From a virus, in IMG/VR virus record IMGVR_UViG_3300005841_000001, positions 1 to 64,000 of that record: a DNA stretch of 64,000 bases; one strand, written 5' to 3'. Positions 1 to 64,000 of this stretch are shown piece after piece. Positions within the stretch are counted from its first letter, which is position 1. The number at the start of each line of letters is the position of its first letter. The notes under the pieces are model-generated. The model searched no databases and was not told the origin of the DNA. It saw nothing but the letters and a program-made list of their open reading frames with translations. The translations under genes were made by a program, and so were the position numbers.

Positions 1-148
1 GCTGGTCGCCGACGAGTGGAACCGGGTTGGCGGTTCGTTCACCGCGCCGGCCACCTGTAACAAGATCGTCTTCTACGTGCAGGTCCTCGGCATGGGGTCG
101 GGCGAGCTGTTCGACGTCGATGCCGCGTACATGAGGAGGGTCACGTGA
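1..148 (+). CDS. C-terminal end of a tail-associated protein (5' truncated)
   Basis: An open frame enters from the left edge (first full codon at base 2) and stops at TGA 146-148. The visible 48 residues alternate hydrophobic and polar positions, as in the last strands of a beta-sandwich, with an aromatic-rich segment (KIVFYVQVLG) and an acidic end. The next gene starts at GTG 145 inside the stop (GTGA overlap), so the two are translationally coupled. A minor tail or carbohydrate-binding protein is inferred from position only. Confidence 0.6.
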   Translation, partial: LVADEWNRVGGSFTAPATCNKIVFYVQVLGMGSGELFDVDAAYMRRVT

Positions 149-1839
149 CCGTCACCCAAACGCCCCGCACCGGGCAGACGAAGTGGAGTAGCGGATCCGA
201 CCCGCTGCGCCGGCTCCAGCTCAACGGCGACGCCGACGCCGCCGAAGCCAAGTTCGCGCTCGACGACGGCCTGACCTACACCGCGTTGCCTGGGCCGGCG
301 GACATCCTGCGTGGCCGGTACGCGATGCGCTCGTCCGGCAGTGGCGCGTACACCACGCTCTACCGGGCCACCACCGACAACGGCGCCTGGCTCCCCGCGA
401 TGGGCAACACCGTCCCCGCGCCGCTGACCTTCCGCCCGCACGCCGCCGGGGACCAAGCCGAAAGCGACCTCGCGGCCACCTTCACCCACCCGAACCTCAC
501 CACGCCGCCCGGCAAGATCAGCTATGACGGGCATGCGCAGTTCAGCCGGTTCACCGCCTACGACGCCGACGACTCCTCGGCCGGCACCGCGTACGTCGGG
601 CTTGCGCCGACCACCGCGCCGGACGTGGCCACTCTCGGGCGCATGCACCTGCGGTCGCGAGTCTCCGGCGAGAAACTGCTGGTGCTCCAGTCCCATGACC
701 CGGCCGCCGGCAACATGCTCACCGCGCGAGAGTTCGGCGGCTCGGACGTCGTCACCATCGACGCATCGGGCTACCTGCGCGCCCGGTCCCTGGTCGGCCT
801 CGGCGGCGGGGCGATCAATGCCGGCGCGGCTGTCGTCGTCGCCCCGACGTCGGCCAGCGCTGACGGCGTAAACATCGGACTGCTGGTTCACGGCCAGTCC
901 GGCGCCCCGGCGAAGGCCATCCTCGCCGTGCGTCGGGACCTCGGGGACACCGTGCCGGTCGTGCAGGTCGACCGCGACGCGATCACCCTGGGGCGGCTGC
1001 CCTGGGGAAGCGGCTCGACCGGCGGTGTCATCACTCAGAGTGGTCGGCAGGTAAACGTACGGGCACTGGGCTACGACGTCGACACGACGCTGTGGAAGCT
1101 CACCCGTGCCAGCACCAGCACCCCCGACAACCCGGCCACCGACGACATCGTCTCGGTGTTCACCCGTACCGCGGGCTCGATCCGCGTTCCGTTGACCGTC
1201 TCGCAGGCGCTGAACACCGGCGCGGCCGCACTGGTGGTGCAGCGCTACACCGACTTCAACGGCCGGTTCATGGAGTTCCAGCGCGTCACCGGCGGCACCG
1301 AGATCGTTGCCGCACTCGAGGCGGACGGCCGGCTGTCCTCGGGCGCGCGGTGGCGAGGCGACGGCACGATCCGCGACGTCCGTCAGCAGGTCAACCACGT
1401 GACCTCGCTCGACAACATCCTGACCCTCAACCCCGGCGATACCTACACCTACACCTGGCCGGCCATGCAGTTGCGATCGGTGACCGCAACCGATCTGAAG
1501 ATCACCGGCCGGGTGGAAGCCCAGGCCGAGACGGGCGCCTTCAGCGACAAGGAAGACGGCCAGCAGTGGCTGTTGAGCTTCTTCATCTCGGTCAACGGCG
1601 GCCCGTTCAACGGCATCACCTCGGCGTTGATGGGCGGGCCGGCCCACCACGCCGGGACCCGGCGTCCCATCGTGGTCCAGGAGGGATTTTGCTGGCAGCA
1701 GAACATCCCCGCGGGCGCCACGATCCAGATGCGCACTCAGGTAACCGTGCTGGGTGGCGCTGTGCCCCAGGTGACGCATCGTCGGCAGTGGATGTTCGTC
1801 GACGAGTGCATCATCCAGGACTACCTGTCAATCCCCTAG
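145..1839 (+). CDS. minor tail protein / putative receptor-binding protein
   Basis: A 564-residue protein with a GTG start overlapping the previous stop (GTGA). No catalytic motif is seen. The N-terminal 200 residues are rich in Thr, Ala and Gly. The middle has repeated short beta-strand patterns, and the C-terminal 140 residues (from about residue 420) look like a compact beta-sandwich with many aromatics. This composition and the position before the endolysin fit a minor tail or fibre protein at the distal tail. The exact family is not recognised. The antisense and +1 frames across the gene are also open because of the high G+C. Confidence 0.7.
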   Translation: MTVTQTPRTGQTKWSSGSDPLRRLQLNGDADAAEAKFALDDGLTYTALPGPADILRGRYAMRSSGSGAYTTLYRATTDNGAWLPAMGNTVPAPLTFRPHAAGDQAESDLAATFTHPNLTTPPGKISYDGHAQFSRFTAYDADDSSAGTAYVGLAPTTAPDVATLGRMHLRSRVSGEKLLVLQSHDPAAGNMLTAREFGGSDVVTIDASGYLRARSLVGLGGGAINAGAAVVVAPTSASADGVNIGLLVHGQSGAPAKAILAVRRDLGDTVPVVQVDRDAITLGRLPWGSGSTGGVITQSGRQVNVRALGYDVDTTLWKLTRASTSTPDNPATDDIVSVFTRTAGSIRVPLTVSQALNTGAAALVVQRYTDFNGRFMEFQRVTGGTEIVAALEADGRLSSGARWRGDGTIRDVRQQVNHVTSLDNILTLNPGDTYTYTWPAMQLRSVTATDLKITGRVEAQAETGAFSDKEDGQQWLLSFFISVNGGPFNGITSALMGGPAHHAGTRRPIVVQEGFCWQQNIPAGATIQMRTQVTVLGGAVPQVTHRRQWMFVDECIIQDYLSIP

Positions 1840-1848
1840 GAGACCACG

Positions 1849-2160
1849 ATGTACGCCTTGCTCAACGGCGCCGACATGCTGAGCTTGCGACATGCGAGGC
1901 TGCTCGAGCTCGAGCGCACCCACTACAAAACGTCGCTCCAGCTGGCCGAGATGGATGCGCTCGAGGTGCCCGCTGACGCCCCCGGGCGGCGGCAGCTCGA
2001 GCACGACCTGGCCACGGTCGAACTGACCATCGAGTGGCATCGCGAGTGCCTCGGGTTCGAACCCATCTCCGCCCCGCGTGTCGAGGCGCGGGGCGATGCG
2101 TCGACCCGCGACGATGAGGCCGACCGCAAGTTACCCGTGGGAGAGGAGGCACCAGCGTGA
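1849..2160 (+). CDS. small hypothetical protein of the tail/lysis operon
   Basis: A 103-residue protein with an ATG start and an AGGAGA ribosome-binding site just upstream, 9 nt after the tail gene. It is mostly alpha-helical (residues 10-70, rich in Leu, Glu and Arg) with a charged, probably disordered C-terminus. No known domain is recognised. It overlaps the next gene by 4 bp (GTGA). Confidence 0.65.
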   Translation: MYALLNGADMLSLRHARLLELERTHYKTSLQLAEMDALEVPADAPGRRQLEHDLATVELTIEWHRECLGFEPISAPRVEARGDASTRDDEADRKLPVGEEAPA

Positions 2161-2465
2161 CGGAACAGAGCAGGGATCCCCAGCACGATGCATTCGCCAA
2201 GGCGGACGAATCGGACTGGGCGAGGCAAGCCGAATTGCTCGAAAGCGCCGTGGTGCACGAGCCTGGCGACCCGGACGCAGCGCCGATCCGGACGCCGGAG
2301 GAGTGGGACGACGACGAATGGGACAGCGAACGTCAACCGCCCAAGACGGTGCGCGAGGCCACCGGCGCGCTCGCGCAGCGGGTCGCCACGCCCGAAGCGC
2401 CCGACACGACGACGCTCGACTACGAGTTCGTCAAGCTCACGCCCGAGCAGCGAGGTGACGCATGA
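2157..2465 (+). CDS. small acidic hypothetical protein
   Basis: A 102-residue protein beginning at GTG inside the previous stop. It is very acidic around residues 45-60 (run of Asp/Glu with Trp), probably largely disordered, and has no cysteines or membrane segment. It sits directly upstream of the endolysin and overlaps it by 4 bp (ATGA), so all three genes are likely made from one message. Function unknown. Confidence 0.65.
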   Translation: MTEQSRDPQHDAFAKADESDWARQAELLESAVVHEPGDPDAAPIRTPEEWDDDEWDSERQPPKTVREATGALAQRVATPEAPDTTTLDYEFVKLTPEQRGDA

Positions 2466-3388
2466 GCCTCTTCGTGCCATGGTTGGCCGACGCCGCCCGA
2501 TCGACCGGCTACCGCGTCGTCGAGGTCGGCGGGTGGCGCACCCGCGGGCACGGCGCAATGCGACTGGTCGAGGGCGTGGTGGGCCATCACACCGCGACCC
2601 CGGACAACGCAGCCGGCGACTATCCCTCGCTGGGGATCGTCACCAACGGACGCAGTGACCTCGCCGGACCACTGTGCAACCTCGGTCTCGGCCGGAACGG
2701 CACGATCTACGTCGTGGCCGCCGGGTGCGCCTGGCACGCCGGAGCGTCGGCGTGGGCCGGGTTCAGCGACCTCAACGACGAGTTCCTGGGGATCGAGGCC
2801 GAGAGCGGCGGCACCGGCAAGTGGTCGGCCGCGCAGCTGGACTGCTACCCGAAGCTCGTCGGCGCGCTGCTGAAGTACATGCACCGAGGTGTCGACCGCT
2901 ACGCCGGTCACAAGGACGTCGCACTTCCGCACGGCCGTAAGCCGGATCCGGTCGGGATCGACACCGGGTGGATGCGCACTCAGGCAAGCAAGTTCATGTC
3001 CGGTGGCGGTGGTAGCACCCCGTCCAATGTGGAGGAAATCGTGAAGGCCTTCGAATCGAACTTCCTGCCGTACTCCCCCGACAAGAAAGATCTCGTGGTC
3101 TTTCCGGTGGAAGTCGGCTCCAGCTCCACCATCGTCGAGGCCCTGTGGCTGAACCTGGCCTGCGCGGGTGACAGCAAGGGCCACATGGACTACGAGGTGT
3201 GGATCGGCGACGACAACGGAAATCAGATGAAGCCCGGCGGCGGCTCGCACGACGCCATCGGTACCGTGAACAACAACGGCCGCGCCACTTTCGTCATCCC
3301 CTCCGGTGCTCGCACCGTCGCCCTGAAGCACCAGGAATCCGGCGACATCCGCGGCGGCTACTCCATCGCCTACCGGTCCCAGGCGTAG
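2462..3388 (+). CDS. endolysin, N-acetylmuramoyl-L-alanine amidase
   Basis: A 308-residue lysis enzyme that should cleave the amide bond between N-acetylmuramic acid and the stem peptide. Residues 30-165 form a PGRP/Amidase_2 domain: GHHTAT at 41-46 carries the first zinc histidine (42 or 43), WHAG at 91-94, IEAES at 111-115, and GHKD (H150) followed by GRKPDP (D162) supplies the remaining ligands. After a Gly/Ser linker (about 180-188), residues 195-308 form a beta-rich domain, probably cell-wall binding. There is no signal peptide, so export through a holin is expected. The ATG overlaps the upstream stop. Confidence 0.92.
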   Translation: MSLFVPWLADAARSTGYRVVEVGGWRTRGHGAMRLVEGVVGHHTATPDNAAGDYPSLGIVTNGRSDLAGPLCNLGLGRNGTIYVVAAGCAWHAGASAWAGFSDLNDEFLGIEAESGGTGKWSAAQLDCYPKLVGALLKYMHRGVDRYAGHKDVALPHGRKPDPVGIDTGWMRTQASKFMSGGGGSTPSNVEEIVKAFESNFLPYSPDKKDLVVFPVEVGSSSTIVEALWLNLACAGDSKGHMDYEVWIGDDNGNQMKPGGGSHDAIGTVNNNGRATFVIPSGARTVALKHQESGDIRGGYSIAYRSQA

Positions 3389-3391
3389 CCG

Positions 3392-3736
3392 ATGCAGAGG
3401 GCGCGCGCTGTCACGCCGATCGTGGTCCGCAGGGGAACCACCCAGCAATTCGGGTGGCCGATCCTGCGGGCCGGCCAACGCGTGGCGTTGGACGGCTGGA
3501 CTGTGCGCGCCCTGGTGCGCGCGAGTATCGACGCCACCGAGGTGCTGCACGAGTTCAGCACCGCCGAGGGCAACGCGCGCACCGAGAACGGCTACGTGCT
3601 CATAGAATCCAATGTGGACTCCGAGACATGGCCGTGGGAGACCGGCGTCTACGACGTGCACGCCACCGACCCGGACGGCAACGTGCTCCACGTCGCCGAG
3701 GGGCCGATCAAGCTGCGAAAGTCGGTGACTCGGTGA
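3392..3736 (+). CDS. small virion protein, beta-sandwich
   Basis: A 114-residue protein starting 4 nt after the endolysin. Its regular beta-strand pattern and motifs such as RRGTTQQFGWPI, TVRALVR and YDVHATDP resemble the small LtfC/Gp6-like beta-sandwich proteins of actinobacterial phages; this assignment is from pattern memory only. It is followed by a fibre protein with a 4-bp GTGA overlap, suggesting a role in tail-tip or fibre assembly. Confidence 0.6.
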   Translation: MQRARAVTPIVVRRGTTQQFGWPILRAGQRVALDGWTVRALVRASIDATEVLHEFSTAEGNARTENGYVLIESNVDSETWPWETGVYDVHATDPDGNVLHVAEGPIKLRKSVTR

Positions 3737-4206
3737 CCCTGGACAACCTCGCGGTCGGCCCGCCGGTCGAACTGACTTTCGTCAGCGTCGGTGACCCGGT
3801 CGAACTCGGCCCCGGTGTGCCCGGCCCGCCAGGACCGCCCGGCCCGGCGGGTGGGTACGCCGTTGGCACCGCCTCGGCCACTCTTTCCGGTCACCGCGTG
3901 GTGACGGCGAGCCCGGATGGCACATGGCGGTACGCAAGCAACGACAACCTCGCCGATCTCATGGCTCCACTGTGGATTACCACTGGTGCTATCGGGGCCG
4001 GCGAACAAGGTGAAGCCGTGATCGTTGGCCCGATCATCGAACCGAGTTGGAGCTGGACCCCAGGGCCTGTTTATCTCGGGGTCGACGGCCTGCTTACGCA
4101 AATTCCGCCGCTGGCTCCGGCCGCTATTTTCCTGGCACAGGTGGGGTTTGCTACCTCGGCCACCGTGCTTTTCGTTGACCGCAACCCATCGATCAAGCTG
4201 AGCTAG
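3733..4206 (+). CDS. tail fibre/spike protein with collagen-like segment
   Basis: A 157-residue protein started here at GTG 3733, which overlaps the upstream stop; the frame stays open further upstream but only through the previous genes. Near residue 30 there is a short collagen-like run (GPGVPGPPGPPGPAG), a typical trimerising element. The C-terminus (LGVDGLLTQIPP to VGFATSATVLFVDRNPSIKL) resembles the end of the next gene product and is common at the ends of phage fibre/spike proteins. A structural role is likely. Confidence 0.72.
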   Translation: MTLDNLAVGPPVELTFVSVGDPVELGPGVPGPPGPPGPAGGYAVGTASATLSGHRVVTASPDGTWRYASNDNLADLMAPLWITTGAIGAGEQGEAVIVGPIIEPSWSWTPGPVYLGVDGLLTQIPPLAPAAIFLAQVGFATSATVLFVDRNPSIKLS

Positions 4207-4218
4207 GAGAACGCGGCC

Positions 4219-4728
4219 ATGGCCGGAGACAAGTACCTGTACAACAACGGTGGCACGGTAACCGAGAAGGCGTCGATCCAGACCTCGGCCGGCGCAGGCG
4301 ATGCGGGCAAGATTCCGGCGCTGGACACCAGCGGGCGTATCGACAACTCCATGATGCCCACCGGTATCGGTGCCGACACCGCGAGTATCACCACCTCTGA
4401 AGCTTTGGCGGCCGGAGACCTGGTGAACATCTGGAACTCGACCGGCGCCAAGGCGCGCAAGGCCGACGCCAGCGTGGCAGGCAAGGAAGCGCACGGCTTC
4501 GTGCTGGCTGCTGCGAGTAGCGGGGCGGCCGCCACGGTCTACTTTGAGGGCACCGACACGCAGGTGACCGGCCTGACTCCCGGCGTGCAATTCCTTTCGG
4601 CGACCACTCCGGGCACGGCGACCGGCACCGCGCCGTCCGGGACCGGTCAAGTCGTGCAGCGTGTCGGCTTCGCCACGGCGGCCACCGCGCTGAACTTCCA
4701 GAGCCAGCCGCCGATCGTTCTGGCCTGA
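4219..4728 (+). CDS. tail fibre/spike protein
   Basis: A 169-residue protein with an ATG start and AGGAGA upstream. The motif GKIPALDTSGRIDNSMMP followed by GIGAD is typical of phage fibre or decoration proteins. The end (VGFATAATALNFQSQPPIVL) parallels that of the preceding gene, so the two probably share a C-terminal beta-barrel fold. No enzyme motif is seen. Its stop overlaps the next ATG (TGATG). Confidence 0.75.
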   Translation: MAGDKYLYNNGGTVTEKASIQTSAGAGDAGKIPALDTSGRIDNSMMPTGIGADTASITTSEALAAGDLVNIWNSTGAKARKADASVAGKEAHGFVLAAASSGAAATVYFEGTDTQVTGLTPGVQFLSATTPGTATGTAPSGTGQVVQRVGFATAATALNFQSQPPIVLA

Positions 4729-5132
4729 TGACCGCACGTCGGCCACTGGTAGTAGTCAGCGGGGGCGAACAGGAGCTGCCTTCGGGCGACACCTTGCCGC
4801 CCTCGCTGCTGCTGCCTGCCCCGGTGGCGCTCACCGACGCAGCCACGATCGCCACGGACGCGAGCCTGGGCAGCCACTTCCGCGTCACCCTGGGCGGCAA
4901 CCGGACGCTGGGCAACCCGACCAACTTGGCCGACGGCCAGAAGTTGCTATGGGAGCTGATTCAGGACGCCACTGGATCGCGGACGATCACACTCGGCTCG
5001 AACTTCGCCCTGGGCACCGACCTGCCGGCCATCACCCTGACGACCACGGCCAGTAAGCGCGACTTCCTCGGCGGGATCTACAACGCGACCGCCGGCAAGA
5101 TCTTCGTGACGTCGCTGATGCGCGGGTTCTGA
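4728..5132 (+). CDS. tail fibre-associated beta-structure protein
   Basis: A 134-residue protein. The segment from residue 40 on (ATDASLGSHFRVTLGGNRTL, then DGQKLLWELIQDATGSRTI) matches a domain widespread in phage tail fibres and spikes of the N-R-T-L / D-A-T-G-S-R-T-I type. It overlaps genes on both sides by 1-4 bp and is probably part of the receptor-binding complex with its neighbours. Confidence 0.75.
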   Translation: MTARRPLVVVSGGEQELPSGDTLPPSLLLPAPVALTDAATIATDASLGSHFRVTLGGNRTLGNPTNLADGQKLLWELIQDATGSRTITLGSNFALGTDLPAITLTTTASKRDFLGGIYNATAGKIFVTSLMRGF

Positions 5133-5782
5133 TGGCGCTCGAGGGGGCCTACAGCTTCGATGCCGCCGGCGCGGCAACCGCGGTCGACTACTCCGGCCGC
5201 GGTCGTGACCTCACGCTGGGTGCGAACGGGGTGCAGGTGGCCGGCGGGCAGACCGGCCCCGGGTTCGGGAAGACGGGCGCCACCATGTCCGTGTTCTCGG
5301 CTGCGTTGCTGGCCGCCACCCAGAGCGATGACAGATGCGTCATGTTCTGGGGTAAGGGTGCCCTGAGTACTTGGTGGGTGCGCTGGGAAAAGGACGCGAT
5401 CAACTCCGGAACGTGGGGAGTCCTGAACGTCTCCGGATCCATGGCGGCGCAGGCCCGTCGCGCTTCCGACGACTCTCTGTTGACCCGGCCCACCGGGACG
5501 GCGCCAAGCGCGACGCCGCATCACTACTGCGCTACCTACGTACGTTCGACGGGCGTGTGTCGCCTACTGGTCGACGGCGTCCAAACAGGAACGCAGAGCT
5601 TCGCCGCGGGCACGCAGCTGACGACCAACGCGGACCGAATCAACATGGGCGAGTGGAGCACCACCGGCGCGGCGATCGACAACCTGCGGTTCTTCAGCCA
5701 CGTGCCCAGCGACGCTGAGATCGCGTGGTACCGCGACACGCCGGTTCTCTCCTCGGTCGGAGCCTCCTTCGCCCTGCTGTAA
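5132..5782 (+). CDS. LamG/concanavalin A-like lectin domain protein
   Basis: A 216-residue protein that reads as a single concanavalin A-like (LamG-type) beta-sandwich: it opens with LEGAYSFDAAGAATAVDYSG, has HHYCATYVRSTGVCRLLVDG in the middle and closes with INMGEWSTTGAAIDNLRFF and the usual 'S-D-A-E-I-A-W' helix. Such domains on phage fibres bind surface glycans, so it is a good candidate receptor-binding module. It is the last clear structural gene of the arm. Confidence 0.82.
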   Translation: MALEGAYSFDAAGAATAVDYSGRGRDLTLGANGVQVAGGQTGPGFGKTGATMSVFSAALLAATQSDDRCVMFWGKGALSTWWVRWEKDAINSGTWGVLNVSGSMAAQARRASDDSLLTRPTGTAPSATPHHYCATYVRSTGVCRLLVDGVQTGTQSFAAGTQLTTNADRINMGEWSTTGAAIDNLRFFSHVPSDAEIAWYRDTPVLSSVGASFALL

Positions 5783-5793
5783 AGATCGTCAGC

Positions 5794-6060
5794 ATGACAC
5801 TGGAGAAGAACGAAAGCCGAATGAACGTCATGCTGGTCGCGCACGAGGGGCGGCTGTACGCCGATTCCGAGGGCAACTACTGGCTCGAGTCCGACGAGGG
5901 CGGGGTGCCGCACGCGGCCAGCGCCGAGTTCGCCGCCGCCACGGAAGAGTTGCTCACGGACGGTGACCTGGAGAAGGGCGAGGAGGAGGCCGGCACGTCG
6001 CCGGTCGAGACCACCGCCGCCGGCGAAGAGCTGTTCGCTTCGTGGGGTACTCAGCAGTAG
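5794..6060 (+). CDS. small acidic hypothetical protein
   Basis: An 88-residue acidic protein. ATG 5794 is chosen because it lies 11 nt after the previous stop; ATG 5821 is an alternative with a somewhat better placed purine-rich stretch. No domain, membrane segment or cysteine pair is recognised. It sits between the lectin-like gene and a set of membrane proteins. Confidence 0.5.
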   Translation: MTLEKNESRMNVMLVAHEGRLYADSEGNYWLESDEGGVPHAASAEFAAATEELLTDGDLEKGEEEAGTSPVETTAAGEELFASWGTQQ

Positions 6061-6156
6061 CCGACAAGTCGACATTCCCGGCGTGGCGCTCCCACGTCGG
6101 GCGTGTCGCGGCCCGATGATGTGCGGAGATCACGTTCCGTCTACGAAGGGTTCGCG

Positions 6157-6492
6157 ATGTTCGACACCGCACAGCTGATCGCGATGGCGCTCGGCGTCCT
6201 GATTCCACTGATCAACGGCTTCATCACCCGGTACGCCGCCGTCGGCGCCCGGGTGTTCCTCCAGATCTTCATGTCCGCGGTCGCCGGCTTCCTCACCGAG
6301 TGGATCGGCGCACTGAACGCCCACCTGCCGTTCAACACCACGCAGGCACTCGCCGGCTGGATCGCCACCCTCGTGACCGCCCTGGCCGTCGAGGCGAAGG
6401 TGTGGGCGCCGCTGGGCGTGTCGGACGCGCTCAAGCGCGCTGGAGTCGGATCCGCAAGCGCGCCGGCGGCCGACGTGCGTCGGGCCGCATGA
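6157..6492 (+). CDS. small membrane protein, candidate holin
   Basis: A 111-residue protein with an ATG start and AAGGG 6 nt upstream. Three hydrophobic segments (about residues 6-24, 32-52 and 65-84) and a charged, Ala-rich C-terminus give a holin-like profile. Its place shortly after the endolysin and before further membrane genes supports a part in lysis timing. No family signature distinguishes holin from other phage membrane proteins. Confidence 0.6.
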   Translation: MFDTAQLIAMALGVLIPLINGFITRYAAVGARVFLQIFMSAVAGFLTEWIGALNAHLPFNTTQALAGWIATLVTALAVEAKVWAPLGVSDALKRAGVGSASAPAADVRRAA

Positions 6493-6496
6493 CGGG

Positions 6497-6901
6497 GTGC
6501 AGCCCATCGCGCACAAGCACTGGCGGGCCCTGAGTCAGGGCCTTACCGCGCTTCACATGGCGGTCGCTATCGTGCATGTGTTCCCCCGTTTGGTCTATGG
6601 GAGCAAGCCCACAACCGGAACCGTGGTCGTCTACATCGGCACCCTCGGTCCGGTGTGGGTGATCCTTTTCGGCGCGACCGGCCTCGCCCTGGCTGTGAGC
6701 CTGCACCGGCGACGCGGTCGACATTTGGCCCACTTGGCGGCGGCCGCCCTGTGGGTGCTGTACACCTCGGCGCTCGGGATCGGGGCATGGGCCACCGGCG
6801 GACCCATCCTCTTCCCGATCGTGGCGGCCTCGGTCGTGTACGTGCACACCAAGCTCGCGGCGGGTTACGAGTACGAAGCGAGCAAGGAGGCGCGGAGGTG
6901 A
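6497..6901 (+). CDS. membrane protein with about four transmembrane segments
   Basis: A 134-residue protein starting at GTG, 4 nt after the previous stop. Hydrophobic stretches at about residues 18-33, 43-67, 78-100 and 102-118 suggest four helices, with a basic loop (HRRRGRHLAH) between the second and third. It overlaps the next gene by 4 bp (GTGA). Probably part of the lysis or envelope cassette; not otherwise recognised. Confidence 0.6.
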   Translation: MQPIAHKHWRALSQGLTALHMAVAIVHVFPRLVYGSKPTTGTVVVYIGTLGPVWVILFGATGLALAVSLHRRRGRHLAHLAAAALWVLYTSALGIGAWATGGPILFPIVAASVVYVHTKLAAGYEYEASKEARR

Positions 6902-7218
6902 ACGTCCAATCGGTCGGCACCGTCATCTCGAGCTTGATCGCCGTGCTGTTCTTTTTGATCACGCTGGCCGGTTGGCGTTCGCGCCGGGCGAGCCGCGAGG
7001 CCAAGGAACTTCGGCAGGTCAAGGAGATCAACATTGCGGTGATGGACTGGGCCTACCAGACCCGCACGTTGGCAGCGGCGCAAGGCTGGAAGCTCCCCCC
7101 GCTTCCGAAGGAAATGACGATCGAGTACATCGCCGGCAAGGCGGAGGGCGAGGATAATGCCGAACTGATCCAGCTGCTCGAATACCTCAAGGGCATCGCT
7201 GTTAAGGGTGACAAATGA
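6898..7218 (+). CDS. single-span membrane protein
   Basis: A 106-residue protein started at GTG 6898 inside the upstream stop. A hydrophobic segment at about residues 7-24 is followed by a basic stretch (RSRRASREAKELRQ) and a soluble, probably helical C-terminal half. The N-out/C-in anchor layout resembles small phage lysis-accessory proteins, but no motif settles this. It overlaps the next gene by 4 bp. Confidence 0.6.
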   Translation: MNVQSVGTVISSLIAVLFFLITLAGWRSRRASREAKELRQVKEINIAVMDWAYQTRTLAAAQGWKLPPLPKEMTIEYIAGKAEGEDNAELIQLLEYLKGIAVKGDK

Positions 7219-8111
7219 CAACCAATGCGCACGGAGCGCAACCAGAGGCGACGGACCACACGCCGGAGCCACGCAGCCACGCGGGCCGGTTCTTCCGGCG
7301 CATCCCGCCCACGATGTACTTCGGAGCCTGCGGGGTGATCCTGGTCGCCCTGATCCCGCTGTCCATCTGGTTCACCGCGCAGGCCACCCGTCAGGAGACC
7401 CGCGCCGACACCGCCGACAGGAAGTCCGCCGCCGTCGCCTCGGCCGCCGCACCCGTGGTCAGCACAGTCGAGGCGTTATGCCGGGCGAACGCCACCGAGG
7501 CCGAACGGACGCTGGCCGCCGACCTGGCTGCGCGCGGCCAGTGCGAAAGCGCGGCCAAGGCGAAGCAGGTGATCACGGAGGTGCCGGAGCCACCTGCGCA
7601 GGTCAGCGTCACTACCGTGCAGGTGCAGCAGATGATCAACGATCGTCTCGCAGGCCTGCCCAAGCCGCTGACCGTCGAGCAGGTGGCGGCCACGGCCGCG
7701 GACATCTACGCGAAGAACCGGCCGGCCGACGGCAAGGACGCCACACCCGAGATGGTCGCGGCCGCCGTTTCGGCGTTCTGCGCGAACGGCGCGTGCGTGG
7801 GCAAAGACGGCAAGGACGCCCCGCCAGTGCCCGACGAGCAGGTCCTGAAGCAGGTCGCCGCCTACTGCAACTCGCGTGAGGACAAGTGCGTCGGCGGGCG
7901 CGGTCCGCAGGGCCCGCAAGGTGTGAGCTTCCAACGCCAGTACTTCGCCCGAGACGGCTCCGGGGTGTGCTTCTCGTTCGTCGAGAGCTACGACCCGGCC
8001 ACCAACGGCACCAGCACGGCCTCGAGCCGAGCCGGCGATGCCGCGTGCGCCGAGCCGGCGCCGGCGACCTCGGCCAGCGCCACGCCGGGCGGGCTCCTGC
8101 CCACCGGTTGA
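7215..8111 (+). CDS. membrane-anchored protein with collagen-like segment
   Basis: A 298-residue protein. A single transmembrane helix (about residues 35-55) follows a basic N-terminus; the rest is an Ala/Thr-rich, probably extracytoplasmic stalk with several cysteines, a GKDGKD segment and a short collagen-like run (GRGPQGPQG, about residue 235). It ends in a Pro/Ala/Ser-rich tail. The layout suggests a cell-surface or spanin-like accessory of lysis; this is inference from topology and position. Confidence 0.6.
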   Translation: MTTNAHGAQPEATDHTPEPRSHAGRFFRRIPPTMYFGACGVILVALIPLSIWFTAQATRQETRADTADRKSAAVASAAAPVVSTVEALCRANATEAERTLAADLAARGQCESAAKAKQVITEVPEPPAQVSVTTVQVQQMINDRLAGLPKPLTVEQVAATAADIYAKNRPADGKDATPEMVAAAVSAFCANGACVGKDGKDAPPVPDEQVLKQVAAYCNSREDKCVGGRGPQGPQGVSFQRQYFARDGSGVCFSFVESYDPATNGTSTASSRAGDAACAEPAPATSASATPGGLLPTG

Positions 8112-8120
8112 CCTCGTGGG

Positions 8121-8414
8121 ATGCTGACTGTCGTGACCGACAGCCCGCCGGAAGGCTTCGAGAAAAAGGACGTGTATTCGACGATGGCCGGAGAGACACC
8201 GCAGTTCGAGACCAAGGACGCCAGCGCGCCCGTCACCGCCCCCGGCTACGTTCCGGCAGCGGTCCCCAACACCGACTTCAGCAACGGCACCCACCCCGAC
8301 CAGCAGGCCGCGCAGGGCGACGAGAAGGAAGCCGCCGCGGCCCCGGAGGACGGCGGCGGCTCGACGTCCGCGCGCAAGACCAGCTCGCGCAGCGGCGGCG
8401 GCTCGAAGAGCTAG
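8121..8414 (+). CDS. small disordered hypothetical protein, last gene of the rightward arm
   Basis: A 97-residue protein; the start could be ATG 8121 or GTG 8133. It is rich in Pro, Ala, Asp and Gly with a Ser/Gly/Arg tail (TSSRSGGGSK), probably disordered. It is followed within 20 bp by a strong hairpin, and its last bases overlap the end of the convergent leftward gene. Function unknown. Confidence 0.55.
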   Translation: MLTVVTDSPPEGFEKKDVYSTMAGETPQFETKDASAPVTAPGYVPAAVPNTDFSNGTHPDQQAAQGDEKEAAAAPEDGGGSTSARKTSSRSGGGSKS

Positions 8415-8698
8415 CCGGCCCCATCGCCGAACAGCGGCCGCATCCCCCGCGCGGGGGATGCGGCCGCGTTCGTTTCGGCGTGCTCCAGGTCGTGCACAGC
8501 GTCGAGCAACGCAAGACGTGCGGCGCCCTCCTCCGTGTTCGTCTCGATCACGTCGGACTGCTCGGAAGCGAATGAGCCCCACCGGCGGGCGGCCTCGACG
8601 ATGGCCGAGGCGAGCCGGTGCGGCGGCGGGCCGGCCGGCCGGTCGTCCGGCACGTCGCCCTCGTTGACGATCAGGGTGAATCTGGGGCCGGCGATCAC
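8411..8698 (-). CDS. hypothetical protein, last gene of the leftward early block
   Basis: A 95-residue protein. GTG 8698 is chosen because it overlaps the upstream TGA (GTGA); an in-frame GTG at 8728 would overlap 34 bp. The N-terminus is beta-like, followed by a helical segment with DNA- or protein-binding-like charge distribution (ASAIVEAARRWGSF). No family recognised. Its C-terminal codons form the terminator hairpin. Confidence 0.55.
   Translation of the reverse strand: MIAGPRFTLIVNEGDVPDDRPAGPPPHRLASAIVEAARRWGSFASEQSDVIETNTEEGAARLALLDAVHDLEHAETNAAASPARGMRPLFGDGAG
8434..8467. terminator. bidirectional hairpin between convergent arms
   Basis: A perfect 15-bp inverted repeat (GCGGCCGCATCCCCC, 4-nt loop GCGC, then its complement) lies between the rightward virion arm and the leftward early block. 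There is no long T-run, as is usual in high-G+C hosts. It lies within the last codons of the leftward gene, so for that strand it acts at the very end of translation. Confidence 0.75.
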
Positions 8699-9141
8699 TG
8701 TCCACCCCCGTGACGTGCGCAGACACACCCCGGATGGGAGAGGTCGGGCACGAACACGGGGTCATGAAGGTGGTCAAGCAGCTGCTTGATGTGCTCGTTG
8801 TTGGTGAACCAGCCGACCAGCGCACCGGCGGCGGCCCAACGACGAAGTCGGCCCAGCTGCGGGCCGGTCGGTCGCTTGCCGGGTTGCTTGGCCTCGAGCT
8901 TGACGGCACGACCGTCCACACAGGCGTCGAGGTCGGGTTCGCCGACGTTGCCGAACTGTCCACCGTGGACCTTGTGCGCGTAGCCGCGCTTCAGCGAGCA
9001 GAGGTAGAGCTCGCCTTCTTTCACGATCTCGGCCTCGGGCTTCCGGCGCGGGGCGCCGGCGCGCGCCGGCGTGGCAGCGCGACGGCTGAATGGAGCGTCT
9101 TCCACGAGTGCAGACGTGGCGTGATGGACCACGGTCGTCAT
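8695..9141 (-). CDS. VRR-NUC domain nuclease
   Basis: A 148-residue protein. Residues 65-100 carry the VRR-NUC signature: GEPDLDA (D70), then KLEAK (E83, K85) and a conserved Gln (Q95) in PTGPQLGRLRRWAAAGA, i.e. the PD-(D/E)XK core of stand-alone phage VRR-NUC nucleases. Such enzymes act on branched or nicked DNA in replication and recombination. It sits immediately after a UvrD-like helicase and a Cas4-like nuclease gene, which supports a joint role in processing replication intermediates. Confidence 0.85.
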   Translation of the reverse strand: MTTVVHHATSALVEDAPFSRRAATPARAGAPRRKPEAEIVKEGELYLCSLKRGYAHKVHGGQFGNVGEPDLDACVDGRAVKLEAKQPGKRPTGPQLGRLRRWAAAGALVGWFTNNEHIKQLLDHLHDPVFVPDLSHPGCVCARHGGGQ

Positions 9142-10862
9142 TCCGGCGGCACCTCCAAGTCGGGCGGCAGGAGATCACCGCGTTCGACGTACTGCGGGTT
9201 CGCAGTCTGAAGCAACCGTAACTCTCGGTACGAACGGGTCATAGCGACGTAGAACAACCTGATCAATTCGTCACGTCCCGCAGCGCTCTCAGCAGCGGCG
9301 CGAGCGGCCGCGCCGGAGATGTCGGGGGCGACATACACGGTGCCCGACTGACCACCCTTCGTACTATGAATGGTGCCGACGGTGAGCCGAGGCGTCTGCT
9401 GGATCGCGGCCGGGCCGTGCGCCCGGGCGACCTCGATCGGGTACAACGCGGCCTTCTGCTTGGCCGCGAGCAGGCACTGCGCGAGCCAGTCAGGATCCGG
9501 GGCAGTGGCCCAGTCGAACGCGTCCCCGTCGACGAAGAGTCGACGCACTTCGTCCTCGGGTACCTCGGTGTGCGGATCGAGCAGCTTGATCAGCTTTTTG
9601 GCTCCGGGGCGCATGCCGGCCGGGCCGAGTTTCACCAGCTCGGACCAGTACTGGATATCCTCGCCGGTCCACATGCGACCGCCGTGGTCCATAAGGGACT
9701 CGTCCATGATCAGGTATCGGAACACGCGCTCGGCGGTCGCGACCCCTGCCGTCACCCCGCCGAGTGGATTCCAGCGCGCCTCGTTCGGGCGGTACGGGTT
9801 GTGGAACGGCACCCCACGCTGACGGAGGCCGGTAAGCAGCGGCTCGAGCATGTAGTTGCACGAGGCGACCACCATCACCGTCTCGTTCGGATCCGAGTCC
9901 AGATCGGACTCGATACGGTCGATCAGGGCTGCGCTGTTCAGGGTCTCCGGCACCTTGTAGGCCGCGCCCATGACCATCTTCCCCGCGGCGTCGACGCGCG
10001 GACGGTACTCCTTTTCGCGGCGGTGCGAGCCCAGCCGAATGATCCACCGCTGCGCGACACGGCGCACAGCCTCGGGAACGCGGTAGGACTGACCGAGGAT
10101 CTCGTCTCGGACCTCGCCGTTCGGGCCCGCGGTCAAATCGAGGATCGGTGCCGGGTTGCCGCCACGCCAGGCGTTGATCGCCTGGTCGTCGTCGAGGCCG
10201 AAGAACAGGTGATCGGTCTGCTGACCCCACGCGGTCACCAGCGCCGATTCGAGCGGGGTCTGGTCCTGCGCCTCGTCGGCGATGAAGAACCGCGGGTTGC
10301 CCGGCGCGGGCTCGCCGTCGCGTGCGGCCTCCAGCGCATCCTCGACCATGTCGGTGTAATCCACCGCCCCTACGTGCGTCTTCCACTGCTCCCACCGGCG
10401 GGCGAACTGCCGGACGTTCTCCGGCCATTCGTCTTGCGGGGTCAGGGTGGCACGCAGCTTGTCGAGCGAAGAGATCAGCTCGTCGCCGGTGACGGCGTTG
10501 CGCGGATTCCCGTTGGCTCCGCTGTCCCCGCTAGCGCGCCGGTTGTCCGGGGTGATCGTCCACTCGGGGTGGTCTTCGTTCCAGGAGACGATCGTCTTCG
10601 CATCCAGGGCGACGGCGCCGTGCCCGATGGCCCGGAAGGCGTGGCTGTGCAGCGTCCGCACGGCGTGCTTGGGCGGCCGGATGCCGTCGTTGGTGAACCG
10701 GCCGGCGATCTCCTCGGCCGCGGTGGTCGAGAAAGAGGCGACCGAGAGGCAGTCAGGCCCATAAGTCATGATCAAGTTGCGCACCAACTCGGCGAGCTTG
10801 GTGGTCTTGCCGGTTCCGGGCGGTCCGAAGATCCGGGTGGCGTTGCCGTTGAACTCGGTCAC
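9138..10862 (-). CDS. UvrD/Rep-like superfamily 1 DNA helicase
   Basis: A 574-residue helicase. GTG 10862 is chosen because it overlaps the upstream stop (GTGA) and puts the Walker A motif (GPPGTGKTT, residues 13-21) at the usual N-terminal place. Motif II is DEAQDQTP; the C-terminal part has the SF1 motif V region TVGTIHSTKGGQ and motif VI YVAMTRSYREL. It should unwind DNA 3'-5' using ATP. It is coupled to the VRR-NUC gene downstream and close to a Cas4-like nuclease gene, an arrangement like a reduced recombination/repair module. Confidence 0.9.
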   Translation of the reverse strand: MTEFNGNATRIFGPPGTGKTTKLAELVRNLIMTYGPDCLSVASFSTTAAEEIAGRFTNDGIRPPKHAVRTLHSHAFRAIGHGAVALDAKTIVSWNEDHPEWTITPDNRRASGDSGANGNPRNAVTGDELISSLDKLRATLTPQDEWPENVRQFARRWEQWKTHVGAVDYTDMVEDALEAARDGEPAPGNPRFFIADEAQDQTPLESALVTAWGQQTDHLFFGLDDDQAINAWRGGNPAPILDLTAGPNGEVRDEILGQSYRVPEAVRRVAQRWIIRLGSHRREKEYRPRVDAAGKMVMGAAYKVPETLNSAALIDRIESDLDSDPNETVMVVASCNYMLEPLLTGLRQRGVPFHNPYRPNEARWNPLGGVTAGVATAERVFRYLIMDESLMDHGGRMWTGEDIQYWSELVKLGPAGMRPGAKKLIKLLDPHTEVPEDEVRRLFVDGDAFDWATAPDPDWLAQCLLAAKQKAALYPIEVARAHGPAAIQQTPRLTVGTIHSTKGGQSGTVYVAPDISGAAARAAAESAAGRDELIRLFYVAMTRSYRELRLLQTANPQYVERGDLLPPDLEVPPE

Positions 10863-11386
10863 GCCGCCACCGGCCAGTCCGGCACAACCAGCTTGTTGAA
10901 GTCCTCGTGCCATGTGTGGCTCGTGTCATGGCAGAACACCGTGCCGTTGCACTGCTGGCAGCCGTCGTTGTATCGCTTGAGCGCGGCGAGCAGGCTCGGG
11001 TTCGCCGGGCGGGACAGCCGGAAGGACACCGTCTCGCAGCCCTCGCCGTTCCAGGATTCCTGCACGGTCACTTCGGTCTCGATGGCGCGCTGGATCGCCG
11101 ACACCTCGGCCCGGTGGATCGGGTAGGCGAGTCGGTCTTCGTTGCCGATTCGAATGCGCGCGTGCTTGTGCTCCTCGGCGAGGCACATCGTGACCACGGG
11201 CAGGCCGTTGATGACCGAGGGGATGAACCCGTAGTGCCGGTGGTTGACCACGCAGGAGGTCGGACCGAGGTGGAACACGATGGCGTCGTCGGGCTGTACG
11301 GTCTCGTAGAGCCACGCGAGGCCCCGGTGGATGGTCGCGGTGTCGGCCACGCCGAACGGCCGGTACGGCATTGCGGTAGTGGTCAC
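10859..11386 (-). CDS. hypothetical protein with C-terminal zinc-ribbon-like motif
   Basis: A 175-residue protein between the Cas4-like and UvrD-like genes, coupled to both by 4-bp overlaps. The last 40 residues contain CQQCNGTVFCH and SHTWH, which could bind one zinc ion. The N-terminal 130 residues are mixed alpha/beta with no known motif. Given its neighbours it may take part in recombination, but that is inference. Confidence 0.65.
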   Translation of the reverse strand: MTTTAMPYRPFGVADTATIHRGLAWLYETVQPDDAIVFHLGPTSCVVNHRHYGFIPSVINGLPVVTMCLAEEHKHARIRIGNEDRLAYPIHRAEVSAIQRAIETEVTVQESWNGEGCETVSFRLSRPANPSLLAALKRYNDGCQQCNGTVFCHDTSHTWHEDFNKLVVPDWPVAA

Positions 11387-12231
11387 TTTGTCGGCTCCAA
11401 TCGCTTCAGCAGGTCAGCGCGCGTCGATACGACGTCGTCGATGGGGTAGGTCAGTTCGGCCGGCGGGCCGCCGTAGGCCGGGCAGTACGCCCGGAAGACG
11501 CACGACCCGCAGTGCTCGCCGAGGGTGGGAGCGAATATTTTCGACGGGTCGACGTCATTTTTTTGCGCAGCCTCGATCGCGTCGGCCATCTCGAGGCCGG
11601 CGTACTCGAGGTCCTCGAGCCCCTGATTCAAGACGGCCTCATCCAGCGGCATCGGGTCTTCGGTGCGGTGCGTGATCGAGTAGAACCCGATGCTGACGCG
11701 CTTCGCCCAGGGGAACAACAGCGGGCCGGCGATCGAGTAGGTGACGCCCTGCGGCCCGTCCGCCTCGGGCGTCTTGGACCACTTCCAGTCGCGGATGTGC
11801 AGCGAGTCAGGCCCGGTCCGGAACGCGAGGTCGAGCACACCTTCCACGCGACCGCCGGCGGTGTCGAACTGGAACGGGCGTTCGACGGCGATGATGGACA
11901 GCGGTGCCGGCACCGGGAGGGTAGCCAGGAGCTCGATCAGCGCGCCGGCGGCCCAGATCCGGTCCGGGTGGTTGGCGTGCGGGCCGAGCGCGTCGTAGAA
12001 GGCCTCGAGGGCCTCGGGCTCGTAGTCGCTCATCCGGCGCCCGTGCGTCCTCGCCGCGCTGACTTGGTTCGCGGCGAGGCTGTACGCCATCGCAAGCCCG
12101 GCGTGCGCGGCCGTGCCGCGTGTGAGGTGCCAAGGCTCGACGTTCGGCGGCACGGCGCGGGCGACGTAGCGGAACCACCAGGCGAGCCGGCAGGTGCGCC
12201 ACTGGTAGACCTTCGAGGGCGAGAGGTTCAC
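11383..12231 (-). CDS. Cas4/RecB-like PD-(D/E)XK exonuclease
   Basis: A 282-residue protein; GTG 12231 overlaps the preceding TGA. It opens with NLSPSKVYQWRTCRLAWWFRY, the usual start of phage RecB/Cas4-like nucleases, with a cysteine at about residue 15 and a C-terminal cluster CGSCVFRAYC that would complete a 4Fe-4S site. The catalytic core is visible as GVLDLAFR (Asp) and IRDWKWSK (D-x-K). It probably resects or trims DNA ends together with the nearby UvrD-like helicase. Confidence 0.85.
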   Translation of the reverse strand: MNLSPSKVYQWRTCRLAWWFRYVARAVPPNVEPWHLTRGTAAHAGLAMAYSLAANQVSAARTHGRRMSDYEPEALEAFYDALGPHANHPDRIWAAGALIELLATLPVPAPLSIIAVERPFQFDTAGGRVEGVLDLAFRTGPDSLHIRDWKWSKTPEADGPQGVTYSIAGPLLFPWAKRVSIGFYSITHRTEDPMPLDEAVLNQGLEDLEYAGLEMADAIEAAQKNDVDPSKIFAPTLGEHCGSCVFRAYCPAYGGPPAELTYPIDDVVSTRADLLKRLEPTK

Positions 12232-12446
12232 GCCGTTTCCAGCGGTAACGTCATCTGGTCGGGGTCGACCACGACCGTGGCCGGCCGGCCGCCGCGCCGG
12301 TCGAGCTCCTCGGCCAGCTCGGTGTAAGCCCGCTGCCATCGGTCGTAGTCAGCGCGATCAAAACCCGACGGCATGTTGTCGCGGCGGTCCCGCGTGTCAC
12401 TCGCGATCGAGAGACACACGGCGCGCTTGATGTGGCGGAAGTCCAT
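12228..12446 (-). CDS. small hypothetical protein
   Basis: A 72-residue, mostly helical basic protein with an ATG start 3 nt after the previous stop. There is a Tyr/Trp/Arg-rich segment (DYDRWQRAYTELAEEL) and a short beta-like C-terminus. It is coupled by a 4-bp overlap to the Cas4-like gene. No domain recognised. Confidence 0.6.
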   Translation of the reverse strand: MDFRHIKRAVCLSIASDTRDRRDNMPSGFDRADYDRWQRAYTELAEELDRRGGRPATVVVDPDQMTLPLETA

Positions 12447-12449
12447 TTC

Positions 12450-12680
12450 TCACCGGTCCATGATGCGGTCGTAGTAGGCGTCCGAGCCGTCGTCTTCGAC
12501 GTCGTCGTAGCCGCCCTGGAAGTAACAGTCCAGGTGCAGCAGGCCGCTCTCGTCGCGGACCCGCTCGGTCTCCTCGAGCTCGATCGTGTGCCCGCAGTAC
12601 AGGCAGATGAGTTCGATCACGAGGTCGAGGATCGCGGTGGTGGCCCGAGCGACCAGGGCAGCGACGGTGGTGATCAGCAT
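12450..12680 (-). CDS. small membrane-anchored zinc-ribbon protein
   Basis: A 76-residue protein. A hydrophobic N-terminal segment (residues 1-25) is followed by CLYCG and HLDC, four possible zinc ligands, and an acidic C-terminus. It is the first gene of a leftward unit: the promoter-operator cassette at 12687-12715 has its -10 box 6 nt before this ATG, so the transcript should be leaderless. Confidence 0.65.
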   Translation of the reverse strand: MLITTVAALVARATTAILDLVIELICLYCGHTIELEETERVRDESGLLHLDCYFQGGYDDVEDDGSDAYYDRIMDR

Positions 12681-12686
12681 GAAGCT

Positions 12687-12715
12687 AGACTAGCCGAGCT
12701 GTACCGGCGAGTCAA
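12687..12715 (-). promoter_or_regulatory. promoter-operator cassette, leaderless type
   Basis: Read leftward: TTGACT, 17-nt spacer CGCCGGTACAGCTCGGC, TAGTCT, then 6 nt and ATG. The half of the spacer next to the -10 box (CTCGGC) is the conserved half of the dispersed palindrome. The TGA inside TTGACT is the stop codon of the gene at 12712-13392. Confidence 0.85.
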
Positions 12716-13392
12716 GACCACGGCGACGCGGGCGAAAGGTACCGCAACGCTCGAGCCTGAACGATCGCCGTCGCGGCATCGGCGGCCGCGCGGTGCGGCC
12801 GCACGCGCTCGAGGTCAAGCAGGCCCTCGCGCGTCGGCACCGCGCCGGTGATGGCCCAGCAAACCTTGGGCACCTCGGTCATGATCGCCGCCAAGCTGGT
12901 GCCCATCACCAGGCTGGCCACCGAGACATCGAAGCACCGGTAGTGCAGCCGGCCGCCGGCGTCCTTGGGCGCGAGGCTTGGCATGTGCAACGCGGTCAAG
13001 CCCTGATCGAAGTGGCTCACCCCGGCGCCCGCCAGATAGATCTCGCCGGGGCCGGTGTTGGTCACCCCGAGGTCGTTGTTGATCAGGTCCTCGACCGAGC
13101 CGGCTTCGACATGCACGCGGGTCGGCCACTCGGCGGTGAGACCTGACTGCTCGTGCATGTCGCGCACCACCTGTTCCAAGAACGCACTGGTTTCCCAGTC
13201 CTCGTCCCCCGGCACGGGGGCGTGGCACTCGGCCGAAGTCGGCGGCCGCCAGTCGATCATCAGCGTACGCAACGGGGAGAGCTGCTCGAGCTTCATGTCC
13301 GTGATGGTCCAGGCCACTTCGAGCGCGGTGTGACGGTGCCGGTACAAAAGCCCGTTGGTTTCTGCGTCGAGCCAGAGCAAACGATCGGCCAT
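12712..13392 (-). CDS. DEDDh 3'-5' exonuclease, oligoribonuclease-like
   Basis: A 226-residue protein starting at ATG 13392, with GAAAGGA 8 nt upstream. LLWLDAETNGL (D9, E11), HFDQ (D129) and the pair H200/D205 in RVRPHRAAADA form the DEDDh catalytic set. The layout resembles oligoribonuclease or the proofreading exonuclease family. It may degrade short oligonucleotides or trim 3' ends. Its stop codon is part of the downstream promoter's -35 box. Confidence 0.8.
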   Translation of the reverse strand: MADRLLWLDAETNGLLYRHRHTALEVAWTITDMKLEQLSPLRTLMIDWRPPTSAECHAPVPGDEDWETSAFLEQVVRDMHEQSGLTAEWPTRVHVEAGSVEDLINNDLGVTNTGPGEIYLAGAGVSHFDQGLTALHMPSLAPKDAGGRLHYRCFDVSVASLVMGTSLAAIMTEVPKVCWAITGAVPTREGLLDLERVRPHRAAADAATAIVQARALRYLSPASPWS

Positions 13393-13406
13393 TGTGGACG
13401 GTCCTT

Positions 13407-14021
13407 TCAGGAGTGCGAGCGGATGATCTCGCGGATGTCGTCGATGCTGACGGGCGCGCCGGCCCACAGGTCGCGGTGCACGCTGATCTCGCGGCTCGCC
13501 GGGTTGGTGGCGATGCCGTCGGCCTGGGGCTGGCCGTGCACGATCCACAGACGTTCGGACTTCGTGGGGATCGGCGGGCGCCACCGCGCGGTCTCCACTG
13601 TGCCGCTGTAGGGCAGCGACCACAGCGCGATCGGGGCGAATCCGAAACCGAGGGGTACCTGCACCGGGATCCGGTGCTTACGGAATCCGCGCCCGGTGAT
13701 GATCCGTTCGACCTGTGGAACGGCGTGATCGAGCATCTCCGCTCGAAGCTCGAAGTCTTCGCCAGCGCCGGCGAAGTAGTCGTCGCCCGGGCCGGCGATC
13801 ACCGACAGCCGGCCGAGCATCTCGACGGCGGCGGTCTCGTCGTGGTGGCTCTTCACCGTGCCGGTCGCCCGCAGGTTGCCCAGGTGCCACACGAGGTCGT
13901 CCGGCTCGACGCGGGCGTTGTACGGCTCGAGCACGGCGGCCGCGTCGACGCTCTCGCCCTCGAGGTTGTGTCCCGCAGTGAACCAGGTCTCGCGGTCCTG
14001 CCACTTAGCCCGCAGTGTCAT
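13407..14021 (-). CDS. metallophosphoesterase-like protein, metal ligands apparently lost
   Basis: A 204-residue protein started at ATG 14021 with GAGGG 6 nt upstream. The order of segments follows calcineurin-like phosphoesterases of phages (WFT-, DDLVWHLGNL, GRLSVIAGPGDD, LWIVHGQ, DLWAGAPVSIDDI). But the expected metal-binding residues are changed: S-D-x-H is replaced at the start, GD by GN, GNHD by GPGDD, HGHxH by HGQPQ. It is probably not an active hydrolase of the usual kind; a binding role is possible. Confidence 0.65.
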   Translation of the reverse strand: MTLRAKWQDRETWFTAGHNLEGESVDAAAVLEPYNARVEPDDLVWHLGNLRATGTVKSHHDETAAVEMLGRLSVIAGPGDDYFAGAGEDFELRAEMLDHAVPQVERIITGRGFRKHRIPVQVPLGFGFAPIALWSLPYSGTVETARWRPPIPTKSERLWIVHGQPQADGIATNPASREISVHRDLWAGAPVSIDDIREIIRSHS

Positions 14022-14292
14022 CGTCGCCCTCATTGGTCGTCCCCAGCACGGCGCCCGGGCGGACGACGCGGATGTTGAACCCCGGGATCCTTGCCTTGAT
14101 CGGCTGGTTCTGCGCCTCGGGCGGGAGCCGGTACATCCGGAGCTCGCGGCCGCCGAGGTCCACCGTGGACGTCGTCGGCAGCTTGTGCCCGGCACGCTCC
14201 AGCCGAGCGAACTCCCCCGGCGAACCGATGAAACCGATGTGACCGTCCGGGACGGTGAAATGGGTGCCGTTGCTCTCGTCGCTCAGTGGCAC
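14005..14292 (-). CDS. small hypothetical protein
   Basis: A 95-residue protein; GTG 14292 is chosen because the frame further upstream runs through the neighbouring gene. Several short beta-strands and no cysteines. It overlaps the metallophosphoesterase-like gene by 17 bp, so the two are probably translated from one message. Function unknown. Confidence 0.55.
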   Translation of the reverse strand: MPLSDESNGTHFTVPDGHIGFIGSPGEFARLERAGHKLPTTSTVDLGGRELRMYRLPPEAQNQPIKARIPGFNIRVVRPGAVLGTTNEGDDDTAG

Positions 14293-14708
14293 AGGTCGCC
14301 GCCTTCCCACAGTGTTCCCAGCATGTTGAGCCGATCCTGCCCCCAGCAGGGGGTCGGGAACGCGGCCATCGCGCGCCGTGCTTCGCGGCGGTCGGCGCGG
14401 CGATTGCTGTTCAGCAGGTGCCACAGCTCGTTGAGCGCTTTTGCATCGAACGGCTCGGGACGCACATGGCGGTGGTCGAGGTTCGGCAGACAGTAGACCT
14501 CGACCAGCGGGTAGGAGTAAGCGCCCACCACGACGTCGCATCCGGCGTGCGCGAGGATCTCGAGAGTGTCGGTGCGATCGCGGGTCGCGAGCTTCTTGCC
14601 GGCCTGGATCATCGCGACGAATTGGTGCAGGTCCTGATACACCGAGTCCGCCGGGAATGCCAGCGCCGGCGTGTGGTTGAGGCAGATGCCGCGGTAGGTG
14701 CTGCTCAT
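14283..14708 (-). CDS. hypothetical protein
   Basis: A 141-residue protein beginning at ATG inside the upstream stop (ATGA). The first half (ICLNHTPAL, DLHQFVAMI, VVVGAYSYPLVEVYCL) has an alpha/beta pattern; the second half is basic. No catalytic motif identified. Part of the run of coupled early genes. Confidence 0.6.
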   Translation of the reverse strand: MSSTYRGICLNHTPALAFPADSVYQDLHQFVAMIQAGKKLATRDRTDTLEILAHAGCDVVVGAYSYPLVEVYCLPNLDHRHVRPEPFDAKALNELWHLLNSNRRADRREARRAMAAFPTPCWGQDRLNMLGTLWEGGDLCH

Positions 14709-15358
14709 CGCTGGTGCGCCTTCCGGGCCGCCTTCTCCATCTTGCGGTTCAGCTTGACCATCGCCTTGATCAGCGGCCGCGACTCGATCCACTGCTTGGG
14801 GGTCATCGAGTCGAGCTCGTCCTGCATCTGGTCGAACGCCGCCATGACACCGTCGGACGGGTCGTCGGGGCAGCTGCGGAGGGTGGCCAGCTCCTCGCGG
14901 AACTTCAGGCCGGCCGCGTGGCGCTTGAGCATCGCGATCGTGTTCTGCCGCCACGAGGGATCCATGTCGACGATCTTGATGGGGTCCTTGTCCTTCGGGA
15001 TCCACCAGGTTTCCTGCTCGAGCAGGCGCAGCCAGCCGACACCGCGCGGCGGCGGGCCCTGCTCCGGCTTCCACAACAGGACGGCCAGCCGGCGCTCGGA
15101 CCGCTCTTCGCGCTCGGCCTTCTCCTCCGGCGTCTCGTCGCGCTGGATGACGAACTCGTATTCGATCTTGCGCGGGTCGGTGTCCTCGACCAGCGGGTGC
15201 GGATGGCTGTACAGGCTGCGCCGGATCTCGCCGCGCCCGACGAACTCGAGCAGCGCCTGCCGAACACCGGCCGGCCCGAGCCCGAACACGTCGTCGCCGA
15301 CGGAGTCCATGAAGAGGTCGACGAACTCGGTCGCCGCCTTCGAGGGGGTAGGGTCCAT
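14705..15358 (-). CDS. hypothetical protein, highly charged
   Basis: A 217-residue protein with long charged helices (residues 75-95 and 185-217) and a Trp-rich central part (WLRLLEQETWWIP). No known domain. It is the first gene of its unit: the cassette at 15365-15393 places the -10 box 6 nt before the ATG, so it should be read from a leaderless message. Confidence 0.65.
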   Translation of the reverse strand: MDPTPSKAATEFVDLFMDSVGDDVFGLGPAGVRQALLEFVGRGEIRRSLYSHPHPLVEDTDPRKIEYEFVIQRDETPEEKAEREERSERRLAVLLWKPEQGPPPRGVGWLRLLEQETWWIPKDKDPIKIVDMDPSWRQNTIAMLKRHAAGLKFREELATLRSCPDDPSDGVMAAFDQMQDELDSMTPKQWIESRPLIKAMVKLNRKMEKAARKAHQR

Positions 15359-15364
15359 GCGTCG

Positions 15365-15393
15365 AGACTAGCCGAGATCAGTAGGCTAGTCAA
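15365..15393 (-). promoter_or_regulatory. promoter-operator cassette, leaderless type
   Basis: Read leftward: TTGACT, 17-nt spacer AGCCTACTGATCTCGGC, TAGTCT, 6 nt, ATG. The far half of the palindrome is degenerate (CCTAC) but the half next to the -10 is intact. The stop codon TAG of the upstream gene (15386-15388) is formed by the junction TTGACTAG. Confidence 0.85.
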
Positions 15394-16246
15394 ACGACTG
15401 GGGCTTGCTCTTCGCCTTCACCTTCGGCGGCGGCGGAGGTGGCTCCACGAGGGTCGAGGGCGGCTCGACGGGCCACGGCCGCCCGTCGTCGTTCGGCGCC
15501 GCGCACGAGCCACACAGGCGCTCGGAATCGACGATCCAGCGGCCCGGCCACAGCCATTCCGAGCAGCCGCGGCAACGCTCCCAGCCCCACACCTCGGCGT
15601 TGCCGCCGCCGACCTTGCCCAGCGGCCGGAACAGCGGCGGACCGAACGGGGGTGCGTAGACGCCCCAGTCGGCCACGATCGCCGTGTCCGGACCCACGAG
15701 AGCGCCGCCGAGCAGGATCACGCCATCATCGCGATCCTGCTCGGCGAGCGAGCGCTGGTGCCCCATGATTTTTTCGCCACGGTCCCGGCTCTGGCACGGC
15801 ACATGCTTGCGGCCCACCGTCGATTCGGTGACCACCGTCCACGGAACATCCGGACCGAGACCGGGTCGCCACCACGGGTTCGCCTGCACCGCGGCCGGGA
15901 TCCTCGGCGCGGTCGCCGAGACGATCGGCTTCGGCGCATCGGAGGTGCTCGAGCGGCGAGCGTAAGCGCTACGCCCCTTCCTGACGGACCGCTGTGGCGC
16001 CGGGCGAGCGCCGATCTCGGCCTCATCGAGGGTGGCCAGCATCGCGTCCCAGTGCTCAAACAAGCGTGGGACACACGGCTCGTGCACGGGGTGGAAGCAG
16101 TCCTCCCACGGCCAGTAGAGCCCGGTCGAGTGACCACACATCACGCAGCCGGAAAGGACGCCGTGTCGCAGCGAGACCACCACAGACTGCCGCGACACGG
16201 CGAGCTCGGAACCCCGCACCGGCGGGGGCGGCGGGATGAGTTTCAT
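15386..16246 (-). CDS. hypothetical protein with zinc-ribbon-like cysteine pairs
   Basis: A 286-residue protein coupled to the primase gene by a 4-bp overlap. CVMCGHSTGLYW near residue 34 and HEPC, then CRGCSEW and CGSC near the end, look like two half-sites for zinc. Pro-rich at both ends (IPPPPPV, EPPPPPPK). It may be a replication accessory because it follows the prim-pol gene directly, but there is no functional motif. Confidence 0.6.
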   Translation of the reverse strand: MKLIPPPPPVRGSELAVSRQSVVVSLRHGVLSGCVMCGHSTGLYWPWEDCFHPVHEPCVPRLFEHWDAMLATLDEAEIGARPAPQRSVRKGRSAYARRSSTSDAPKPIVSATAPRIPAAVQANPWWRPGLGPDVPWTVVTESTVGRKHVPCQSRDRGEKIMGHQRSLAEQDRDDGVILLGGALVGPDTAIVADWGVYAPPFGPPLFRPLGKVGGGNAEVWGWERCRGCSEWLWPGRWIVDSERLCGSCAAPNDDGRPWPVEPPSTLVEPPPPPPKVKAKSKPQSFD

Positions 16247-18537
16247 GCTCCCTCATCTCGGACGGCTCGGAGACGGTCGGAACGCGACAACTGGACGTCA
16301 CGAACGGCGTCCACGATGAAGCCCCACTCCTCCGCCGTGAACTCCGGTTCGTCGATTTCGTACCAGGTGCCCCGCACCTGCTTGCCAGTGGCGCTCTTCA
16401 TCCGGATGCGGTCCGGCTTGACGTACAGGTACCGCATCGAAGACTGCGCGGCCTTGCCCGACGGGCCACCCGGGCGGGTGGCCACGTAGCCGAGAAACGG
16501 CTTGAGCGAGAACCAGATCGACGGCGTGCCGGTCGTTCCCCAGTTCTGGTGATCACGGAGGAACGGTTTGTGCATGTCGACCGCTTCGACTTCCAGCGGC
16601 GTCGGAGGGTGATCGAGCAGGTAGTCCAGCAGCCACCCGTGCATCGAGGTAGCCATGTCCGAGCCGGTCGAGTCGCGCAGCCAGTACGGGACGAGCCGGT
16701 CGATCAGCGCGGCCCATCGCTCCTTGTCGCCAACCGGAGCGGCCGGGATCAGGCAGTCGACCGTCAGGGCCGTGCGGAACCCCCGCGGGGTCGAGAAGTC
16801 ACCGCGCTTGTGCCACTCGGAAAACAGCGGCCGGCCGACGCGGTACTGCTCGGGCCGGTTGGCGTCCGGCCAGTCGTAGTCCACCGGGATTTTCAGCCCG
16901 ATGCGACCACGCGCCGCATCGCCCTGGTCGGCCCGCTCGAGCCGCCACACTTCGAAGCCCTCGGCGCGAAACGCCTCGGGCAGCAGCAAGTCAGAGAGCG
17001 CCTCCATGTGCGCCCGCAGACCATCGGACCGGGTGCCCCAAACCTCTTCGTCCGCCGTCGGATCAGGCACCGGCGGCAGGACCTTGGGGACCTCGGTCGC
17101 CGGCGGTTGCCGATCCTCATCGGCGGCCTGATGTTCGTTCTCCACCTGGAACGTCGCGGCGAGCAGCCGCTGCTCCGGAGACATGACATCGTCGGCGTGG
17201 TCCAGGATCGCGTCGACGTAGTCGGGCATCGCGTCAGGCTCAAGCCCCGGGCCGGGACCCGGGTCGTCGTCCTCCGGCGGTTCGGGGGGCAGGAAGTCGA
17301 CCGGGTTCGGCTCGGGCTCGACGTGCACGGTGGCGCCGAGCTTGCCCTTGGCGGCCGAGGCGAAAGACGCCTCGCGGTCCAGCTCGAACTCGGCGAGCTT
17401 GGTCTTGCGCTTGCTCTGTTGCGCGACGAATCCGATGGTGCGGATGATGTAGTCGACTCGTTGCCGAGGGTCGACCTTGTCTACTTTCTGTCCACACCGC
17501 AGCCGGCGGCACATCAGCGCCTCGACCTGGTGATCCACGCTGAACCCGTAGTCAGCCAGGATCCGCACCAGCGCCGCGTCGTAGCTGGACTGGTCGTTTG
17601 CCAGGTCCGCGCGGTTGCCCGCCCACAGCAAGGCCAGCGGGCCAGCCGAGCCGTCGATCTCCAGCACGACCGAGAGCCACTCGGGCGTGTAGTCGCGCGA
17701 GCGGTAGTCCGCGGAGTTGACCCGGGCCCAGACCCGGTTCAGGTCAAGGTCGCCGAACTCGGCCGTCTTCACTCCGACCGTGCCAGCCGCGTAGCTGTCG
17801 AGCACCTCGGGGTCAGCGAATCGCTCGATCAGGTCGTCGAGCTCGTAGCGTCGGGCGTTGTCAAGCTCGACGATCTCGGCGCGCCGCGGGTCGTCGGGAA
17901 CCTTCAGGTTGAGCGTTCCCGGCACGCGCAGCACGCGCGCGAGGTCGAACACCGAGTCGAGCTTCCACTGCCCGAGCCGCTCCGCGTGGTAGCGCAGCGT
18001 CGAGTTCCAGTCTTGCGAGATGCGGGCGAGCTTCTCCTGCTCGGCCTCGACATCCTCGTCCGGCTCGATGATGAATGGCTCGTGGAACAGCCACCACGCC
18101 TGAATGCCGTGGCCCGTACGGATGATGGCCGTAGGGACCAGGCCCGGCGCGTTGGCCAGTGCCACTGCCGCTTCGTAATCGGGGGGGTAGGGCTTGCTCG
18201 TGTGCGGTCCACCCGCGAAGTCGATGTCCGCCCACAACCCGGGGAGTGCAACGACCTCGTGTGCCTTGGCCCGCTTGAACCTTTCTTTCGCGGACCGGGT
18301 CATCCCCGGTCCAATGTAGATTCCTGTGGGCCCGCCCGGCGTGCCCTGAGCTTCGGCAAGATCGGTGATGGCGGAAACAATGGCGCCGAGGTCATCACCT
18401 CGGCGCCACCGTGTCTCTTTGCCGGGCAGCGACCAGGCAGCGGCTACGTACAGATCCGCCAGGTTTTCGTCGCCGGTGCCGTCCGGGCCTCCGAACAGTG
18501 CCGAGCAGAACCGCCGGATCTGCTCGGCGTCGATCAT
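16243..18537 (-). CDS. primase-polymerase (archaeo-eukaryotic primase superfamily)
   Basis: A 764-residue protein; ATG 18537 overlaps the upstream stop (ATGA). LWADIDFAGGPH (D104, D106) and RTGHGIQAWW (H143) are the D-x-D and s-x-H motifs of bifunctional prim-pol domains, and RVLRVPGTLNLK matches their conserved R-x-PGT-x-N-x-K segment. Residues 300-450 include a CRRLRCG pair and an acidic Pro-rich linker; the C-terminal 300 residues are unrecognised and lack a clear Walker A, so no helicase is fused. It likely primes phage DNA synthesis. Confidence 0.88.
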   Translation of the reverse strand: MIDAEQIRRFCSALFGGPDGTGDENLADLYVAAAWSLPGKETRWRRGDDLGAIVSAITDLAEAQGTPGGPTGIYIGPGMTRSAKERFKRAKAHEVVALPGLWADIDFAGGPHTSKPYPPDYEAAVALANAPGLVPTAIIRTGHGIQAWWLFHEPFIIEPDEDVEAEQEKLARISQDWNSTLRYHAERLGQWKLDSVFDLARVLRVPGTLNLKVPDDPRRAEIVELDNARRYELDDLIERFADPEVLDSYAAGTVGVKTAEFGDLDLNRVWARVNSADYRSRDYTPEWLSVVLEIDGSAGPLALLWAGNRADLANDQSSYDAALVRILADYGFSVDHQVEALMCRRLRCGQKVDKVDPRQRVDYIIRTIGFVAQQSKRKTKLAEFELDREASFASAAKGKLGATVHVEPEPNPVDFLPPEPPEDDDPGPGPGLEPDAMPDYVDAILDHADDVMSPEQRLLAATFQVENEHQAADEDRQPPATEVPKVLPPVPDPTADEEVWGTRSDGLRAHMEALSDLLLPEAFRAEGFEVWRLERADQGDAARGRIGLKIPVDYDWPDANRPEQYRVGRPLFSEWHKRGDFSTPRGFRTALTVDCLIPAAPVGDKERWAALIDRLVPYWLRDSTGSDMATSMHGWLLDYLLDHPPTPLEVEAVDMHKPFLRDHQNWGTTGTPSIWFSLKPFLGYVATRPGGPSGKAAQSSMRYLYVKPDRIRMKSATGKQVRGTWYEIDEPEFTAEEWGFIVDAVRDVQLSRSDRLRAVRDEGA

Positions 18538-19367
18538 GCGGGTGCGGCCTCCCGCTCTTCGGCGTCGCCGACGGAGAAGCCGCCACCGACGGCCGGGCCG
18601 TCGTGCTCGAACACCGGCGGCGCCTCGTCGATCAGCTCCTTGATGTAGGAGCGGTAGGCGACGATCGCTTCCTGCTCGTTCTCGCCGAGCGGCACGGCTT
18701 CCTCGTCGGCGGCCACGACGATCTTGTTGAACACCTGGCCAGTCGCGTTGGTGGCCTTCTCCAGCGTGAACTCCAGCGGCACCAGCCACCAGCCCTGCTG
18801 CGCCATCGCCATCGAGACCAGGAAGTCCTTCAGGCCGCCGATCGAGGACGTGGGGGCCGAGATCACGATCGGCAGCAGCAGGCCCTTCAGCACGACGAAC
18901 AGCCGGCGAGACTCCTTGCAGGCCGGCTGCTTGCCGCCCTTGAGGTCGGTGCCCTTCTGCGCCATCGGGCAGTTCGCGCACAGGCCCGTCGGGTTCTGCT
19001 CCGAGCCTTCGGCGAACATGCCGCCCGGGTCGGCCTTGCGGTTGTCCCGCGCCGAGCAGACCGGCGGGACACCGGTCGGGTCGGGATTGGTCCAGAACGC
19101 GCGCTGCGCGACGTAGTGGACCATGAAGCCCTTGATCCGCTTCGTGTTGACGGGGCGGCCGCCGACGATGTAGCTGAAGACGTCCGAGTCGCCCGACGGG
19201 CACTTGACCAACGGGAGGTTCCGCTGCTCCAGCGTCTCGTCGCCGAGGATCGCCATCATCATTTCCATGGTCTCGCGCGTGGGCGCGATGGCCGGGTAGT
19301 TCGTCGCGAAGTCCGCCGCGACCGCGAGTTCGCGGCCGGAGTGGAGAACGACGTCTGTGGTGGTCAT
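18534..19367 (-). CDS. conserved phage replication-associated protein with four-cysteine cluster
   Basis: A 277-residue protein immediately upstream of and coupled to the prim-pol gene. A cluster of cysteines (VCSARDN, LCANCPM, ACKESRR; about residues 100-155) could bind zinc or an Fe-S centre. The following segment is hydrophobic and beta-rich (FVVLKGLLLPIVISAP), and the C-terminus is acidic, as in single-stranded-DNA-binding proteins. A role as SSB or primase partner is inferred from context; no family is named with certainty. Confidence 0.65.
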   Translation of the reverse strand: MTTTDVVLHSGRELAVAADFATNYPAIAPTRETMEMMMAILGDETLEQRNLPLVKCPSGDSDVFSYIVGGRPVNTKRIKGFMVHYVAQRAFWTNPDPTGVPPVCSARDNRKADPGGMFAEGSEQNPTGLCANCPMAQKGTDLKGGKQPACKESRRLFVVLKGLLLPIVISAPTSSIGGLKDFLVSMAMAQQGWWLVPLEFTLEKATNATGQVFNKIVVAADEEAVPLGENEQEAIVAYRSYIKELIDEAPPVFEHDGPAVGGGFSVGDAEEREAAPA

Positions 19368-19510
19368 GAGGGGTGAAGCTCCCTTCGGATGGGTCAGGAA
19401 ACCGTTTGCCGAGGTGGCTCCGGCGGCAACGGGAGCGAGGCGTCCGGGCAGACTAACCCCGCGTTCCGGGCCCTCGGCGCGCGGCGCGCGGGGGGTCCGG
19501 AGACTGGGAG

Positions 19511-20119
19511 TCAGGCCGAGACGCGGACCTGCGCGCGACCGCCGGAGCGCTTCTTCCCGGCCGGCACGATGCCGATGTAGAAGGTCTCCTTGAACTCGAT
19601 CAGCTCGGCGAGCTTCTCGGGGATCGGCACCTTCTTCTCGCGCATCTCGGTGAGGATGGCGAGCAGCGTCTGGTAGTTGAACGTGTCCTTGACGATGTGG
19701 CCCAGCCCGACCTCGTCGAGCACAGGCACCATGTCGTCGACGCTGACGCCGTCCTTGCGGCTGTAGGACGTCCGCGGGCGGAACGAGGCGGTGTAGCCGT
19801 CGATGGTGTCCGCGGTGCGTCCGACGGTGACCCAGGCTTCTTGAATCGCCTTGTCGAGGAGCGCTTCCTCGCGCTCGTGAGCCTTGATCGCGGCCTTGCC
19901 GGACTTGATCGCGGCCTTGATCCAGGTCAGGCGACGAACCATGTCCTCGGGCGTGGCCGGGTTGGCGGCCGGGATGACGCCGCTGGAGGACTCCGGCGCG
20001 TCGACGGGTACCAGCCGGTAACCGTATTCGGCGGCGAGATCGGCCAGCTGTTCGATGTCGGATTCGTGATCTTCGCCGGGGGTGTAGTTCGCGGCGAGTT
20101 CATCCGGGGTGATGGCCAC
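19511..20119 (-). CDS. hypothetical protein of the replication operon
   Basis: A 202-residue protein with an ATG start and GAAGGAGG upstream. Residues 55-100 form a long basic helix, the rest is mixed alpha/beta with a conserved-looking end (ELIEFKETFYIGIVPAGKKRSG). The 143-bp gap downstream, before the four-cysteine gene, has a GC-rich hairpin-prone stretch and an isolated TAGTCT. Transcribed from the cassette at 20149-20177. Function unknown. Confidence 0.65.
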   Translation of the reverse strand: MAITPDELAANYTPGEDHESDIEQLADLAAEYGYRLVPVDAPESSSGVIPAANPATPEDMVRRLTWIKAAIKSGKAAIKAHEREEALLDKAIQEAWVTVGRTADTIDGYTASFRPRTSYSRKDGVSVDDMVPVLDEVGLGHIVKDTFNYQTLLAILTEMREKKVPIPEKLAELIEFKETFYIGIVPAGKKRSGGRAQVRVSA

Positions 20120-20148
20120 GGACGCCCTCCTTCGGTTCGGATGAGGCG

Positions 20149-20177
20149 AGACTAGCCGAGTTGCTACGGCGAGTCAA
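20149..20177 (-). promoter_or_regulatory. promoter-operator cassette with leader
   Basis: Read leftward: TTGACT, spacer CGCCGTAGCAACTCGGC (17 nt), TAGTCT, then a leader of about 25 nt with a GAAGGAGG ribosome-binding site before ATG 20119. The upstream gene's last codons (20164 stop) run through the -35 box. Confidence 0.85.
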
Positions 20178-20442
20178 CCTCACCCTCGGTGGTGTCGGCC
20201 GGAGGTTCCAAGATCGCCCGCCCGGCCGGGGTCAGCACCATCTTCACCGTCCGGTCATCCCCCTCGGTGTCGATGAGGCCGTGGTTGCGAAGCTCGGCGT
20301 AGGTCCGCCGGTCCCAGTTGCCGATCGCCTCGCCGTCGCGGTGGTAGAGCGCCACCACGGGCTCGAAGGTCACCCGGCCGTCCCGGACGTCCTCGAGCCC
20401 GGTGCGCCGGCGCTCGGTCATGTTCAGGGGGGCGTCAGCCAT
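20164..20442 (-). CDS. small winged-helix-like protein
   Basis: A 92-residue protein started at ATG 20442. RRTYAELRNHGLIDTEGDD followed by TVKMVLTPAGRAIL has the helix-helix-wing pattern of small winged-helix DNA-binding proteins (the 'L-T-x-A-G' ending is common in them). It overlaps the upstream gene by 8 bp and ends inside the downstream promoter cassette. A local regulator is possible; target unknown. Confidence 0.55.
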   Translation of the reverse strand: MADAPLNMTERRRTGLEDVRDGRVTFEPVVALYHRDGEAIGNWDRRTYAELRNHGLIDTEGDDRTVKMVLTPAGRAILEPPADTTEGEVDSP

Positions 20443-20764
20443 CGTTTCCACCTGCGTCTCCTCCGTCGTTCTCGTGTTCGTCGAGCAAGGTCCGCACGAG
20501 CGCGGCGGCTTGCGTGATCCCCCCAGCGCCGGACGTGTAGCCGGCAAGCATCATGATCACCATCAGGTCGTTCTCGTCAAACGCGGCGGCCGGCTCGCCG
20601 TTGACGAGCCGGCCGGCGGTCGCCTCGGCGGCGGCCGCGATCGTGCGCAACGCCTCGGGCAGCGCACCCTCGGTGTCGGCCGCCACCTGCCGCACCTCGG
20701 CGGCGAAAGTGCGCAGGTCCTGCAACGCCGGCGCAAGGAACTCGGCGGCGAACTCGACCGTCAC
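20435..20764 (-). CDS. small helical hypothetical protein
   Basis: A 109-residue, Ala/Glu-rich, helical protein starting at GTG inside the previous stop (GTGA). The C-terminal half has a hydrophobic segment (DLMVIMMLAGY) and an acidic tail. No domain recognised. Confidence 0.6.
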   Translation of the reverse strand: MTVEFAAEFLAPALQDLRTFAAEVRQVAADTEGALPEALRTIAAAAEATAGRLVNGEPAAAFDENDLMVIMMLAGYTSGAGGITQAAALVRTLLDEHENDGGDAGGNDG

Positions 20765-20949
20765 GACGGCACCGCCGGCTGCTTCGGCTTCGGGAACGCC
20801 GGCTGGCCAGACCCCTTGCAGGCCGAGACCATCGACCCACTGAAGTTCTTGCCGTAGGGCTGGTGACGCCAGATGTTCCCGGCGTTGGTGACGCGGCGGC
20901 CGCCCCGCTTGCACACGGGGCACATCACGGTCTTGCGCGGGGTGGTCAT
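20761..20949 (-). CDS. small zinc-ribbon protein
   Basis: A 62-residue basic protein with CPVCKRGG near residue 10, a histidine (RHQPYG) and a further cysteine (SACKGSG), which could make one zinc site. ATG overlaps the preceding stop. One of several very small cysteine-pair proteins in this genome; function unknown. Confidence 0.6.
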   Translation of the reverse strand: MTTPRKTVMCPVCKRGGRRVTNAGNIWRHQPYGKNFSGSMVSACKGSGQPAFPKPKQPAVPS

Positions 20950-21278
20950 ACCGGATCCGGGCTGTGGCCGCTGTAGCGCCGAATGAGGTCGTCGTTCAGG
21001 GGCAGGACGGCTGTCGCGGCGGCGATCAGGCCCCGACCGATGTCCGAGCACAGGCGGGCCTCGGCGATGTTGCGCTGCTGGAGCAGCTTGTCCGCGGCGA
21101 AGCTCACCTCCTTGGCCTCATGCGAGGCCGAGGCAGGGGGCGCGTCGACCGTCTCGAACATCGTCGCGTCGTCGACCGCCATCCGGGCCGCGCGCTCGAG
21201 CCAGGTCAGGCCGGCGGCGTGCAGCTGGCCGGCCGGCAGGTTCTTGAACTCGATCGGCGGGGCGTCGTGTGTCGTCAT
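20946..21278 (-). CDS. hypothetical protein
   Basis: A 110-residue, mainly helical protein with an ATG start overlapping the upstream TGA. No cysteine pairs, membrane segments or catalytic motifs. Part of a chain of six small coupled genes between the secreted nuclease and the winged-helix-like gene. Confidence 0.6.
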   Translation of the reverse strand: MTTHDAPPIEFKNLPAGQLHAAGLTWLERAARMAVDDATMFETVDAPPASASHEAKEVSFAADKLLQQRNIAEARLCSDIGRGLIAAATAVLPLNDDLIRRYSGHSPDPV

Positions 21279-21379
21279 GCGGCCCTCCAGGCGGTGAACA
21301 GGTCGACCCGCAGGGCGAGGCAGAACAACACGGCGCCGCGCAACAGCGCAAGACGCGTGGGCCTGCGATGGCGGGCCAT
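21275..21379 (-). CDS. very small basic membrane-like peptide
   Basis: A 34-residue product started at ATG 21379 (TGATG with the upstream stop) and ending in ATGA with the downstream start. A basic N-terminus (ARHRRPTR) precedes a hydrophobic helix (LALLRGAVLFCLALRV). The tight coupling on both sides is the main argument that it is real. Confidence 0.45.
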   Translation of the reverse strand: MARHRRPTRLALLRGAVLFCLALRVDLFTAWRAA

Positions 21380-21630
21380 CACACGGACACCTTGACCAGG
21401 AAGCGACGCCGCCACACATCGTGTGAGAGGACCTCGAGGTCGCCACCGCCGTAGCTGATCAGCCACTGACCGGGGACCAGGTAGAACCTCTGCCCGCCCA
21501 CGGTCACGTTGACCTGGCCGGACGGCCGGCGCTCGACGTCGCCGCCGAGGGTGGTCACGAAGACCGCGAACGCCTCGACGTTGTCGACCTGCTCGCCGGT
21601 GATGGTGTCGGCCATTTCGAGGACCTTCAC
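21379..21630 (-). CDS. small beta-rich hypothetical protein
   Basis: An 83-residue protein; GTG 21630 overlaps the stop of the secreted nuclease gene. The sequence alternates in beta-strand fashion (GQVNVTVGGQRFYLVPGQWLI) and carries no known motif. Coupled to the next gene by TGATG. Confidence 0.55.
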   Translation of the reverse strand: MKVLEMADTITGEQVDNVEAFAVFVTTLGGDVERRPSGQVNVTVGGQRFYLVPGQWLISYGGGDLEVLSHDVWRRRFLVKVSV

Positions 21631-22331
21631 GGGCACCCCCGCAGGGTGTCGGCCAGCGCGGTACGGGTGGCGGCCAGCGCGGGCAGCTCGTAGGCCTTGA
21701 GGATGGTCACGTACATCCGGGCGTACTCGCAGCGGGCGGGCGGCGCCGGCATCCAGCGGTCGGGGGTCTTGTCGCCCTTGACGTGCTGGTTGGTCTGGTC
21801 GTCGACGGCCAGCAGGTTGCGGGGGTCGTTGGCGAGCCGGATGCGGGGGCGCGCCTGCCAGGCGTAGGCGCCGGAGACCCAGGCGACCTTGAGCGGGACG
21901 ACGTGATCGACGTCGATCTGGCCGCGGCCGACGACGTGCTTGCCGGCGTAGGGCTCGGTCATGTCGATGGCGATGACGGTGCAGCCGTTGGACGTCTGCA
22001 CGGATCCGCCGGAGCGACGGGCGTCGCGGGCGAGGATGTCGTCTCGGGTGTCGCAGCCGTTGCCGTCGGTGTCGAGCCAGGGGGTGCCGAAGGCGTCCCG
22101 GTCGTAACGCGGCGGCGTGGCCGGGCGGCCGAGGGCCGGCGCGGCGCGGTCGAGAACGGTGATGTAGGGGATTTCCGCACGGGCGGCGGCGGCGGACAGC
22201 GTGCCGGCCGGCGGTTCGAGGGCGGTCGGGCCGGGTTCGTCGGCGTTGGCGCGCACGGCGAACCCGGCGATGACGGCCGCCGCGATCAAGACGCCGCCGA
22301 TGATCCACGACGGCTTGTCCTTGATGGGCAT
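21627..22331 (-). CDS. secreted or membrane-anchored HNH nuclease (DUF1524/GmrSD-C-like)
   Basis: A 234-residue protein. Residues 1-30 are a signal peptide or membrane anchor (basic start, then IIGGVLIAAAVIAGFAV). The nuclease core reads GQIDVDHVVPL (D142, H143), then NDPRNLLAV (N172), QTNQHVKGDKTPDRWMP: the ββα-metal HNH arrangement of the DUF1524 family found in actinobacterial secreted nucleases. It would act outside the membrane, perhaps on extracellular or incoming DNA. ATG start; promoter at 22365-22393. Confidence 0.85.
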   Translation of the reverse strand: MPIKDKPSWIIGGVLIAAAVIAGFAVRANADEPGPTALEPPAGTLSAAAARAEIPYITVLDRAAPALGRPATPPRYDRDAFGTPWLDTDGNGCDTRDDILARDARRSGGSVQTSNGCTVIAIDMTEPYAGKHVVGRGQIDVDHVVPLKVAWVSGAYAWQARPRIRLANDPRNLLAVDDQTNQHVKGDKTPDRWMPAPPARCEYARMYVTILKAYELPALAATRTALADTLRGCP

Positions 22332-22364
22332 GATGGCCTCGTTTCAGGGGGTCAAAGTCAAGCA

Positions 22365-22393
22365 ATCCTAACCGAGCTGTCTCGGCTAGTCAA
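22365..22393 (-). promoter_or_regulatory. promoter-operator cassette with leader
   Basis: Read leftward: TTGACT, spacer AGCCGAGACAGCTCGGT, TAGGAT; leader of about 30 nt to ATG 22331. The -10 differs from the usual TAGTCT. The stop TAG of the upstream exonuclease gene (22386-22388) is formed by TTGACTAG. Confidence 0.75.
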
Positions 22394-23198
22394 CGAGCGA
22401 GCCGACCGGGACCAGCGGGAAGAACGGCGCCTCGGCGCGGCAGGACGCGGCCGCTTCCGGATCGCCGGCGCGGGCGAAGTAGTCGGCCAGGCCGATCTTC
22501 TGTGTGTGGTACCACTGCCGCTGGTAGGTCTGGAGCTGCTCCAGCGTCATATCGGCGAGCCTTTGCCGGTTCCGTCGCACAGTGGCGTCGTCGCCCGGCT
22601 GCTCGAACGGCAGGCCGCGGGCCACCGCGATCGTCGCGATGACGTCGTTGGTGGCGTTGTGGGCGTCCTTCAGTTCGAAGCCGTAGCGCGCGGCGGTGGG
22701 CGTGAGCTTCCGCATGCCCTTGCCCTTGACCCACTTGTTGACGGCCTTGTCGATGGTCAGCGGGCACAGGACCGGCAAGTCTGGCTTCCGCTCGATCAGC
22801 GGACGGACGCCGTACCGGCGTTGCTCGCGGTCGGACATCGACAGGTCGAACGGCGCATTAAAGATCACCAGCGGGATCCCGGGCTGCAACATCTCGTCGA
22901 GGGTGTCGGTAATCTCGCCGATCGCCTCGGCCGGATCCTGCCCGTGCTCGCGCAGCTCCTCGTTCGTGATCCCGTGGATGTCGACCACCTCGGGCGCGAG
23001 CTCGACGCCGGGGTTGATCAGCCACTCGAGGATCTTCGTTTCGAAGCCGGGTTCGGAGTAAGCCACCGTTGCGCTGACGATTCGATCCTTGTCGCGCTTG
23101 ACGCCCGAGGTTTCGACGTCGTAGATGACGAATGGTCGCTGAAACCACGGGACGGTGTCGGCGGTGGCGTGCGCCCGCCACGGGTAGGTCACGGTCAT
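22386..23198 (-). CDS. DnaQ-like DEDDh 3'-5' exonuclease
   Basis: A 270-residue protein; ATG 23198 is chosen because GAGGAG lies about 10 nt upstream, although the frame stays open to 23276. VIYDVETSG (D27, E29), NAPFDL (D118) and HNATNDV (H180, D185) give the full DEDDh set of the DnaQ proofreading family. The C-terminal 80 residues resemble the tail of phage exonucleases that follow this core (RQWYHTQKIGLADYF). It probably acts in phage DNA replication or repair. Confidence 0.88.
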   Translation of the reverse strand: MTVTYPWRAHATADTVPWFQRPFVIYDVETSGVKRDKDRIVSATVAYSEPGFETKILEWLINPGVELAPEVVDIHGITNEELREHGQDPAEAIGEITDTLDEMLQPGIPLVIFNAPFDLSMSDREQRRYGVRPLIERKPDLPVLCPLTIDKAVNKWVKGKGMRKLTPTAARYGFELKDAHNATNDVIATIAVARGLPFEQPGDDATVRRNRQRLADMTLEQLQTYQRQWYHTQKIGLADYFARAGDPEAAASCRAEAPFFPLVPVGSLVD

Positions 23199-23280
23199 GA
23201 GCTGGAGCTCCTCGCGAGTGATGGTCGTGGGAGAGCCCAGCATAGGGAGAAACACCGACAGAACTCGGAGAGACACGACG

Positions 23281-23313
23281 AAGCCCCCGGCGCTGGGGGT
23301 CCACCGGGGGCTT
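23281..23313 (-). terminator. hairpin terminator between 23349 and 22386 genes
   Basis: A 10-bp perfect stem (AAGCCCCCGG with CCGGGGGCTT) with a 13-nt loop. It lies in the 150-bp gap upstream of the exonuclease gene. Just downstream on the same strand (about 23250-23275) is a degenerate copy of the palindrome (CCGAGTTCTGTCGG) without a good -35, perhaps a decayed cassette restarting transcription. Confidence 0.65.
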
Positions 23314-23348
23314 CAATCGATCCGAACAGGGTGCCGTGCGCGGCCAGT

Positions 23349-23657
23349 CTAGCCGACGGAAGCCGGTTCGTCTTCCCCCGGTTTCGGCGCCTTGTCCGTC
23401 ACCCGGATGAAGTAGCGCTTCTCGACCTCGACGTAGGTAGCCACCAGGAAGATGCCAGGACGCACCAACACGTCGGCTTCCGTGGCTTCCGTGACGTGGC
23501 CCGCCGAGGCCGCGGCCTGTACTGTCACAGACTCGGTGATCTTGATGCGCAGACGGTCGTCCGGCTCCACGCTCGCGTCGATGCCCTTGCCGCCGAGCCA
23601 CTGCACCACGGTCGGACCGTTGGTCCTCGACAGCGGCATGTATTCCACATTGGTCAC
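23349..23657 (-). CDS. hypothetical protein
   Basis: A 102-residue protein starting at GTG that shares one base with the stop of the helicase gene (TAGTG). Beta-rich with an acidic Pro-containing end. It is followed by a hairpin terminator, so it closes the operon that begins at 28985. Function unknown. Confidence 0.6.
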   Translation of the reverse strand: MTNVEYMPLSRTNGPTVVQWLGGKGIDASVEPDDRLRIKITESVTVQAAASAGHVTEATEADVLVRPGIFLVATYVEVEKRYFIRVTDKAPKPGEDEPASVG

Positions 23658-26005
23658 TAGAAGCCCTCCAAATCGAACTGCTGAAGCGTGGCGGCGTCCG
23701 CGACCACGCGTCCCTCCGCGTCGTGCTCACGGGGAGCCACGCGAGGAGCCATGACGTTATGCCCGAATTCGTCGATCGGCAGCACCACCGCGCCACCAGA
23801 GCGTTGACCCATGTCGTCCGGCGCCGGCGGCATCGGGTCGACGATGGTCGGATCGACCCCGAACGCGCGCGGGTTCAAGCCGCGACGCTCACACGACACC
23901 GCAACCAGGTTGCGACGCTGCACGATGGTGTCGCGCACGTCGAGGTCGACGGTGCCCGAGACGTACAGGTGGATGAAGACCACCGGCCGGGTCTGCCCGT
24001 GCCGATGCTGACGCGCCCGGGCCTGGTCGTAGTCGCCGACGCTCGGGCCCTTTGAGTACCAGATCCCGTACCGGGCGCGGGTGAGGTCGACGCCGGTGCC
24101 GCCGGCGGAGATCTGGACCGCGCAGATGTCGATGTCCGGATTGAGCTCCGAGGTCTCGGTGAGCCCGTCGGAGCGTCGGCCGGAGATCTCGCCGTAGCGC
24201 AGACCCGCCTTCGCGGCGAGCTGTCGGATGATCTCGATCTCGTCCTTGAAGTGCGCGTAGACGATCACCGGTTCGGGCCCGCCCGGATGACCAGGCACGC
24301 AACCGATTTCGTCCAGGATCCCGCCGGTGATGGCGTGCGTGCCGTCGCCGCGGGCCTGCGGGGCGAACTCGACGATCTCGTTTTCCTTGGCCCAGGACAC
24401 CCGGTGCTTGCCGCCGGACTCGCCCTCGCTGACCACGAAGTCGTCGTCGGGGACGGTGCCACCGGTGAACTGCATGAGCCGGATGTTGCGTGAGAGCACG
24501 TTCTTCGGGGTGAGCGTCTCGTCTCCGTCCGACCAGTCGGAGGCGAAACCGGAGAGGTCCGCCCACATCTCCTTGTCCAACGATGCGTACTCGCGCGCGG
24601 CCTTCGCCTCGAGCTCGACGAACCGTTCGACGTCGGTCAGTGGCGGCAAGTCGAGCTTGATCGTCGGCCGGTACATGATCGAGTGCACTTTTTCGGCGAA
24701 CTCGGTTCGCTTTTCCGAGAGGATTTTCACCGGCCAGCTCCGGGCCCTGCGGCCGGGGATGACGTTCTCGTCCTTTTCGGTGGCCTCGAACACGTACTGG
24801 GACTTGAACACCGTCCACAATGAACCGAAGATGCCGGGATCCAGCGCGCGGTAGACGCCGAAGATGTCCCACGGGTATTGCGGCATCGGCGTACCGGACA
24901 GCCCGATCCGGTTACGGGTGAACCCGACCCACTCCGCGAGGTTCGTGCTCACCGTTCCAGTTGGCGACTTCGCGCGATGGACCTCGTCGTAGATGCCGAG
25001 GTCGAGCATCTCCGGCGGTCGCCATGTCGAGGCCGGCGCGTGCGCCAACATCTCGTAGTTCCACACCGCGAAATGCGCCTGCGCACCACAGGTGCAGTCG
25101 AACAGGGTGGCCTCGGTCTCGTGCACCCGGTCCACGATGGACAGGTCCTGGTAACGGAAGCCCTTGCGCTTGGGGGGTCGTTTGCCGTCGACGATGTGCC
25201 ATGACCGCGCCGACCATTTCGCCACCTCGCGCGGCCACACCCCGCGCACCTTGTTGGGGCAGATGATGATGCCGCGTTTGACCTCTATCAGGTTGGCCGC
25301 CGCGATCGCCGTCGCAGTCTTGCCGCCGCCCATCGTGAAGCCCAGCAGGCTCGCAGCCGCGTGCGTGGTGAAGTCCACCCCGCGCAGCTGATAGTCGCGC
25401 AACGTCGGGTTCAGGACGAGCCGGCGCTGCTCGAGCTCGGGTAGCGGATGCGTGGGGTCGAGCCGCTCGTAAGCAGCGATGCGGGCCATGTGCTGATCGG
25501 CCAGCTCGCGCACCCGCGAGGAAGCATTGACCGGCATGCCGTGCAACAGTCCCAGCAACCCGGCCGCGCTCGCCGGCGACGCCGGGATCGACCAGGTCGC
25601 CCGCGGCCGGGTCTTGGTGGCCGGGTGGAACTGCGCGTAGAGCCCGAGCTTCAGCGCCTCGTTCAGCGACATGGGTGAGTTCCGGATGTCGATCCGGCCG
25701 TCCGGGCGCAGCGCGAGTTCGATCGGGCGATCGGCACGGTGCTGCTCGGCGGCCGGCACGACGGGCTCGGGCTGCCTGCGTCCGGGCAGAATGAGCCCCA
25801 TCCGCGCCAGGCCGGCCTCGTTGCGGGCGAGGATCCGCCACGCTTGGCGACCCTCGTCGGAGGTCAGCCCGCGACCGGACTTCACGTGGGCAGCCAGCAT
25901 GGCGGCCATGGGGCGCTCGGTGAACCCGATGATGTTCGCGTCGAACGCCTTGACCAGCGTCGCCTCGGTCTCGCGCAGCAGCTCGAGCGGGGTGGGCCCG
26001 GTCAT
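23657..26005 (-). CDS. SNF2-like superfamily 2 helicase
   Basis: A 782-residue protein. About 200 N-terminal residues are unrecognised. The helicase core begins at LRDYQLRGVDF (Q motif-like), has Walker A MGGGKT (about 225-230), motif II DEVH (340-343), motif III LSGTP, motif V ISAGGTGVDLT and motif VI QARARQHRHGQ, the SNF2/Rad54 arrangement. A CTCG motif near residue 305 may be structural. It probably remodels or translocates on DNA during replication or recombination. GTGA/ATGA couplings link it to genes on both sides. Confidence 0.9.
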   Translation of the reverse strand: MTGPTPLELLRETEATLVKAFDANIIGFTERPMAAMLAAHVKSGRGLTSDEGRQAWRILARNEAGLARMGLILPGRRQPEPVVPAAEQHRADRPIELALRPDGRIDIRNSPMSLNEALKLGLYAQFHPATKTRPRATWSIPASPASAAGLLGLLHGMPVNASSRVRELADQHMARIAAYERLDPTHPLPELEQRRLVLNPTLRDYQLRGVDFTTHAAASLLGFTMGGGKTATAIAAANLIEVKRGIIICPNKVRGVWPREVAKWSARSWHIVDGKRPPKRKGFRYQDLSIVDRVHETEATLFDCTCGAQAHFAVWNYEMLAHAPASTWRPPEMLDLGIYDEVHRAKSPTGTVSTNLAEWVGFTRNRIGLSGTPMPQYPWDIFGVYRALDPGIFGSLWTVFKSQYVFEATEKDENVIPGRRARSWPVKILSEKRTEFAEKVHSIMYRPTIKLDLPPLTDVERFVELEAKAAREYASLDKEMWADLSGFASDWSDGDETLTPKNVLSRNIRLMQFTGGTVPDDDFVVSEGESGGKHRVSWAKENEIVEFAPQARGDGTHAITGGILDEIGCVPGHPGGPEPVIVYAHFKDEIEIIRQLAAKAGLRYGEISGRRSDGLTETSELNPDIDICAVQISAGGTGVDLTRARYGIWYSKGPSVGDYDQARARQHRHGQTRPVVFIHLYVSGTVDLDVRDTIVQRRNLVAVSCERRGLNPRAFGVDPTIVDPMPPAPDDMGQRSGGAVVLPIDEFGHNVMAPRVAPREHDAEGRVVADAATLQQFDLEGF

Positions 26006-26544
26006 GCGGCGCGGGCCCGGATGCGACGTTCACGGCGGGCGGCCGCGCGGCTGTTGCGCTGCTGCGCGTTGTGCTTCGCCCGATGCCGCCGGTAGGCGGC
26101 ATCGCCGTCGGCGATCGCCTGCCAGCCGCGGTAGTTCTCGCGGGCCTCACGCATCCGCTCGGCGTGCTTCGGTCGGGCCTCGGCGGTGAGCACAGCGACT
26201 CGGTGCCCGCTCCAGCCGAGGGCCTCGCTCAGCTGGGTCATCGACCGGTCCGGCCGGTAGCCGTTGATCGCGGCGGCGTGCATCTCGTCGAGAACGACAC
26301 CGATCACGACCAGCGCTTCGGCGTGCGAGAGCTTCCGGGTTACCCGGTGGTAGTGGCCGGCCAGCACGCGCCGGACGATCTCGGTGTCCACCCAGTCCGG
26401 ATGCATGTCGATGCCCTCGTCGATCCATTCGGGCTCTTCGGCGTCCGGGTCATCGAGCAGGGAAATGTCGTACTTCTGTCGCATCCGCTCCTCCCGCTCG
26501 GCGAGCGTGGAAGTGCGGCGCGGGCGAGTGATGGTCGCCGTCAC
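26002..26544 (-). CDS. hypothetical protein, possible DNA-binding
   Basis: A 180-residue protein with an ATG start. Residues 105-130 (RSMTQLSEALGWSGHRVAVLTAEA) fit a helix-turn-helix, and the last 45 residues are strongly basic (RRHRAKHNAQQRNSRAAARR). A DNA-binding role is plausible because it lies between a SNF2 helicase and a J-domain-like gene. Not assigned to a family. Confidence 0.6.
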   Translation of the reverse strand: MTATITRPRRTSTLAEREERMRQKYDISLLDDPDAEEPEWIDEGIDMHPDWVDTEIVRRVLAGHYHRVTRKLSHAEALVVIGVVLDEMHAAAINGYRPDRSMTQLSEALGWSGHRVAVLTAEARPKHAERMREARENYRGWQAIADGDAAYRRHRAKHNAQQRNSRAAARRERRIRARAA

Positions 26545-26556
26545 GGCATGATCCTT

Positions 26557-27183
26557 TCAGCTGAGCTTGAGCCGATTGCCGAGCTGCTCGAGTTCGTCCC
26601 ACAGCTCGCGGCGGCCGGCGTGGTTGTCGGGGTGGGCCGCCCGACGGGCGCGGCGCCACATCGCATCGGCGGTCATGCTGCCCGCCGGCGCGTCAGCGAT
26701 CGCGGCGAGCCGGGCCCAGTCGCGGTCCACAGTGGCCGGCGAGGACTCGATAACACGCCAGCCGACGTACTGCTGCCCTTGACCGCCGCCGACGCCGTAA
26801 CGGTCGATCGCGCGCAACTTCTCCAGTGTCAACGCCAGTGCCCGCAGGTTCGCCTCCCAGCTCGGGCGCGAGCCGCGGGACAGGTAGGTGTCGCAGTAGA
26901 TCTCCATCGGCCCGAACTTCGAGGTGAAGGCGAGCGCGACGCCGGGGTGGATCGTGGCGGCGTGCGCGCGCAGCAGCCCGTCGCGACGCAGGTCGTCCGA
27001 GCCGTTCTTAGTGACGATGCGCAGCGCGGCCGCGGTCGCGTCGAGGTGATCCAGCTCCATCCGCAGGATGTCCAGCGTCTGCTCGTAGCGGGCGGTGAAC
27101 GGCGGGGCGACGCGCTGAGTGGTCTCCGGGTAAGGCCAGACGGCCAGCGGCTCGACCTGGACCCGGACGGTGCGGCGGCTCAC
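26557..27183 (-). CDS. J-domain-like protein
   Basis: A 208-residue protein. The C-terminus (DAMWRRARRAAHPDNHAGRRELWDELEQ) has the HPD tripeptide and surrounding helices of a DnaJ J-domain, as in several actinophage replication-region proteins; the first 150 residues are unrecognised. It could recruit host DnaK to the phage replication complex. ATG start at 27183, coupled to the upstream 601-residue gene by a 4-bp overlap. Confidence 0.75.
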   Translation of the reverse strand: MSRRTVRVQVEPLAVWPYPETTQRVAPPFTARYEQTLDILRMELDHLDATAAALRIVTKNGSDDLRRDGLLRAHAATIHPGVALAFTSKFGPMEIYCDTYLSRGSRPSWEANLRALALTLEKLRAIDRYGVGGGQGQQYVGWRVIESSPATVDRDWARLAAIADAPAGSMTADAMWRRARRAAHPDNHAGRRELWDELEQLGNRLKLS

Positions 27184-28985
27184 GGCTTGCCACCGAGGTT
27201 GCGCAGGTCGTCCAGGACCGGCTTCAGAGCCGTGGCGACGTCGGCGAAGATCTTCTCGACGGTGGCGAACTGCGGACCCGGCTTCGGCGCGTCGTTGCCG
27301 AGCTTGAAGCCCTCGACCGGCTCGGCGACCGGGTCGAACCCGTTCCAGTCGTGCACGATGATCGCGAGGTTCGCCTTGGACAGAGTGCGCAGGAACCAGC
27401 CTCCGAGGTCGTCGCCTTCGCCAGTCCGCAGCAGGCCACCACGCTCCACCTCGCGGTCGACGACCGCGCGAACACGGTCGACACCCACGATCGTGACGCC
27501 GTCCCGCCGCGTCCGGATCTTGAACTGGGCGATCTGGTTGTCCTTGTTCGCCAGCACCTCGCGCAGCTTCTGATCGAGCGTGACGTCTCCGGAGCCCTTG
27601 ATGTGGCGCTCGAGCAGGACGAAGGCGTCGTGGATGATCTTCTCGAACTCGTTACGATCGGTGCGCGCATCGTGCAGATCGCCCTCGAGGGTGAGGATCC
27701 GGCGCTGGAACGCGTCGATCACTTCGGTGATCCGCTCGTCCAGGGGCTTGCCACTCGGGTGCGGCTGGCACTGACTCAACAGACGGAACGCGTTCTCGGT
27801 CTTCCGCTCGACCTCGGCGAACGCGGTGGTCAGCTGCGTGATCTTTGCGGCCGCGGCCTGCTCGGCGTGTGCGGTGGCCGTTGAACGCGCCGTGACGCGC
27901 GCCTGCCCCAGCGCCGTTTCGACCATCGCGCCGATGTGGTCGCTCGGCGTCGCGCCGAGGGTGACCAGGTGCCCGGCCAGCTGGGTGACTTCTTCGTCGC
28001 GCTCCTGTGCGCGCTTCAGCGCGTGGTCAAGCCAGTCCATCGGCTCGGCCGGGATGATGTTCCGCGGCCTCGGCATGTCGTACCTGCCGAGCAGGTTGTT
28101 GACCTCTTCGCGGACCCGGTTGGCGCCGCGCTCCTCGGTCACCTCGAAGGCGTGCCGCAGCATCGCGATCGTCTCCAGCCGGGAGTCACCGCCTCGTGCA
28201 ATGGCCAGCTGTTGAACTTCGCCCAGCGCCGTCGACTGCATGCGGGCGAGATGCGGACTGGTCTGCCGGTTGGCGTCGCGCTGTTCGGCGTACCGCCGGG
28301 CCGCTATCCGGGCGATGCTGTCGAGCGTCATCGAACCGTCGTCGACGATCGGCAGCAGCGCCGCGCGGGTCTTGGTGACCGTGTCGGACTGGTCGACGAA
28401 CAGGCGGATCAGGTGCGCGATCCGCTCGGGAACCGACGGGTTGCTCTGGTGCGGGCCCGGGATCCCGAAGCCGTCCAGCGCGGCGCGGATGGCCTCCATC
28501 TCCATCTCCGGTGTGATCGCCGCGGCGACCTGCTCGACGTTTTCGGCCGTCTCCTCGCGCAGCTCGAGGTCGTCGGGGTGCACGCCGATGGCGGTGTACC
28601 AGCCGGCGAGTCGTGTCGGACCGTTCTCGGCGTGGTAGCGCACCGCGTAGCGCGGCTTCCCGTCCACGGTGCCGCGGCCTTCGATGGTGCCGTCGAGCCA
28701 TTCGGAATTGCCGAGGGTGTCGAGACGACGCAGCCGAACCGGTGCGTCCTCGGCGATCGGCGCGGTCGAGCGCAGCAGGCGGACGTGCCGGCGGGTGCCG
28801 GGCGCGGCGCGGTCGATGATGGTCCAACTGCCGTCGTCCTCGACGACGCGCACGGTGCCGCCGGTGTGGGATGCCGTGCCCTCGACGATCAATTCGTCGT
28901 CCTGGAACAGCAGCACGCGATCGCCGTCGGAGAGATACCGGGCCTCGGTGGGGATGCCGCGTTCGCGCGGCTCGATGGTGGTCAT
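27180..28985 (-). CDS. large coiled-coil hypothetical protein
   Basis: A 601-residue protein. The first 130 residues are beta-rich; residues 180-480 form long helices with coiled-coil character (for example around EQAAAAKITQLTTAFAEVERK and LEGDLHDARTDRNEFEKII). No enzyme motif. It is the first gene of its unit and should be leaderless: the -10 box of the cassette at 28992-29020 ends 6 nt before the ATG. It heads the operon with the J-domain-like and SNF2 genes. Confidence 0.65.
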   Translation of the reverse strand: MTTIEPRERGIPTEARYLSDGDRVLLFQDDELIVEGTASHTGGTVRVVEDDGSWTIIDRAAPGTRRHVRLLRSTAPIAEDAPVRLRRLDTLGNSEWLDGTIEGRGTVDGKPRYAVRYHAENGPTRLAGWYTAIGVHPDDLELREETAENVEQVAAAITPEMEMEAIRAALDGFGIPGPHQSNPSVPERIAHLIRLFVDQSDTVTKTRAALLPIVDDGSMTLDSIARIAARRYAEQRDANRQTSPHLARMQSTALGEVQQLAIARGGDSRLETIAMLRHAFEVTEERGANRVREEVNNLLGRYDMPRPRNIIPAEPMDWLDHALKRAQERDEEVTQLAGHLVTLGATPSDHIGAMVETALGQARVTARSTATAHAEQAAAAKITQLTTAFAEVERKTENAFRLLSQCQPHPSGKPLDERITEVIDAFQRRILTLEGDLHDARTDRNEFEKIIHDAFVLLERHIKGSGDVTLDQKLREVLANKDNQIAQFKIRTRRDGVTIVGVDRVRAVVDREVERGGLLRTGEGDDLGGWFLRTLSKANLAIIVHDWNGFDPVAEPVEGFKLGNDAPKPGPQFATVEKIFADVATALKPVLDDLRNLGGKP

Positions 28986-28991
28986 CCCACG

Positions 28992-29020
28992 AGACTAGCC
29001 GAGCAGACCCGGCGAGTCAA
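28992..29020 (-). promoter_or_regulatory. promoter-operator cassette, leaderless type
   Basis: Read leftward: TTGACT, spacer CGCCGGGTCTGCTCGGC (17 nt), TAGTCT, 6 nt, ATG 28985. The upstream half of the spacer is CGCCGG instead of CCGAG, as in the cassettes at 12687 and 20149. Confidence 0.85.
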
Positions 29021-29027
29021 CGAGGGT

Positions 29028-29774
29028 CTAGAAGCACAGCGCGCGCAAGGTGGCCAGCATCATCACGAACTGGACATTCTGGCCATTGGCGTTCTTGTGG
29101 ATCCGGTCCGGCATGTCTTCCTGGTTCAGATCATCACCGCGGAAGCCCCACTCCTCGGCCAAGTAGACAGCCCCGTTCGCGGTCGCCAACGCGCGGATCG
29201 CATCCCGGTACGGCAGCTGACTGCCCCGAGTGGACGTGAGCGAGGTGTTGTAGATCCACGGCATGTGCACCAGGACGATCAACGAGTCCGGCGACAGCGT
29301 GTGGACTCGGTCGATGATCTGCTGGTACTGCACCGAAAACTGCGCGACCGGGATGTTGCCGGCCCAGTCGTTCGTGCCCCACCCCATGAGCACCACGCTC
29401 GGGTGGTTGACGGTGAATTCGATGTGGCCGCTGTATTTCGCGCCGGCCACGTAGTCCGCGGTCGCCGAACCGCCGATCGCTCCGCCGATCCACACCTGCG
29501 CGTTCGGTGCGCCGTCGGAGCGCAGGGCCTCGCCAAGTAGTGCGGTCGATCGACGGCTCAGGTCGCTGACGGAATCCCCGAGGGTCAGCGAGTCGCCCAA
29601 CGCATCGACGGTCGGCGAGCCGCCGGCGAGCGCCACGCACCAGGCGTCTCGAGGGGAGGCGAACGTGGCGGCGGTGGTGGATGTGGCGACCGACGTGGTA
29701 GTGGCCGCCGAGGGCGAGCAGAGTAGCGCGGCCGCCGCGACGAACATCGCGACATAGGACATGATGCGTTTCAT
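29028..29774 (-). CDS. exported SGNH-family esterase/hydrolase
   Basis: A 248-residue protein starting at ATG 29774 (TGATG with the fibre gene). Residues 1-24 are a classic signal peptide (MKR, then hydrophobic, ending PSAA). The SGNH blocks are ALGDSLTLGDS (S62), GGAIGGSA, GWGTNDW (N135) and MPDRIHKNANG (D223, H226). It probably deacylates a host surface polymer or lipid. Its coupling to a fibre gene suggests a tail-associated depolymerase-like activity, though a signal peptide is unusual for a virion protein. Confidence 0.85.
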   Translation of the reverse strand: MKRIMSYVAMFVAAAALLCSPSAATTTSVATSTTAATFASPRDAWCVALAGGSPTVDALGDSLTLGDSVSDLSRRSTALLGEALRSDGAPNAQVWIGGAIGGSATADYVAGAKYSGHIEFTVNHPSVVLMGWGTNDWAGNIPVAQFSVQYQQIIDRVHTLSPDSLIVLVHMPWIYNTSLTSTRGSQLPYRDAIRALATANGAVYLAEEWGFRGDDLNQEDMPDRIHKNANGQNVQFVMMLATLRALCF

Positions 29775-31270
29775 CAGGGCCCCTTGATGCATTCGATGAA
29801 CAGTTTCGGCAGGTGGGTACCGGCGACATACGCCTGCGTGAGATTGCCGGCCGAACTGTCAGTGGCGTTGAACGTGGCCACTACAGTGTAAGTGGCAGTG
29901 GAGGGCGCAACGAACTCGCTACACAGTGAGACCGGCGTGTAGTAGGCACTGGACAAGCCGCCACGCTCGGTGCCGTCGAAAACCGTTCCGGTCACGTCCG
30001 TACTTGAGGAGGTGGCCTTGTATCGAAGCTTGATCGCGAACGGATTGGTGATCAGGTTCGCATTGGTATTCGCATTGGAACTGAAAAGACTGGCGCCCCA
30101 CGTCGCTTTGTACCGTCGTCCAGACACTGCCGAGAAAGTAACGAAGCAGCCGACTTTCTCGGTGGTGCCGGAGCCGGTGACGGCCGCCGTCGGGAAGTGC
30201 TCGCCGACGTAGCCGACGGCGTCGAGGCCGTTGAGCGTGGTTTGCAGGCTGGTGACGTCGGCGATGGCGTGCGTGTGCACCGACGCCGCCTTGCCGGCCA
30301 GCGCCGTCGTCGCCGCGGTCGAGAGCGGCTTCGCCGCGTCCGAGGTGTTGTCGACGCTGCCCAGGCCGACGTCGGACTTGGTCAGCGTCACCGCGCCCGT
30401 GCGGCCGGCCACCGAGGTCACCGCGTCCGTCGGGGTGAGCACCTGTGCCCAGTTCGCCAGCGTCGAGGCTGGCTCGGCGGCGAGGATGAACGCCGCGCCG
30501 AGGTCGGTCCGGTTGCACCAGTCACCCCGCTGACCGACCAGCCCGAGCATCGCCGCCTGCGAACCGACAGCACCCAGGTAGTCCGAGATCGCGATGCTGG
30601 GCAGCTGGGAGGCCGGGATCAGGCCGCCCGAGTCGAGCGAGGCGACGCCGTTGGAGACGCCCACCAGCGCGGTCGCGACGTACCCGGTGAGTGGGTCCAC
30701 CCCGCCGGGGGCGTGCCGGGTGGCGTGGTTGGGTGGGTGGTTCTCCAGCGTCACCACCCGGGCGTCAACGGCGTCGAGTTCATCCTGCGGGGCGTAGCCG
30801 TGGCCGGTGGCGTCAATGTCCGAAGCGGTGAGCGGCACATTGCCGTCGACATCCGGGCCAACGCCGGCCACGGTCTTGATCTCGAACGCCGAGGACGGCA
30901 CCGGGTCGACCTTGGTGACCTCACGCAGGACCACCGCACCCGGCAGCGACGGCAGCTTGATCGAGAAGTCTTCGCGGACGAATGCGTCGATGCCCAGGTC
31001 CCCGATCGAGCCGGGCGGGCCCACCTGGATCGTGACTTCGTAGGTCCAGCCGACCGGCGTCACGCCGGGGCCGTCGTTGGCCAGCAGCTCGACCGACAGG
31101 TTGCCGGCGGAGGACAGGTGCGCGACCACCGGCGCGCCGGCCGGCACCATCGCGGCGTTGTGCTTCACCGTCACCGACGGCCGGAAGATCACTCGACCGC
31201 CGAGCGGGTTGCCGGCGCCGTCCTCGAAATGGTCGGTGACCGTGACGCGAGTCGGTGGATCAAGTGGCAT
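29774..31270 (-). CDS. tail fibre protein on the leftward strand
   Basis: A 498-residue protein. The N-terminal 120 residues (PPTRVTVTDHFEDGAGNPLGG on) are typical of phage minor tail or fibre starts. A middle section has HATRHAPGGVDPLTG and SVAGRTGAVTLTKSDVGLGS, the widespread fibre-shaft motif; the C-terminus is beta-rich. It is encoded on the early strand, away from the other structural genes. A box TAGCCT lies 6 nt before the ATG, so it may be leaderless, but no good -35 is seen. Confidence 0.82.
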   Translation of the reverse strand: MPLDPPTRVTVTDHFEDGAGNPLGGRVIFRPSVTVKHNAAMVPAGAPVVAHLSSAGNLSVELLANDGPGVTPVGWTYEVTIQVGPPGSIGDLGIDAFVREDFSIKLPSLPGAVVLREVTKVDPVPSSAFEIKTVAGVGPDVDGNVPLTASDIDATGHGYAPQDELDAVDARVVTLENHPPNHATRHAPGGVDPLTGYVATALVGVSNGVASLDSGGLIPASQLPSIAISDYLGAVGSQAAMLGLVGQRGDWCNRTDLGAAFILAAEPASTLANWAQVLTPTDAVTSVAGRTGAVTLTKSDVGLGSVDNTSDAAKPLSTAATTALAGKAASVHTHAIADVTSLQTTLNGLDAVGYVGEHFPTAAVTGSGTTEKVGCFVTFSAVSGRRYKATWGASLFSSNANTNANLITNPFAIKLRYKATSSSTDVTGTVFDGTERGGLSSAYYTPVSLCSEFVAPSTATYTVVATFNATDSSAGNLTQAYVAGTHLPKLFIECIKGP

Positions 31271-31316
31271 GAGGGCAGGCTACGGGCGCGATGAGCCGGC
31301 CCGGCGGAGGCGCGCG

Positions 31317-31658
31317 TCAGTGCGCGTTGCGCTTCGCCTGCTCGGCGATCCTGGCCTGCTCGGCTTCTTCTTGCTCGTTGATCCAGATCAGCGAGCTGGT
31401 GCCCGGTGCCCACTCGTACCGGTCCCACCGCCACGTCGTGTTGCACTGGACGCACTGGATCCGGGTGCCGAGCTTGCGGAACGGACGCCACCACGGCAGC
31501 GAGCAGTCGTGCTGCTCCGGAGGCGGGCGCCGGTCCAGCGCCCGGAACCGCGACCGCCGACCCGATGCGGTTTCGATGTACAGCACCCCGGCGACCGCGA
31601 TACCCACCGCGATGATCAGCAGAACAGCCGGGAAAACGTCCGGCGTGCGCACGACCAT
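31317..31658 (-). CDS. membrane protein with cysteine pair
   Basis: A 113-residue protein; ATG 31658 shares bases with the upstream stop (TGATG), with GTG 31661 as an alternative. A transmembrane helix (about residues 9-27) is followed by a basic region and CVQCNTTWRWDRYEW, half of a zinc ribbon. Function unknown. Confidence 0.55.
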   Translation of the reverse strand: MVVRTPDVFPAVLLIIAVGIAVAGVLYIETASGRRSRFRALDRRPPPEQHDCSLPWWRPFRKLGTRIQCVQCNTTWRWDRYEWAPGTSSLIWINEQEEAEQARIAEQAKRNAH

Positions 31659-31939
31659 CACGGCCTCCAGGACAGGTACATCGGCCGAATGGTCACCTCG
31701 GCCACTTCGTACGGGTCAACCAGCTGAGTGCCGTACATCTCCCACCAGGTCGCGGCCACCTCCCGGCTGGGGAACGGACCGACCGGCGACGGCACCGGTC
31801 GACCTGCGGGAGTGCTGGCCTTGATCTCGACCTGGAACTGCTCAACCGGCTCGCGGCGCTCCGCGGGCGGCCGCGGCGCCGGCGAGCCGGTCGCCAGGCG
31901 GAACAGCCGGCGACGTTCGTCTTCACTCAGCTGTGTCAT
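31658..31939 (-). CDS. small hypothetical protein
   Basis: A 93-residue protein started at ATG 31939, 17 bp inside the preceding gene, with GAGG upstream. Charged N-terminus, Pro-rich middle, and a C-terminus with a Trp/Tyr-containing helix (ATWWEMYGTQLVDPY). No domain recognised. Confidence 0.55.
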   Translation of the reverse strand: MTQLSEDERRRLFRLATGSPAPRPPAERREPVEQFQVEIKASTPAGRPVPSPVGPFPSREVAATWWEMYGTQLVDPYEVAEVTIRPMYLSWRP

Positions 31940-32093
31940 CGGGTGCCTCGGTTCGGGTGTACATCTCACGGTCGGTGTGCACGCGCTCGTCGAGCTCCAT
32001 CCCGCAGTAGCAGAGGCCCGGGTTGTCCGGGTCCGGCTCGGCTTCGTGCATCCCGATGTAGCTCATGATCGTGTCGCAAAACTTGATCTTCAT
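31923..32093 (-). CDS. very small protein with CxCG motif
   Basis: A 56-residue protein with an ATG start and GAGGTGA upstream. It contains CDTIMSYIGMH and CYCGMEL, possible metal ligands, and an acidic tail. Below the usual gene-calling length, but the ribosome-binding site and position in the run of coupled genes support it. Confidence 0.5.
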   Translation of the reverse strand: MKIKFCDTIMSYIGMHEAEPDPDNPGLCYCGMELDERVHTDREMYTRTEAPDDTAE

Positions 32094-32104
32094 CGACACT
32101 GGAA

Positions 32105-32326
32105 TCACCTCGGACCTCGTGTTGGCCAGTGCGCTGCGCCGGGGTAGCCCGGCCACCGCTTGAACTTCTGCTCGCGCCCGCCCCGTTGCGACTGGTGCGG
32201 GATGTCCGGCCCGATCGAGAACGCGAACTGACGGGCCGTGCACCGGCGGCAGTAGCGTGCCCACAGCCGCCGGAGCCCGGTCATCCCGATGCCGCACCAC
32301 TCGCAACACTTTCGCTTGCGGGCCAC
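32105..32326 (-). CDS. small zinc-finger-like protein
   Basis: A 73-residue basic protein beginning at GTG with GAGGG upstream. CCEWCGIGM near residue 8 and YCRRCTARQF near residue 25 make a convincing C2-C2 zinc site; the rest is basic, so nucleic acid binding is possible. It overlaps the upstream short gene by 46 bp. Confidence 0.6.
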   Translation of the reverse strand: MARKRKCCEWCGIGMTGLRRLWARYCRRCTARQFAFSIGPDIPHQSQRGGREQKFKRWPGYPGAAHWPTRGPR

Positions 32327-32457
32327 GATGTTCCCTCCGGCATCAGCGCCTCGGCCAGCAGCACGAGACGCGCGTCACTCATGATCGAATCGAAGATCGG
32401 GAGGCCCGTGTTCAGCTCGAGCACGGGACTCCCGTCTTCTACTGGCGGGACGCCCAC
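32281..32457 (-). CDS. possible small hypothetical protein
   Basis: A 58-residue frame started at GTG 32457, overlapping the end of the upstream membrane-protein gene by 19 bp. The core (LPIFDSIMSDARLVLLAEAL) looks like a real amphipathic helix pair. The overlap with genes on both sides makes it uncertain. Confidence 0.35.
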   Translation of the reverse strand: MGVPPVEDGSPVLELNTGLPIFDSIMSDARLVLLAEALMPEGTSWPASESVASGAASG

Positions 32458-32669
32458 TTGATCCCCATCAAACCCAGTCCGGTGCCGATGGCCACACCGG
32501 CGAGGGCGAACACCGAGCCGTAGACGTACCCGGCGAACTGCGTCGCCGCCCACACCTCGTGAACCCCATAGACGACGGAACCGATCATCACGGGCAGCAC
32601 CACCAACCACGTCCCCAGCAGGATCGCGCCCCGCCGAAGGGTCGCCGCCAGATCGTGCCGCGCGGTCAC
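32439..32669 (-). CDS. small two-span membrane protein
   Basis: A 76-residue protein starting at GTG inside the preceding stop. Two hydrophobic helices (about residues 15-35 and 46-70) with Gly-rich packing in the second (GVAIGTGLGLMG). It lies among small zinc-ribbon and membrane genes. Function unknown. Confidence 0.6.
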   Translation of the reverse strand: MTARHDLAATLRRGAILLGTWLVVLPVMIGSVVYGVHEVWAATQFAGYVYGSVFALAGVAIGTGLGLMGIKWASRQ

Positions 32670-33148
32670 TCCTCGACCCCGCGTAACGACGCGCGCATCA
32701 CCACGACGACGGTGTCCGCCGGCTGCGTCTTGATCGCCGCGTAGTACGTCGGCAAGTCGCCCACCGGCGTCCCCGCCGCGAACTCCTCGGCGGACATGAG
32801 GACACCCTGCGCCGAGCCGCCCTCGTCGATCCAGCCCTTGACGAAGTCGCCCGGCTCGGGGTGCAGCAACCGGCGGTACTTGCTCGCCCGCTCCTTGAGC
32901 CGCTCGATCTCCTGGGACTGCTCGCTCAGGGCGCGAACGAACTCGGGCGTTCCGTGACCGGCGAAGTGCTCACGCAGCTCACCCTCGAGTCGCTCGAGGT
33001 CCGACATCCGGGCCACCGACGTCAGCACGTGACGGCCGAAGACCGCCTCCAGCGCCGTCTCCGGCACCTCGGCCGGCGTGAACTCCAGCTCCCAGACGCA
33101 CGCCGGCAGCGGGCATCGGATCTTCTGCCGGTTCAGTGCCGCCGTCAT
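32666..33148 (-). CDS. hypothetical protein with N-terminal CxxxxC motif
   Basis: A 160-residue protein. The N-terminus (IRCPLPACVWELEF, then GRH) could bind zinc; residues 50-95 form a long charged helix; the C-terminal part is beta-like. ATG overlaps the upstream stop. Not recognised. Confidence 0.6.
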   Translation of the reverse strand: MTAALNRQKIRCPLPACVWELEFTPAEVPETALEAVFGRHVLTSVARMSDLERLEGELREHFAGHGTPEFVRALSEQSQEIERLKERASKYRRLLHPEPGDFVKGWIDEGGSAQGVLMSAEEFAAGTPVGDLPTYYAAIKTQPADTVVVVMRASLRGVEE

Positions 33149-33474
33149 ACTGCGACCGGGCGAACAGCCTCGAGCTCCTCGAGAGCCTTGAGATCGTCGC
33201 TGTCGTCGTCCTCGTTACGCTCCGGCTCGGTGTCGGCCGGCTGCTGGTCCGCGTCCGCGTCGACGCGCTCGAGCGCCGCGCGCTCCTCGGCCGCCTCGAC
33301 GGCCGGCCGGATGTGCGTCGCCTTGCAGGCGTAGACGCGCACCGGCTTGCCGTCCGGGCCCTCCGAGGTCAGCCGGCGACCCTTCGGCTTGTCGTCGCCG
33401 ACGACCACGTGCACGACGTCGCACTTGGGCGCGTCGCACTCGAACTTCGTGGCCTCGGCCTTGCTCTCCGCCAT
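33145..33474 (-). CDS. hypothetical protein with acidic tail
   Basis: A 109-residue protein with an ATG start and GAGGAAGG upstream. FECDAPKCDVVHVVVGDD and YACKATH give three cysteines and histidines, possibly a zinc site; the last 40 residues are almost all acidic. In the leader (33495-33520) there are two adjacent GTCCA/TGGAC-type inverted repeats. Confidence 0.6.
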   Translation of the reverse strand: MAESKAEATKFECDAPKCDVVHVVVGDDKPKGRRLTSEGPDGKPVRVYACKATHIRPAVEAAEERAALERVDADADQQPADTEPERNEDDDSDDLKALEELEAVRPVAV

Positions 33475-33524
33475 GATCGTTTTCCTTCCTCGATCCACCA
33501 TGGACAGTCCACGATGGAAGTCAC

Positions 33525-33629
33525 TCAGGCCCAGAGTTTCCCGCAGCGCGTGCAAACCCAATACGGACCGTACTTCCCCCAGCGCGGCCGGACGCGGTGC
33601 TGCCACCATCGACGGCAACGCGCGATCAC
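33525..33629 (-). CDS. tiny basic CxxC protein
   Basis: A 34-residue product starting at GTG inside the previous stop (GTGA). Very basic and aromatic (RCRRWWQHRVRPRW) with a C-terminal VCTRCGKLW. Too short for standard gene calling; the coupling and the CxxCG motif, shared with other small proteins here, support it. Confidence 0.45.
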   Translation of the reverse strand: MIARCRRWWQHRVRPRWGKYGPYWVCTRCGKLWA

Positions 33630-34066
33630 GGCTTCGGCTCCTCGCCCGACGCGCCGTCGGCCAGCCACCCGCCGAGCCGGCGCAAGTAATCCAGCGCCTC
33701 GGTGCATGCCGGCACCGTGGTTGTCGCGCCTCCGAGCTGGTCGGCCGCGTGCCCGAGCCACTGTCCGGCAACGACCAGCTGAAGCCGCTGCGCGGCCTTC
33801 GCGTCGAGCTGCTGTCGCCGGTTCAGCACCGCCCGCGCCGCGACCATCCAGTCTTCCCACTCGTAGGTGTCGCCACCCGGCAACGCCTCGAGCAACGTCA
33901 TCACGATCTCGTTCGCCTCCGCCACCTCAGCGGCCCTGTCCCGCGCACTCATGATCAACCTTCCATCGCAAAAGGGCGGACGGGGCTCGCCGAGCCCCCA
34001 CCGGCCACCACAGCCTCGGCACTGCCACGTGACGCCGTCCGGCGAACCGTGCAGCTGATGCCTCAC
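33626..34066 (-). CDS. hypothetical protein with N-terminal zinc ribbon
   Basis: A 146-residue protein if GTG 34066 is used (GTGA overlap with the upstream stop); ATG 33952, preceded by GGAAGG, would give 108 residues without the N-terminal CRGCGGRW...FC motif. The remainder is helical with a Trp/Leu-rich middle. The longer form is favoured because it keeps the coupling pattern of the operon. Confidence 0.55.
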   Translation of the reverse strand: MRHQLHGSPDGVTWQCRGCGGRWGLGEPRPPFCDGRLIMSARDRAAEVAEANEIVMTLLEALPGGDTYEWEDWMVAARAVLNRRQQLDAKAAQRLQLVVAGQWLGHAADQLGGATTTVPACTEALDYLRRLGGWLADGASGEEPKP

Positions 34067-35331
34067 GCCCGCTCCAGCCAATACGTCGCCGGCTCGCACA
34101 CCGTGCAACGACGCAGCACGTGGTCCGTCGTGACGCCCTGCTCGACAATCTGGTGATCGGCCACGTGGTGGAACCGGCAGTCCGTCGTCAGCTGGAAGTC
34201 GCGGTCCAGGACCGGGACGAAGTCCCGCGGCATCTCCGGCTTCCCGACCTCGACGATCGCCTGCTCGTAGCCGGACTGCTTCGCGATCCGGCGGCGGCCG
34301 TACTCCGAGCGCACCAGACGCTCGCCGTAGACCGCGCCTTCCTCCGAGATCGTGTCGAACTGCCGCGCCAGCCGCAGGATGTCGTCCTTGAGGGTCGCCG
34401 GGAAGACGTGGTCGTCCAGGCCCTCGCCCCAGTTGCGCACCCGCGCGGCCATGTCGCCCGGGCCGGACGGCCCGTGATCCCACTCGGCCGCCGACGACGA
34501 CAGCTCACGCCACTGCAACTTCAGGTTCCAGTACCGCTGCCCTTCGAGCAGTACCCGGTCGCGGTAGCCGGCCAGGGCCTTGTTCCAGGTCTCGCGCATC
34601 CACGCCGGCAGCTCGGGGTGCAGCGGCCCCGGCTCCTCGACCGCGTCCGGGTGCATCGCCGAGACGGACTCGCCGAGGGGGAGCGGGCCGCCGGTCACCA
34701 CGCCGCTCGGCTGCTTCGCGCCCGGCGCCGGTAGGTACTTGGTACCAGCCGGCAGGACCAACGTCGCCCGCTGGTCGCGAGCGCTACGGAACCGCTTCGC
34801 GAGCTCGGCGAGCTGCTCCGGCGTCAACGTGCCCGAGACCTTCAGCACGCCGCCCGGCAGCGTGTAGATCGTGGTGGTCGTCGACGCTGCGGGACCGCGG
34901 CGTGCCGCGAGGGCGTCTTTGCGGGTCCAGTGCCGGAACAACGACCGGCCGAGGAACCACAGCACCGCCACCGTCATGACGATCATGAAGAACCCGGCGA
35001 CCGCCGTCGGGCCGCCCGCGATCATCACCGGCGACAAAGAGATCACGATCGCAAGGAACGGGTGCTCGCGCAGCCAGCCCCACGTCGCCTCGAGCGGGTT
35101 ACGACGTATCGAACGCTGCTGCTTCTTCTTCAGCTGTGCGATCTCGAAGTGCCGTTCGTCCACCTTGGACCCCCACAACTTGATCTCTTCCGACGTGCGC
35201 GATGCGTAGAGCACCGCAGTGTCCATCTCCAGCAGCTTCTCGGCCTCGACCAGCGCCTTAGCGAGATCCGCCTGATGGTTTTCCAGCTGCTTCAGCTGCG
35301 CCACCAGATCGTGCAGGCTGTGACGGCTCAC
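34063..35331 (-). CDS. membrane protein with coiled-coil N-terminus
   Basis: A 422-residue protein. Residues 1-75 are a coiled coil (LHDLVAQLKQLENHQADLAK on), followed by two transmembrane helices (about 90-130) and a large soluble domain of unknown type ending in CTVCEPATYWLERA. GTG start inside the upstream stop. A phage protein acting at the host membrane is likely; there is no enzyme motif. Confidence 0.65.
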   Translation of the reverse strand: MSRHSLHDLVAQLKQLENHQADLAKALVEAEKLLEMDTAVLYASRTSEEIKLWGSKVDERHFEIAQLKKKQQRSIRRNPLEATWGWLREHPFLAIVISLSPVMIAGGPTAVAGFFMIVMTVAVLWFLGRSLFRHWTRKDALAARRGPAASTTTTIYTLPGGVLKVSGTLTPEQLAELAKRFRSARDQRATLVLPAGTKYLPAPGAKQPSGVVTGGPLPLGESVSAMHPDAVEEPGPLHPELPAWMRETWNKALAGYRDRVLLEGQRYWNLKLQWRELSSSAAEWDHGPSGPGDMAARVRNWGEGLDDHVFPATLKDDILRLARQFDTISEEGAVYGERLVRSEYGRRRIAKQSGYEQAIVEVGKPEMPRDFVPVLDRDFQLTTDCRFHHVADHQIVEQGVTTDHVLRRCTVCEPATYWLERA

Positions 35332-35822
35332 GACCGGAACCGCCGTTCGACCTCATCGGTGATCTGGCTCGCGTCGGCGCGCTCGGCCGTGAACTCCCAG
35401 TGCGACAGCACCAGCAGCAGCGCGATCGTGGCGAGGCCGGCGAACAGCGGCCACCATCCCCCGTGCAGCTCACGAAGCGCGTTCCAAGCGGCAGCGACCG
35501 GGTAGGACGCCAGACCGATGCCGAACCACACCGGGTGCAGCGGCTTGCGCCAGACCGCCAACATCCGAACCGTGCCCGGACCCTGCCGCCACCCGAGCCA
35601 CACCCGGCGCAGCTTGAACTCGAAAAACGCGTAGACCCGGCGCCCGGGACCCATCGCAAGACCCATGATCACCAGCGTCATGGGCCACTCGACCAGGGCG
35701 TAGAAGACGTCCCCGACGTACAGGCCGAAGATCGACGGCAACAGGACGAGCAGCAGGCAGACGGCCGCGACGATGCGGATCGGCCAGCGCAAACGGCTGG
35801 GCTCGAGGATGACGCGGAACAT
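35328..35822 (-). CDS. multi-span membrane protein
   Basis: A 164-residue protein with an ATG start and GGGAGGG upstream. Hydrophobic helices at about residues 14-35, 40-58, 98-115 and 124-141. First gene after the cassette at 35855-35883 and coupled to the 422-residue membrane protein, so the two may form a complex. Function unknown. Confidence 0.65.
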   Translation of the reverse strand: MFRVILEPSRLRWPIRIVAAVCLLLVLLPSIFGLYVGDVFYALVEWPMTLVIMGLAMGPGRRVYAFFEFKLRRVWLGWRQGPGTVRMLAVWRKPLHPVWFGIGLASYPVAAAWNALRELHGGWWPLFAGLATIALLLVLSHWEFTAERADASQITDEVERRFRS

Positions 35823-35854
35823 GGGTCCCTCCCGGGGAAGACGGTGATGGATCG

Positions 35855-35883
35855 AGACTAGCCGAGTTCGGTCGGCTTTTCAA
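35855..35883 (-). promoter_or_regulatory. promoter-operator cassette with leader
   Basis: Read leftward: TTGAAA, spacer AGCCGACCGAACTCGGC (17 nt), TAGTCT, then about 32 nt of leader to ATG 35822. The stop codon of the upstream HTH gene is the TAG that begins the -10 box (35858-35860). Confidence 0.85.
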
Positions 35884-36538
35884 GCGCCTGCATCGGTTCG
35901 GTCAGCGTCGCCACCCCGGACCGGACGGCCAGCTCCTCGCCCGGCTCGCGCGCGGTCAGGCCCTCCAGCAACGTGCTCAGTTCGGGCGAAGCCGACCAGA
36001 ACGTCAGCGGCAGCCGCCACCAGTAGTGCCACCGCTGCGGGCCGCCGGTGATCGGCGTCAGCCCCCGCATGCGCACCGCGCCGAGCGACTTCAGCGTGGC
36101 CGCCACGCTCGTCTCCAGCGTCGCCGCCGGGAAGCGCTGCCCCAGGTTCACCTCGGCCCACCGGGCGACCGCCGCCGGCTGGACGTGGGCGTGGATCCGG
36201 CCCGAGCGGGCGCGTGCCAGCACCGGCGTGCCCTCGGCCGCAGCCACGTCGTACTCGGCCAGCGGCGGCAGCGCCGCGAGGTAAGCGCGTAGTGCTTCAC
36301 CGACCTCGTGGACGCGCCGCTCCTCCATGCTCGCGTCCTTGATACCGGCGAGTAGGTCGACGAAGTCGCGGATGTCGTCGGCGTTGAACCACTCGGTGTG
36401 CGAGCCATCCCGGAACACCAGGCAGGGCAGCAGGCCGGCGTGGACGAACTCGCGGATCTTCTCCGGCTTCACTTTCGCCAGCAGCGCCGCGTCGGTGATC
36501 GACAGCGGGTAGCCGACGGGCCGGTTCTGCTTGGTCAT
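35858..36538 (-). CDS. HTH DNA-binding protein, first gene of the early block
   Basis: A 226-residue protein. Residues 10-62 (LSITDAALLAKVKPEKIREF, then FNADDIRDFVDLL) read as a MerR/excisionase-type winged helix; the rest is unrecognised. It is the promoter-proximal gene beside the 1-kb gene-free region and has its own, different promoter (36545-36574). It is therefore a candidate early regulator or replication initiator. Its coding sequence ends inside a palindromic cassette, so if it is the regulator, the site at its own 3' end would control the next gene. Confidence 0.7.
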   Translation of the reverse strand: MTKQNRPVGYPLSITDAALLAKVKPEKIREFVHAGLLPCLVFRDGSHTEWFNADDIRDFVDLLAGIKDASMEERRVHEVGEALRAYLAALPPLAEYDVAAAEGTPVLARARSGRIHAHVQPAAVARWAEVNLGQRFPAATLETSVAATLKSLGAVRMRGLTPITGGPQRWHYWWRLPLTFWSASPELSTLLEGLTAREPGEELAVRSGVATLTEPMQALEKPTELG

Positions 36539-36544
36539 GGTGCC

Positions 36545-36574
36545 ACTCTAGTAGCTGCTTGGACTTGCATGCAA
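36545..36574 (-). promoter_or_regulatory. probable leaderless promoter without the palindrome
   Basis: Read leftward: TTGCAT, 18-nt spacer, TAGAGT, 6 nt, ATG 36538. It shares the 6-nt spacing of the other leaderless promoters but lacks the CCGAG/CTCGG spacer, so it may escape the common regulator. Confidence 0.55.
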
Positions 36575-36811
36575 GGTTCATGTGCTTGGTCTAATTGATC
36601 TTGCCGAAAGATTTCCTGTCAGACCTCGACCATGCTGGAGGTTGCAAACGCACACCTGCGGATTGTCGCCCTGTGTGAGCGGTTTTCGTAACAGTTCAGT
36701 CTCGTGCATGCGGATGCTATCGTTATGTTTCCACGATGTGGGATGTCCAAGATCACCGTTAGTTAGCAACATGCCCAGGTCAGACGCTACGACAAACGGG
36801 TGATGGACATC

Positions 36812-36841
36812 GTGGACGTCCACCCCGGGACATGCATGTCC
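36812..36841. repeat. adjacent perfect palindromes of the GGAC/GTCC type
   Basis: GTGGACGTCCAC (36812-36823, 12 bp) is followed after 4 bp by GGACATGCATGTCC (36828-36841, 14 bp). Both are perfect. They are the densest part of the repeat field. Confidence 0.8.
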
Positions 36842-37283
36842 ACCCCGCCCGCCGGCGCCCGAGACGACCGCCACGATCCCCGGACACCAGGCCTGGCCTC
36901 GGCACACGCGGACGGCGGCCCGAGGACGCGCAGGCGGGCGCACGGGCTGGAAGCGGCCTGGTGGACATCCATGGGCAAAAGATGGTCGTCCACCTTGATC
37001 GACTTCTAACCCGCAGGTCGGGGCAGCCTTTTAAGGCATGTGATCTTGTATTGGACATTGGACGGGCAAAAAACGCGTTTTTGAGCTTGATGTGGTGTAC
37101 ATATGCTTACTGAGAATAAAGCTGCATTGCCTAGCATCCTGTAGCGAGTTGGTCGTCCACGTCCAGTGAGGCGTTTTCCCAGGTCAGAGTACGTATAGGG
37201 TGGACATCCTACAGATGGTAGGCGTCCACTACGGAGAGCTAGGTAGCTTGACCTGCAAGTTTACCTACCGGTTACCGTAGCGG

Positions 37284-37313
37284 TGGACGTCCATGTACAT
37301 GCATGGATGTCCA
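37284..37313. repeat. 30-bp inverted repeat
   Basis: The arms TGGACGTCCATG and CATGGATGTCCA (one mismatch) flank a 6-nt centre; each arm holds its own TGGAC/GTCCA pair. It is one of the strongest dyads in the gene-free region. Confidence 0.75.
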
Positions 37314-37586
37314 GACAGAAGAGGCGACCTGGGGTTTTACGTTCAGATACCGCCGGTGTCTGCACCTGCATACACCCCCCTGCTAGTAACCCTGCGTAGT
37401 CTCCTAACAGAATCGTTATCTCAGAGAGACAGGATCATGGTAAGAATAAAGGAACGTTACCTAACATAACTCTCCGTAGTTCGATCTTGAAACCGCCACT
37501 TTGTCACGGTGAAGTAACGGCACATACCGACCGGAGCGGCGCGGCGATCGAGCCAACTCGGCTAGCCACGCCGTACGCTGTGCCTC

Positions 37587-38240
37587 ATGGTCAAGACCCC
37601 GCCCGAGTTCCACGGCTCCGGCACCGGCGACGAGACGCGGGACTTCGACCTGCCGCACGACCTGCCCGACGACGAGTTCGGGCGCGCGCTGGTGGCGAAG
37701 TACCGCGGCCGGCTGCCCTACTACGGTTCGCCCGACGTGCGGCAGATTCAGTTCGCGAACGGCTTCGCCGAGCTCGCCGCGGTCGCGTTCGCGCGGGCCG
37801 AGTTCTACGGCGCGTTGCTGGCCTCCCAGTTCGCCGACGACGGCATGAGGGGCATCGTCGGGTACGAGATGGCCGCGACGATGGCCACGCGCGATTCGGA
37901 CCCGGAGATCTTCAAGAAGCTCGAGCGCGTCCGCGCGCTGGTGGAGCTCGAGGCGGCGGAGCGGGACCGGGCCGCGGCGATGACGGAGAAGGGCATCCGG
38001 CTCGGCATGGAGGCCTCGAAGGTCGACGCGCTGCGCTCCTACGGGCAGACGGTGGCCCAGTTCGCCCGGGCGATGGCGGAGGAGTTCGGGATCAACTGGA
38101 GCGACCCGGCGACCCGCCGCGGTGTGCAGCGGGCGCTACTGGCAGCGCGTCAACGACTGGGGTTCGAGCTGCGCACACCGGCCGAGGCCGGCCCGGCGCT
38201 GACGGCCGAAGAGAAGGTGCGCGTACGCGATGACGGCTGA
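37587..38240 (+). CDS. hypothetical protein, first rightward gene beside the gene-free region
   Basis: A 217-residue, largely helical protein with an ATG start. Residues 55-180 are a long series of helices with many Ala, Glu and Arg (EFYGALLASQFADD, ERVRALVELEAAERDRAAA). The length and helical character would suit a small terminase subunit, and the large subunit lies 4 kb downstream, but no motif proves this. A half-palindrome (AACTCGGCTAG) lies 22 nt upstream of the ATG, but without a clear -35 and with TACGCT as the nearest -10-like box. Confidence 0.6.
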   Translation: MVKTPPEFHGSGTGDETRDFDLPHDLPDDEFGRALVAKYRGRLPYYGSPDVRQIQFANGFAELAAVAFARAEFYGALLASQFADDGMRGIVGYEMAATMATRDSDPEIFKKLERVRALVELEAAERDRAAAMTEKGIRLGMEASKVDALRSYGQTVAQFARAMAEEFGINWSDPATRRGVQRALLAARQRLGFELRTPAEAGPALTAEEKVRVRDDG

Positions 38241-38258
38241 CGACGGAAAGGCCTCGCG

Positions 38259-38654
38259 ATGAGCTGGAAGTCAGGACTGTCTCGGCTGCTCGGGCAGGAC
38301 ATCGGGGCGGCGCTCGGCGAGTACGTCCCGCCGAAGACCCCGCTGGCCGAGCAGCCTGTGCCTGGCACTCGTGCGGCGCCCTCGGTGCTCGCCGCCGCAC
38401 GCGAGACGTTGGAGGAGGGCCGCGCGTTCGCCCCGCACTGCGACGCCCGGATTCTGCACCAGCCCGGCGAGTGCTGGTCGTGCGACCTGTACCCGGACTG
38501 GCAGGCCTTGCGGAAGTTGTGGGGCATCGCGTTCACCGGGCGCCAGCCGGCCGGCGACCAGCTGCCCTGCCCGGCCGATCACAGCCGGCCGCCCGGCTCG
38601 CCGTCCGATCACCGGCGGTGGGGGCCGAACACGGCGCAGGGCGACCTCACATGA
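38259..38654 (+). CDS. hypothetical protein with CxxC motif
   Basis: A 131-residue protein with GGAAAGG upstream of the ATG. ECWSCDLYPDW in the middle and two histidines nearby (PHCDARILHQ) may bind zinc; the N-terminal 40 residues are Pro/Gly-rich. Coupled to the next gene by ATGA. Confidence 0.6.
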   Translation: MSWKSGLSRLLGQDIGAALGEYVPPKTPLAEQPVPGTRAAPSVLAAARETLEEGRAFAPHCDARILHQPGECWSCDLYPDWQALRKLWGIAFTGRQPAGDQLPCPADHSRPPGSPSDHRRWGPNTAQGDLT

Positions 38655-39097
38655 GCGCGAGCGACTTCCCGTACCTGCCGGCCGCGAGCCCGGCCAGTCT
38701 TCCGCCCGTCGAGGACGAGCTGCACCGGACAATCACCGCCGAGCTGCTCGAGGGCTGGAACAAGCTCATGGCCGACGTCGAGCGCGAGCTGCTCGGCGAC
38801 CTCGACCAGTTCCGGCCGCGCGGGATCCTCGCCGCCCTCGAGGCGCCCGGGTCGCTCGAGGTGGCCGAGCCGGCACCGCCGTTCACGCTCACGCGGCAGT
38901 TCGACGAGGCGCTGGAGCGGCTCTACGCGCCGATCGACCGGCGGGCGTGGGAGACGCGACCGGAGCCATGCGACCCGCGATCGGTTGAGCCGCCGGCGCT
39001 GCCCGTGGTGCACGTTGAGCGCTGGCACCTGCCGATCCCCGGGTCGTACGACCTGCCGCCGTCGCGGTGGTCGCGGCCGCTGTGGGCGTGGCCGTGA
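38651..39097 (+). CDS. hypothetical protein
   Basis: A 148-residue protein with an ATG in the preceding stop. Helical, acidic N-terminal half (EELLEGWNKLMADVERELLG-like helix) and a Pro-rich C-terminus with several Trp. No domain recognised. Confidence 0.6.
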   Translation: MSASDFPYLPAASPASLPPVEDELHRTITAELLEGWNKLMADVERELLGDLDQFRPRGILAALEAPGSLEVAEPAPPFTLTRQFDEALERLYAPIDRRAWETRPEPCDPRSVEPPALPVVHVERWHLPIPGSYDLPPSRWSRPLWAWP

Positions 39098-39273
39098 CGC
39101 TCTTCGAGCCGGAGCACCCGTGCCGCGTGATGGAGACCCGGCCGTGCCCGACCGACTACGCGGGCACGTGCGGCGACCGGCCTTGCGCCCGGTTCGAGTC
39201 CGACGACCCGACGCCGTGGGCCGTCGACGTCGCGGCGTGGCGCGCCGAGTACGCCCGCGAACGGGCCGGCTGA
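39094..39273 (+). CDS. small cysteine-rich protein
   Basis: A 59-residue protein from GTG 39094 (GTGA overlap). Four cysteines (PCRVMETRPC, GTCGDRPC) spaced for a small zinc or disulphide knot. It is the last gene of this rightward unit and is followed 21 bp later by a strong hairpin. Confidence 0.55.
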   Translation: MTLFEPEHPCRVMETRPCPTDYAGTCGDRPCARFESDDPTPWAVDVAAWRAEYARERAG

Positions 39274-39294
39274 CGTGACCACCAGCGCACACGA

Positions 39295-39325
39295 AAGCCC
39301 CGCCCGGTGCGCCTGGGCGGGGCTT
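39295..39325. terminator. bidirectional terminator
   Basis: An 11-bp perfect stem (AAGCCCCGCCC with GGGCGGGGCTT), 9-nt loop, followed by CGTGT. It separates the rightward unit ending at 39273 from the convergent leftward gene ending at 39341. Confidence 0.85.
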
Positions 39326-39340
39326 CGTGTCTGGCCGGTC

Positions 39341-39646
39341 CTACTTGGTCATGACGCGGATCTTGCGCTTCGCGGGGTGAATGATCTTGCGCACGCCGTC
39401 GTTGTCGTAGCCGTGCAGCGAGCCGTCGGCCTGCGGCACGAAGCGGGTGCGGCAGAACAGTCGCACGCCGTCGCGCATGCGGCCCGCGGACTCCCACAGG
39501 ACGAGGATCTCGCCGACGGTGCCGGTGGCGGCCAGCTCGGCGGCGGTGAAGACGTCGTTGCGGGCGGTGTTGCTGCGCAGGGTGTGGCGGCCGGTGAAGG
39601 TGTCGGCGGCGATGAACGGGGCGGCGGGGGCGGTGGTCGTGGTCAT
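39341..39646 (-). CDS. hypothetical protein, leaderless
   Basis: A 101-residue protein. Thr/Ala-rich N-terminus, beta-rich middle (EILVLWESAGRMRDGVRLFC) and a basic end (HPAKRKIRVMTK). Single-gene unit driven by the cassette at 39653-39681, 6 nt from -10 to ATG. Function unknown. Confidence 0.65.
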   Translation of the reverse strand: MTTTTAPAAPFIAADTFTGRHTLRSNTARNDVFTAAELAATGTVGEILVLWESAGRMRDGVRLFCRTRFVPQADGSLHGYDNDGVRKIIHPAKRKIRVMTK

Positions 39647-39652
39647 AAGAAG

Positions 39653-39681
39653 AGACTAGCCGAGCGAACTCGGCTAGTCAA
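39653..39681 (-). promoter_or_regulatory. promoter-operator cassette, leaderless type
   Basis: Read leftward: TTGACT, spacer AGCCGAGTTCGCTCGGC, TAGTCT, 6 nt, ATG 39646. The palindrome CCGAG-N4-CTCGG is complete. The gene upstream ends only 7 bp before the -35 box. Confidence 0.9.
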
Positions 39682-39688
39682 GCCTCGG

Positions 39689-40360
39689 TCAGGCGCCGGC
39701 CTCGCGCGCCTGCGCCGCCTTGATCCGGTAGTCCAGTCGCTCGAGCCGGTTCGACAGCGCGGTGTAGCGCTCAAGGTCGCGGTCGAGCTGCTCGAAGCGT
39801 CGGCGGCCGGCGTTGCGCGCCGCGCGCGACCGCGCGTTCGGCGACAGGTTCACGATCGCCGGGTCGTCAGAGCCGGCGCCGGTGATCTTGTCCATCCGGG
39901 CCTGAACCTTGTCGCGTTCCTCGATCAGCGAGGCCGCCGAGCGGTACGTCTGGGGGCGGCGCTCACGCTTCGGGGTGGGCTTCTCCTCGGGCACGATCAC
40001 GAAGTCCTCGTCGCCGGCCCGGATGAACCATTCCAGCAGCGGCGGCAGAGTGCGGTCGCCGCCGTTGCGGTGGATCCAGGCGGCCTGCCGGGCGAGCAGA
40101 ACCGCGATGTAGGCGTCGCCGTCGATCGGCTCGGTCAGCGGGGCCGGCTCGGGCACCTCGACCGGCTCGATCTTCTCGGCGCCGTCCTCGACGAAGTCGC
40201 TCATGATCGAGGTGCGCACGACCAGGATCTTGCCCGGCTTGTCCCAGCCGCCGGCGCCCTCGATCACCTCGACCTCGTAGAAGCCCGCGTTGATCATCTT
40301 GATCACGTTGACGGTGGCGCGGAGGGTGGGGCCGCAAGTGACGGTGGCGGTGCCGATCAT
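39689..40360 (-). CDS. hypothetical protein with basic helical C-terminus
   Basis: A 223-residue protein with an ATG start and AAGGAG upstream. The first 60 residues are beta-rich, then a Pro/Glu-rich linker, and the last 90 residues are charged helices (LIEERDKVQARMDKI, RNAGRRRFEQLDRDLERY), possibly coiled coil. Single-gene unit under the cassette at 40391-40419. Confidence 0.65.
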   Translation of the reverse strand: MIGTATVTCGPTLRATVNVIKMINAGFYEVEVIEGAGGWDKPGKILVVRTSIMSDFVEDGAEKIEPVEVPEPAPLTEPIDGDAYIAVLLARQAAWIHRNGGDRTLPPLLEWFIRAGDEDFVIVPEEKPTPKRERRPQTYRSAASLIEERDKVQARMDKITGAGSDDPAIVNLSPNARSRAARNAGRRRFEQLDRDLERYTALSNRLERLDYRIKAAQAREAGA

Positions 40361-40390
40361 GGTGTGCTCCTTGTTCTCGGTGATGACACA

Positions 40391-40419
40391 AGACTAGCCG
40401 AGTTTGCTCGGCTAGTCAA
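40391..40419 (-). promoter_or_regulatory. promoter-operator cassette with leader
   Basis: Read leftward: TTGACT, spacer AGCCGAGCAAACTCGGC, TAGTCT, then 30 nt with AAGGAG before ATG 40360. Complete inverted repeat. Confidence 0.9.
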
Positions 40420-40426
40420 GCATCTT

Positions 40427-40675
40427 TCACCAGATCCGGTGCATCCGTCCCCGGGCCAGGCTCGCGGCCGTCGGCCCGTGCTTCCCGCAGTACGCACGCC
40501 CCGACCGGCCGCCCCAGAACGACCAGCCGAGCGGCTGCCCGATCGCGCGGATCAGGTCGCGCGGGTTGCGCACATCGTTCGGGTAGGTGGCCAGCGCGGC
40601 GGGCCGGATCTCGGCGCCGCACTCGCGCGCGCTGCACCGCGCGCCCATGACGACGAAGTTTTCGATCAAGCTCAT
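40427..40675 (-). CDS. small zinc-binding-like protein
   Basis: An 82-residue protein, ATG 40675 with GGAGGAG upstream (ATG 40648 is possible). CSARECGAEI and AYCGKHG provide a likely zinc site around a Trp/Gly-rich stretch (GWSFWGGRSG). It follows the 200-residue gene by 3 bp and ends just before the next cassette. Confidence 0.6.
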   Translation of the reverse strand: MSLIENFVVMGARCSARECGAEIRPAALATYPNDVRNPRDLIRAIGQPLGWSFWGGRSGRAYCGKHGPTAASLARGRMHRIW

Positions 40676-40678
40676 GAA

Positions 40679-41281
40679 TCAGGCTCCTCCGGCCGCCGCG
40701 CGGGCGTCCTGCTGGTCGGCGAACTCGATGCGCAAGCGCTTCAAGAGGGCCGGGTTGGTGGCACTCAGGTGCGCCGTGAAGGTGTCGAGCAGCCGCGCGA
40801 AGGTGCGCGCGTACCGCATCGTGAACTCGTCGAGGTCGAGCACCTCGTTCTGCCCGGGGTCGAGCACCAGGGCGGAGGCCTGCCGGCCGAGCGCCTCGAC
40901 GACGTCGGTGGCGTTCGGGAATCGGCGCGGCAGACCGAACTCGCGGAGCTTCGTGTAGGTGGCCGAGTCGAGGTCGTTGACCTCCGCCGGGTACAGCTCG
41001 GCGGTGCCGTCGTCGGTCAGCGCGACGTGCTTGTAGGCGAAGTGGATACCGACCGAGCGGTGCGACATGCCGGTCTTGATCAAGCCCTCGTTGAGCAGCT
41101 CGGCGAGGTAGGTCGCGCGCGGCTGGGGCACCGCCACGGCCTGTTCGCCGACCTTCTCGAAGAACTCGTAAGGGTCGGCGCCCGTGCCGACCTTGAGGAT
41201 CACGTCGGTGACGTCGACGCTGCGCAGCGCGAACTCGCGGCCGGCGGCGACCTGGCTGGGGGTGAGCGGCTTCGTGGTCAT
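40679..41281 (-). CDS. hypothetical protein, leaderless
   Basis: A 200-residue mixed alpha/beta protein without cysteine pairs or membrane segments. Its start lies 6 nt from the -10 box of the cassette at 41288-41316. It forms a two-gene unit with the small zinc-binding-like gene. Confidence 0.65.
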   Translation of the reverse strand: MTTKPLTPSQVAAGREFALRSVDVTDVILKVGTGADPYEFFEKVGEQAVAVPQPRATYLAELLNEGLIKTGMSHRSVGIHFAYKHVALTDDGTAELYPAEVNDLDSATYTKLREFGLPRRFPNATDVVEALGRQASALVLDPGQNEVLDLDEFTMRYARTFARLLDTFTAHLSATNPALLKRLRIEFADQQDARAAAGGA

Positions 41282-41287
41282 ACTGCG

Positions 41288-41316
41288 AGTCTAGCCGAGC
41301 TTGCTCGGAGAGTCAA
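41288..41316 (-). promoter_or_regulatory. promoter-operator cassette, leaderless type
   Basis: Read leftward: TTGACT, spacer CTCCGAGCAAGCTCGGC, TAGACT, 6 nt, ATG 41281. The stop codon of the upstream gene (41291-41293) is the TAG of the -10 box, so the last eight or nine codons of that gene are written by the cassette. Confidence 0.9.
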
Positions 41317-41683
41317 GGGTGAAGACGTACACCCGCCGGTCTTCGGGCAAGGCTTCTTCGCACGCGACCATGGCGCGGAACTTCGCCACGGTGATCGGGC
41401 GCGAGGTGGTCTTCTGCGGGGTGTCGCTCGGCGCGTCCTCGACGCTCATGACGTTCAGGCTGTCGCCCGGCTTGCCCGACACCATGCAGGTTTCCGCCTC
41501 GACGTGGTTGATCCGGCCGTTCATCTCCCAGTACACCAGGCCGCCCTCGGTGAACACGGGGTAGACGCCGGGCTCGACCAGCACCGTTTCGGCCGCGCCG
41601 AGCGTCGAGCCGGGCATCGGGAACACGCGGTTGCGCAGTACTTCGACGGTGCCAACCTGGACGCGGGTTTCGGTCTTGGGCAT
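41291..41683 (-). CDS. hypothetical protein
   Basis: A 130-residue protein; ATG 41683, with AAGGAG close upstream. Beta-rich first half (VYPVFTEGGLVYWEMNGRINH), basic-acidic mixed second half. Its final residues (DSPSKLG) come from the promoter cassette of the next unit. Function unknown. Confidence 0.65.
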   Translation of the reverse strand: MPKTETRVQVGTVEVLRNRVFPMPGSTLGAAETVLVEPGVYPVFTEGGLVYWEMNGRINHVEAETCMVSGKPGDSLNVMSVEDAPSDTPQKTTSRPITVAKFRAMVACEEALPEDRRVYVFTLDSPSKLG

Positions 41684-41686
41684 CGG

Positions 41687-42223
41687 TTACTCCTTGGTAG
41701 GTTGACGCTGCCAGAGCGGCCGGCGAGCTTGCTCGTCTCGCCACGCGGCGAGTTCTTCATGGCCTTTGACGGTCGGGACGATGTACATCTCTTCGGTCAC
41801 CACGAACCCGTTGCGCTGCAACCAGTTCGCGGCGTTCTGCGCAACCTCGCTGAACCGCGCGGTACCGTCGTCGCCGGAAATCCAGACGTCCTGTCCGGGG
41901 CCGGTTCCGGGGAACCACATCAGGATCTCCTGCTCGGCACACAGCAGCGTCTCGAGCAGCGGCGGCGTCAAGCGGGTGTCGATCACCAGCCCCGAGGCGA
42001 CCGCGCATCGGAACGCGATTTTCGTTTGCCGCGCGCGAGGACCATGCTCGACGCTCACGTAGTACTCGCCAGTGCGAAGGTCGCCGACGCACGGCCCGAG
42101 CAACGGCAGGCCGCCGTCTTCGGGCCGGTGGTGACAGAAGTGCGGTACGTGCGCCTTGTGGAAGCCGTAGTCCGCGCGCTCGGCGGGCGGCCCCCACGTG
42201 ATGCCGCGCGGCAAGGTGCGCAT
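41687..42223 (-). CDS. hypothetical protein
   Basis: A 178-residue protein, 3 bp downstream of the 74-residue gene's stop. HVPHFCHHRPEDGG near the start looks like a possible metal site; the rest is alpha/beta with many aromatics. Not assigned. Confidence 0.6.
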   Translation of the reverse strand: MRTLPRGITWGPPAERADYGFHKAHVPHFCHHRPEDGGLPLLGPCVGDLRTGEYYVSVEHGPRARQTKIAFRCAVASGLVIDTRLTPPLLETLLCAEQEILMWFPGTGPGQDVWISGDDGTARFSEVAQNAANWLQRNGFVVTEEMYIVPTVKGHEELAAWRDEQARRPLWQRQPTKE

Positions 42224-42226
42224 CGG

Positions 42227-42451
42227 CTACAGCTTCGCGATCTCGACGCTGCGGAACGAGCCGGCGACGGCGAAGTAGGTGACGTTCGAGTTGACCCGGT
42301 CGGTGGGGTCGAACTCGAGGCTCCCGCCTTCCCGGACCGCCCTTTCGGCGCGTGCGCGGGCGTAGTTGTGCAGATCGCCCCGGATCTTGATCTTGTCCTT
42401 CTGTCCGTTGTGGAATGTGACCGTGACCTCGATGATGTTGGTAGGAGTCAT
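42227..42451 (-). CDS. small beta-rich protein, leaderless
   Basis: A 74-residue protein with a strand-rich pattern (IIEVTVTFHNGQKDKIKI). Its ATG is 6 nt from the -10 box at 42458. First gene of a three-gene unit. The promoter region is shared with the start of the divergent terminase gene. Confidence 0.65.
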   Translation of the reverse strand: MTPTNIIEVTVTFHNGQKDKIKIRGDLHNYARARAERAVREGGSLEFDPTDRVNSNVTYFAVAGSFRSVEIAKL

Positions 42452-42457
42452 TCCACA

Positions 42458-42486
42458 AGACTAGCCGACTTAACTCGGGGAGGCAA
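42458..42486 (-). promoter_or_regulatory. promoter-operator cassette, leaderless type, next to terminase start
   Basis: Read leftward: TTGCCT, spacer CCCCGAGTTAAGTCGGC, TAGTCT, 6 nt, ATG 42451. Its -35 end lies only 7 bp from the rightward terminase ATG and overlaps the terminase ribosome-binding site (GGGGAGG on the other strand), so a bound regulator could affect both. Confidence 0.85.
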
Positions 42487-42492
42487 GCTCCG

Positions 42493-43968
42493 ATGACGGA
42501 CTCGCTCACCCGAGACATCGAACGCTGGTGGGGCGCCGAATCCGGCACCGACCTCACCCGCGTCGACTTCGACGCCATCGGCTACGAAGTCGCCGGCATC
42601 CGGGTCTCGAATGCCGTCGCCGACCTCGACCCCCAGCTCTACGAAGCTCTCGCACTGCTCGAGCCGCCGGCCCCCCACCCCTGGCGGCGGACCGCGCTCC
42701 CGCACCAGGTCGAGGCCGCCGAGGCGACCGAGCCCTACGTCCTGATGTGCGCCGGCCGCGGCGCCGGCAAGACCTACACCGCGTCGCACACCCTCACCGA
42801 ATGGATCGAGGAAGAGCCCGGCGACTACGCGATCATCGCGCCCACGTTCGGTGACGCCGTCAAGATCTGTGCCGAGGGCCCATCCGGGTTTCTCAAGGCC
42901 GCCGGCGACCGCGTCGAATCGTTCAACAAGAACGAGTTCATCGTCTACATGACGAACGGTTCACGTGTCGTGCTCGCCTCCGCCGACGCCCCTGACCGCG
43001 TCCGCGGCTGGAACCTCACCGGCTTCTGGGCCGACGAACTCGCGTCCTGGAAAAAGGCTGAGATCTGGGACGAGGGCCTCGAGTTTGCGACCCGCATCGG
43101 GCGCACCCGCCGCATCATCACCACGACCCCGAAGCGCGGCTCGAAAGTCCTCAAAGACCTGCTCAAGCGCGTCGATGCTGAAGACCCTGACGTCAAGCTG
43201 GTCCGCGCGTCCACCTCCGCCAACGCCGCCAACCTGTCCGAGACGTTCCTGCGCACGATCCAGCAGCGCTACGCCGGCACCACCCTCGGCCGGCAGGAGC
43301 TCGACGGCATCCTGCTCGGCGACGTCGAGGGCGCCCTGGTCACCGGCGCCCAGATCGAGCGGGCTCGCGTCCGGCCCGCCGAGGTTCCGGAGCTGTGGCG
43401 GCTGGTCGTCGGCGTAGACCCCGCGGTCACGAACACCTCCGAGAGCGACGAGACCGGCATCATCGTCGCCGGCATCGGGCCGGCACCCGAGGGCTGGGAA
43501 CCGCCCGTCGGCCAGCTCGTGCTCGCCGGCGCGCCGCACATCTACCTGCTCGAGGACGTGTCCGGCCGGCGGTCGGTCAACGCGTGGGCTAAGCAAGCGC
43601 TCATCACCGCTGACGAGTGGGCCGCGGACGCGATCGTCGCGGAAAAGAACCAGGGCTACGACCTGGTCGAATCGAACATCCGGCTCAACGCGCTGGTCGA
43701 CCGGCTCGCCGTGCCGCACGTGCAGCTCGTGCACGCGGCCAAGGGCAAGTTCACCCGGGCCGAGCCGGTCGGCGCGCTGTTCGAGCAGGGCCGGTTGCAC
43801 GTCGTCAACACGATGCCCAAGCTCGAGGACCAGTGGACGGAGTGGATCCCGGGCGACGGCACCGTGTCCCCCGACCGGCTCGACGCCTCGGTGTGGGCGG
43901 TCGTCGGTTTGATGCCGGAGCTCGGGATTGGTGGCTCGGGTGCGGTCAAGATCCTGTCGGCCGGCTGA
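42493..43968 (+). CDS. terminase large subunit
   Basis: A 491-residue DNA-packaging ATPase/nuclease. Walker A is AGRGAGKT (about residues 87-94), Walker B LTGFWADE (about 176-182), and the coupling motif follows at ITTTPKRGS. The C-terminal RNase H-like nuclease has VVGVDPAVTN (D309), IVAEKNQGYD and RLDASVWAVVG. GGGGAGG lies about 9 nt upstream of the ATG. No portal, protease or capsid gene follows; a terminator comes directly after it, which is unusual. Confidence 0.93.
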   Translation: MTDSLTRDIERWWGAESGTDLTRVDFDAIGYEVAGIRVSNAVADLDPQLYEALALLEPPAPHPWRRTALPHQVEAAEATEPYVLMCAGRGAGKTYTASHTLTEWIEEEPGDYAIIAPTFGDAVKICAEGPSGFLKAAGDRVESFNKNEFIVYMTNGSRVVLASADAPDRVRGWNLTGFWADELASWKKAEIWDEGLEFATRIGRTRRIITTTPKRGSKVLKDLLKRVDAEDPDVKLVRASTSANAANLSETFLRTIQQRYAGTTLGRQELDGILLGDVEGALVTGAQIERARVRPAEVPELWRLVVGVDPAVTNTSESDETGIIVAGIGPAPEGWEPPVGQLVLAGAPHIYLLEDVSGRRSVNAWAKQALITADEWAADAIVAEKNQGYDLVESNIRLNALVDRLAVPHVQLVHAAKGKFTRAEPVGALFEQGRLHVVNTMPKLEDQWTEWIPGDGTVSPDRLDASVWAVVGLMPELGIGGSGAVKILSAG

Positions 43969-44015
43969 CCACCCGGGGCGCGGCGCACGACCGCCGTTGC
44001 AGCCGCCCCGGGTGG
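43969..44015. terminator. terminator after the terminase gene
   Basis: A 12-bp perfect stem (CCACCCGGGGCG with CGCCCCGGGTGG) around a 23-nt loop starts one base after the terminase stop codon. It also faces the convergent gene ending at 44088. Confidence 0.75.
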
Positions 44016-44087
44016 CCGTCTCCGGTCGCCCAGCACCTCGACGGTAGGCCGTCCACGGTCGTCCACGCCAGGTGGTTTGGACAGCGA

Positions 44088-44321
44088 TCAGCCGTCGAGC
44101 GCCTCTTTCCGCTGCGGATCGAACAGCTTGTACAGCCGGTACGGCCGGCCGCCGTTGAGCTGCGGGCTCGTCTCCCATGTCGGGCCACCGATCGTCTTAC
44201 CCAGGGCTCGCGCGCAGTTGGCGGCATGTTGGCTCGCCTTGCTGCTGTCGCCGCCGAACACGGCGACGTGGGTCGCCTCGCCGGGCTGCCCGTACATGTA
44301 GGTTGCGCTCGTGGTGGCCAT
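44088..44321 (-). CDS. small hypothetical protein
   Basis: A 77-residue protein from ATG 44321; the frame extends upstream to 44396 but the shorter form has the more natural start (MATTSATYMYGQPGEATHVA). Alpha/beta with one cysteine. It lies convergent to the terminase gene. No palindromic cassette is seen upstream. Confidence 0.5.
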   Translation of the reverse strand: MATTSATYMYGQPGEATHVAVFGGDSSKASQHAANCARALGKTIGGPTWETSPQLNGGRPYRLYKLFDPQRKEALDG

Positions 44322-44933
44322 CACGTGATTGTGCACGGATTGTCGCGGATCTGTCCGGAAGTGTTCGACTTTGTCCAGGCTGCTTGCGCACAACACAACC
44401 CTCCGGGTTAGCTGGAGGCACCTCCTTCTCGGAGTTGCTTCCTAGTTTGACGGCTGGAGCTGCACGACCCCTGTCCCCCGGGACGTTGAGCCATCGCGTT
44501 AGCGCGCGGGAACATCCCGGCAGGGCAGGGCTTTTGGTGACTGGTTTGGTTCACTCGCGGTACCTGTCCGACCGCCCGGCTCTGCACCCCGCGTGGGCGC
44601 GCGGAGAGCCCGGCCCACAGATAGGAGAACAGCCCCCGCGTCCGCGTGCACAGCGGACCAACGGGGGCCGTTCTGTCGTCTGGGTCCTACCCCCCGGGAC
44701 TGGCCACGACCAGTAGACGTATCCCCGGTTTCTGCCGCTTGCGCAGAGCGACCGTGCAACCGGTCCGCGGGCGTTGCTGCGCTCGCCGGCGGTCCGGCGC
44801 GGGCCCGCTGCCTTCTCCCCGCCTCAACGGGGCGGTATGCGGGTCCGCGTCGACCATTGTACGTTCACGGCGGGCCGTATCCGGAGACGCGCACCGCCGT
44901 GCCGGGCACTCGAAGTCCCGGAGACGGGAGATC
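44322..44933. other. gene-free region of about 600 bp near the terminase gene
   Basis: Only low-quality, Arg/Pro/Ser-rich frames cross it and none has a convincing start or coupling. It contains several hairpin-forming stretches, the strongest at 44627-44673. It could hold the packaging (cos/pac) site, a non-coding RNA, or the long leader of the gene at 44321; none of these can be shown from sequence alone. Confidence 0.6.
44627..44673. terminator. imperfect hairpin, possible terminator
   Basis: The arms GAACaGCCCCCG and CGGGGGCcGTTC, with an inner TCCGC/GCGGA stem, form a long interrupted hairpin inside the gene-free region. On the leftward strand it would stop transcripts coming from 45284. 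Confidence 0.5.
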
Positions 44934-45284
44934 TTAGCCGTCGACGATCTCGCCCAGTTCCTTCTCGGCTCGCTGGACCAGCGGCAGCATCTCCGTGCAC
45001 GCTGCGCGGTAGCCGGGCGCTTCGTCACTGTCGTCGCAGCCGTCGATGCCGTTCTCGGTGTAGTACACCAGCGACGACAGCGCGTCCCAGCCGAGCGCGG
45101 TCCGCGGGAACCGCAGCACGATCGAGCCGTCGGGTTTGCGCTCGGCCGCCTTGTAGATCCGGCCCAGCTCGACCTCGTCGGGGTACCCTTTGTCCGGCTC
45201 GGTGGCCGGCTCCTCCTTGGCGAAGTAGGCGTCCCATCCGGCGGACAGGGTGACCTCGTAGGTGGGGTCTTCAGTAGTGGTCAT
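44934..45284 (-). CDS. hypothetical protein
   Basis: A 116-residue acidic protein, ATG 45284 with GAAAGGA upstream. Short beta-strands at the start, then acidic helices (YRAACTEMLPLVQRAEKELG). It is the last gene of the leftward unit beginning at 47270. Confidence 0.65.
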   Translation of the reverse strand: MTTTEDPTYEVTLSAGWDAYFAKEEPATEPDKGYPDEVELGRIYKAAERKPDGSIVLRFPRTALGWDALSSLVYYTENGIDGCDDSDEAPGYRAACTEMLPLVQRAEKELGEIVDG

Positions 45285-45297
45285 AGGACTGTCCTTT

Positions 45298-45462
45298 CTA
45301 GACGGTCGGGTCGAGCCGCCACGAGGCTGCGCCGGTGACGACGGCGCCGAGGCCGACGAATACGGCGGTGGTGTGGCTTCCGTCGAACGCGATGAGGGCG
45401 AGCTCGATCACCACGCCCACGAGGGTGAGCAGGGCGCAGAACCGGCGGACGTGGCGACGCAT
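45298..45462 (-). CDS. small two-span membrane protein
   Basis: A 54-residue product with an ATG start and AAGGAG 6-7 nt upstream. The sequence (basic MRRHVRRF start, then LLTLVGVVIELALIAF and a second segment VFVGLGAVVTGAASW) is clearly that of a small membrane protein. It fills a 180-bp gap between longer genes. Confidence 0.6.
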   Translation of the reverse strand: MRRHVRRFCALLTLVGVVIELALIAFDGSHTTAVFVGLGAVVTGAASWRLDPTV

Positions 45463-45464
45463 GG

Positions 45465-46031
45465 CTACTCCTTGAAAGGATTGGCTTCCAGGTTGTTCGT
45501 TTTCAGATGAGCTTCACGGGCGGTGTAGTACGCCGACAGCGGTGCCGCGGTGGCGTGCTCGACGGGTTCGCTCACGCTGCTGATGACGTCGGCCGCGGAC
45601 GCGAGCCACACGCCGTGGTCACCGAGGTCGTGAACGATGAGCCGACACAGCCGGTTGCCGGCCAGCATGTAGATCGGCACCTCGTACTCGGTGAACACCT
45701 GGTCCAGCGACGGGCAGGTGTTCAGCTGCTTCAGCGCCTCGCGCCACGGGTTGCCCACGTTGCCACGTGCCGGTCGGAGCTCGCCCGGACGATGCTGCGT
45801 GCGGCTCAGGCCTTCTGGCGGGGGTTCGCGGCGTTTGCCGTCGACGAAGCCGGTGATCTTTGGGTCGAACGACGTCGCGTCCGCGCTGACCCCGTAGGCG
45901 TGCTGGTGCGGATACTTCTTGTTCCAGTTGCCCAGCACCACCTTCCACCACTCCTCGCGCTGTGCGAGTCGTTCGCGGATGGCGGCGGCGAGCTCAGGGC
46001 TGGTGCGCCATGCGAAGTTGATCTCGCTCAT
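45465..46031 (-). CDS. hypothetical protein
   Basis: A 188-residue protein from ATG 46031 (ATGA overlap). Trp-rich helical N-terminus (REEWWKVVLGNWNKKYPHQHAY is the most distinctive part) and a C-terminal alpha/beta part. No motif recognised. Confidence 0.6.
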   Translation of the reverse strand: MSEINFAWRTSPELAAAIRERLAQREEWWKVVLGNWNKKYPHQHAYGVSADATSFDPKITGFVDGKRREPPPEGLSRTQHRPGELRPARGNVGNPWREALKQLNTCPSLDQVFTEYEVPIYMLAGNRLCRLIVHDLGDHGVWLASAADVISSVSEPVEHATAAPLSAYYTAREAHLKTNNLEANPFKE

Positions 46032-46342
46032 CCGCGCCGCACCTCCATGAAGTTGAGCGCCGCTGCGATCGCCGAGGCCGCGATCTTCTTGACCTCGTAG
46101 TCGACGTCTTCGTCCTGGTCGTAGTAGAGCACTGCGATTCGGGCGAAGAAGTCGCCGAAGTCGGACTCCACCAAGATCTCGCGGCGCACGTAAGGGATCG
46201 GGGTCGGCTCGACGCCGCCGGCGTACAGGGTCACCGTGGGCAGCATGCCCTCTTCGCGGGTGAACTGGTCGTGGCGCAGCTTCACAGTGCGGCCGTTCAG
46301 CTCGCCGCCGATGACGCGGTACTCCTTGACGTCGGCGGTCAT
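46028..46342 (-). CDS. hypothetical protein
   Basis: A 104-residue protein, beta-rich at first (YRVIGGELNGRTVKL), then acidic with a Phe/Tyr-rich segment and an amphipathic C-terminal helix. ATG overlaps the previous stop. Its opening resembles that of several small proteins in the 49-56 kb region only in general character. Confidence 0.6.
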   Translation of the reverse strand: MTADVKEYRVIGGELNGRTVKLRHDQFTREEGMLPTVTLYAGGVEPTPIPYVRREILVESDFGDFFARIAVLYYDQDEDVDYEVKKIAASAIAAALNFMEVRRG

Positions 46343-46764
46343 TCCTTGCCCTCACGCTTCATGATCTCGCCGGTCACGCGCCGGGAAGCCAGGCGCAGTA
46401 ACGCATCGAGCATGTACAGGCTGCGGTCGGACATATGTGGCTGCGGACCCTCGTCGCCGTGGTCCACATGGGACATGTTGCCGCCTTCGAAGAACACGAG
46501 CTGCGGTTCGGCCGTGGGGGTGAAGGTGTACGACCGCGGGTCCGGCCTGTCGGCGCTGAACTCGAGGCCGCTCGGACGGACTTTGCGCGGGTCGTTCGAG
46601 AGGGCGATCGGCCAGGTGGCCAGGGTGATCGGGTCGGCCGGCCCGCTGATGATCGTGCCGTCGCTGACGGTCACCCGGTGCCACTCCTTGATGTTCACGA
46701 ATTTGACGACCAGCACGCCCCCGTTCGGGCTGACCCGGATCTCTTCGACTTCGTGGCACGTCAT
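46339..46764 (-). CDS. hypothetical protein
   Basis: A 141-residue protein. The N-terminal half is beta-rich (VSPNGGVLVVKFVNIKEW), followed by a His/Asp-rich turn (SHVDHGDEGPQPH) and a helix. 4-bp overlaps on both sides show that it belongs to a four-gene coupled chain. Confidence 0.6.
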   Translation of the reverse strand: MTCHEVEEIRVSPNGGVLVVKFVNIKEWHRVTVSDGTIISGPADPITLATWPIALSNDPRKVRPSGLEFSADRPDPRSYTFTPTAEPQLVFFEGGNMSHVDHGDEGPQPHMSDRSLYMLDALLRLASRRVTGEIMKREGKE

Positions 46765-47270
46765 GCCGGCACCTCACCATCGACGGTGACCAAGTGGACG
46801 ATCTCGTGGGGGTCGAGGGGTCGCGTCACCGCGGTGCTGTCCGCGTGGCGATTCGCGCGGTGGACGTACTTGCCGTCCTCGAGGTGGTCGATGTCGTCCA
46901 CGCGCATGATCAGCCGGCTGCCCGCCCCTTCGCGCGGGCACGGCTCGAACGCCTGGTGTTCGTTGCTCCAACGCACCCAGTACCGGGCGCCGGCGAAGAC
47001 GGCGTTGACGGTTTCCTGGCCGAGGCGCGCGCGCTCGGCCCGGGCGGTAATGCTGTCCTGGTCGTCGAAGCGGACGACGGCGCGGCCGCCGAGCCGGCGC
47101 ACCTCCCTGATCGCCTCGCGGGCGATCAGGTCGAGGTTCGGGCTGGCGGTGCGGCGTGGGCCGTGGCCGCGGTCCGGGCGATAGAGGTCCCAGCACGATC
47201 CGCCAGGCAGGCGCTGCACGAGGATCTCGGGCAGCACTGCGGGCGCGGTGGTGGGTTCGGTCGTGGTCAT
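46761..47270 (-). CDS. hypothetical protein, leaderless first gene
   Basis: A 169-residue alpha/beta protein. The -10 box of the cassette at 47277-47305 ends 6 nt before its ATG. It begins a coupled chain down to 44934. No catalytic motif or zinc site is visible. Confidence 0.65.
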   Translation of the reverse strand: MTTTEPTTAPAVLPEILVQRLPGGSCWDLYRPDRGHGPRRTASPNLDLIAREAIREVRRLGGRAVVRFDDQDSITARAERARLGQETVNAVFAGARYWVRWSNEHQAFEPCPREGAGSRLIMRVDDIDHLEDGKYVHRANRHADSTAVTRPLDPHEIVHLVTVDGEVPA

Positions 47271-47276
47271 GCGTCA

Positions 47277-47305
47277 AGACTAGCCGAGATCACCCGGCTA
47301 CACAA
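47277..47305 (-). promoter_or_regulatory. promoter-operator cassette, leaderless type
   Basis: Read leftward: TTGTGT, spacer AGCCGGGTGATCTCGGC, TAGTCT, 6 nt, ATG 47270. The -35 is weaker than usual. Confidence 0.8.
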
Positions 47306-47404
47306 GCCGACCATGAAGTGTCCATGAGCTGTCCAGGAAATGTCACCACACCAGCCCTACGGGCCGATATCGTGGACCTCGGCCAGTGGTTCGCATGACG
47401 AGTC

Positions 47405-47436
47405 CGCCCGCCCCGCAGCGTGTGCCGGGGCGGGCG
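47405..47436 (+). terminator. strong hairpin in gene-free region
   Basis: An 11-bp perfect stem (CGCCCGCCCCG and complement) with a 10-nt loop, followed by TTCCTCGTTT, the nearest thing to a T-tract in this window. It implies a rightward transcript that starts between 47306 and 47400, yet no promoter is obvious. Confidence 0.65.
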
Positions 47437-47541
47437 TTCCTCGTTTCCGCACTGTCCAACAGGTGTCCAAGTCTTGGACCTGCGCCGATACGCCGGCTAC
47501 CGTCGATCCCGTGGTGTTGCCGAGTTGCTGACGTCGCCCAT

Positions 47542-47594
47542 GAAACCGCCCGCACGGGCCACCGGGGTTGCCGACCCGCCGTGTGGGCGGTTTC
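47542..47594. terminator. long hairpin in gene-free region
   Basis: Arms GAAACCGCCC and GGGCGGTTTC (perfect, 10 bp), continued by a CAC/GTG pair after one offset base, around a GC-rich loop. It could be a terminator or a structured RNA element. Confidence 0.5.
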
Positions 47595-47687
47595 GCGTCA
47601 CGTGGACTCCCCCTGGGCCCTCTCTCCTTCGCGCCGCGGAGGTACCCCTGGCCGCACCATAACGGCAGGGGTCCGCGCACCACGACG

Positions 47688-47723
47688 GAAGGCCCGCCCC
47701 GACACTTCCCGGGGCGGGCCTTC
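47688..47723. terminator. terminator of the leftward unit 48453-47734
   Basis: A 14-bp perfect stem (GAAGGCCCGCCCCG and complement) with an 8-nt loop, 11 bp after the stop of the 42-codon gene. Confidence 0.85.
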
Positions 47724-47733
47724 CTCGCTGAGC

Positions 47734-47862
47734 TCACTTGCGGTGCGGACAGGTGCCGCGGTGGTTCCCGAAGGTTCCGCCGCACGTCGAGCAGCTGATA
47801 TCCCGGTTCTGGCCGTTGCTGTCGCGATTCGCGTCGTCCGGCGCCTGCATCCTCGGCTTCAT
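47734..47862 (-). CDS. tiny zinc-ribbon protein
   Basis: A 42-residue product starting at ATG in the upstream stop (ATGA). The C-terminal half, CSTCGGTFGNHRGTCPHRK, has four cysteine/histidine ligands for one zinc ion. A strong terminator follows at once. Short, but coupling, motif and terminator agree. Confidence 0.65.
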   Translation of the reverse strand: MKPRMQAPDDANRDSNGQNRDISCSTCGGTFGNHRGTCPHRK

Positions 47863-48209
47863 GAGTTCACCCCCGCCCTGATCCCCTCGATTCGTGCCTG
47901 TACTCCGCGCAGTCGCGCGGCGTTCGCTGCGTCCTTCTTCGCGCGCATCTCGGCGGCCGTGGCGCGCCGCTCGAGCGAGTCATCCTGAAACGGCCGCGGG
48001 GGCACGTCGCCCGCGGTGATCTCCACTTCGCGGTCGTAGGTGACGACTTCGCCGTACTCGCCGCGCATCGGCTCGAGCACGCCGACCATCGTCCCGTGCT
48101 CGCCGAAAACCGGGGGCGCGGCCACGAAGTACCAGCGGCTGTTCGTGAGGAAGTACTGCCCCTTGCACAGGTCCTCGACGGGGATCCGCAGGGTCCGAAC
48201 TGTCGACAT
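47859..48209 (-). CDS. hypothetical protein
   Basis: A 116-residue protein from ATG 48209 with AAAGGG upstream. The N-terminal 70 residues are beta-rich (GQYFLTNSRWYFVAAPP); the C-terminus is a charged helix (RRATAAEMRAKKDAANAARL). No domain recognised. Confidence 0.65.
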   Translation of the reverse strand: MSTVRTLRIPVEDLCKGQYFLTNSRWYFVAAPPVFGEHGTMVGVLEPMRGEYGEVVTYDREVEITAGDVPPRPFQDDSLERRATAAEMRAKKDAANAARLRGVQARIEGIRAGVNS

Positions 48210-48219
48210 GTCGACCCTT

Positions 48220-48453
48220 TCAGAAGATGGACGAGACCAGCTCGCCGAGCTCGCCGAGCAGGCCGGCGATCGTGTACAGGGCCGAGCCGATGGTGTCGAC
48301 GAACAGCCACTGGAACCCGGCGTAGCACCCGATCCTCGCCGGCTCAAGCACGTCGTGGACGAGGTGGGCGCCGAGGGGGGTCACGATGAGCAGGCCGAGG
48401 ACGATCAGCGTGGCAACCGCGGCGGCGGCGTTGCGGGTCTGTGTGGTGGTCAT
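48220..48453 (-). CDS. small two-span membrane protein, leaderless
   Basis: A 77-residue protein with hydrophobic helices at about residues 10-33 and 48-70. The -10 box of the cassette at 48460-48488 lies 6 nt before the ATG. First of three genes ending at the 47688 terminator. Confidence 0.65.
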   Translation of the reverse strand: MTTTQTRNAAAAVATLIVLGLLIVTPLGAHLVHDVLEPARIGCYAGFQWLFVDTIGSALYTIAGLLGELGELVSSIF

Positions 48454-48459
48454 GAGGCG

Positions 48460-48488
48460 AGTCTAGCCGAGCTAACTCGGAGCGTCAA
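48460..48488 (-). promoter_or_regulatory. promoter-operator cassette, leaderless type
   Basis: Read leftward: TTGACG, spacer CTCCGAGTTAGCTCGGC, TAGACT, 6 nt, ATG 48453. The upstream MazG-like gene stops with a TAG abutting the -35 box. Confidence 0.9.
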
Positions 48489-48839
48489 CTAGAACTTCTT
48501 GCCGCCCTCGCCGGCGCGGGCCTCGCGCTGGTGGTCCAGCCGGGCGGCGTTGTACTGCATCTTCTCGCGGTAGGCGCCCTCGAGGTCCAGCCTGAACGCA
48601 CCCGCGTAGTCAAAGATCCGGATCAGCGCGTCGGCCAGTTCGACCTCCTCGGCTGAGCGGTGCGGCAGATGGTCGTCGGGCCGGCCTTTGCGCACACCCT
48701 CGAGCGCCTCGGACAGCTCGGAATGCATCAGGGCGATCAGCTCACCTCGATTGCGCTCGAGCCGGCGGCCCTGCTCGTCGTACCACCAGATGTGGTTCGC
48801 CGCGTGTGCTTCTTCCGCGTACTGGTTCAATCCGTCCAC
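48489..48839 (-). CDS. MazG-like nucleotide pyrophosphohydrolase
   Basis: A 116-residue protein with GTG start. LIALMHSELSEALEG (E-x-x-E) and EEVELADALIRIFDYAG (E-x-x-D) form the all-helical MazG/dUTPase-like catalytic core; the helix with REKMQYNAAR is also typical. Such enzymes hydrolyse NTPs or (p)ppGpp-like signals to monophosphates and may keep the host metabolically active or cleanse nucleotide pools. It overlaps no promoter and follows the 331-residue gene. Confidence 0.82.
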   Translation of the reverse strand: MDGLNQYAEEAHAANHIWWYDEQGRRLERNRGELIALMHSELSEALEGVRKGRPDDHLPHRSAEEVELADALIRIFDYAGAFRLDLEGAYREKMQYNAARLDHQREARAGEGGKKF

Positions 48840-48852
48840 TATGGACTCCGTT

Positions 48853-49848
48853 TCATCGGACGTTGTACACCCGCGCCTTTGTGACGACGGGAGTTCCTTC
48901 GGGCCCGCGGCTGTGCTCGCTGATCTTGCGGCGCACGCGCGTCCGCTCGCCGGTCTCCTTGTCCACCACCCAGTAGTGCCGATAGTGCTCGCGAACCGTC
49001 ACCTGGTGATCCAACGGCTTGCCCGAGCCAGGGTTCTGCACCGGCTGCGATGGCCGTCGCATCTCGATCACCGAGACGTCGCCGGACAACCCGGCCCGTT
49101 GCGCTCGCTTGCGGGTGGTTCGCGGCACGTGCACCGGTTCGTCGTCCTCGGGTGGCCGGGACTCCGGCGTGTCCGCGTGCTTCCACACCGCCATCAGCAG
49201 GCGCGCGACGGATACTCGGCCGCCCTGGCTCGGGTCGAACCCGTTCGTGACGGCGTTCTTCCGTTCCGTTGGGGACAGCCGCGAGGACATCGGGCCGCAC
49301 TGCTGGAAGTCCAGCATCACCAGCATGTTCGAGATGAAGAAGCCGCCCGTCATGCCCTGGATCGACTCGATCGTGGTGCTGCCTCCCGTGGCCAACGCAC
49401 GTTGCTTGAGCATCGCGGTCGCCGTATCTTCGCCGCGGTTCGCGTCGCACCAGGTAGTGATCGTGTAGCCGTTCGTTTCCTCGCCTTTGGGTGTCGTAAG
49501 GAACGCGCGACCCCAGCTGATCATGTGGAAGTACTGCGAGTATCCGCCGACATGCAGTGAGTTCAAGGGGTCCTCGAACACCAGTAGGCCGTAATCCATG
49601 GGTGGCTTGACAGTGTCGACGCGGTCGGTGTCCGAAAAGGACCGAGCGATCCGGTAGATTTCCTCGTTCGCCGTCGCGGCGACACGGATGGTTCCCGCCT
49701 GCTGGATCTGGTCGGCCACCTTGACGCCTACGTCGGGATCCGACAGCTGGGCACGTTTTGCCCACGATTGGATCCAGCGACACATCCGCATGTCGTCCAG
49801 TCGGACGGCGAGATCGGTGTGAATGTCGACGGCATCGGCGGGCCGCAT
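48853..49848 (-). CDS. hypothetical phage protein
   Basis: A 331-residue protein; ATG 49848 is chosen because GAGGGAG lies 5 nt upstream (the frame is open to 49932, through the promoter). Alpha/beta with a central Gly-rich part (QGMTGGFFISNMLVMLDFQQC) and a C-terminal segment, VVDKETGERTRVRRKISEHSRG, like a DNA- or RNA-binding tail. No family is recognised. The leader carries an inverted GTCCA-N3-TGGAC pair (49881-49893). Confidence 0.65.
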   Translation of the reverse strand: MRPADAVDIHTDLAVRLDDMRMCRWIQSWAKRAQLSDPDVGVKVADQIQQAGTIRVAATANEEIYRIARSFSDTDRVDTVKPPMDYGLLVFEDPLNSLHVGGYSQYFHMISWGRAFLTTPKGEETNGYTITTWCDANRGEDTATAMLKQRALATGGSTTIESIQGMTGGFFISNMLVMLDFQQCGPMSSRLSPTERKNAVTNGFDPSQGGRVSVARLLMAVWKHADTPESRPPEDDEPVHVPRTTRKRAQRAGLSGDVSVIEMRRPSQPVQNPGSGKPLDHQVTVREHYRHYWVVDKETGERTRVRRKISEHSRGPEGTPVVTKARVYNVR

Positions 49849-49903
49849 CGGCTCTCCCTCGGGACGGGACAGGGGCCGCCGTCCACGATGGACAGCGGCC
49901 CCT

Positions 49904-49932
49904 AGTCTAGCCGAGTTATCCCGGTGAGTCAA
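49904..49932 (-). promoter_or_regulatory. promoter-operator cassette with leader
   Basis: Read leftward: TTGACT, spacer CACCGGGATAACTCGGC, TAGACT, then about 55 nt to ATG 49848. The TGA stop of the upstream gene (49929-49931) is inside the -35 box. Confidence 0.85.
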
Positions 49933-50216
49933 GCGGGCAGGTGTGACCCTTCCTCGTGGTCGACGACGGTCTTGAGCGTATGCGCCGGCAGGATCTTGTA
50001 ATGCTCGGCCAGCGGGCGGGCGGCTCGCCGGTACTGCTGCACGTAGGCCACCAGCGCGCCGTCGTCGTTTTCAACGCGGTAGCGCTGCTGGCCTTCGCGC
50101 AGGATCCAGCCGCCGACGGACTCGAAGGTGCCGTCTTCGGAGGTGATCAAGATGCTGGCCTTGCCGCGCGAGACGACGTCGATGGACGCGGTCGCTCTCG
50201 GCTTCGGGTCGGTCAT
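49929..50216 (-). CDS. small hypothetical protein
   Basis: A 95-residue protein, beta-rich in the first half (ASIDVVSRGKASILITSEDG) and basic in the second, with an ATG start and GAGAGG upstream. Single-gene unit. Its stop codon is provided by the next cassette. Confidence 0.65.
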   Translation of the reverse strand: MTDPKPRATASIDVVSRGKASILITSEDGTFESVGGWILREGQQRYRVENDDGALVAYVQQYRRAARPLAEHYKILPAHTLKTVVDHEEGSHLPA

Positions 50217-50251
50217 GGTTGCGCCTCTCGTGCCAGGGTCGTACCTTGGCT

Positions 50252-50280
50252 AATCTAGCCGACTCAACGCGGAGCGTCAA
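50252..50280 (-). promoter_or_regulatory. promoter-operator cassette with leader
   Basis: Read leftward: TTGACG, spacer CTCCGCGTTGAGTCGGC, TAGATT, leader of about 35 nt to ATG 50216. The upstream half-site is one base off (CCGCG). Confidence 0.8.
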
Positions 50281-50360
50281 AGACCCCGGCGCGCCGCGCC
50301 GGCACTGCTCGAGCGGGGTGGGATGCTGGCCGCGACAACCCGGACGACCAGGGAGAACCG

Positions 50361-50822
50361 ATGTCCTACACCGACAGCAGCGGCGCCGCGCTCAGCAAGG
50401 CGCAGATCGTCGCGGCCGCGACCACGATCGCCGGCGAGACCGTCTACCAGATCGGCGCGGACGTCCACCAGCGCGTCACGCAGGACGGCGACGACTTCGA
50501 GGCCAACGTCCGGCTCGCCCTGGTGGCCGGCCAGAAGATCACGCAGACGCAGCTCGATGCGATGTTCAAGCCGGCCACCATCGACACCGTCACCCCGGCG
50601 TCCGGCGCCGCGGCCGGCGGTACCGCGATCACGATCAAGGGCACGAACTTCGGGGGCGTCACCGCGGTCACCGTCGGCGGCGTCGCGGTGACGAGCCTCA
50701 AGGTGGTTTCCGAGACCACCATCACCGCCGTCACGGGTGCGCACGCGGCCGGCGCCGTGTCGGTTGTCGTGACCGACGACTCGGGTGCGGTCACCAAGAC
50801 CACGGCCTACACCTACGTGTGA
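50361..50822 (+). CDS. IPT/TIG-domain (Ig-like) protein
   Basis: A 153-residue protein with GGGAGA before the ATG. The second half (IDTVTPASGAAAGGTAITIK, then GTNFGGVTAVTVGG and GAVSVVVTDDSGAV) is a clear IPT/TIG Ig-like beta-sandwich, as used in phage head or tail decoration proteins. The first 70 residues are unrecognised. It forms a single-gene rightward unit ended by a bidirectional terminator; no palindromic cassette precedes it, which may mean late expression. Confidence 0.8.
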   Translation: MSYTDSSGAALSKAQIVAAATTIAGETVYQIGADVHQRVTQDGDDFEANVRLALVAGQKITQTQLDAMFKPATIDTVTPASGAAAGGTAITIKGTNFGGVTAVTVGGVAVTSLKVVSETTITAVTGAHAAGAVSVVVTDDSGAVTKTTAYTYV

Positions 50823-50855
50823 TCGGACTCCCGGCAGCGGCGGCCGGGGTACGAA

Positions 50856-50896
50856 GAAGGGCCCCCCTCGGCGACCTCCCCGAGGTGGGGCCCTTC
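50856..50896. terminator. bidirectional terminator
   Basis: Stem GAAGGGCCCC / GGGGCCCTTC (10 bp, perfect) with an inner CCTCGG/CCGAGG pairing; followed by CATTTCG. Between the IPT/TIG gene and the tiny leftward gene at 50996. Confidence 0.85.
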
Positions 50897-50918
50897 CATT
50901 TCGCAGCGCGGGAGGCTG

Positions 50919-50996
50919 CTAGCGGGTGATGCCGTCGAAGTAGTCCTCGAGGGCGTCGACGACGGCTTCGTTCTTGGGGTCGTAGGTGTCGGACAT
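50919..50996 (-). CDS. tiny acidic peptide
   Basis: A 25-residue product (starts MSDTYDPKNEAVVD, ends DYFDGITR). It lies between a promoter cassette with a long structured leader and a terminator, so it is the only coding sequence on that transcript. The ribosome-binding site is weak. It may be a leader peptide or a small regulator; alternatively the transcript itself is the functional product. Confidence 0.45.
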   Translation of the reverse strand: MSDTYDPKNEAVVDALEDYFDGITR

Positions 50997-51030
50997 GGAG
51001 GCTCGCTTTCCGTTCGGTGATGGGGTGTCG

Positions 51031-51089
51031 GGCCGGGCGGGGAACCTGTCGGTGCCCGGGGGCGGAGGTAGGTAGCATCCCGCCCGGCC
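51031..51089 (-). ncRNA. structured leader (long hairpin) upstream of the 25-codon frame
   Basis: An 11-bp perfect inverted repeat (GGCCGGGCGGG with CCCGCCCGGCC) with a 37-nt loop occupies most of the leader between the cassette at 51101-51129 and the frame at 50996. In the RNA it begins within about 10 nt of the expected start. It might be an attenuator or part of a small RNA. Confidence 0.45.
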
Positions 51090-51100
51090 TGACACTTCCG

Positions 51101-51129
51101 AGACTAGCCGAACCTACTCGGCTTGTCTA
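51101..51129 (-). promoter_or_regulatory. promoter-operator cassette with long leader
   Basis: Read leftward: TAGACA, spacer AGCCGAGTAGGTTCGGC, TAGTCT; leader of about 100 nt. The upstream gene stops (TAG, 51114-51116) inside the spacer. Confidence 0.8.
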
Positions 51130-51944
51130 GTCACGAACCGTCGCACCCGACGGAAGGCGGCCGCTACCGCCTCCGGCGCTCGGTAAATGACGAAATCGAT
51201 CACTGCGTCGAGCACCTCGAGGATGACGAATCCATCATCACGGCACTGCTCCGCCCACCGCTGACGTGCCGTCCTTTGTGGATAGATGATGTGGCTACGG
51301 TCGTCGAAATGGGGAATGTCGCCGAGCATGTGTGCCGGCAGTGCGAAGGCCTCGGCGATCCACCGTGCCTGCTCCGTCATCTCGCGGCGTCGGCGCACGA
51401 TGCCCTCGGAGTAACGGACCAAGTCCATCACGCGAGATGCGTCGTTGGCCGGCGGTCGGACAGACCAGACCGGGTCCACGCTCAGGAACGTCTCGATCCG
51501 GCCGTCCATGTGGATCCGAGCATGCGTCACCGTAGCGTGCGCCTGCCACCCGCCGCCGTGGCCGTTCAGGATGTATGCCTGGCCGGGGAGTGGTGCGATG
51601 CGCGGCATGACTCGGAACTCGTTCCCCATGAACAGGTTGTACGCCTCTCGCCGTCGCTCTTCCCCACGCTGATAGGCGGCCGCGAAGGCTTCGGGTGTCA
51701 GGAACTGCATCAGGCCGAACCCGCTCTCGAAATCCGGTTGCTCGGACCGATGCGTCGGCGTGGCCGGGTGATCCTCGGGCACGACGACTTCGCCGGCCGA
51801 GTACGAGTGGAACGGCGACGGCTCGAACTTGCCACCGATCTGCTCGGCCTGCCATGCCCGTTCGCACGTCTCGCGACAGAAGTCGTCCGACGGGCTCGAC
51901 TCGGGGATCGTCTTCTTGCACCACTGGCACGGCCGTTCGATCAC
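51114..51944 (-). CDS. hypothetical protein with N-terminal zinc-finger-like motif
   Basis: A 276-residue protein. GTG 51944 is chosen for the GTGA overlap with the upstream gene; GTG 51971 is the alternative. CQWCKKTIPESSPSDDFC and CERAW near the start resemble a treble-clef zinc finger. The C-terminal half contains ADP-ribosyl- or hydrolase-like patterns only by eye, with no firm motif. Its last codons are written by the promoter cassette. Confidence 0.6.
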   Translation of the reverse strand: MIERPCQWCKKTIPESSPSDDFCRETCERAWQAEQIGGKFEPSPFHSYSAGEVVVPEDHPATPTHRSEQPDFESGFGLMQFLTPEAFAAAYQRGEERRREAYNLFMGNEFRVMPRIAPLPGQAYILNGHGGGWQAHATVTHARIHMDGRIETFLSVDPVWSVRPPANDASRVMDLVRYSEGIVRRRREMTEQARWIAEAFALPAHMLGDIPHFDDRSHIIYPQRTARQRWAEQCRDDGFVILEVLDAVIDFVIYRAPEAVAAAFRRVRRFVTRQAE

Positions 51945-52726
51945 GGCGTCCAGATCTTCGAGGAATCCCACGGCTCCCCACCCTCCAATTTGGTCAGTCC
52001 GATATCGGCCCGTCGGCCGGCTAGGTTTCCGTCGATGGCTCCGTAGTCGAACATCGTCGGTGGCTGGTAGTCGACCTTGTTGATGTCCGGGAACCGTTTG
52101 TTGTAGTAGTCCTCGGCGTCCTGGTCTCGGGTACGCAAGGCCAGCTCGGTTGATGGTCCCGCAGGCAGCACATGCTCCTCGTCGCGCTCTTGCTGCACCT
52201 CGGCCGCGGTGCGCTGCTCGATCTGGTCGAGCCGGATCCCGACTGCTTGGGAGTACGCGGCGTACCAGTTGCGGGCGTAGCGCTGGTAGAGCGTTTCGGT
52301 GATGAAGTCGCGGCCGGCGGCGTCGGTGGCGAGCCCATTCTGCGCCACGACCGACAGCGTTTCGAAGAGCATTTCGACGCGGTCGATGTCCACCGGTGCG
52401 CCCATCACGAGGGCACCCGAGGGCACACGGTTGCGTTTGTGGCGCAGGTGTACCGAGCGGCAGTGCACCGCGGCCGCGATGTGCGCGATCAAGACGATCT
52501 TCTCTTGCGCGAACGGCGCCTGGACAGTGATCACGCGTTCGGTGACGCCGTCGAGTCCGCGCGCGTCGTCGAGGTCTTGGGGCTGGATCGCGTGGCGCGC
52601 CATCACTTCTGCCGCATGGGACGCGTAGATCCGGGCCTCGGCTTCGGTGGCCGCCGGGTCGCGGGCCTTCGCGAGCAGACTGTTGATCGTCGCGATCCGC
52701 TTTTCGCGGGTCGGCTTCTTGGGCAT
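51941..52726 (-). CDS. DUF2786-like protein
   Basis: A 261-residue protein. The N-terminal 50 residues (KRIATINSLLAKARDPAATE, EARIYASHAAEVMARHAIQP) match the DUF2786 helical domain found in phage and bacterial proteins next to metalloprotease-like parts. The function of that family is unclear. The -10 box of the cassette at 52734-52762 is 7 nt from the ATG. Confidence 0.75.
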   Translation of the reverse strand: MPKKPTREKRIATINSLLAKARDPAATEAEARIYASHAAEVMARHAIQPQDLDDARGLDGVTERVITVQAPFAQEKIVLIAHIAAAVHCRSVHLRHKRNRVPSGALVMGAPVDIDRVEMLFETLSVVAQNGLATDAAGRDFITETLYQRYARNWYAAYSQAVGIRLDQIEQRTAAEVQQERDEEHVLPAGPSTELALRTRDQDAEDYYNKRFPDINKVDYQPPTMFDYGAIDGNLAGRRADIGLTKLEGGEPWDSSKIWTP

Positions 52727-52733
52727 GAGGGCT

Positions 52734-52762
52734 ATGCTAGCCGACTTAACTCGGTTCGTAAA
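52734..52762 (-). promoter_or_regulatory. promoter-operator cassette, leaderless type
   Basis: Read leftward: TTTACG, spacer AACCGAGTTAAGTCGGC, TAGCAT, 7 nt, ATG 52726. A rightward cassette lies 22 bp away, so the two sites form a divergent pair. Confidence 0.75.
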
Positions 52763-52777
52763 CGTCGGTGCGTCGTC

Positions 52778-52806
52778 GACCCGCTCCGAGTAAGCCCGGC
52801 TAGGAT
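52778..52806 (+). promoter_or_regulatory. weak promoter-operator cassette with leader
   Basis: GACCCG (poor -35), spacer CTCCGAGTAAGCCCGGC, TAGGAT, then about 30 nt with AAAGGA before ATG 52838. Divergent partner of the site at 52734-52762. Confidence 0.6.
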
Positions 52807-52837
52807 GGCCACATCCCGACTCGAAAGGATCATCACC

Positions 52838-53329
52838 ATGAGCCAGTTCGCCGACGAGCTCGCCGAGCGCATGCAGACCAAACTCGCCAGGCACTTCGCT
52901 CGCATGCCCGGTGAGACAGCCATCTCCATTCCCACCAAGATGCTCGCGCGCGCAGTGGAAGAGATGCTCGCCGACGGCCGCGCCGTCCCCGAGGTCCCGC
53001 GCTACGACCCCGAGCTGGCCGAGAAGCTGAAGTGGTCCGGTCTGACGGCCGACCTCACCACCTTCGTCCCGCCCACGATCGCCGCGGACGTCGACGGCCC
53101 CGGCGTGGTGCTCACCATCCAGCACGGCGTCGAGTACTCCGAGGACGAGGACGCGCCCGCCCCGCCGCCGATCGTGCTCGAGGCGATGCCGGACACGATG
53201 CGCGCGTTCGCGCTGCATCTGCTGTCGGTGTGCGAGCAGGCCGAGGGCGGCACCACGAAGCCCGAGCTGCACGGGCCGGCCGCCGATGTCGAGCTGGAGC
53301 AGCGCGAGATCCGGGTGCTCGGCGGATGA
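52838..53329 (+). CDS. hypothetical protein
   Basis: A 163-residue protein; ATG 52838 with AAAGGA 9 nt upstream. Helical N-terminal part (QFADELAERMQTKLARHFAR) and an acidic Pro-rich middle (SEDEDAPAPPP). It is coupled to the next gene (ATGA). Function unknown. Confidence 0.65.
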   Translation: MSQFADELAERMQTKLARHFARMPGETAISIPTKMLARAVEEMLADGRAVPEVPRYDPELAEKLKWSGLTADLTTFVPPTIAADVDGPGVVLTIQHGVEYSEDEDAPAPPPIVLEAMPDTMRAFALHLLSVCEQAEGGTTKPELHGPAADVELEQREIRVLGG

Positions 53330-53589
53330 GGGAAGTTCTGTTCGGCCTCGTCATGCCTTGGGTCAGCATGATCCCCTTCGTGCTGGTCGTCATCGCGGCC
53401 ATCGAGATGGTCGTGGACTGGCTGCCCTCGCGGTTGCCCGTCGAGCCCGAGGAATCGTTCGAGCGCATCGTGATCGTGCCCGGCCACAACGGATTCGCCG
53501 CGCGGATCACCGATCCGCTGTTCTTCCAGGGGCCGCCGGTGGTGGATCCCACGGATTTCATCGGGACCACCGGCCTACTTGACCCCTGA
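53326..53589 (+). CDS. single-span membrane protein
   Basis: An 87-residue protein with one hydrophobic segment (about residues 4-30) and an acidic/hydrophobic soluble tail. ATG overlaps the previous stop. It ends 2 bp before the next promoter cassette. Confidence 0.6.
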   Translation: MREVLFGLVMPWVSMIPFVLVVIAAIEMVVDWLPSRLPVEPEESFERIVIVPGHNGFAARITDPLFFQGPPVVDPTDFIGTTGLLDP

Positions 53590-53591
53590 GC

Positions 53592-53620
53592 TTGTCGAGC
53601 CGAGTAAACTCGGCTAGACT
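53592..53620 (+). promoter_or_regulatory. promoter-operator cassette with leader
   Basis: TTGTCG, spacer AGCCGAGTAAACTCGGC, TAGACT, leader of about 25 nt with GAAAGGAGG, then GTG 53653. It drives the double-HTH gene, so if that protein is the regulator it would control itself. Confidence 0.85.
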
Positions 53621-53652
53621 TCCATCAAGACCGACCAGAAAGGAGGCCCCTC

Positions 53653-54312
53653 GTGGAGAGCAGGAACACCCGCGCTCAGTGGGCCGACGACGTTCCCGAC
53701 CTGTACGGGGAGAGCCTCGCCAAGGCCGGCGATTACCTCACCATCGCGCAGGTCAGCAACCTGACGTCGCTGTCGCCGAACACGCTCAGGGACGCACTCA
53801 GCCGGCCCCCGGTGACGCGCAAGGACAACCCGATGTTCGCGCTGTCGCGCCCGGCCGCCCGCATCGCCAACCAGCCGCTCTACTCCCCCGAGCAGGTCGA
53901 GCAGGCGAAGAAGATCCAGAAGGACACCGGCCACCGCCACCTCGGCGGCGGCACCGAGGCTCTCGAGGTCGTCTCGCCCCAGGAAGCCGAACGGGCGGGG
54001 CTCGTCTCGATCGTCGAGTTCAAGGACTTCGCCGGCGTGCACGAGCAGACCGTGCGCCGGTGGGCCCGTGAGCAGGAGTCGTTCCCGCAGCCGGTCGCCC
54101 TGCGTTCGCGCTCGGGCGGCGAGCAGGACGGTGCCCGGGTGCACCCCGGCGTGCCGATCGTGATGTACGAGTTCGACGCCGCGAAGAAGTGGCTGCGCAA
54201 CTACATCGAGACCGGCACCGGCAAGCGCGTCGAGCGGATCGCGGAACACATGCGCGCCGCGCACGACTGGAAGATCCGGGCCGGTTCCCGAGCGGAAGCG
54301 ATCAGCGCGTAA
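53653..54312 (+). CDS. protein with two helix-turn-helix segments, candidate regulator
   Basis: A 219-residue protein with GTG start and an excellent ribosome-binding site (AAAGGAGG). HTH-like segments are LTIAQVSNLTSLSPNTLRDAL (residues 29-49) and SIVEFKDFAGVHEQTVRRW (119-137), the second followed by a wing-like SFPQPVALRSR, as in MerR-type or excisionase folds. The C-terminus is a basic helix. Its own promoter carries the palindrome, and it is a single-gene unit with a terminator, as expected for an autoregulated repressor or activator. Confidence 0.7.
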   Translation: MESRNTRAQWADDVPDLYGESLAKAGDYLTIAQVSNLTSLSPNTLRDALSRPPVTRKDNPMFALSRPAARIANQPLYSPEQVEQAKKIQKDTGHRHLGGGTEALEVVSPQEAERAGLVSIVEFKDFAGVHEQTVRRWAREQESFPQPVALRSRSGGEQDGARVHPGVPIVMYEFDAAKKWLRNYIETGTGKRVERIAEHMRAAHDWKIRAGSRAEAISA

Positions 54313-54353
54313 ACTCCCCTCTCGAGCGGCTCGTTGCTCAGGGGAGCAAGGAG

Positions 54354-54388
54354 AAGACCCCGTCGGCCGGTGATGGCGACGGGGTCTT
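54354..54388. terminator. bidirectional terminator
   Basis: A 12-bp perfect stem (AAGACCCCGTCG with CGACGGGGTCTT), 11-nt loop, followed by CTTACG. It separates the double-HTH gene from the convergent membrane hydrolase gene (stop at 54390). A second, smaller dyad (CTCCCC/GGGGAG, 54314-54346) lies just upstream. Confidence 0.85.
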
Positions 54389-54389
54389 C

Positions 54390-55214
54390 TTACGTCCACA
54401 ATCGACTGACCATTCGCTCGAGGGCCTCGAGCAGCGGCAGCAGCGCACCGAACACCGCGAGCACTGCCACGCCGGCGCCGGCGATCGACAGCGGGAAAAT
54501 CAGCCGTTTCTCTACCGCCTTGCCGGCCTTGAACCGCAGCGGCGTCGGCGAGCCGGCGGAGAACCAACGCTGCCCTTTGATCACCAGCGGGAAGAACAGC
54601 GGCGCCCCGTAGTCGGTGAGTGCGTCGCCAAGAGCGTGCACCCACGCGCCGAGGCCGACGACCAGACCGATCATGATCGGCATCTGGTCGGCGTAGGTGC
54701 CGTGCAGCGCGAGGTACGCGGCACCGGTGAGGATGGTCGCGGTGCCGTAGTCGCGACTCGCCTTGTGCTTGGGCGGCAACGCGCGCAGCGCCCACACCAA
54801 GAACAACCAGATCACCGCGAGGGTTGCCCAGGTACCTGGTGTCGTGCCCCAAATCCCGGCGACCGCGGGAATGCCGCCGAAGAGCAGGCCGAGGCCTGGC
54901 GGTCCGAACGGTGTATGCGTGATGCCGCGGTGCCCGTCGAGGTTCTTGCGATCACGGGCGGTCTTGGTGCGGGCGTACACGCTCGCGGACAGCGTCTGGA
55001 TTGCCGCTGATCCGACAGCGGAGACGACACCGAGAGAGCGGGACGCGGTGGCGTTGGGGTGGTCGAGGTCGGGCGCGATCGCGGCGCCGGCGCACAGCAT
55101 GCCGAGGGTGAGCGCGGTCGGGATGTTCATCGGCTGGTCGAGGACGGGGGCGAAGGTGCTCGCGGCAAGGCCGGCGGTCAGTCCGTGCAGGGCGTGCGTC
55201 GGTCCCATGACCAT
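54390..55214 (-). CDS. YdjM-like membrane-bound metal-dependent hydrolase
   Basis: A 274-residue protein; ATG 55214 is chosen because AAAGGA is 8 nt upstream (ATG 55223 and 55208 are in frame). MGPTHALHG, PDLDHPNA, HRGITHTP and HALGDALTDYGAP are the conserved metal-binding blocks of the YdjM/DUF457 family of LexA-regulated inner-membrane hydrolases, and six or so transmembrane helices fit. The substrate is unknown. In a phage it might modify host lipids or the envelope. Confidence 0.82.
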   Translation of the reverse strand: MVMGPTHALHGLTAGLAASTFAPVLDQPMNIPTALTLGMLCAGAAIAPDLDHPNATASRSLGVVSAVGSAAIQTLSASVYARTKTARDRKNLDGHRGITHTPFGPPGLGLLFGGIPAVAGIWGTTPGTWATLAVIWLFLVWALRALPPKHKASRDYGTATILTGAAYLALHGTYADQMPIMIGLVVGLGAWVHALGDALTDYGAPLFFPLVIKGQRWFSAGSPTPLRFKAGKAVEKRLIFPLSIAGAGVAVLAVFGALLPLLEALERMVSRLWT

Positions 55215-55252
55215 GATCGTCATCCTTTGCGGCGTGTCGAGGCGGAGTCCTC

Positions 55253-55291
55253 TTGTCAGGCTAGTCTAGCCGAGCTACCGTGGTGAGGTTC
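55253..55291. promoter_or_regulatory. overlapping divergent promoters around one palindrome
   Basis: Rightward: TTGTCA (55253-55258), 17 nt, TACCGT (55276-55281) for ATG 55325. Leftward: -10 TAGACT (55263-55268) with spacer CACCACGGTAGCTCGGC but a poor -35 (GAACCT), for the hydrolase gene. The shared DNA includes GGCTAGTCTAGCC, a near-perfect dyad. Both promoters cannot be used at once. Confidence 0.6.
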
Positions 55292-55324
55292 CGACCCGGC
55301 CATCACCCGGAAAGGGCAAGACTC

Positions 55325-55594
55325 ATGTACGGCTATCCCAGCGTTTACAAGGACCAATTCGGCAAGAACTGGATCGCGGACTATTGCGGTGGCACCCGCG
55401 AGAACCCCAGTGGCCCGCTCGGGCGCGAGGGTTTCACCAACTTCGGGGCCGCGGTCGAGGCGGCGGACACTTACGCCCGCCGGGAGCGCGGCCTGTATCA
55501 CGTGCGACTCCAGGAGACCTACGCCGCCGAGCGGGTCGAGGAGGTCCACAAACGGGCCGCCGACAACCGCGGTCGGCGTTTGGTTTCCGCGTGA
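55325..55594 (+). CDS. small hypothetical protein
   Basis: An 89-residue protein with GAAAGGG upstream of the ATG. Aromatic, Gly-rich start (YGYPSVYKDQFGKNWIADY) and a charged helix at the end (YAAERVEEVHKRAADN). Coupled to the next gene by GTGA. Not recognised. Confidence 0.65.
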   Translation: MYGYPSVYKDQFGKNWIADYCGGTRENPSGPLGREGFTNFGAAVEAADTYARRERGLYHVRLQETYAAERVEEVHKRAADNRGRRLVSA

Positions 55595-55821
55595 GCAACC
55601 GGCGCACCCTCAAGCTCGAGGCGAAGCCGATCTTGGACTCGCGTGCGTTCATCGGGATGGCCAGTCGGCACGGCCAGTTCGTCTGCACCTGTGGACACCC
55701 GGCCGGTCACCTGCACCCCGAGGACGCGATCACCTGCGTGGGCGTCATGGCGGCCGAGCTCACGGTGGACGTCCGCAAGGCCTTGACGCGCCTAGCTAAC
55801 TCGGCTAGTCTCGCAGGATGA
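55591..55821 (+). CDS. small protein with cysteine/histidine motif
   Basis: A 76-residue protein from GTG 55591. FVCTCGHPAGHLHPEDAITC provides enough ligands for a zinc ion. The last ten residues (RLANSASLAG region) are encoded by the promoter cassette at 55783-55811, and the stop overlaps the next ATG. Confidence 0.65.
   Translation: MSNRRTLKLEAKPILDSRAFIGMASRHGQFVCTCGHPAGHLHPEDAITCVGVMAAELTVDVRKALTRLANSASLAG
55783..55811 (+). promoter_or_regulatory. promoter-operator cassette, leaderless type, inside a coding end
   Basis: TTGACG, spacer CGCCTAGCTAACTCGGC, TAGTCT, 6 nt, ATG 55818. It lies wholly within the last codons of the upstream gene. Confidence 0.85.
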
Positions 55822-56285
55822 CCACCATACCGCTCACCCCCGCCATGTACGCCATGTTGGCGCGCGCCGGCGCCCGGCCGGACGGCAGCATCGAGACCAG
55901 GAAGCAGACCGCCGACGCCTTGCGCGTACGCGGCCTGGCCGTGGTCACGCTGCTGTCGTCAGGCCGGGTCGGCGTCACCCTGACCGCCCTCGGTCGGCAC
56001 CGGCTCAAGGAGGCCGAAGCCGAGGAGGCCGCCGCGCCGCGTCCGCTCGTTACGTGGACATCCGGGCGCTACGGCACGCTCACCGGCACCGTGGGCACTG
56101 TCGACGTCTTCTCGATCGCCCGGAGCACCAGCACGAGCAACCCCGGCTTTTACCTCGACAGCCGGCTGTTCGTCACCTCTCGCGAGCTCCACCGCGACGA
56201 GACCGCGGCGAAAGACACCGCCGAGGTCAACTTCCGGGCGTGGATCGCCGAACTCGGGCTCCAGCCCATCCCTGGCGGTGCGTGA
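55818..56285 (+). CDS. hypothetical protein, leaderless
   Basis: A 155-residue protein. The first 70 residues (ETRKQTADALRVRGLAVVTL, then GVTLTALGRHRLKEAE) resemble a winged-helix fold; the rest is beta-rich then helical. It could be a small regulator but no specific family is recognised. The stop overlaps the next ATG (TGATG). Confidence 0.6.
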   Translation: MTTIPLTPAMYAMLARAGARPDGSIETRKQTADALRVRGLAVVTLLSSGRVGVTLTALGRHRLKEAEAEEAAAPRPLVTWTSGRYGTLTGTVGTVDVFSIARSTSTSNPGFYLDSRLFVTSRELHRDETAAKDTAEVNFRAWIAELGLQPIPGGA

Positions 56286-56581
56286 TGCAGGCGATTCCGA
56301 CACCCGAGGTGCCGGCGGAGCTCGACCCGGTGCTGAATCGGCCCGAGGTCGGCGAGCCCTGCTACGTGATCGGCAGGCCGTCCGTCGACGCGCGACTGGT
56401 CGAACTGGCCGGCCCGATGGGCGCCGAGTGGACGCATGGCACCGCGACGCTCACCTGGACCGTTCCGGGCGAGTCCGCGCCGCGTCTGCGATGCTTCCGC
56501 GCGAGCCTCGTCACGTCGTCGCTGAAGGTCGCTACGACGCCGGCGCTCGAGCTCCGGCGGTACGGCTGGAACCTCCCCTAA
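56285..56581 (+). CDS. hypothetical protein
   Basis: A 98-residue protein, mixed alpha/beta, with single cysteines only. It ends 7 bp before the -35 box of the tRNA promoter. Function unknown. Confidence 0.6.
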   Translation: MQAIPTPEVPAELDPVLNRPEVGEPCYVIGRPSVDARLVELAGPMGAEWTHGTATLTWTVPGESAPRLRCFRASLVTSSLKVATTPALELRRYGWNLP

Positions 56582-56588
56582 ACAGCTG

Positions 56589-56617
56589 TTGACAAGCCGA
56601 GTAAACACGGCTAGTTT
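56589..56617 (+). promoter_or_regulatory. promoter-operator cassette for the tRNA unit
   Basis: TTGACA (consensus -35), spacer AGCCGAGTAAACACGGC, TAGTTT. It is 48 bp upstream of the tRNA and is the only palindromic cassette in front of a non-coding gene. Confidence 0.85.
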
Positions 56618-56665
56618 CGAAGACGTCGGGCCTCGGACCCTCCCCCCTCGCCGGGGCCCGCGTAC

Positions 56666-56737
56666 GGCGCACTGGTCCAGCGGAACGGACACCCGGTTCT
56701 CACCCGGGAGACTCGAGTTCGACTCTCGGGTGCGCTA
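56666..56737 (+). tRNA. tRNA-Glu (anticodon CTC)
   Basis: A complete cloverleaf can be drawn: acceptor stem GGCGCAC/GTGCGCT (first pair G-T), D-arm with TGGTCCAGCGGAACGGAC, anticodon arm CCCGG-TTCTCAC-CCGGG with anticodon CTC (reads GAG, Glu), T-arm TCGAG-TTCGACT-CTCGG, discriminator A. CCA is not encoded. It may support translation of Glu-rich phage proteins. Confidence 0.87.
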
Positions 56738-57309
56738 CGCAAGTGATCCCCGGTCAAGCGTGTCGGACTGCAAACTTCGGGGCAGGCCGACTGCGGGATT
56801 GGATCACAGGACGGGAGAAATACCGGGCAGAGCTCCCGCCCTTACCCTGGTGCGGTCTGGACCACCGCCTCTAACGACCAGGGCTCGACAGTCAGCGGGA
56901 ACGGTCCAGGCGAGAAGCCCGGGCGCTGGTGGGTGGACCCACCCCCCTAGTGCGACCGGCGGTTCAATTCCGCACGGCGCCCGGCTTCTCGCCCCACAAT
57001 TTCGAGTTCCGAGGATGATCACCGCTGACCGGCCTCATCAACCGGAAAGTGCCGGGCGCAAGCCAGGGCAGGGACTCACGTAAACCCCCCGGCGCCCGGC
57101 CGGGTTGAGAACGAACCGGGCGCGCCGTGGTGATGAGCCCGGCGCAGGCTGGCAGCATCCCAGGAAACGGGCGTGGTGCCGTCGGCCAGGAACTACATGA
57201 CCCGGCGTGCGGCATGCACACCGACGCCTCCGACGCCCCGAGACGTCAGCCTCGGCCGCCAGGCCCCGGGTCCGGTTCCGTCCCGCATTGACACGAGGAG
57301 GAGATCACG
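56738..57309 (+). other. structured region after the tRNA, with tRNA-like remnants
   Basis: No credible gene. Two segments look like decayed tRNAs. One is bounded by GTGATCC/GGATCAC (56743-56807) with GACTGCAAAC, like a tRNA-Cys anticodon arm, but has no normal T-arm. The other (about 56900-56995) has a near-perfect 17-bp outer hairpin with GGTTCAATTCCGC resembling a T-arm. Further inverted repeats (CCGGGCGC/GCGCCCGG) follow near 57053-57098. Function unknown. Confidence 0.5.
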
Positions 57310-57465
57310 ATGTCCGCACCCGACAAGGGGGCCGCCAAGGACGGCAGCTCGCTCGCCGAGACCGTCTCGAAGAACCTCGAGGCGAGGGGCGTGCACGGCG
57401 CCACCGGCAACACCCGGACCAACGCCACCGGCACGCGGAACACTGCCGGCAACCCCCGTCGGTAG
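57310..57465 (+). CDS. small disordered protein
   Basis: A 51-residue product with a strong ribosome-binding site (AGGAGG, 7-8 nt upstream of the ATG). Lys/Glu-rich start (MSAPDKGAAKDGSSLAET) and a Thr/Asn/Gly-rich repeat-like end (GATGNTRTNATGTRNTAG). It is the only gene of the tRNA transcript and is followed by a strong terminator about 100 bp later. Confidence 0.6.
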   Translation: MSAPDKGAAKDGSSLAETVSKNLEARGVHGATGNTRTNATGTRNTAGNPRR

Positions 57466-57570
57466 AACCCAGGACTCCCGGGCGCGGCTATCGGACGGAG
57501 CTGCCCCTGCGGCTCTGGCCGGCGTCCCGATCGCCGGCGGGTTGCGACCTTCCAGGGCGGCCCGGGAAAC

Positions 57571-57604
57571 GAAAGCCCCCACGGCGAGCACCGTGGGGGC
57601 TTTC
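57571..57604. terminator. strong terminator of the tRNA unit
   Basis: A 14-bp perfect stem (GAAAGCCCCCACGG with CCGTGGGGGCTTTC), 6-nt loop, followed by TC. Ends the unit starting at 56589. Confidence 0.88.
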
Positions 57605-57637
57605 TCATGCCGCTGAAATGTCAACGTTGTCGGGAGT

Positions 57638-57666
57638 GTTCGTTGCCGAGCCACGTCGGTTAGTCT
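57638..57666 (+). promoter_or_regulatory. promoter-operator cassette, leaderless type
   Basis: GTTCGT (weak -35), spacer TGCCGAGCCACGTCGGT, TAGTCT, 6 nt, GTG 57673. It is the only leaderless-type cassette with a GTG start. Confidence 0.7.
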
Positions 57667-57672
57667 CATCCG

Positions 57673-57942
57673 GTGAACCACTGGCTACCGTGGTTGCTCG
57701 CGATGGGCAACCTTTCGTCGATCTTTCTCACCGGCCGCGGCAAGCTCGCCGGCTTCGTTGTGTTGGTGCCTACGCAGCTCGTGTTCGCGGGCTACGCCGC
57801 CTACACAGATCAACTCGGGTTTGTGCTACAGGGAGTAGCAATGGCGTCCATGGCGGGCGTCGGTTGGTATAAATGGGTGAACGATGGCGTCCATCGGGAT
57901 GGCCGCCAACCCCGTGAAAAAGTATCGCCGGCAACCGAGTAG
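57673..57942 (+). CDS. small membrane protein, leaderless
   Basis: An 89-residue protein starting at GTG, 6 nt after the -10 box. Three hydrophobic stretches (about residues 3-18, 25-44 and 50-66) suggest two or three helices, then a charged tail. Single-gene unit. Function unknown. Confidence 0.65.
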   Translation: MNHWLPWLLAMGNLSSIFLTGRGKLAGFVVLVPTQLVFAGYAAYTDQLGFVLQGVAMASMAGVGWYKWVNDGVHRDGRQPREKVSPATE

Positions 57943-57974
57943 TTCCGGCTTGACAAACCCCTGGTCATACTGGA

Positions 57975-58013
57975 GCGGGGACCCCGGCTTGGTGATGGCA
58001 GGCCGGGGTTCCC
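57975..58013 (+). terminator. terminator
   Basis: Stem GGGGACCCCGGC with GCCGGGGTTCCC (one G-T pair) around a 13-nt loop, followed by TTATG. The remaining 90 bp up to the next cassette hold no recognisable gene. Confidence 0.7.
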
Positions 58014-58100
58014 TTATGCGCCGGCCGGGGGCTGGGGCGGTGCTCCAGCGTGATCGTATCGGCGTACGGGTCGTTCAACGAGCAGGCTCACCGAAAGGTG

Positions 58101-58129
58101 TTGACGCTCCGAGCTAACTCGGCTAGTCT
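58101..58129 (+). promoter_or_regulatory. promoter-operator cassette with leader
   Basis: TTGACG, spacer CTCCGAGCTAACTCG-GC (17 nt), TAGTCT, leader of about 20 nt with GAGGAGG, then ATG 58156. The same 17-nt spacer recurs at 62148 and 62556. Confidence 0.92.
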
Positions 58130-58155
58130 AGGGTTATCCGAATGAGGAGGACCCC

Positions 58156-58389
58156 ATGGCCAGGATCAAGACTCCCGCCGGAAGTCGCCGGGGTAGCCCG
58201 CGAGTGGGCGACGTTGTGCTCATCGCTCATCTGGACGGTTCGGGTTACACCCGCACCCTGGTCACCCGCGTCGCCGTGCGACAGGTCAAGATCGGCGATT
58301 TCGTCAGCGAGCGCTACGCGATTGACACGGCCGCGTTCGGTTTCGACGGATACCGCTCCCGGGGTGACTTCTACCTCCTTGCGGCATGA
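58156..58389 (+). CDS. small basic beta-rich protein
   Basis: A 77-residue basic protein with strand-turn patterns (VGDVVLIAHLDGSGYTRTL), like a small SH3- or OB-type barrel. Coupled to the next gene (ATGA). No family assigned. Confidence 0.65.
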   Translation: MARIKTPAGSRRGSPRVGDVVLIAHLDGSGYTRTLVTRVAVRQVKIGDFVSERYAIDTAAFGFDGYRSRGDFYLLAA

Positions 58390-58679
58390 CCGATCTCCCC
58401 TTGCTTCCCACCACGATCACCCGGCTCCACGAAGCGATGGAGCCTGGGTTTGTCCGGGTGCCGGAAATCGCGCCCGGTTGGTTCGTGATCGGTCCGGAAC
58501 GCGCGGTGGTCCCCGGTTACCCGTGCCGCGTCTACCGCTGGACCACGCACGACTACGTCACGGTCGAACTGGACCGGCTCGTGGCCGCGCGGGTCGTCGA
58601 GCACAAACCAGGCAGTCGGTACGGGACCGGTCGGCAACGCTACGTACTCGCCTCGATCAAGATCAGCAAGAAAAGCTGA
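58386..58679 (+). CDS. hypothetical protein
   Basis: A 97-residue mixed protein with aromatic clusters (CRVYRWTTHDYVTVEL) and a basic end. ATG in the previous stop. Followed after 13 bp by the DUF6205-like gene. Function unknown. Confidence 0.65.
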   Translation: MTDLPLLPTTITRLHEAMEPGFVRVPEIAPGWFVIGPERAVVPGYPCRVYRWTTHDYVTVELDRLVAARVVEHKPGSRYGTGRQRYVLASIKISKKS

Positions 58680-58692
58680 GAGGAAGATCATC

Positions 58693-59115
58693 ATGGGTTA
58701 CGACACCAAGATCTACGGCGAGATCACGATCACGCCGCCGCTGCCCTACGGCAAGATCAAAAACTCGCCGTTCCGCTCGATCAGCCGCGAGGACACAACG
58801 CTCATGTTCGACGAGGACTCGCATGTCGAGGACACCGAAGAGGGCACGCTGAGCAAGACCAGCGCGGTCGGGATCAAGATCCGTTACGACGAGACCGGCC
58901 GGCACTACGGGATCGACACCGAACTGACCAAGATCGTCGACGCCTTCCCGGACCACGAGTTCGAGGGCAGTTTCGTCTCCGTGGGCGCGGACCCCGGCGA
59001 CATCCGTCGCGTGCGCGTCGAGCGGGTCGCCGGCCCTGGCCGCGGGATGAGCCGCCGCGTGGTCGAGGAGAAGGCAGAGCTGCACTGGCCGGACGGCACC
59101 AAGGTCGAGTTCTAG
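58693..59115 (+). CDS. DUF6205-like protein
   Basis: A 140-residue protein with GAGAGGAAG upstream of the ATG. It opens with MGYDTKIYGEITITPPL and ends with AELHWPDGTKVEF, the pattern of small actinobacterial and actinophage proteins annotated DUF6205 in memory. The function of the family is unknown. It is the last gene of this unit. Confidence 0.7.
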   Translation: MGYDTKIYGEITITPPLPYGKIKNSPFRSISREDTTLMFDEDSHVEDTEEGTLSKTSAVGIKIRYDETGRHYGIDTELTKIVDAFPDHEFEGSFVSVGADPGDIRRVRVERVAGPGRGMSRRVVEEKAELHWPDGTKVEF

Positions 59116-59216
59116 GTCCGTCGTCGACGTTCTAGGCCCCCATGACGTCGCACCCCCCACGGTTGTTCGGGCTACCAGCCAGTATTCACCCGTTTGGGGG
59201 GGTGTGGGATTCAGGC

Positions 59217-59245
59217 TAGACAAGCCGAGTTAACTCGGCTAGACT
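59217..59245 (+). promoter_or_regulatory. promoter-operator cassette, leaderless type, perfect palindrome
   Basis: TAGACA, spacer AGCCGAGTTAACTCGGC, TAGACT, 6 nt, ATG 59252. AGCCGAGTTAACTCGGCT is a perfect 18-bp palindrome, the best operator in the window. Confidence 0.92.
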
Positions 59246-59251
59246 AGGTTC

Positions 59252-59971
59252 ATGACCGAGACGCAGAAGCCCCTCGCCCAGCAGACGCCCCGCGAGATCG
59301 ACGAGCAGCTGGCCACCTTGGACGGCGCCTACCTCGCGATGTCCGACAAGCGCAAGGCCAAGATCGAGTTCGCCCACAGCCTCAACGGCGAGCGCGCCCG
59401 CTACGTCGGCCGCCGCCGCAAGGAGTGGCCGACCACCACCGACGAGGTGCTAGAGCAGCTGGCCCTCAAGCTGGCCGACGAGAAGATTCCGGCCTACGAC
59501 GTCGCCAAGGTCACCGAGCTGATCGAGACCGTCGACGGTCTGGCTCGCGAGATGCGCGCCAACCGCGAGGCCTGCGAACCGCTGGACGCCGAGTACGACC
59601 GCCGCCACTGGGCCCGGTTCTTCCAGGTCGAGGACGGACACATCCACTCCGGGATGCGTTGCCAGGGCGGTTCGATCCGGGTCACCACTCGCGTGGGGTG
59701 GCGGCCCGAGCTGTCCGACAAGGACGTGACCGAGGCCGTCGCCGCCCTTGGGCCGACGCTGTGCACGAAGTGCTTCCCCTCGGCGCCGGTCGAGTACACC
59801 CGGGGCCCGGAGAAGAAGCTGACGCCGGGCTACTGCGGCGGCCAGGGCAAGCTGGGCGTCGAGCTCCAGATGCGGTACGCGAGCCCGCGCGGGAAGTGCC
59901 CGGACTGCGGGCAGCGCGTCGGCGTGACGAGCCTCGGGAAGGTGCGCCGGCACAAGCTGCCCACCGCGTGA
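59252..59971 (+). CDS. hypothetical protein with C-terminal zinc ribbons, leaderless
   Basis: A 239-residue protein. The N-terminal half is a long charged helix pair. The central part (ARFFQVEDGHIHSGMRCQGG) and TLCTKCFPSAPV form one cysteine/histidine set, and GKCPDCGQRVGVTS a second zinc ribbon at the end, as in several conserved actinophage proteins of unknown function. The -10 box lies 6 nt before the ATG. Confidence 0.7.
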   Translation: MTETQKPLAQQTPREIDEQLATLDGAYLAMSDKRKAKIEFAHSLNGERARYVGRRRKEWPTTTDEVLEQLALKLADEKIPAYDVAKVTELIETVDGLAREMRANREACEPLDAEYDRRHWARFFQVEDGHIHSGMRCQGGSIRVTTRVGWRPELSDKDVTEAVAALGPTLCTKCFPSAPVEYTRGPEKKLTPGYCGGQGKLGVELQMRYASPRGKCPDCGQRVGVTSLGKVRRHKLPTA

Positions 59972-59984
59972 CCGACCGCTCAGG

Positions 59985-60004
59985 ATCCCCTCAAATGAGG
60001 GGAT
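59985..60004 (+). terminator. small hairpin, possible terminator
   Basis: ATCCCCTCA and its complement with a 2-nt centre, directly after the 59971 stop and just before the next cassette. Confidence 0.45.
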
Positions 60005-60011
60005 TCTGAGC

Positions 60012-60040
60012 TTGCGTAGCCGAGCTAACTCGGCTAGACT
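60012..60040 (+). promoter_or_regulatory. promoter-operator cassette, leaderless type
   Basis: TTGCGT, spacer AGCCGAGCTAACTCGGC, TAGACT, 6 nt, ATG 60047. Confidence 0.88.
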
Positions 60041-60046
60041 CGACTC

Positions 60047-60256
60047 ATGGTCCAGATCAGTGAGTACGGCGAGCACCCGGTCTTCAGCACGAAGTGCATC
60101 CCCTGCGGGCGCTCGATCGGGCTGTGTCGGAACGAGGACGGCGAACCGGTGTACGTGGACGACCTCGGTCGCACGCTTTGCCCGGACCCGGAGCAGGACG
60201 GCGAACTGTTCATCCACGAGCCGACCAACCACGTGTTCCCCCGCGACTTGGTCTAG
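60047..60256 (+). CDS. small zinc-binding-like protein, leaderless
   Basis: A 69-residue acidic protein with CIPCGRS, a later CRNED and LCPDPE, possible metal ligands. It precedes the WhiB-like gene by 86 bp. Function unknown. Confidence 0.65.
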   Translation: MVQISEYGEHPVFSTKCIPCGRSIGLCRNEDGEPVYVDDLGRTLCPDPEQDGELFIHEPTNHVFPRDLV

Positions 60257-60341
60257 ACCATGCCTGTTCGAATCCACTGCGCGACCTGCGGGGGCGACCC
60301 TCACGCAGGCCCGTGCCGACGCACCGGAGGAGGTGCCCACG

Positions 60342-60584
60342 ATGAAGATCGATTTCGATTGGCTGGAGTTCGCGCTGTGCCGGGGCGCCGACCCGGGGCT
60401 GTTCGACGCGCTCGACGGCACGCGCGACCAGGCCCGCGCCCTCGGCATCTGTGCCGAGTGCCCGGTCCGTTCCGAGTGCCTCGGCGCCGCGCTGCTCGAG
60501 GGCGACGACACGACCGTGCGTGGCGGCCTCACCCCGGAGCAGCGGCGCATAATCCGCCGGCGCGCCCATGTGCGTGCGGCTTGA
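60342..60584 (+). CDS. WhiB-family iron-sulphur transcription factor-like protein
   Basis: An 80-residue protein with GGAGGAGG upstream of ATG 60342. Four cysteines at 13, 37, 40 and 46 (C-x23-C-x2-C-x5-C) and DWLEFALCRGADPGLFD / GICAECPVRSECLGAAL match WhiB proteins, which hold a 4Fe-4S cluster and contact the host sigma factor. The usual G-[VI]-W-G-G turn is here VRGG, without the tryptophan. It could redirect host RNA polymerase or antagonise host WhiB. A +1 frame starting at 60260 overlaps it. Confidence 0.88.
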   Translation: MKIDFDWLEFALCRGADPGLFDALDGTRDQARALGICAECPVRSECLGAALLEGDDTTVRGGLTPEQRRIIRRRAHVRAA

Positions 60585-60585
60585 C

Positions 60586-60621
60586 CTCGAGCCGGCCGGC
60601 CCCGCACCTGGCCGGCTCGAG
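60586..60621 (+). terminator. hairpin after the WhiB-like gene
   Basis: A 12-bp perfect inverted repeat (CTCGAGCCGGCC with GGCCGGCTCGAG) with a 12-nt loop. Terminator-like, but the next gene follows in only 24 bp without a promoter cassette, so it may be an attenuator. Confidence 0.55.
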
Positions 60622-60645
60622 CTGCTCCCCCCGAGAGAAGGCTTC

Positions 60646-60927
60646 ATGATCAACGTCCGGAGGTTGTTGTTGCGTCCCCGTCTGCCCGAGCCCGAGATCC
60701 CTGGTGCGCACTCCGCCACCCCCGACCGACCGGCCGGCTTCCGCTGGCTCGCCGGCATCGCCCTGAAGGGCCAGGATGTCGCCTCGTTCTTCGTGCCTTT
60801 CTCGTGGCTGCTGCACCGCTCTGACAACGTGCTGCTTCGCCGGCAGGAGCAGCTTCACCGCGCCACCGCCTACGGCGTTGTGCCGGCGGAGCTCGCTGCT
60901 TCGGTGGTCTCTGCTCCGATCGAGTGA
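60646..60927 (+). CDS. hypothetical protein
   Basis: A 93-residue basic protein, ATG 60646 with GAGAGAAGG upstream. Amphipathic with a hydrophobic stretch (DVASFFVPFSWLL) that could be a short membrane or membrane-surface helix. Function unknown. Confidence 0.6.
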   Translation: MINVRRLLLRPRLPEPEIPGAHSATPDRPAGFRWLAGIALKGQDVASFFVPFSWLLHRSDNVLLRRQEQLHRATAYGVVPAELAASVVSAPIE

Positions 60928-60932
60928 CAAGC

Positions 60933-60961
60933 TAGACAAGCCGAGACAGTTCGGCTAGTCT
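60933..60961 (+). promoter_or_regulatory. promoter-operator cassette with leader
   Basis: TAGACA, spacer AGCCGAGACAGTTCGGC, TAGTCT, leader of about 25 nt with GAGGAG before ATG 60991. Confidence 0.85.
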
Positions 60962-60990
60962 AGCTTTATCACCGAGACGAGGAGCCCGAG

Positions 60991-61443
60991 ATGATCACCG
61001 CGACCTACACCACTCCCGAGATCAAGTTCGCCGACTTCGCCGACTACAACCCCGGCCACGGCACCGAGACCGTACGGGAGACCGTCCTCGGTCTGCGGGA
61101 CGAGTACGCCGCGACCAAGATCAAGACGGTCACTACGCCGGTCGGGCACCAGTTCATCGTCACCGGCCCGATCGTCGACATCGCCCGGCTGGCCGCGCTG
61201 TACAACCAGCGCATCGACGGCAGCACGCTCCCCACCGCCGAGCACTACGAGCACATGCGCACCGTCGAGGCCCGGCAGCTCGGCTGCTGGCTCGACGAGG
61301 GCATGTACGCCCGGGGCAGTGCGCTGCACGTCGCCGCTATGGACGAGCTGCACCTGCGCGCCCTGGACGAGGACGTCGAGCGTTGCCACGGCTGGGCGCT
61401 GGAGGACTACACCGTCGGCAAGAGCGTCTTCCCGGTCCGCTGA
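60991..61443 (+). CDS. hypothetical protein
   Basis: A 150-residue protein of alpha/beta character with a helical second half (EHYEHMRTVEARQLGCWLDE). No motif recognised. Single-gene unit ended by a terminator. Confidence 0.65.
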   Translation: MITATYTTPEIKFADFADYNPGHGTETVRETVLGLRDEYAATKIKTVTTPVGHQFIVTGPIVDIARLAALYNQRIDGSTLPTAEHYEHMRTVEARQLGCWLDEGMYARGSALHVAAMDELHLRALDEDVERCHGWALEDYTVGKSVFPVR

Positions 61444-61457
61444 CCTGGGCAAACGCC

Positions 61458-61487
61458 AGCCCCGCCCCACCTCCCCGGGGCGGGGCT
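61458..61487. terminator. terminator
   Basis: An 11-bp perfect stem (AGCCCCGCCCC with GGGGCGGGGCT) and an 8-nt loop, followed by TGCTCC. Confidence 0.85.
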
Positions 61488-61518
61488 TGCTCCGTTCGAG
61501 TGAAGCCGCCGTGGGGGC

Positions 61519-61547
61519 TTGTCTAGCCGAGCCTGCTCGGCTAGTCT
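61519..61547 (+). promoter_or_regulatory. promoter-operator cassette with leader
   Basis: TTGTCT, spacer AGCCGAGCCTGCTCGGC, TAGTCT, leader of about 43 nt with GGAGG before ATG 61591. Confidence 0.88.
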
Positions 61548-61590
61548 AGGTACATCACCACGGAGCACCACCCGAGACCCGGAGGCCAGG

Positions 61591-61872
61591 ATGACCACCA
61601 CGACCACCGCCCAGCACCGTTCCGCCGGCGCCCTCGCCACCGGCCAGATCGCCGACGACATGATCCTGATCCACCACGCGGCCGTCACCTACGGCTACGA
61701 CGACATGGCGCAGGACTACCTCAACCGGTACGACGACGCGATCGCCTACCTGCACACGGACGCCACCCTCGACGCCCAGATCGCCGGGATCAAGCTCACC
61801 CTCGCCGGCCCCGCCGCGGGCCGCTGCCCGAGCCACGGCTACTACCCGCAGGGCCGCTGCGGGATCTGCTGA
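61591..61872 (+). CDS. small protein with C-terminal cysteine motif
   Basis: A 93-residue protein. Mostly helical with Tyr/Asp-rich turns (YGYDDMAQDYLNRYDD); the end, RCPSHGYYPQGRCGIC, carries three cysteines and a histidine that could bind zinc. Followed by a hairpin after 7 bp. Confidence 0.65.
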   Translation: MTTTTTAQHRSAGALATGQIADDMILIHHAAVTYGYDDMAQDYLNRYDDAIAYLHTDATLDAQIAGIKLTLAGPAAGRCPSHGYYPQGRCGIC

Positions 61873-61879
61873 CCACCTC

Positions 61880-61906
61880 GAGGCCCCGCCCACCGGGCGG
61901 GGCCTC
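61880..61906. terminator. hairpin between coupled units
   Basis: A 12-bp perfect stem (GAGGCCCCGCCC with GGGCGGGGCCTC) with a 3-nt loop. The next gene starts 23 bp later without its own cassette, so read-through must supply it. Confidence 0.7.
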
Positions 61907-61929
61907 GGCCGCTCTTCGAGGAGGACACC

Positions 61930-62151
61930 GTGAACCTGCGCAAGTGGATCAAGGAATTCCGCGAGGACTGGGCCGCCGCCGGTGAGGCCCTCGACCGGGC
62001 GGAGCGCGCCCGTGCGCGGCGTCGCGCGGCCGCGCCCCGGCCGCCCCAGGACGCCACCGCGGCCGCCGCTGGGGGTCTCGCCGCGGCCGCCGGGGCGCAG
62101 GCTGCGCAGGCCGCCGCTTGCCCGCCGGACGCGGGTTGCACTGGGGCTTGA
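61930..62151 (+). CDS. small Ala/Arg-rich protein
   Basis: A 73-residue protein with GTG start and GAGGAGG upstream. A basic amphipathic helix (NLRKWIKEFREDWAAAGEAL, RAERARARRR) is followed by an Ala-rich low-complexity tail with two cysteines. Its TGA stop is the TGA within the next cassette's TTGACG. Confidence 0.55.
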   Translation: MNLRKWIKEFREDWAAAGEALDRAERARARRRAAAPRPPQDATAAAAGGLAAAAGAQAAQAAACPPDAGCTGA

Positions 62152-62176
62152 CGCTCCGAGCTAACTCGGCTAGACT
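62148..62176 (+). promoter_or_regulatory. promoter-operator cassette with leader
   Basis: TTGACG, spacer CTCCGAGCTAACTCGGC, TAGACT, leader with GGGAGG before GTG 62206. Identical in all 29 positions to the cassette at 62556-62584. Confidence 0.92.
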
Positions 62177-62205
62177 AGGTCTCACACCGAGCAGGGAGGC
62201 ACCCC

Positions 62206-62559
62206 GTGGACATCACCGCCGCGATCACCGAGTTCCGCAAGCACAACGCCGCCCTCCGGCGGATCGAGCAGCGCACCGGCACCCGCGTCGCCGCCGGGAA
62301 CTGGACCGTCAGCCCGCGCACCCGCGCCGCCGTCGCCCGCCACCGCGACGCCATCGACGACGTCCGGACCGCGCTCGACCTCGCCGGGCACCGCTACCTC
62401 GTGGCCACGCTGGTGATCGAGGCGCAGGAGCGCAGCAACCTCGCGTGGGCACGCCGCGAGCGCCTCGCGTACGAGGTGGCCCGCCTGACCCCGGCGATCG
62501 CGGCCGAGGGCAAGCGCGTCCGGGCCTACGTCCAGAACCACACCCCCGCCGCGGCTTGA
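62206..62559 (+). CDS. helical hypothetical protein
   Basis: A 117-residue, basic, almost entirely helical protein with GTG start and GGGAGG. No cysteines or motifs. Its TGA stop lies in the next cassette's -35 box (TTGACG). Confidence 0.65.
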   Translation: MDITAAITEFRKHNAALRRIEQRTGTRVAAGNWTVSPRTRAAVARHRDAIDDVRTALDLAGHRYLVATLVIEAQERSNLAWARRERLAYEVARLTPAIAAEGKRVRAYVQNHTPAAA

Positions 62560-62584
62560 CGCTCCGAGCTAACTCGGCTAGACT
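62556..62584 (+). promoter_or_regulatory. promoter-operator cassette with leader
   Basis: TTGACG, spacer CTCCGAGCTAACTCGGC, TAGACT, leader with GAGGAGG before GTG 62615. Confidence 0.92.
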
Positions 62585-62614
62585 CACCTTACCAGCCGGA
62601 ACGAGGAGGGCACC

Positions 62615-62896
62615 GTGACCGAGACCACCGCCACCGCGAAGGTCGTCCACAACTGCAACCCCCGACAGCCGGGCAAGCCGCTCCCCTTCGGGAAGCGCGA
62701 CCCCAGGGGCGAGTGCCCGCGGTGCGCGGAGCTCGACGCCGGCGCCGAACCGCGCACGCTCGGATGGGTCGAGGCCAAGAGCCGGCAGGCCGAGTTCGAC
62801 GCGGACCGCTCCCGCGGCATCGAGGCCCACTTCGCTCCCGGCGGCCCGCACGCGCGCGGCGAGTGCGGCCCCGTCTGCACCGCCTACGACTGGTGA
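62615..62896 (+). CDS. small zinc-ribbon-like protein
   Basis: A 93-residue protein with GTG start. VHNCNPRQPG, GECPRCAEL and HARGECGPVC hold five cysteines with histidines nearby, consistent with one or two zinc sites; a similar GEC-P-R-C pattern occurs in other small phage proteins here. Function unknown. Confidence 0.65.
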   Translation: MTETTATAKVVHNCNPRQPGKPLPFGKRDPRGECPRCAELDAGAEPRTLGWVEAKSRQAEFDADRSRGIEAHFAPGGPHARGECGPVCTAYDW

Positions 62897-62900
62897 TCTT

Positions 62901-62933
62901 CCGGCCGGACCCTCTCCCGCGGGGCCCGGCCGG
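62901..62933 (+). terminator. hairpin between 62896 and 62965
   Basis: CCGGCCGG repeated as inverted arms with an inner CCC/GGG pairing. Weak terminator or attenuator; no cassette follows it before ATG 62965. Confidence 0.45.
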
Positions 62934-62964
62934 TTCCCTGCCCACCCCCTACCAGGAGACCAAC

Positions 62965-63474
62965 ATGCCTCACGTGATCGAACCCCTCGCGCTGCCCGCC
63001 ATGCGGCAGCACACCGGGCTGTACCTCGGCCCGCGCCACGCCAAGCCGGTCACCGACGACGTGATTTTGCAGGTCGCGCAGCGCACCACCGGCGGCGGCG
63101 CGTCCATCCTGCTCGACGTCGCCGACGTCTCCCGCGCCGTCTGCTGGCTCGTCGCCGCCACCGGACAGGACCCGAAGGTCGAGGGCTACGGCAGCCGTCG
63201 CCAGGCGCCGGGGCCGGTGCTGAACCCGTTCGTCGCCGTCGCCCGCTACGGCGACTACGCGGACGTGCTGACCCTGTACGTCGCCGACGGCGAGGTGGTT
63301 GCCAGCGTGCAGCACTTCGCGACCGACTTCGGCAACGCGGGCCCGCAGGGCACCACCCGGCTCACCATCGTGCAGTCCGGGCAGCTGCGCGACTGGCTCG
63401 CCGCGTGGCACCTGCACGGCTGGCCGGGTGTCCCCCGCGCCGGCGCCGGCGAGCCGGCGGCGGTGACCCGGTGA
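62965..63474 (+). CDS. hypothetical protein
   Basis: A 169-residue protein from ATG 62965 with AGGAGA upstream (the frame is open further left through the previous gene). Alpha/beta with a regular strand pattern (ADVLTLYVADGEVVASVQHF) and a Trp-rich C-terminal helix. Coupled to the next gene by GTGA. Confidence 0.65.
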   Translation: MPHVIEPLALPAMRQHTGLYLGPRHAKPVTDDVILQVAQRTTGGGASILLDVADVSRAVCWLVAATGQDPKVEGYGSRRQAPGPVLNPFVAVARYGDYADVLTLYVADGEVVASVQHFATDFGNAGPQGTTRLTIVQSGQLRDWLAAWHLHGWPGVPRAGAGEPAAVTR

Positions 63475-63878
63475 GCGCCGGCGGTAAGGCCGAGGCGATG
63501 TCACGCTTGGTGACGGCCTACGACCGTGTCGGCGGGTACACGGTGTGGGTGGCGAGTGAGCTCACGCCGCCGGCGCGCCCGGTGTTCGGACCGTGGCCGG
63601 CGTGGGTCGGCGCGGCCGCCGAGCTCGCCGAGACGGCGATGCGTCTCGCCGCGACGCGCATCGAGATGAGCGAGACGGACCCGGTTCCTACCGAGACGCT
63701 CGCGCCCGTCGTGGTGCTTCTCGACGAGACGGCGCCGTGGGGTCGCGTCTCGCTGGTGCGAGACGCGATGGCCCGCGTCGACGTGAACCTGATCATGGTG
63801 AACCGAGACGGTACGGTCAGCACGGGCCCGAGTCGCTTCGCGCCGGCCCGAGACGAAAACGAGACGGAGGAGCCGTGA
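63471..63878 (+). CDS. hypothetical protein
   Basis: A 135-residue protein from GTG 63471 (ATG 63498 is an alternative). Mixed alpha/beta and acidic. The DNA is odd: GAGACG or CGTCTC occurs about ten times between 63630 and 63870, partly because of repeated Glu-Thr pairs. Coupled to the next gene. Confidence 0.6.
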   Translation: MSAGGKAEAMSRLVTAYDRVGGYTVWVASELTPPARPVFGPWPAWVGAAAELAETAMRLAATRIEMSETDPVPTETLAPVVVLLDETAPWGRVSLVRDAMARVDVNLIMVNRDGTVSTGPSRFAPARDENETEEP

Positions 63879-64000
63879 CGCTGCCCGCCCGGAGGGACAT
63901 CCGCCGTGACCTCGCGGCCGCCGTAACGATCTTGATCGGCCTCACCTTCGCTGTCTGGTCATGCGCCTGGGGCGGCCCGCCGATGATCTTCATGTGGGGC
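63875..64000 (+). CDS. membrane protein, 3' truncated by the window edge
   Basis: Starts at GTG inside the previous stop (GTGA) and runs off the right edge after 42 codons. A basic start (PARRDIRRD) followed by a hydrophobic helix (AAVTILIGLTFAVWS) and a Gly/Pro/Met-rich part. Only the membrane character can be stated. Confidence 0.5.
   Translation, partial: MTLPARRDIRRDLAAAVTILIGLTFAVWSCAWGGPPMIFMWG

Follow-up and report, generated by a model that had tools for sequence, protein, structure and literature searches.

A tail-fibre gene coupled to the gene of a predicted exported SGNH esterase in the leftward replication block of a contractile-tail actinobacterial phage

A tail-fibre gene, gp45, and the gene of an SGNH/GDSL esterase, gp44, are translationally coupled within the leftward block of a contractile-tail phage. 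The pair suggests, without proof, that the phage alters the surface of a cell that it has already infected. Our leading but tentative reading, to which we give somewhat less than an even chance, is that gp44 is exported and, as an esterase, strips acyl groups from an envelope glycan, so that re-adsorption falls. In this scheme, gp45 would be a true tail fibre of the virion, its gene displaced from the tail module, and gp44 would be a non-virion protein, exported by means of its signal peptide and probably locked by one disulfide. The ester-linked groups that the enzyme would remove from the infected cell are most likely the acyl groups, O-acetyl or another kind, of a glycan in the cell envelope. 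The infected cell and the lysis debris would then no longer bind phage carrying gp45, resulting in less superinfection and less loss of progeny. The fibre architecture, the SGNH residues, the signal-peptide features, the coupling of the two genes and the stand-alone relatives of the esterase are read directly from the sequence, and we infer export, the disulfide, the substrate, the timing and the effect on adsorption. The features of the pair are:

29774-31270, minus strand: tail-fibre gene gp45, 498 aa, with PHROG tail families and fibre homology
gp45 residues ~6-120: N-terminal attachment-type domain, matching Raleighvirus tail-fibre N-termini
gp45 residues ~185-350: tail-fibre core with HATRHAPGG-type and GRTGAVTL-type motifs
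gp45 residues ~350-498: all-beta C-terminal head, from a structure model
29028-29774, minus strand: SGNH/GDSL esterase gene gp44, 248 aa, predicted exported, PF13472 at 5e-17
29703-29774, minus strand: predicted signal peptide of gp44, residues 1-24, from hydrophobicity and sequence features only
29637-29639, minus strand: codon of gp44 Cys46, conserved in 3/3 compact relatives
29034-29036, minus strand: codon of gp44 Cys247, conserved in 3/3 compact relatives

The window, namely the whole stretch of 64,000 nucleotides that was analysed, belongs to a viral contig of 101,657 bases with ends identical over 120 bases. A second contig, whose DNA is >99.9% identical in the compared part, spans the joint between the last gene and the first gene; the phage molecule is accordingly either circular or circularly permuted. 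L013 and L048 represent one and the same phage (>99.9% identical). The sheath protein is 41-46% identical to those of Gordonia phages DalanDe, Chidiebere and GMA6 and of Brevibacterium phage Cantare, and the host is taken to be an actinobacterium. Structural genes run rightward from ~70 kb, through the contig end and into 1-8 kb, and the leftward block spans 36.5 to 8.4 kb. The sequence-only reading had placed the pair next to replication genes, on the opposite strand from the other fibre genes and 21-25 kb away from them. Both statements hold, as do the positions given for the two frames: in the rightward tail block, the closest fibre-like gene ends at 5782, ~23 kb from the pair, and the leftward block contains four replication genes. 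These neighbours and the lysis cassette are:

23657-26005, leftward block: SNF2-type helicase
22386-23243, leftward block: exonuclease
16243-18537, leftward block: primase/polymerase
9138-10862, leftward block: UvrD-type helicase
21627-22331, minus strand: GmrSD_C (HNH-type) nuclease with an N-terminal hydrophobic segment, domain E 9.3e-9
2462-3388: amidase of the lysis cassette
6157-8111: membrane proteins of the lysis cassette

No integrase or lysogeny module was identified among the phage genes scanned, which were part of the gene set, so that long-term exclusion of the kind seen in lysogens is not indicated. The early region also encodes a YdjM-type inner-membrane protein (PF04307, 9.6e-18; 54390-55214, minus strand), conserved at 35% in contig G005. 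A separate observation concerns a 2957-aa open reading frame at contig positions 74670-83543 (L011:11670-20000 and L012:1-1543). Its N-terminal part is similar to the capsid maturation protease found in related phages, and its C-terminus contains a HEYGH motif, which we take to be zinc-protease-like.

The product of gp45, a full-length protein, is best read, by homology, as a virion fibre. It matches 27 PHROG families at E<=0.1, and many of these are families of tail or minor-tail proteins; the top family (2.7e-37) has unknown function and the top named tail family scores 1.5e-24. Homology to annotated tail fibres is found at both the N-terminus and the core. The Streptomyces phages ToastyFinz and Darolandstone have tail fibres whose N-termini are 34-35% identical to that of gp45 (E 9e-4 and 1e-2). 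The core, whose two motifs are presumably typical of fibres, is similar to many actinophage minor tail proteins and is 50-51% identical over ~110 aa to Chidiebere gp29 and ChisanaKitsune gp25. The Pfam phage tail repeat PTR, which occurs in many fibres and not in all, scores 24.5 bits in gp45, below the cut-off of 27, and 88.5 in the homologous Chidiebere gp29. The C-terminal 158 residues were modelled with low confidence (pLDDT 61.9) as an all-beta, TNF-like jelly roll. The 23 Foldseek matches of this model at E<=0.001 (best 1.6e-4) are to TNF-like jelly rolls and to a baseplate protein of a phage. The head would thus look like that of a receptor-binding fibre, as far as a low-confidence model can indicate. 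No phmmer match to gp45 was found among solved structures.

The C-terminus of gp45 is 29-34% identical to the last tail gene of two siphophage contigs, G007 and G008, and neither the gp45 C-terminus nor the G007 partner protein has a match in INPHARED. The partner proteins score weakly to DUF7298, a family that we take to be widespread, so this coincidence of heads may mean little; a shared receptor or host as its explanation was given no weight.

The esterase was assigned by Pfam Lipase_GDSL_2 with 63.4 bits against a cut-off of 32.9, and the genome search recovered it too. The start codon of gp44 overlaps the stop codon of gp45 by one base (TGATG), an arrangement of translational coupling. 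This start is the second ATG of the frame, with AAGGGG just upstream and MKR directly before the hydrophobic segment. Because of the overlap and the upstream AAGGGG, the start was set at 29774 and not at 29792, and the second ATG is likely the true one. The catalytic residues are Ser62, Asn135, Asp223 and His226, within the segments GDS62L, GGAIGG, GTN135D and D223RIH226, to which we assign the Ser GDS, Gly, Asn GxND and Asp-x-x-His blocks, respectively. They are aligned in all six SGNH proteins compared.

The N-terminus of gp44 carries the features of a signal peptide, MKRIMSYVAMFVAAAALLCSPSAA, and no later transmembrane segment follows. Its KD value over 12 residues is 2.68, compared with at most 1.32 in six virion-type SGNH proteins. 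By a simple test, a strongly hydrophobic N-terminus is present in 12 of 130 phage proteins of at least 60 aa, mostly short membrane proteins; among phage proteins longer than 200 aa it is found only in gp14 of the lysis region, gp37 and gp44. The chain consists of the predicted signal peptide and the SGNH domain only, with no virion-attachment region. Mature gp44 would contain exactly two cysteines, Cys46 and Cys247, and both close relatives keep these two and have no others, a pattern consistent with an exported protein that carries a disulfide. A location of gp44 at or beyond the cell membrane is a prediction only; such a location is a feature of surface-acting exclusion proteins, though not of all. 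Neither gp44 nor gp45 matched a PADLOC defence model at E<=0.01. The GmrSD_C nuclease is putatively a second exported-looking enzyme of the leftward block and was counted in favour of the export reading of gp44. It has no relative among the 11 records searched, in a search without a positive control. As a side observation, an exported nuclease of this kind could attack incoming DNA.

The only close relatives of gp44 that were found, with 53% and 49% identity, are encoded by two viral contigs of 42 and 44 kb, the related siphophages G007 and G008. Their genes stand alone, without an adjacent fibre gene, and each has a signal peptide. Therefore, an enzyme of the gp44 type works, or at least persists, without a fibre. 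Each siphophage contig has 20 predicted tRNA genes in the stretch that was read, and the SGNH gene is inserted into these arrays (L002:8737-12032 and L024:8647-11918). Beyond these, three viral contigs (L025-L027) match weakly at 29%, and the only INPHARED match is the tail-spike/esterase of Abidatro at 26%, in two records of one phage. A profile scan built from three gp44-type sequences added nothing new. A bacterial or plasmid origin of gp44 found no support: there is no plasmid match, and GTDB gave one weak match, to an Acidobacteria MAG at 29%, in a search that relied on exact short peptides and may have missed distant bacterial relatives.

The main rival is a virion location of both proteins, in which the fibre and a receptor-deacylating enzyme would act together at adsorption and the hydrophobic stretch of gp44 would be either a remnant or a part of the particle that acts on membranes. 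This rival draws on the relatives. Six complete related myophages, DalanDe, Chidiebere, ChisanaKitsune, ScarletRaider, GMA6 and Cantare, were searched for PF13472. The domain is beside or within a fibre gene in the first four and absent from GMA6 and Cantare. In all four carriers the SGNH gene is located shortly upstream of the capsid protease gene, and it follows the portal gene in DalanDe and Chidiebere, the two in which the preceding stretch was read. The fibre just before the SGNH gene of Chidiebere and ChisanaKitsune is the one that shares ~110 residues with gp45 at 50-51% identity, and gp45 has no match at E<=0.001 in the other four myophage records. ScarletRaider has two consecutive SGNH genes, and the N-terminus encoded by the first resembles that of the Chidiebere fibre. 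The myophage SGNH proteins, 730-946 aa long, look like virion parts. The presence of the pair across related myophages indicates that the association of fibre and SGNH protein is old or recurrent in this phage group, and its usual form looks like a virion module. Because the pair of the relatives is virion-type and ScarletRaider has two SGNH-bearing genes, gp44 too may plausibly have had a virion role in its ancestry. The coupling of gp45 to gp44 also speaks for a virion location, as does the frequent occurrence in Klebsiella prophages of SGNH receptor-binding enzymes, of which two were shown to be active esterases (PMC13123978).

Against this rival, gp44 is compact, lacks a virion-attachment domain and is nearest to stand-alone genes with a signal peptide. 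The myophage proteins have no signal peptide and neither has the 432-aa tail spike of Abidatro, so that the feature is present in 3/3 compact proteins (gp44 included) and 0/6 virion-type ones. The earlier remarks that the esterase has a signal peptide, as a prediction, and that virion enzymes normally lack one are thus borne out in this comparison. We regard a virion location of both proteins as unlikely, at about one chance in four. The case that the sequence-only reading had named against itself, both proteins being conserved virion parts at this position in all relatives, is borne out only in part: an SGNH protein accompanies the fibre in four of the six myophages, but at another position and in a virion-type form. 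Hence, a fibre beside an SGNH gene is not itself new for this phage group, and the predicted secreted form of the enzyme and the genome position are distinctive here. Searches of viral contigs with the SNF2 helicase and with the 601-aa protein encoded next to it gave no relative that covers the leftward block, and the SNF2 helicase was not found in 7 records, in a search without a positive control. The sheath relatives L014, L015, L016 and L017 are fragmentary, and no gene of the leftward block was recognised in them (for L015, in the stretch compared). Virion genes outside the structural module also occur in the replication half of two myophages: Chidiebere gp121 (L045:34762-35883) and DalanDe gp105 (L020:31662-32789) match a PHROG head-decoration family, and one of them is annotated as a tail fibre.

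The earlier suggestion that the products act on the surface of the infected cell is retained for the enzyme, gp45 being read as a virion component. For gp44, this action is the better reading because of the exported look that separates the compact from the virion-type proteins and because of the stand-alone relatives, and it is favoured by predicted export together with the missing attachment region. Counted against it are the poor model of gp44, the lack of a Foldseek match and the lack of an early-type promoter directly before the fibre gene.

Next among the rivals is an exported enzyme that weakens the envelope or releases lipid, like lysophospholipase/thioesterase I, and thereby aids lysis or feeds the infection, the fibre being adjacent by accident. 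TesA-type and CrmE10-type profiles score best with gp44, albeit weakly, and these TesA-type matches and the stand-alone relatives both suit this rival. However, gp44 lies outside the lysis cassette and is coupled to the fibre gene. Comparison by VIA-align of the gp44 model, which is poor (pLDDT 50.6), gave SGNH esterases as the highest-Z rows, many of them O-acetylesterases. The model aligns with Ape1 at Z 10.0 (rmsd 3.6, 167 aligned), with sialate O-acetylesterase at Z 8.2-8.3 and with TesA at Z 7.3, all values of a poor model. These rows favour an O-acetylesterase over TesA, although the Z differences are small and the model is poor. Foldseek gave no match to the model at E<=0.001, and phmmer gave none to gp44 among solved structures. 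A role in lysis or lipid release is accordingly given little more than a one-in-five chance.

The timing assigned to gp44 is suggested by its position and by the promoters around it. The genome contains 33 near-palindromic TTGACT-N17-TAGTCT elements with CCGAG....CTCGG in the spacer, and 31 of them lie within 12.6-62.6 kb (12660-62600 in the window), the early region, on both strands. The reversed sequence gave 2 matches above the same score, with a profile trained on the same genome. Among viral contigs, the strict pattern occurs elsewhere only in one of the same phage. Many elements lie exactly 6 bases before an ATG, which suggests that early transcripts are leaderless and that the elements are under one common regulator. 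The leftward block has 8 of these early-type promoter/operator elements between 12.7 and 35.9 kb. Two elements next to the pair and two examples from farther away are:

28992-29020, minus strand: element directly behind the esterase gene, 6 bases before the gp43 ATG
35855-35883, minus strand: first such element upstream of the pair, preceding 35328-35822
39653-39681: example element
59217-59245: example element

The element at 28992-29020 belongs to gp43 and bounds the pair downstream. No early-type element is found between 35855-35883 and the fibre gene, nor directly before gp45. Since the pair sits between elements at 35.86 and 28.99 kb, it is likely to be expressed with the leftward genes, and a separate late promoter is possible. 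The pair does lie inside the leftward block, as the sequence-only reading had it, and the label "early" would follow from position and promoters. A TAGCCT-N6-ATG promoter before the fibre was set aside, having no -35 and having been noticed post hoc.

The earlier idea of a recently acquired module finds no support in composition: the GC contents of the two genes are 0.659 and 0.678, compared with a mean of 0.684 (sd 0.021) for 51 genes of ~200 aa or more, and their codon usage is ordinary for the genome; as judged by composition, recent acquisition was rejected. An accessory host-range cassette without a joint mechanism, as captured cargo tolerated in a gap of the leftward block, is improbable: its relatives do come from different sources, the fibre core from myophages of the group and the esterase from siphophages, but composition and codon usage match the genome, the codons of the two genes overlap, and neither the reading frames nor the active site is disrupted.

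The preferred reading, an exported gp44 acting on the infected cell, can be narrowed to a split of binder and eraser, a version that we consider doubtful, at roughly a quarter. The virion fibre would bind an acylated surface glycan, and the secreted esterase of the same operon would strip the acyl groups from the infected cell and debris, the secreted form having evolved from, or replaced, the virion SGNH enzyme of related myophages. Receptor-destroying enzymes operate in some animal viruses, to which such a split may be likened. If gp44 is exported and alters adsorption, it would be a clear enzymatic means by which actinobacterial phages control superinfection at the cell surface, and the pair would be a natural binder and eraser for finding an unknown receptor. 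The same fibre-plus-SGNH gene pair can have a virion-type form in some phages and an apparently secreted form in another, and the secreted SGNH genes in siphophage tRNA arrays suggest a small family of phage surface-modifying enzymes. Among the papers listed in a literature search of a library with few subscription journals, no title or abstract opening described a secreted SGNH esterase of an actinobacterial phage.

The secreted SGNH genes of G007 and G008 are like gp44 in being compact, in having a signal peptide and both cysteines and in their 49-53% identity, but they have no adjoining fibre and lie between tRNA-Glu and tRNA-Val. The Gordonia pairs Chidiebere gp29-gp30, ChisanaKitsune gp25-gp26 and DalanDe gp24-gp25 share the gene order, fibre followed by SGNH gene, and like gp45-gp44 are located outside the tail module. 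In contrast to gp44, their SGNH proteins have 730-939 aa, a virion-type N-terminus and no signal peptide, and the genes share the strand of the structural genes and precede the capsid protease, whereas gp45-gp44 lies among replication genes. E. coli phage G7C and Klebsiella prophages have SGNH tail fibres with esterase activity, and some of these SGNH genes adjoin a fibre gene (PMC13123978). G7C gp63.1 and the Klebsiella receptor-binding proteins resemble the present pair in the association of an SGNH hydrolase with a tail fibre. However, their enzyme resides in the fibre or a neighbouring protein, whereas gp44 is separate and has a predicted signal peptide; gp44 is kept out of this virion kind because it has no fusion to an attachment region and carries a predicted export signal. 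Receptor modification by the D3 O-acetylase and P22 Gtr is described as superinfection exclusion (PMC11436027), and surface-exposed Ltp lipoproteins are another kind of exclusion (PMC3952083). D3, P22 and Ltp resemble the proposed gp44 in that a phage product at the surface of the infected cell blocks further phages. The D3 and P22 enzymes add groups and Ltp is a surface lipoprotein, whereas gp44, for which exclusion is only proposed, would remove groups.

Follow-up and report, generated by a model that had tools for sequence, protein, structure and literature searches.

Analysis of the genome of an unclassified, high-GC phage revealed a gene-free field (36539–37586) that has the anatomy of an iteron-type replication origin, because a one-locus cluster of sites of the kind bound by dimeric proteins lies beside the most easily melted DNA of the genome and at the head of a replication operon. 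We put the probability that this field is the phage's replication origin at about 0.5, and of the readings that were weighed the origin was the best supported. To our knowledge, few lytic replication origins of large actinobacteriophages have been mapped; here a defined 1-kb segment, a defined site and one candidate binding protein make the question of the origin directly testable. The genome has no obvious initiator. If the field is an origin, it would also offer a new replicon for high-GC actinomycetes.

The window analysed, a stretch of 64,000 nt, corresponds to bases 1–64000 of a 101,657-bp virus record of ~68% GC. Bases 1–120 and 101538–101657 of the record were identical (a 120-bp repeat, at both ends). 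This makes a complete phage genome probable, one that is circular or circularly permuted in the assembly. The record encoded a terminase, a portal, a capsid protein and a head maturation protease, as well as a minus-strand replication and recombination block with UvrD-like and SNF2-like helicases, a primase/polymerase-like protein, a DnaQ-like exonuclease and a PD-(D/E)XK nuclease. The terminase showed 47% identity to the best of the matches listed in IMG/VR and about 35–38% identity to named phages. The GC content and the terminase matches to Gordonia, Streptomyces and Microbacterium phages point to an actinomycete as the host. The terminase relatives and the Actinomycetia phage DSL-LC01 were tried as synteny partners and discarded as having too little in common with this phage. 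Additionally, a GmrSD_C domain (an HNH-type restriction endonuclease C-terminal domain) was found inside the replication block (21627–22331, minus strand, E 9e-9), and a single reading frame of 2,957 aa (record positions 74670–83543, plus strand) lies 3′ of the maturation protease gene; in DSL-LC01, a comparable giant gene (about 3,290 aa) lies close to the portal gene. The 1,073-aa open reading frame at 39275–42496 (plus strand) was rejected as an antisense artefact over minus-strand genes, as it had no family match and a coding score below those of the opposite genes.

A codon-usage gene caller found 0 genes in 36539–37586, in agreement with the initial annotation, which had described a gene-free and relatively AT-rich kilobase between divergent operons, and by this gene calling the field was the sole low-GC gap longer than 250 bp. 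Its AT-richness was likewise borne out, with 55.7% GC in the field against 68.2% in the 64-kb window. Across the whole 101.5-kb genome the field was the lowest-GC kilobase (0.554; mean 0.681, SD 0.025), and both the lowest-GC 500 bp (49%) and the lowest-GC 1,048 bp lie in it. By computed nearest-neighbour stability, the 100-bp stretches that rank lowest and second lowest in the genome both lie here, 5.3 and 4.6 SD from the genome mean, and of the seven lowest-ranking stretches five were in the field or at its edge. An easily unwound AT-rich stretch, as judged by this computed stability, thus lies beside the repeated sites, as at iteron origins. A divergent regulatory region would likewise be expected to be AT-rich and rich in sites. 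The field and its compositional features were:

36539–37586, no strand: gene-free AT-rich field between divergent operons
36845–36955 (about 110 bp), no strand: GC-rich island, about 80% GC, within the otherwise AT-rich field
37028–37127, no strand: 100-bp stretch ranking second in the genome for low stability; two TGGAC sites lie in it in tandem (37052 and 37059); candidate unwinding element
37392–37491, no strand: least stable 100-bp stretch of the genome, containing no TGGAC site; candidate unwinding element

About 17–18 TGGAC/GTCCA motifs had been reported for the field, and 17 were counted (8 + 9), compared with 2.7 ± 1.6 expected from order-1 Markov sequences of the field's own composition and a mean of 2.7 (maximum 10) in equal-size windows elsewhere in the 64-kb window. 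The motif was not equally dense in coding regions; the remaining ~100 kb held 260 copies which, bar 12, had no dyad extension. The five bases TGGAC make up one half of a 10-bp dyad, TGGACRTCCA, and the exact decamer occurred at four places in the whole record, all of them in the field. When up to two mismatches to TGGACGTCCA were allowed, the field contained 13 sites, where the rest of the genome would predict 1.0. Extension of TGGAC into the dyad, scored when 4 or more of 5 bases agreed, was seen for 11 of the 17 copies in the field and for 12 of the 260 elsewhere (odds ratio 38, P 9e-10). The dyad enrichment of the field ranked first among 1,024 ten-base palindromes tested over 385 genome tiles, with a log10P of 10.1 compared to 6.3 for the next unrelated tile. 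Six-mer over-representation alone did not single out the field. Outside it, weight-matrix matches of the dyad were nearly all in coding sequence. On the palindrome test and the dyad-extension control, the repeats are dyads resembling protein-bound sites and not a by-product of codon usage. The dyad-like sites (about 15, over about 750 bp of the field) form a real, non-random array that is confined to a single locus, and in this confinement of repeated sites the field agrees with iteron origins. A dispersed operator or stoperator system is unlikely because the exact dyad is found in this field only and is not spread over promoters and gaps. A search of the literature for the motif letters returned, among the matches listed, only primers and unrelated sequences.

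Two perfect palindromes that had been noted, GTGGACGTCCAC at 36812–36823 and GGACATGCATGTCC at 36828–36841, were present; a 30-bp dyad described at 37284–37313 was dyad-like, although it proved to be a near-dyad only, in which 12 of the 15 pairs are symmetric. Eight of the dyads are arranged two by two as inverted pairs, giving four units (U1–U4) of 28–31 bp with the layout TGGAC..GTCCA. The 28–31 bp spacing is given as a description and not as proof, since its P of 0.0005 for the chosen bin becomes 0.16 if the choice of bin is allowed for. The sites were:

36560–36569, plus strand: TGGAC site TGGACTTGCA, part of the palindrome CTTGCATGCAAG
36740–36749, minus strand: single dyad site TGGACATCCC
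36804–36808, plus strand: TGGAC half-site TGGACATCGT, adjoining unit U1
36813–36842, no strand: paired-dyad unit U1, TGGACGTCCACCCCGGGACATGCATGTCCA
36962–36992, no strand: paired-dyad unit U2, TGGACATCCATGGGCAAAAGATGGTCGTCCA
37150–37165, no strand: overlapping site pair TGGTCGTCCACGTCCA
37201–37228, no strand: paired-dyad unit U3, TGGACATCCTACAGATGGTAGGCGTCCA
37284–37313, no strand: paired-dyad unit U4, TGGACGTCCATGTACATGCATGGATGTCCA

From left to right, the promoter site at 36560 is followed by the site at 36740, the half-site with U1, the GC-rich island, U2, the melting stretch at 37028–37127, the overlapping pair at 37150–37165, U3, U4, the melting stretch at 37392–37491 and the start of the right gene. 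As U1–U4 are able to form hairpins, the field could instead be a structured noncoding RNA or an array of DNA hairpins, for example an RNA-primed origin as in some mycobacteriophage prophages. A 651-nt stretch folded as single-stranded DNA above its shuffles (z −5.8 for the minus strand and −2.7 for the plus strand; 20 shuffles each) and two 120-nt windows gave RNA z values of about −5 and −3.3, but background windows of the genome reach z −6.8. Arms of the same unit were no more alike than arms taken from different units (2.75 vs 3.0), so palindromic binding sites alone explain the folding and selection for hairpins is unneeded. Neither tRNA nor Rfam families were found when sought in the field. 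Known RNA-type prophage origins also adjoin parABS (PMC7157519), whereas ParA and ParB were not found in the record, and we regard an RNA or hairpin array as very unlikely.

The genes and predicted promoters that flank the field were:

35858–36538, minus strand: 226-aa protein with a weak N-terminal MerR/HTH_17-like domain; candidate site-binding protein or initiator
36539–36574, minus strand: putative leaderless promoter of the 35858–36538 gene by sequence match, TTGCAT – 18 bp – TAGAGT – 6 nt – ATG
37556–37567, plus strand: ACTCGGCTAGCC, a degenerate version of the promoter element dispersed through the phage, lying upstream of the rightward gene
37587–38240, plus strand: 217-aa protein, phrog_3678 (E 4e-6), function unknown

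The initial annotation had the field adjoining an HTH gene that heads the replication block. The adjacency stands, but the HTH label corresponds to a sub-threshold Pfam match only; when a recognised initiator was sought, the 35858–36538 product matched HTH_17 with E 0.016 and 15.9 bits, against a 27-bit cut-off, and Pfam and NCBIfam scans gave no match to a RepA_N domain. Structural models of the product had low confidence, with a mean pLDDT of 40 over its full length and 60 over the first 95 residues, and a fold search retrieved several MerR-family proteins, none of them significant. Relatives of the two flanking proteins were found neither in phages nor in viral contigs, and those of the left protein were also absent from GTDB genomes. 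A 15.7-bit match of a flanking protein to Gordonia phage Phendrix was dismissed, as it spans stop codons over small annotated genes. Elsewhere in the window, a 219-aa protein with two MerR/HTH_17-like domains (53653–54312, plus strand) is an alternative candidate for the binder of the dyads or for a regulator of the repeated promoters.

The GTCCA site at 36560–36564 lies within the spacer of the predicted promoter of the 35858–36538 gene. This would suit a local transcription switch, in which cooperative binding of a phage regulator to the dyads would control both divergent operons, with no role in the start of replication; the placement of the field between those operons, the degenerate promoter element at its right edge and the fit of the dyads to a dimeric regulator are all consistent with it. 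However, ~15 sites over 750 bp, mostly hundreds of bases from either start codon, exceed what two promoters need, a sigma-70 consensus scan found no promoter inside the field, and the genome's other promoters, ~25 repeated ones among them, lack the dyad sites. A switch alone is therefore a possible but rather unlikely explanation.

These ~25 dispersed, near-identical promoters lie between 12687 and 62583 of the window, for example at 62148–62176 and 59217–59245 on the plus strand and 48460–48488 on the minus strand, and are restricted to the non-structural part of the phage. Their form is TTGACK – exactly 17 bp ending (CCGAGYTA)ACTCGGC – TAGWCT – 6 nt – AT(G/C). In 10 copies the first start codon is 5–6 nt after the −10 (leaderless), and the spacer contains a CCGAG/CTCGG dyad; this layout and dyad suggest that the promoters are under coordinated control. 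Comparable short repeats, dispersed genome-wide at many genes, are the stoperators of cluster A and the SAS/ESAS of cluster K mycobacteriophages, the ESAS being imperfect inverted repeats with short spacers (PMC3203893). The field resembles these systems in having short repeated sites in the non-structural region of a phage and differs in that the TGGACRTCCA dyad is confined to one field. It is the ~25 repeated promoters, which recall the cluster K SAS/ESAS (PMC3203893), and not TGGACRTCCA, that fill a dispersed-operator-like role in this phage.

If the field is an origin, we infer that a phage-encoded dimeric DNA-binding protein would bind the TGGACRTCCA dyads, many of them set as four inverted pairs, and that this protein may be the product of the adjacent leftward gene, 35858–36538. 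Once bound, it would open one of the two AT-rich stretches, 37028–37127 or 37392–37491, and the phage replication proteins would then be loaded at the field, where replication would start. Initiators of iteron replicons limit their own synthesis, and the site in the predicted promoter of the 35858–36538 gene could let the same protein do so here. The earlier proposal of an origin is in keeping with the site cluster, the two easily melted stretches and the leftward replication and recombination genes, but the extremes of the whole-genome cumulative GC skew lie elsewhere, at 5.1 kb and 31.3 kb. The skew, which had been put forward as a check, did not pick the field out; what lies next to it is no more than a local minimum (36,345), and a coding-strand switch could be the cause of this minimum. 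Actinobacterial DnaA boxes (TTGTCCACA, up to one mismatch) numbered 0 in the field. A DnaA-dependent, actinobacterial oriC-like origin was accordingly rejected; the GTCCAC core resembles TTGTCCACA, but the field consensus is RYGTCCACC. Scans of viral contigs and GTDB genomes with the paired-dyad DNA pattern returned single palindromes or scattered near-matches and no comparable array. A 105.9-kb viral contig of 69% GC was looked at more closely and lacked both the array and protein similarity.

A cluster of repeated sites at a single locus is also centromere-like, and a parS-like site had been suggested for a plasmid-like prophage given that no integrase was seen. The tyrosine and serine recombinase families indeed had no match in the whole record, which additionally encoded an FtsK/SpoIIIE-like protein (record positions 64330–66357, minus strand, phrog_1358, E 1e-28) that might act on a DNA-translocation site. 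The parS suggestion loses support because searches of the whole record with ParB_N (PF02195) and the ParA-type AAA_31 (PF13614) gave no match. As a rule, FtsK-type sites have an orientation and are not palindromes, unlike the palindromic sites of the field. A centromere-like or DNA-translocation role is thus highly doubtful.

The putative origin was compared with known systems. The phage lambda ori has several dyad-symmetric O-protein iterons about 20 bp apart beside an AT-rich stretch, inside gene O. The field shares the several dyad-symmetric sites near an AT-rich stretch, but it is intergenic and longer (about 750 bp of sites), with its sites in spread clusters. Of the experimentally mapped origins considered, the nearest parallel is that of the PLE satellite of Vibrio cholerae. 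Its noncoding region contains three semi-palindromic iterons of ~30 bp to which RepA binds, and the class of repeat that is bound has 13-bp inverted sub-repeats (PMC7145576, PMC8263062). The field is likewise noncoding, with ~30-bp semi-palindromic repeats that have inverted sub-repeats, and PLE carries its own initiator gene, as this phage would if the neighbouring gene encodes the initiator. It differs in having four paired units plus single sites of a different sequence instead of three iterons. PLE RepA is a RepA_N protein, as in the RepA_N-type replicons (PLE, pTZ2162 and pSK41), whereas the 35858–36538 product gave no such match, and the resemblance to PLE is one of layout only. Replication from the PLE origin has been demonstrated (PMC7145576, PMC8263062), whereas the field is a putative origin.

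The origins of extrachromosomal mycobacteriophage prophages, of RepA or RNA type, adjoin parABS and were not found to have repeated sites; a noncoding segment or an HTH protein supports autonomous replication (PMC7157519). These also come from actinobacterial phages, the host class suggested for this phage. The field, which is dominated by repeated sites in a record where ParA and ParB were not found, does not match them, because those origins adjoin parABS. It is conceivable, though unlikely, that the field is the origin of an undescribed replicon type in an orphan 101-kb actinophage, combining paired TGGACRTCCA dyads with a new MerR/excisionase-like initiator (35858–36538) whose relatives were undetected in the phage, viral-contig and genome collections searched. 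Phage DSL-LC01 has a 780-bp divergent gene-free gap (17499–18278) with three 21-bp palindromes of the AAGTTACCGAGCGGTTACTTA type. These differ in sequence from TGGACRTCCA and the analogy is a loose one only; in this distantly related phage the gap may have a similar role as an origin or control region.
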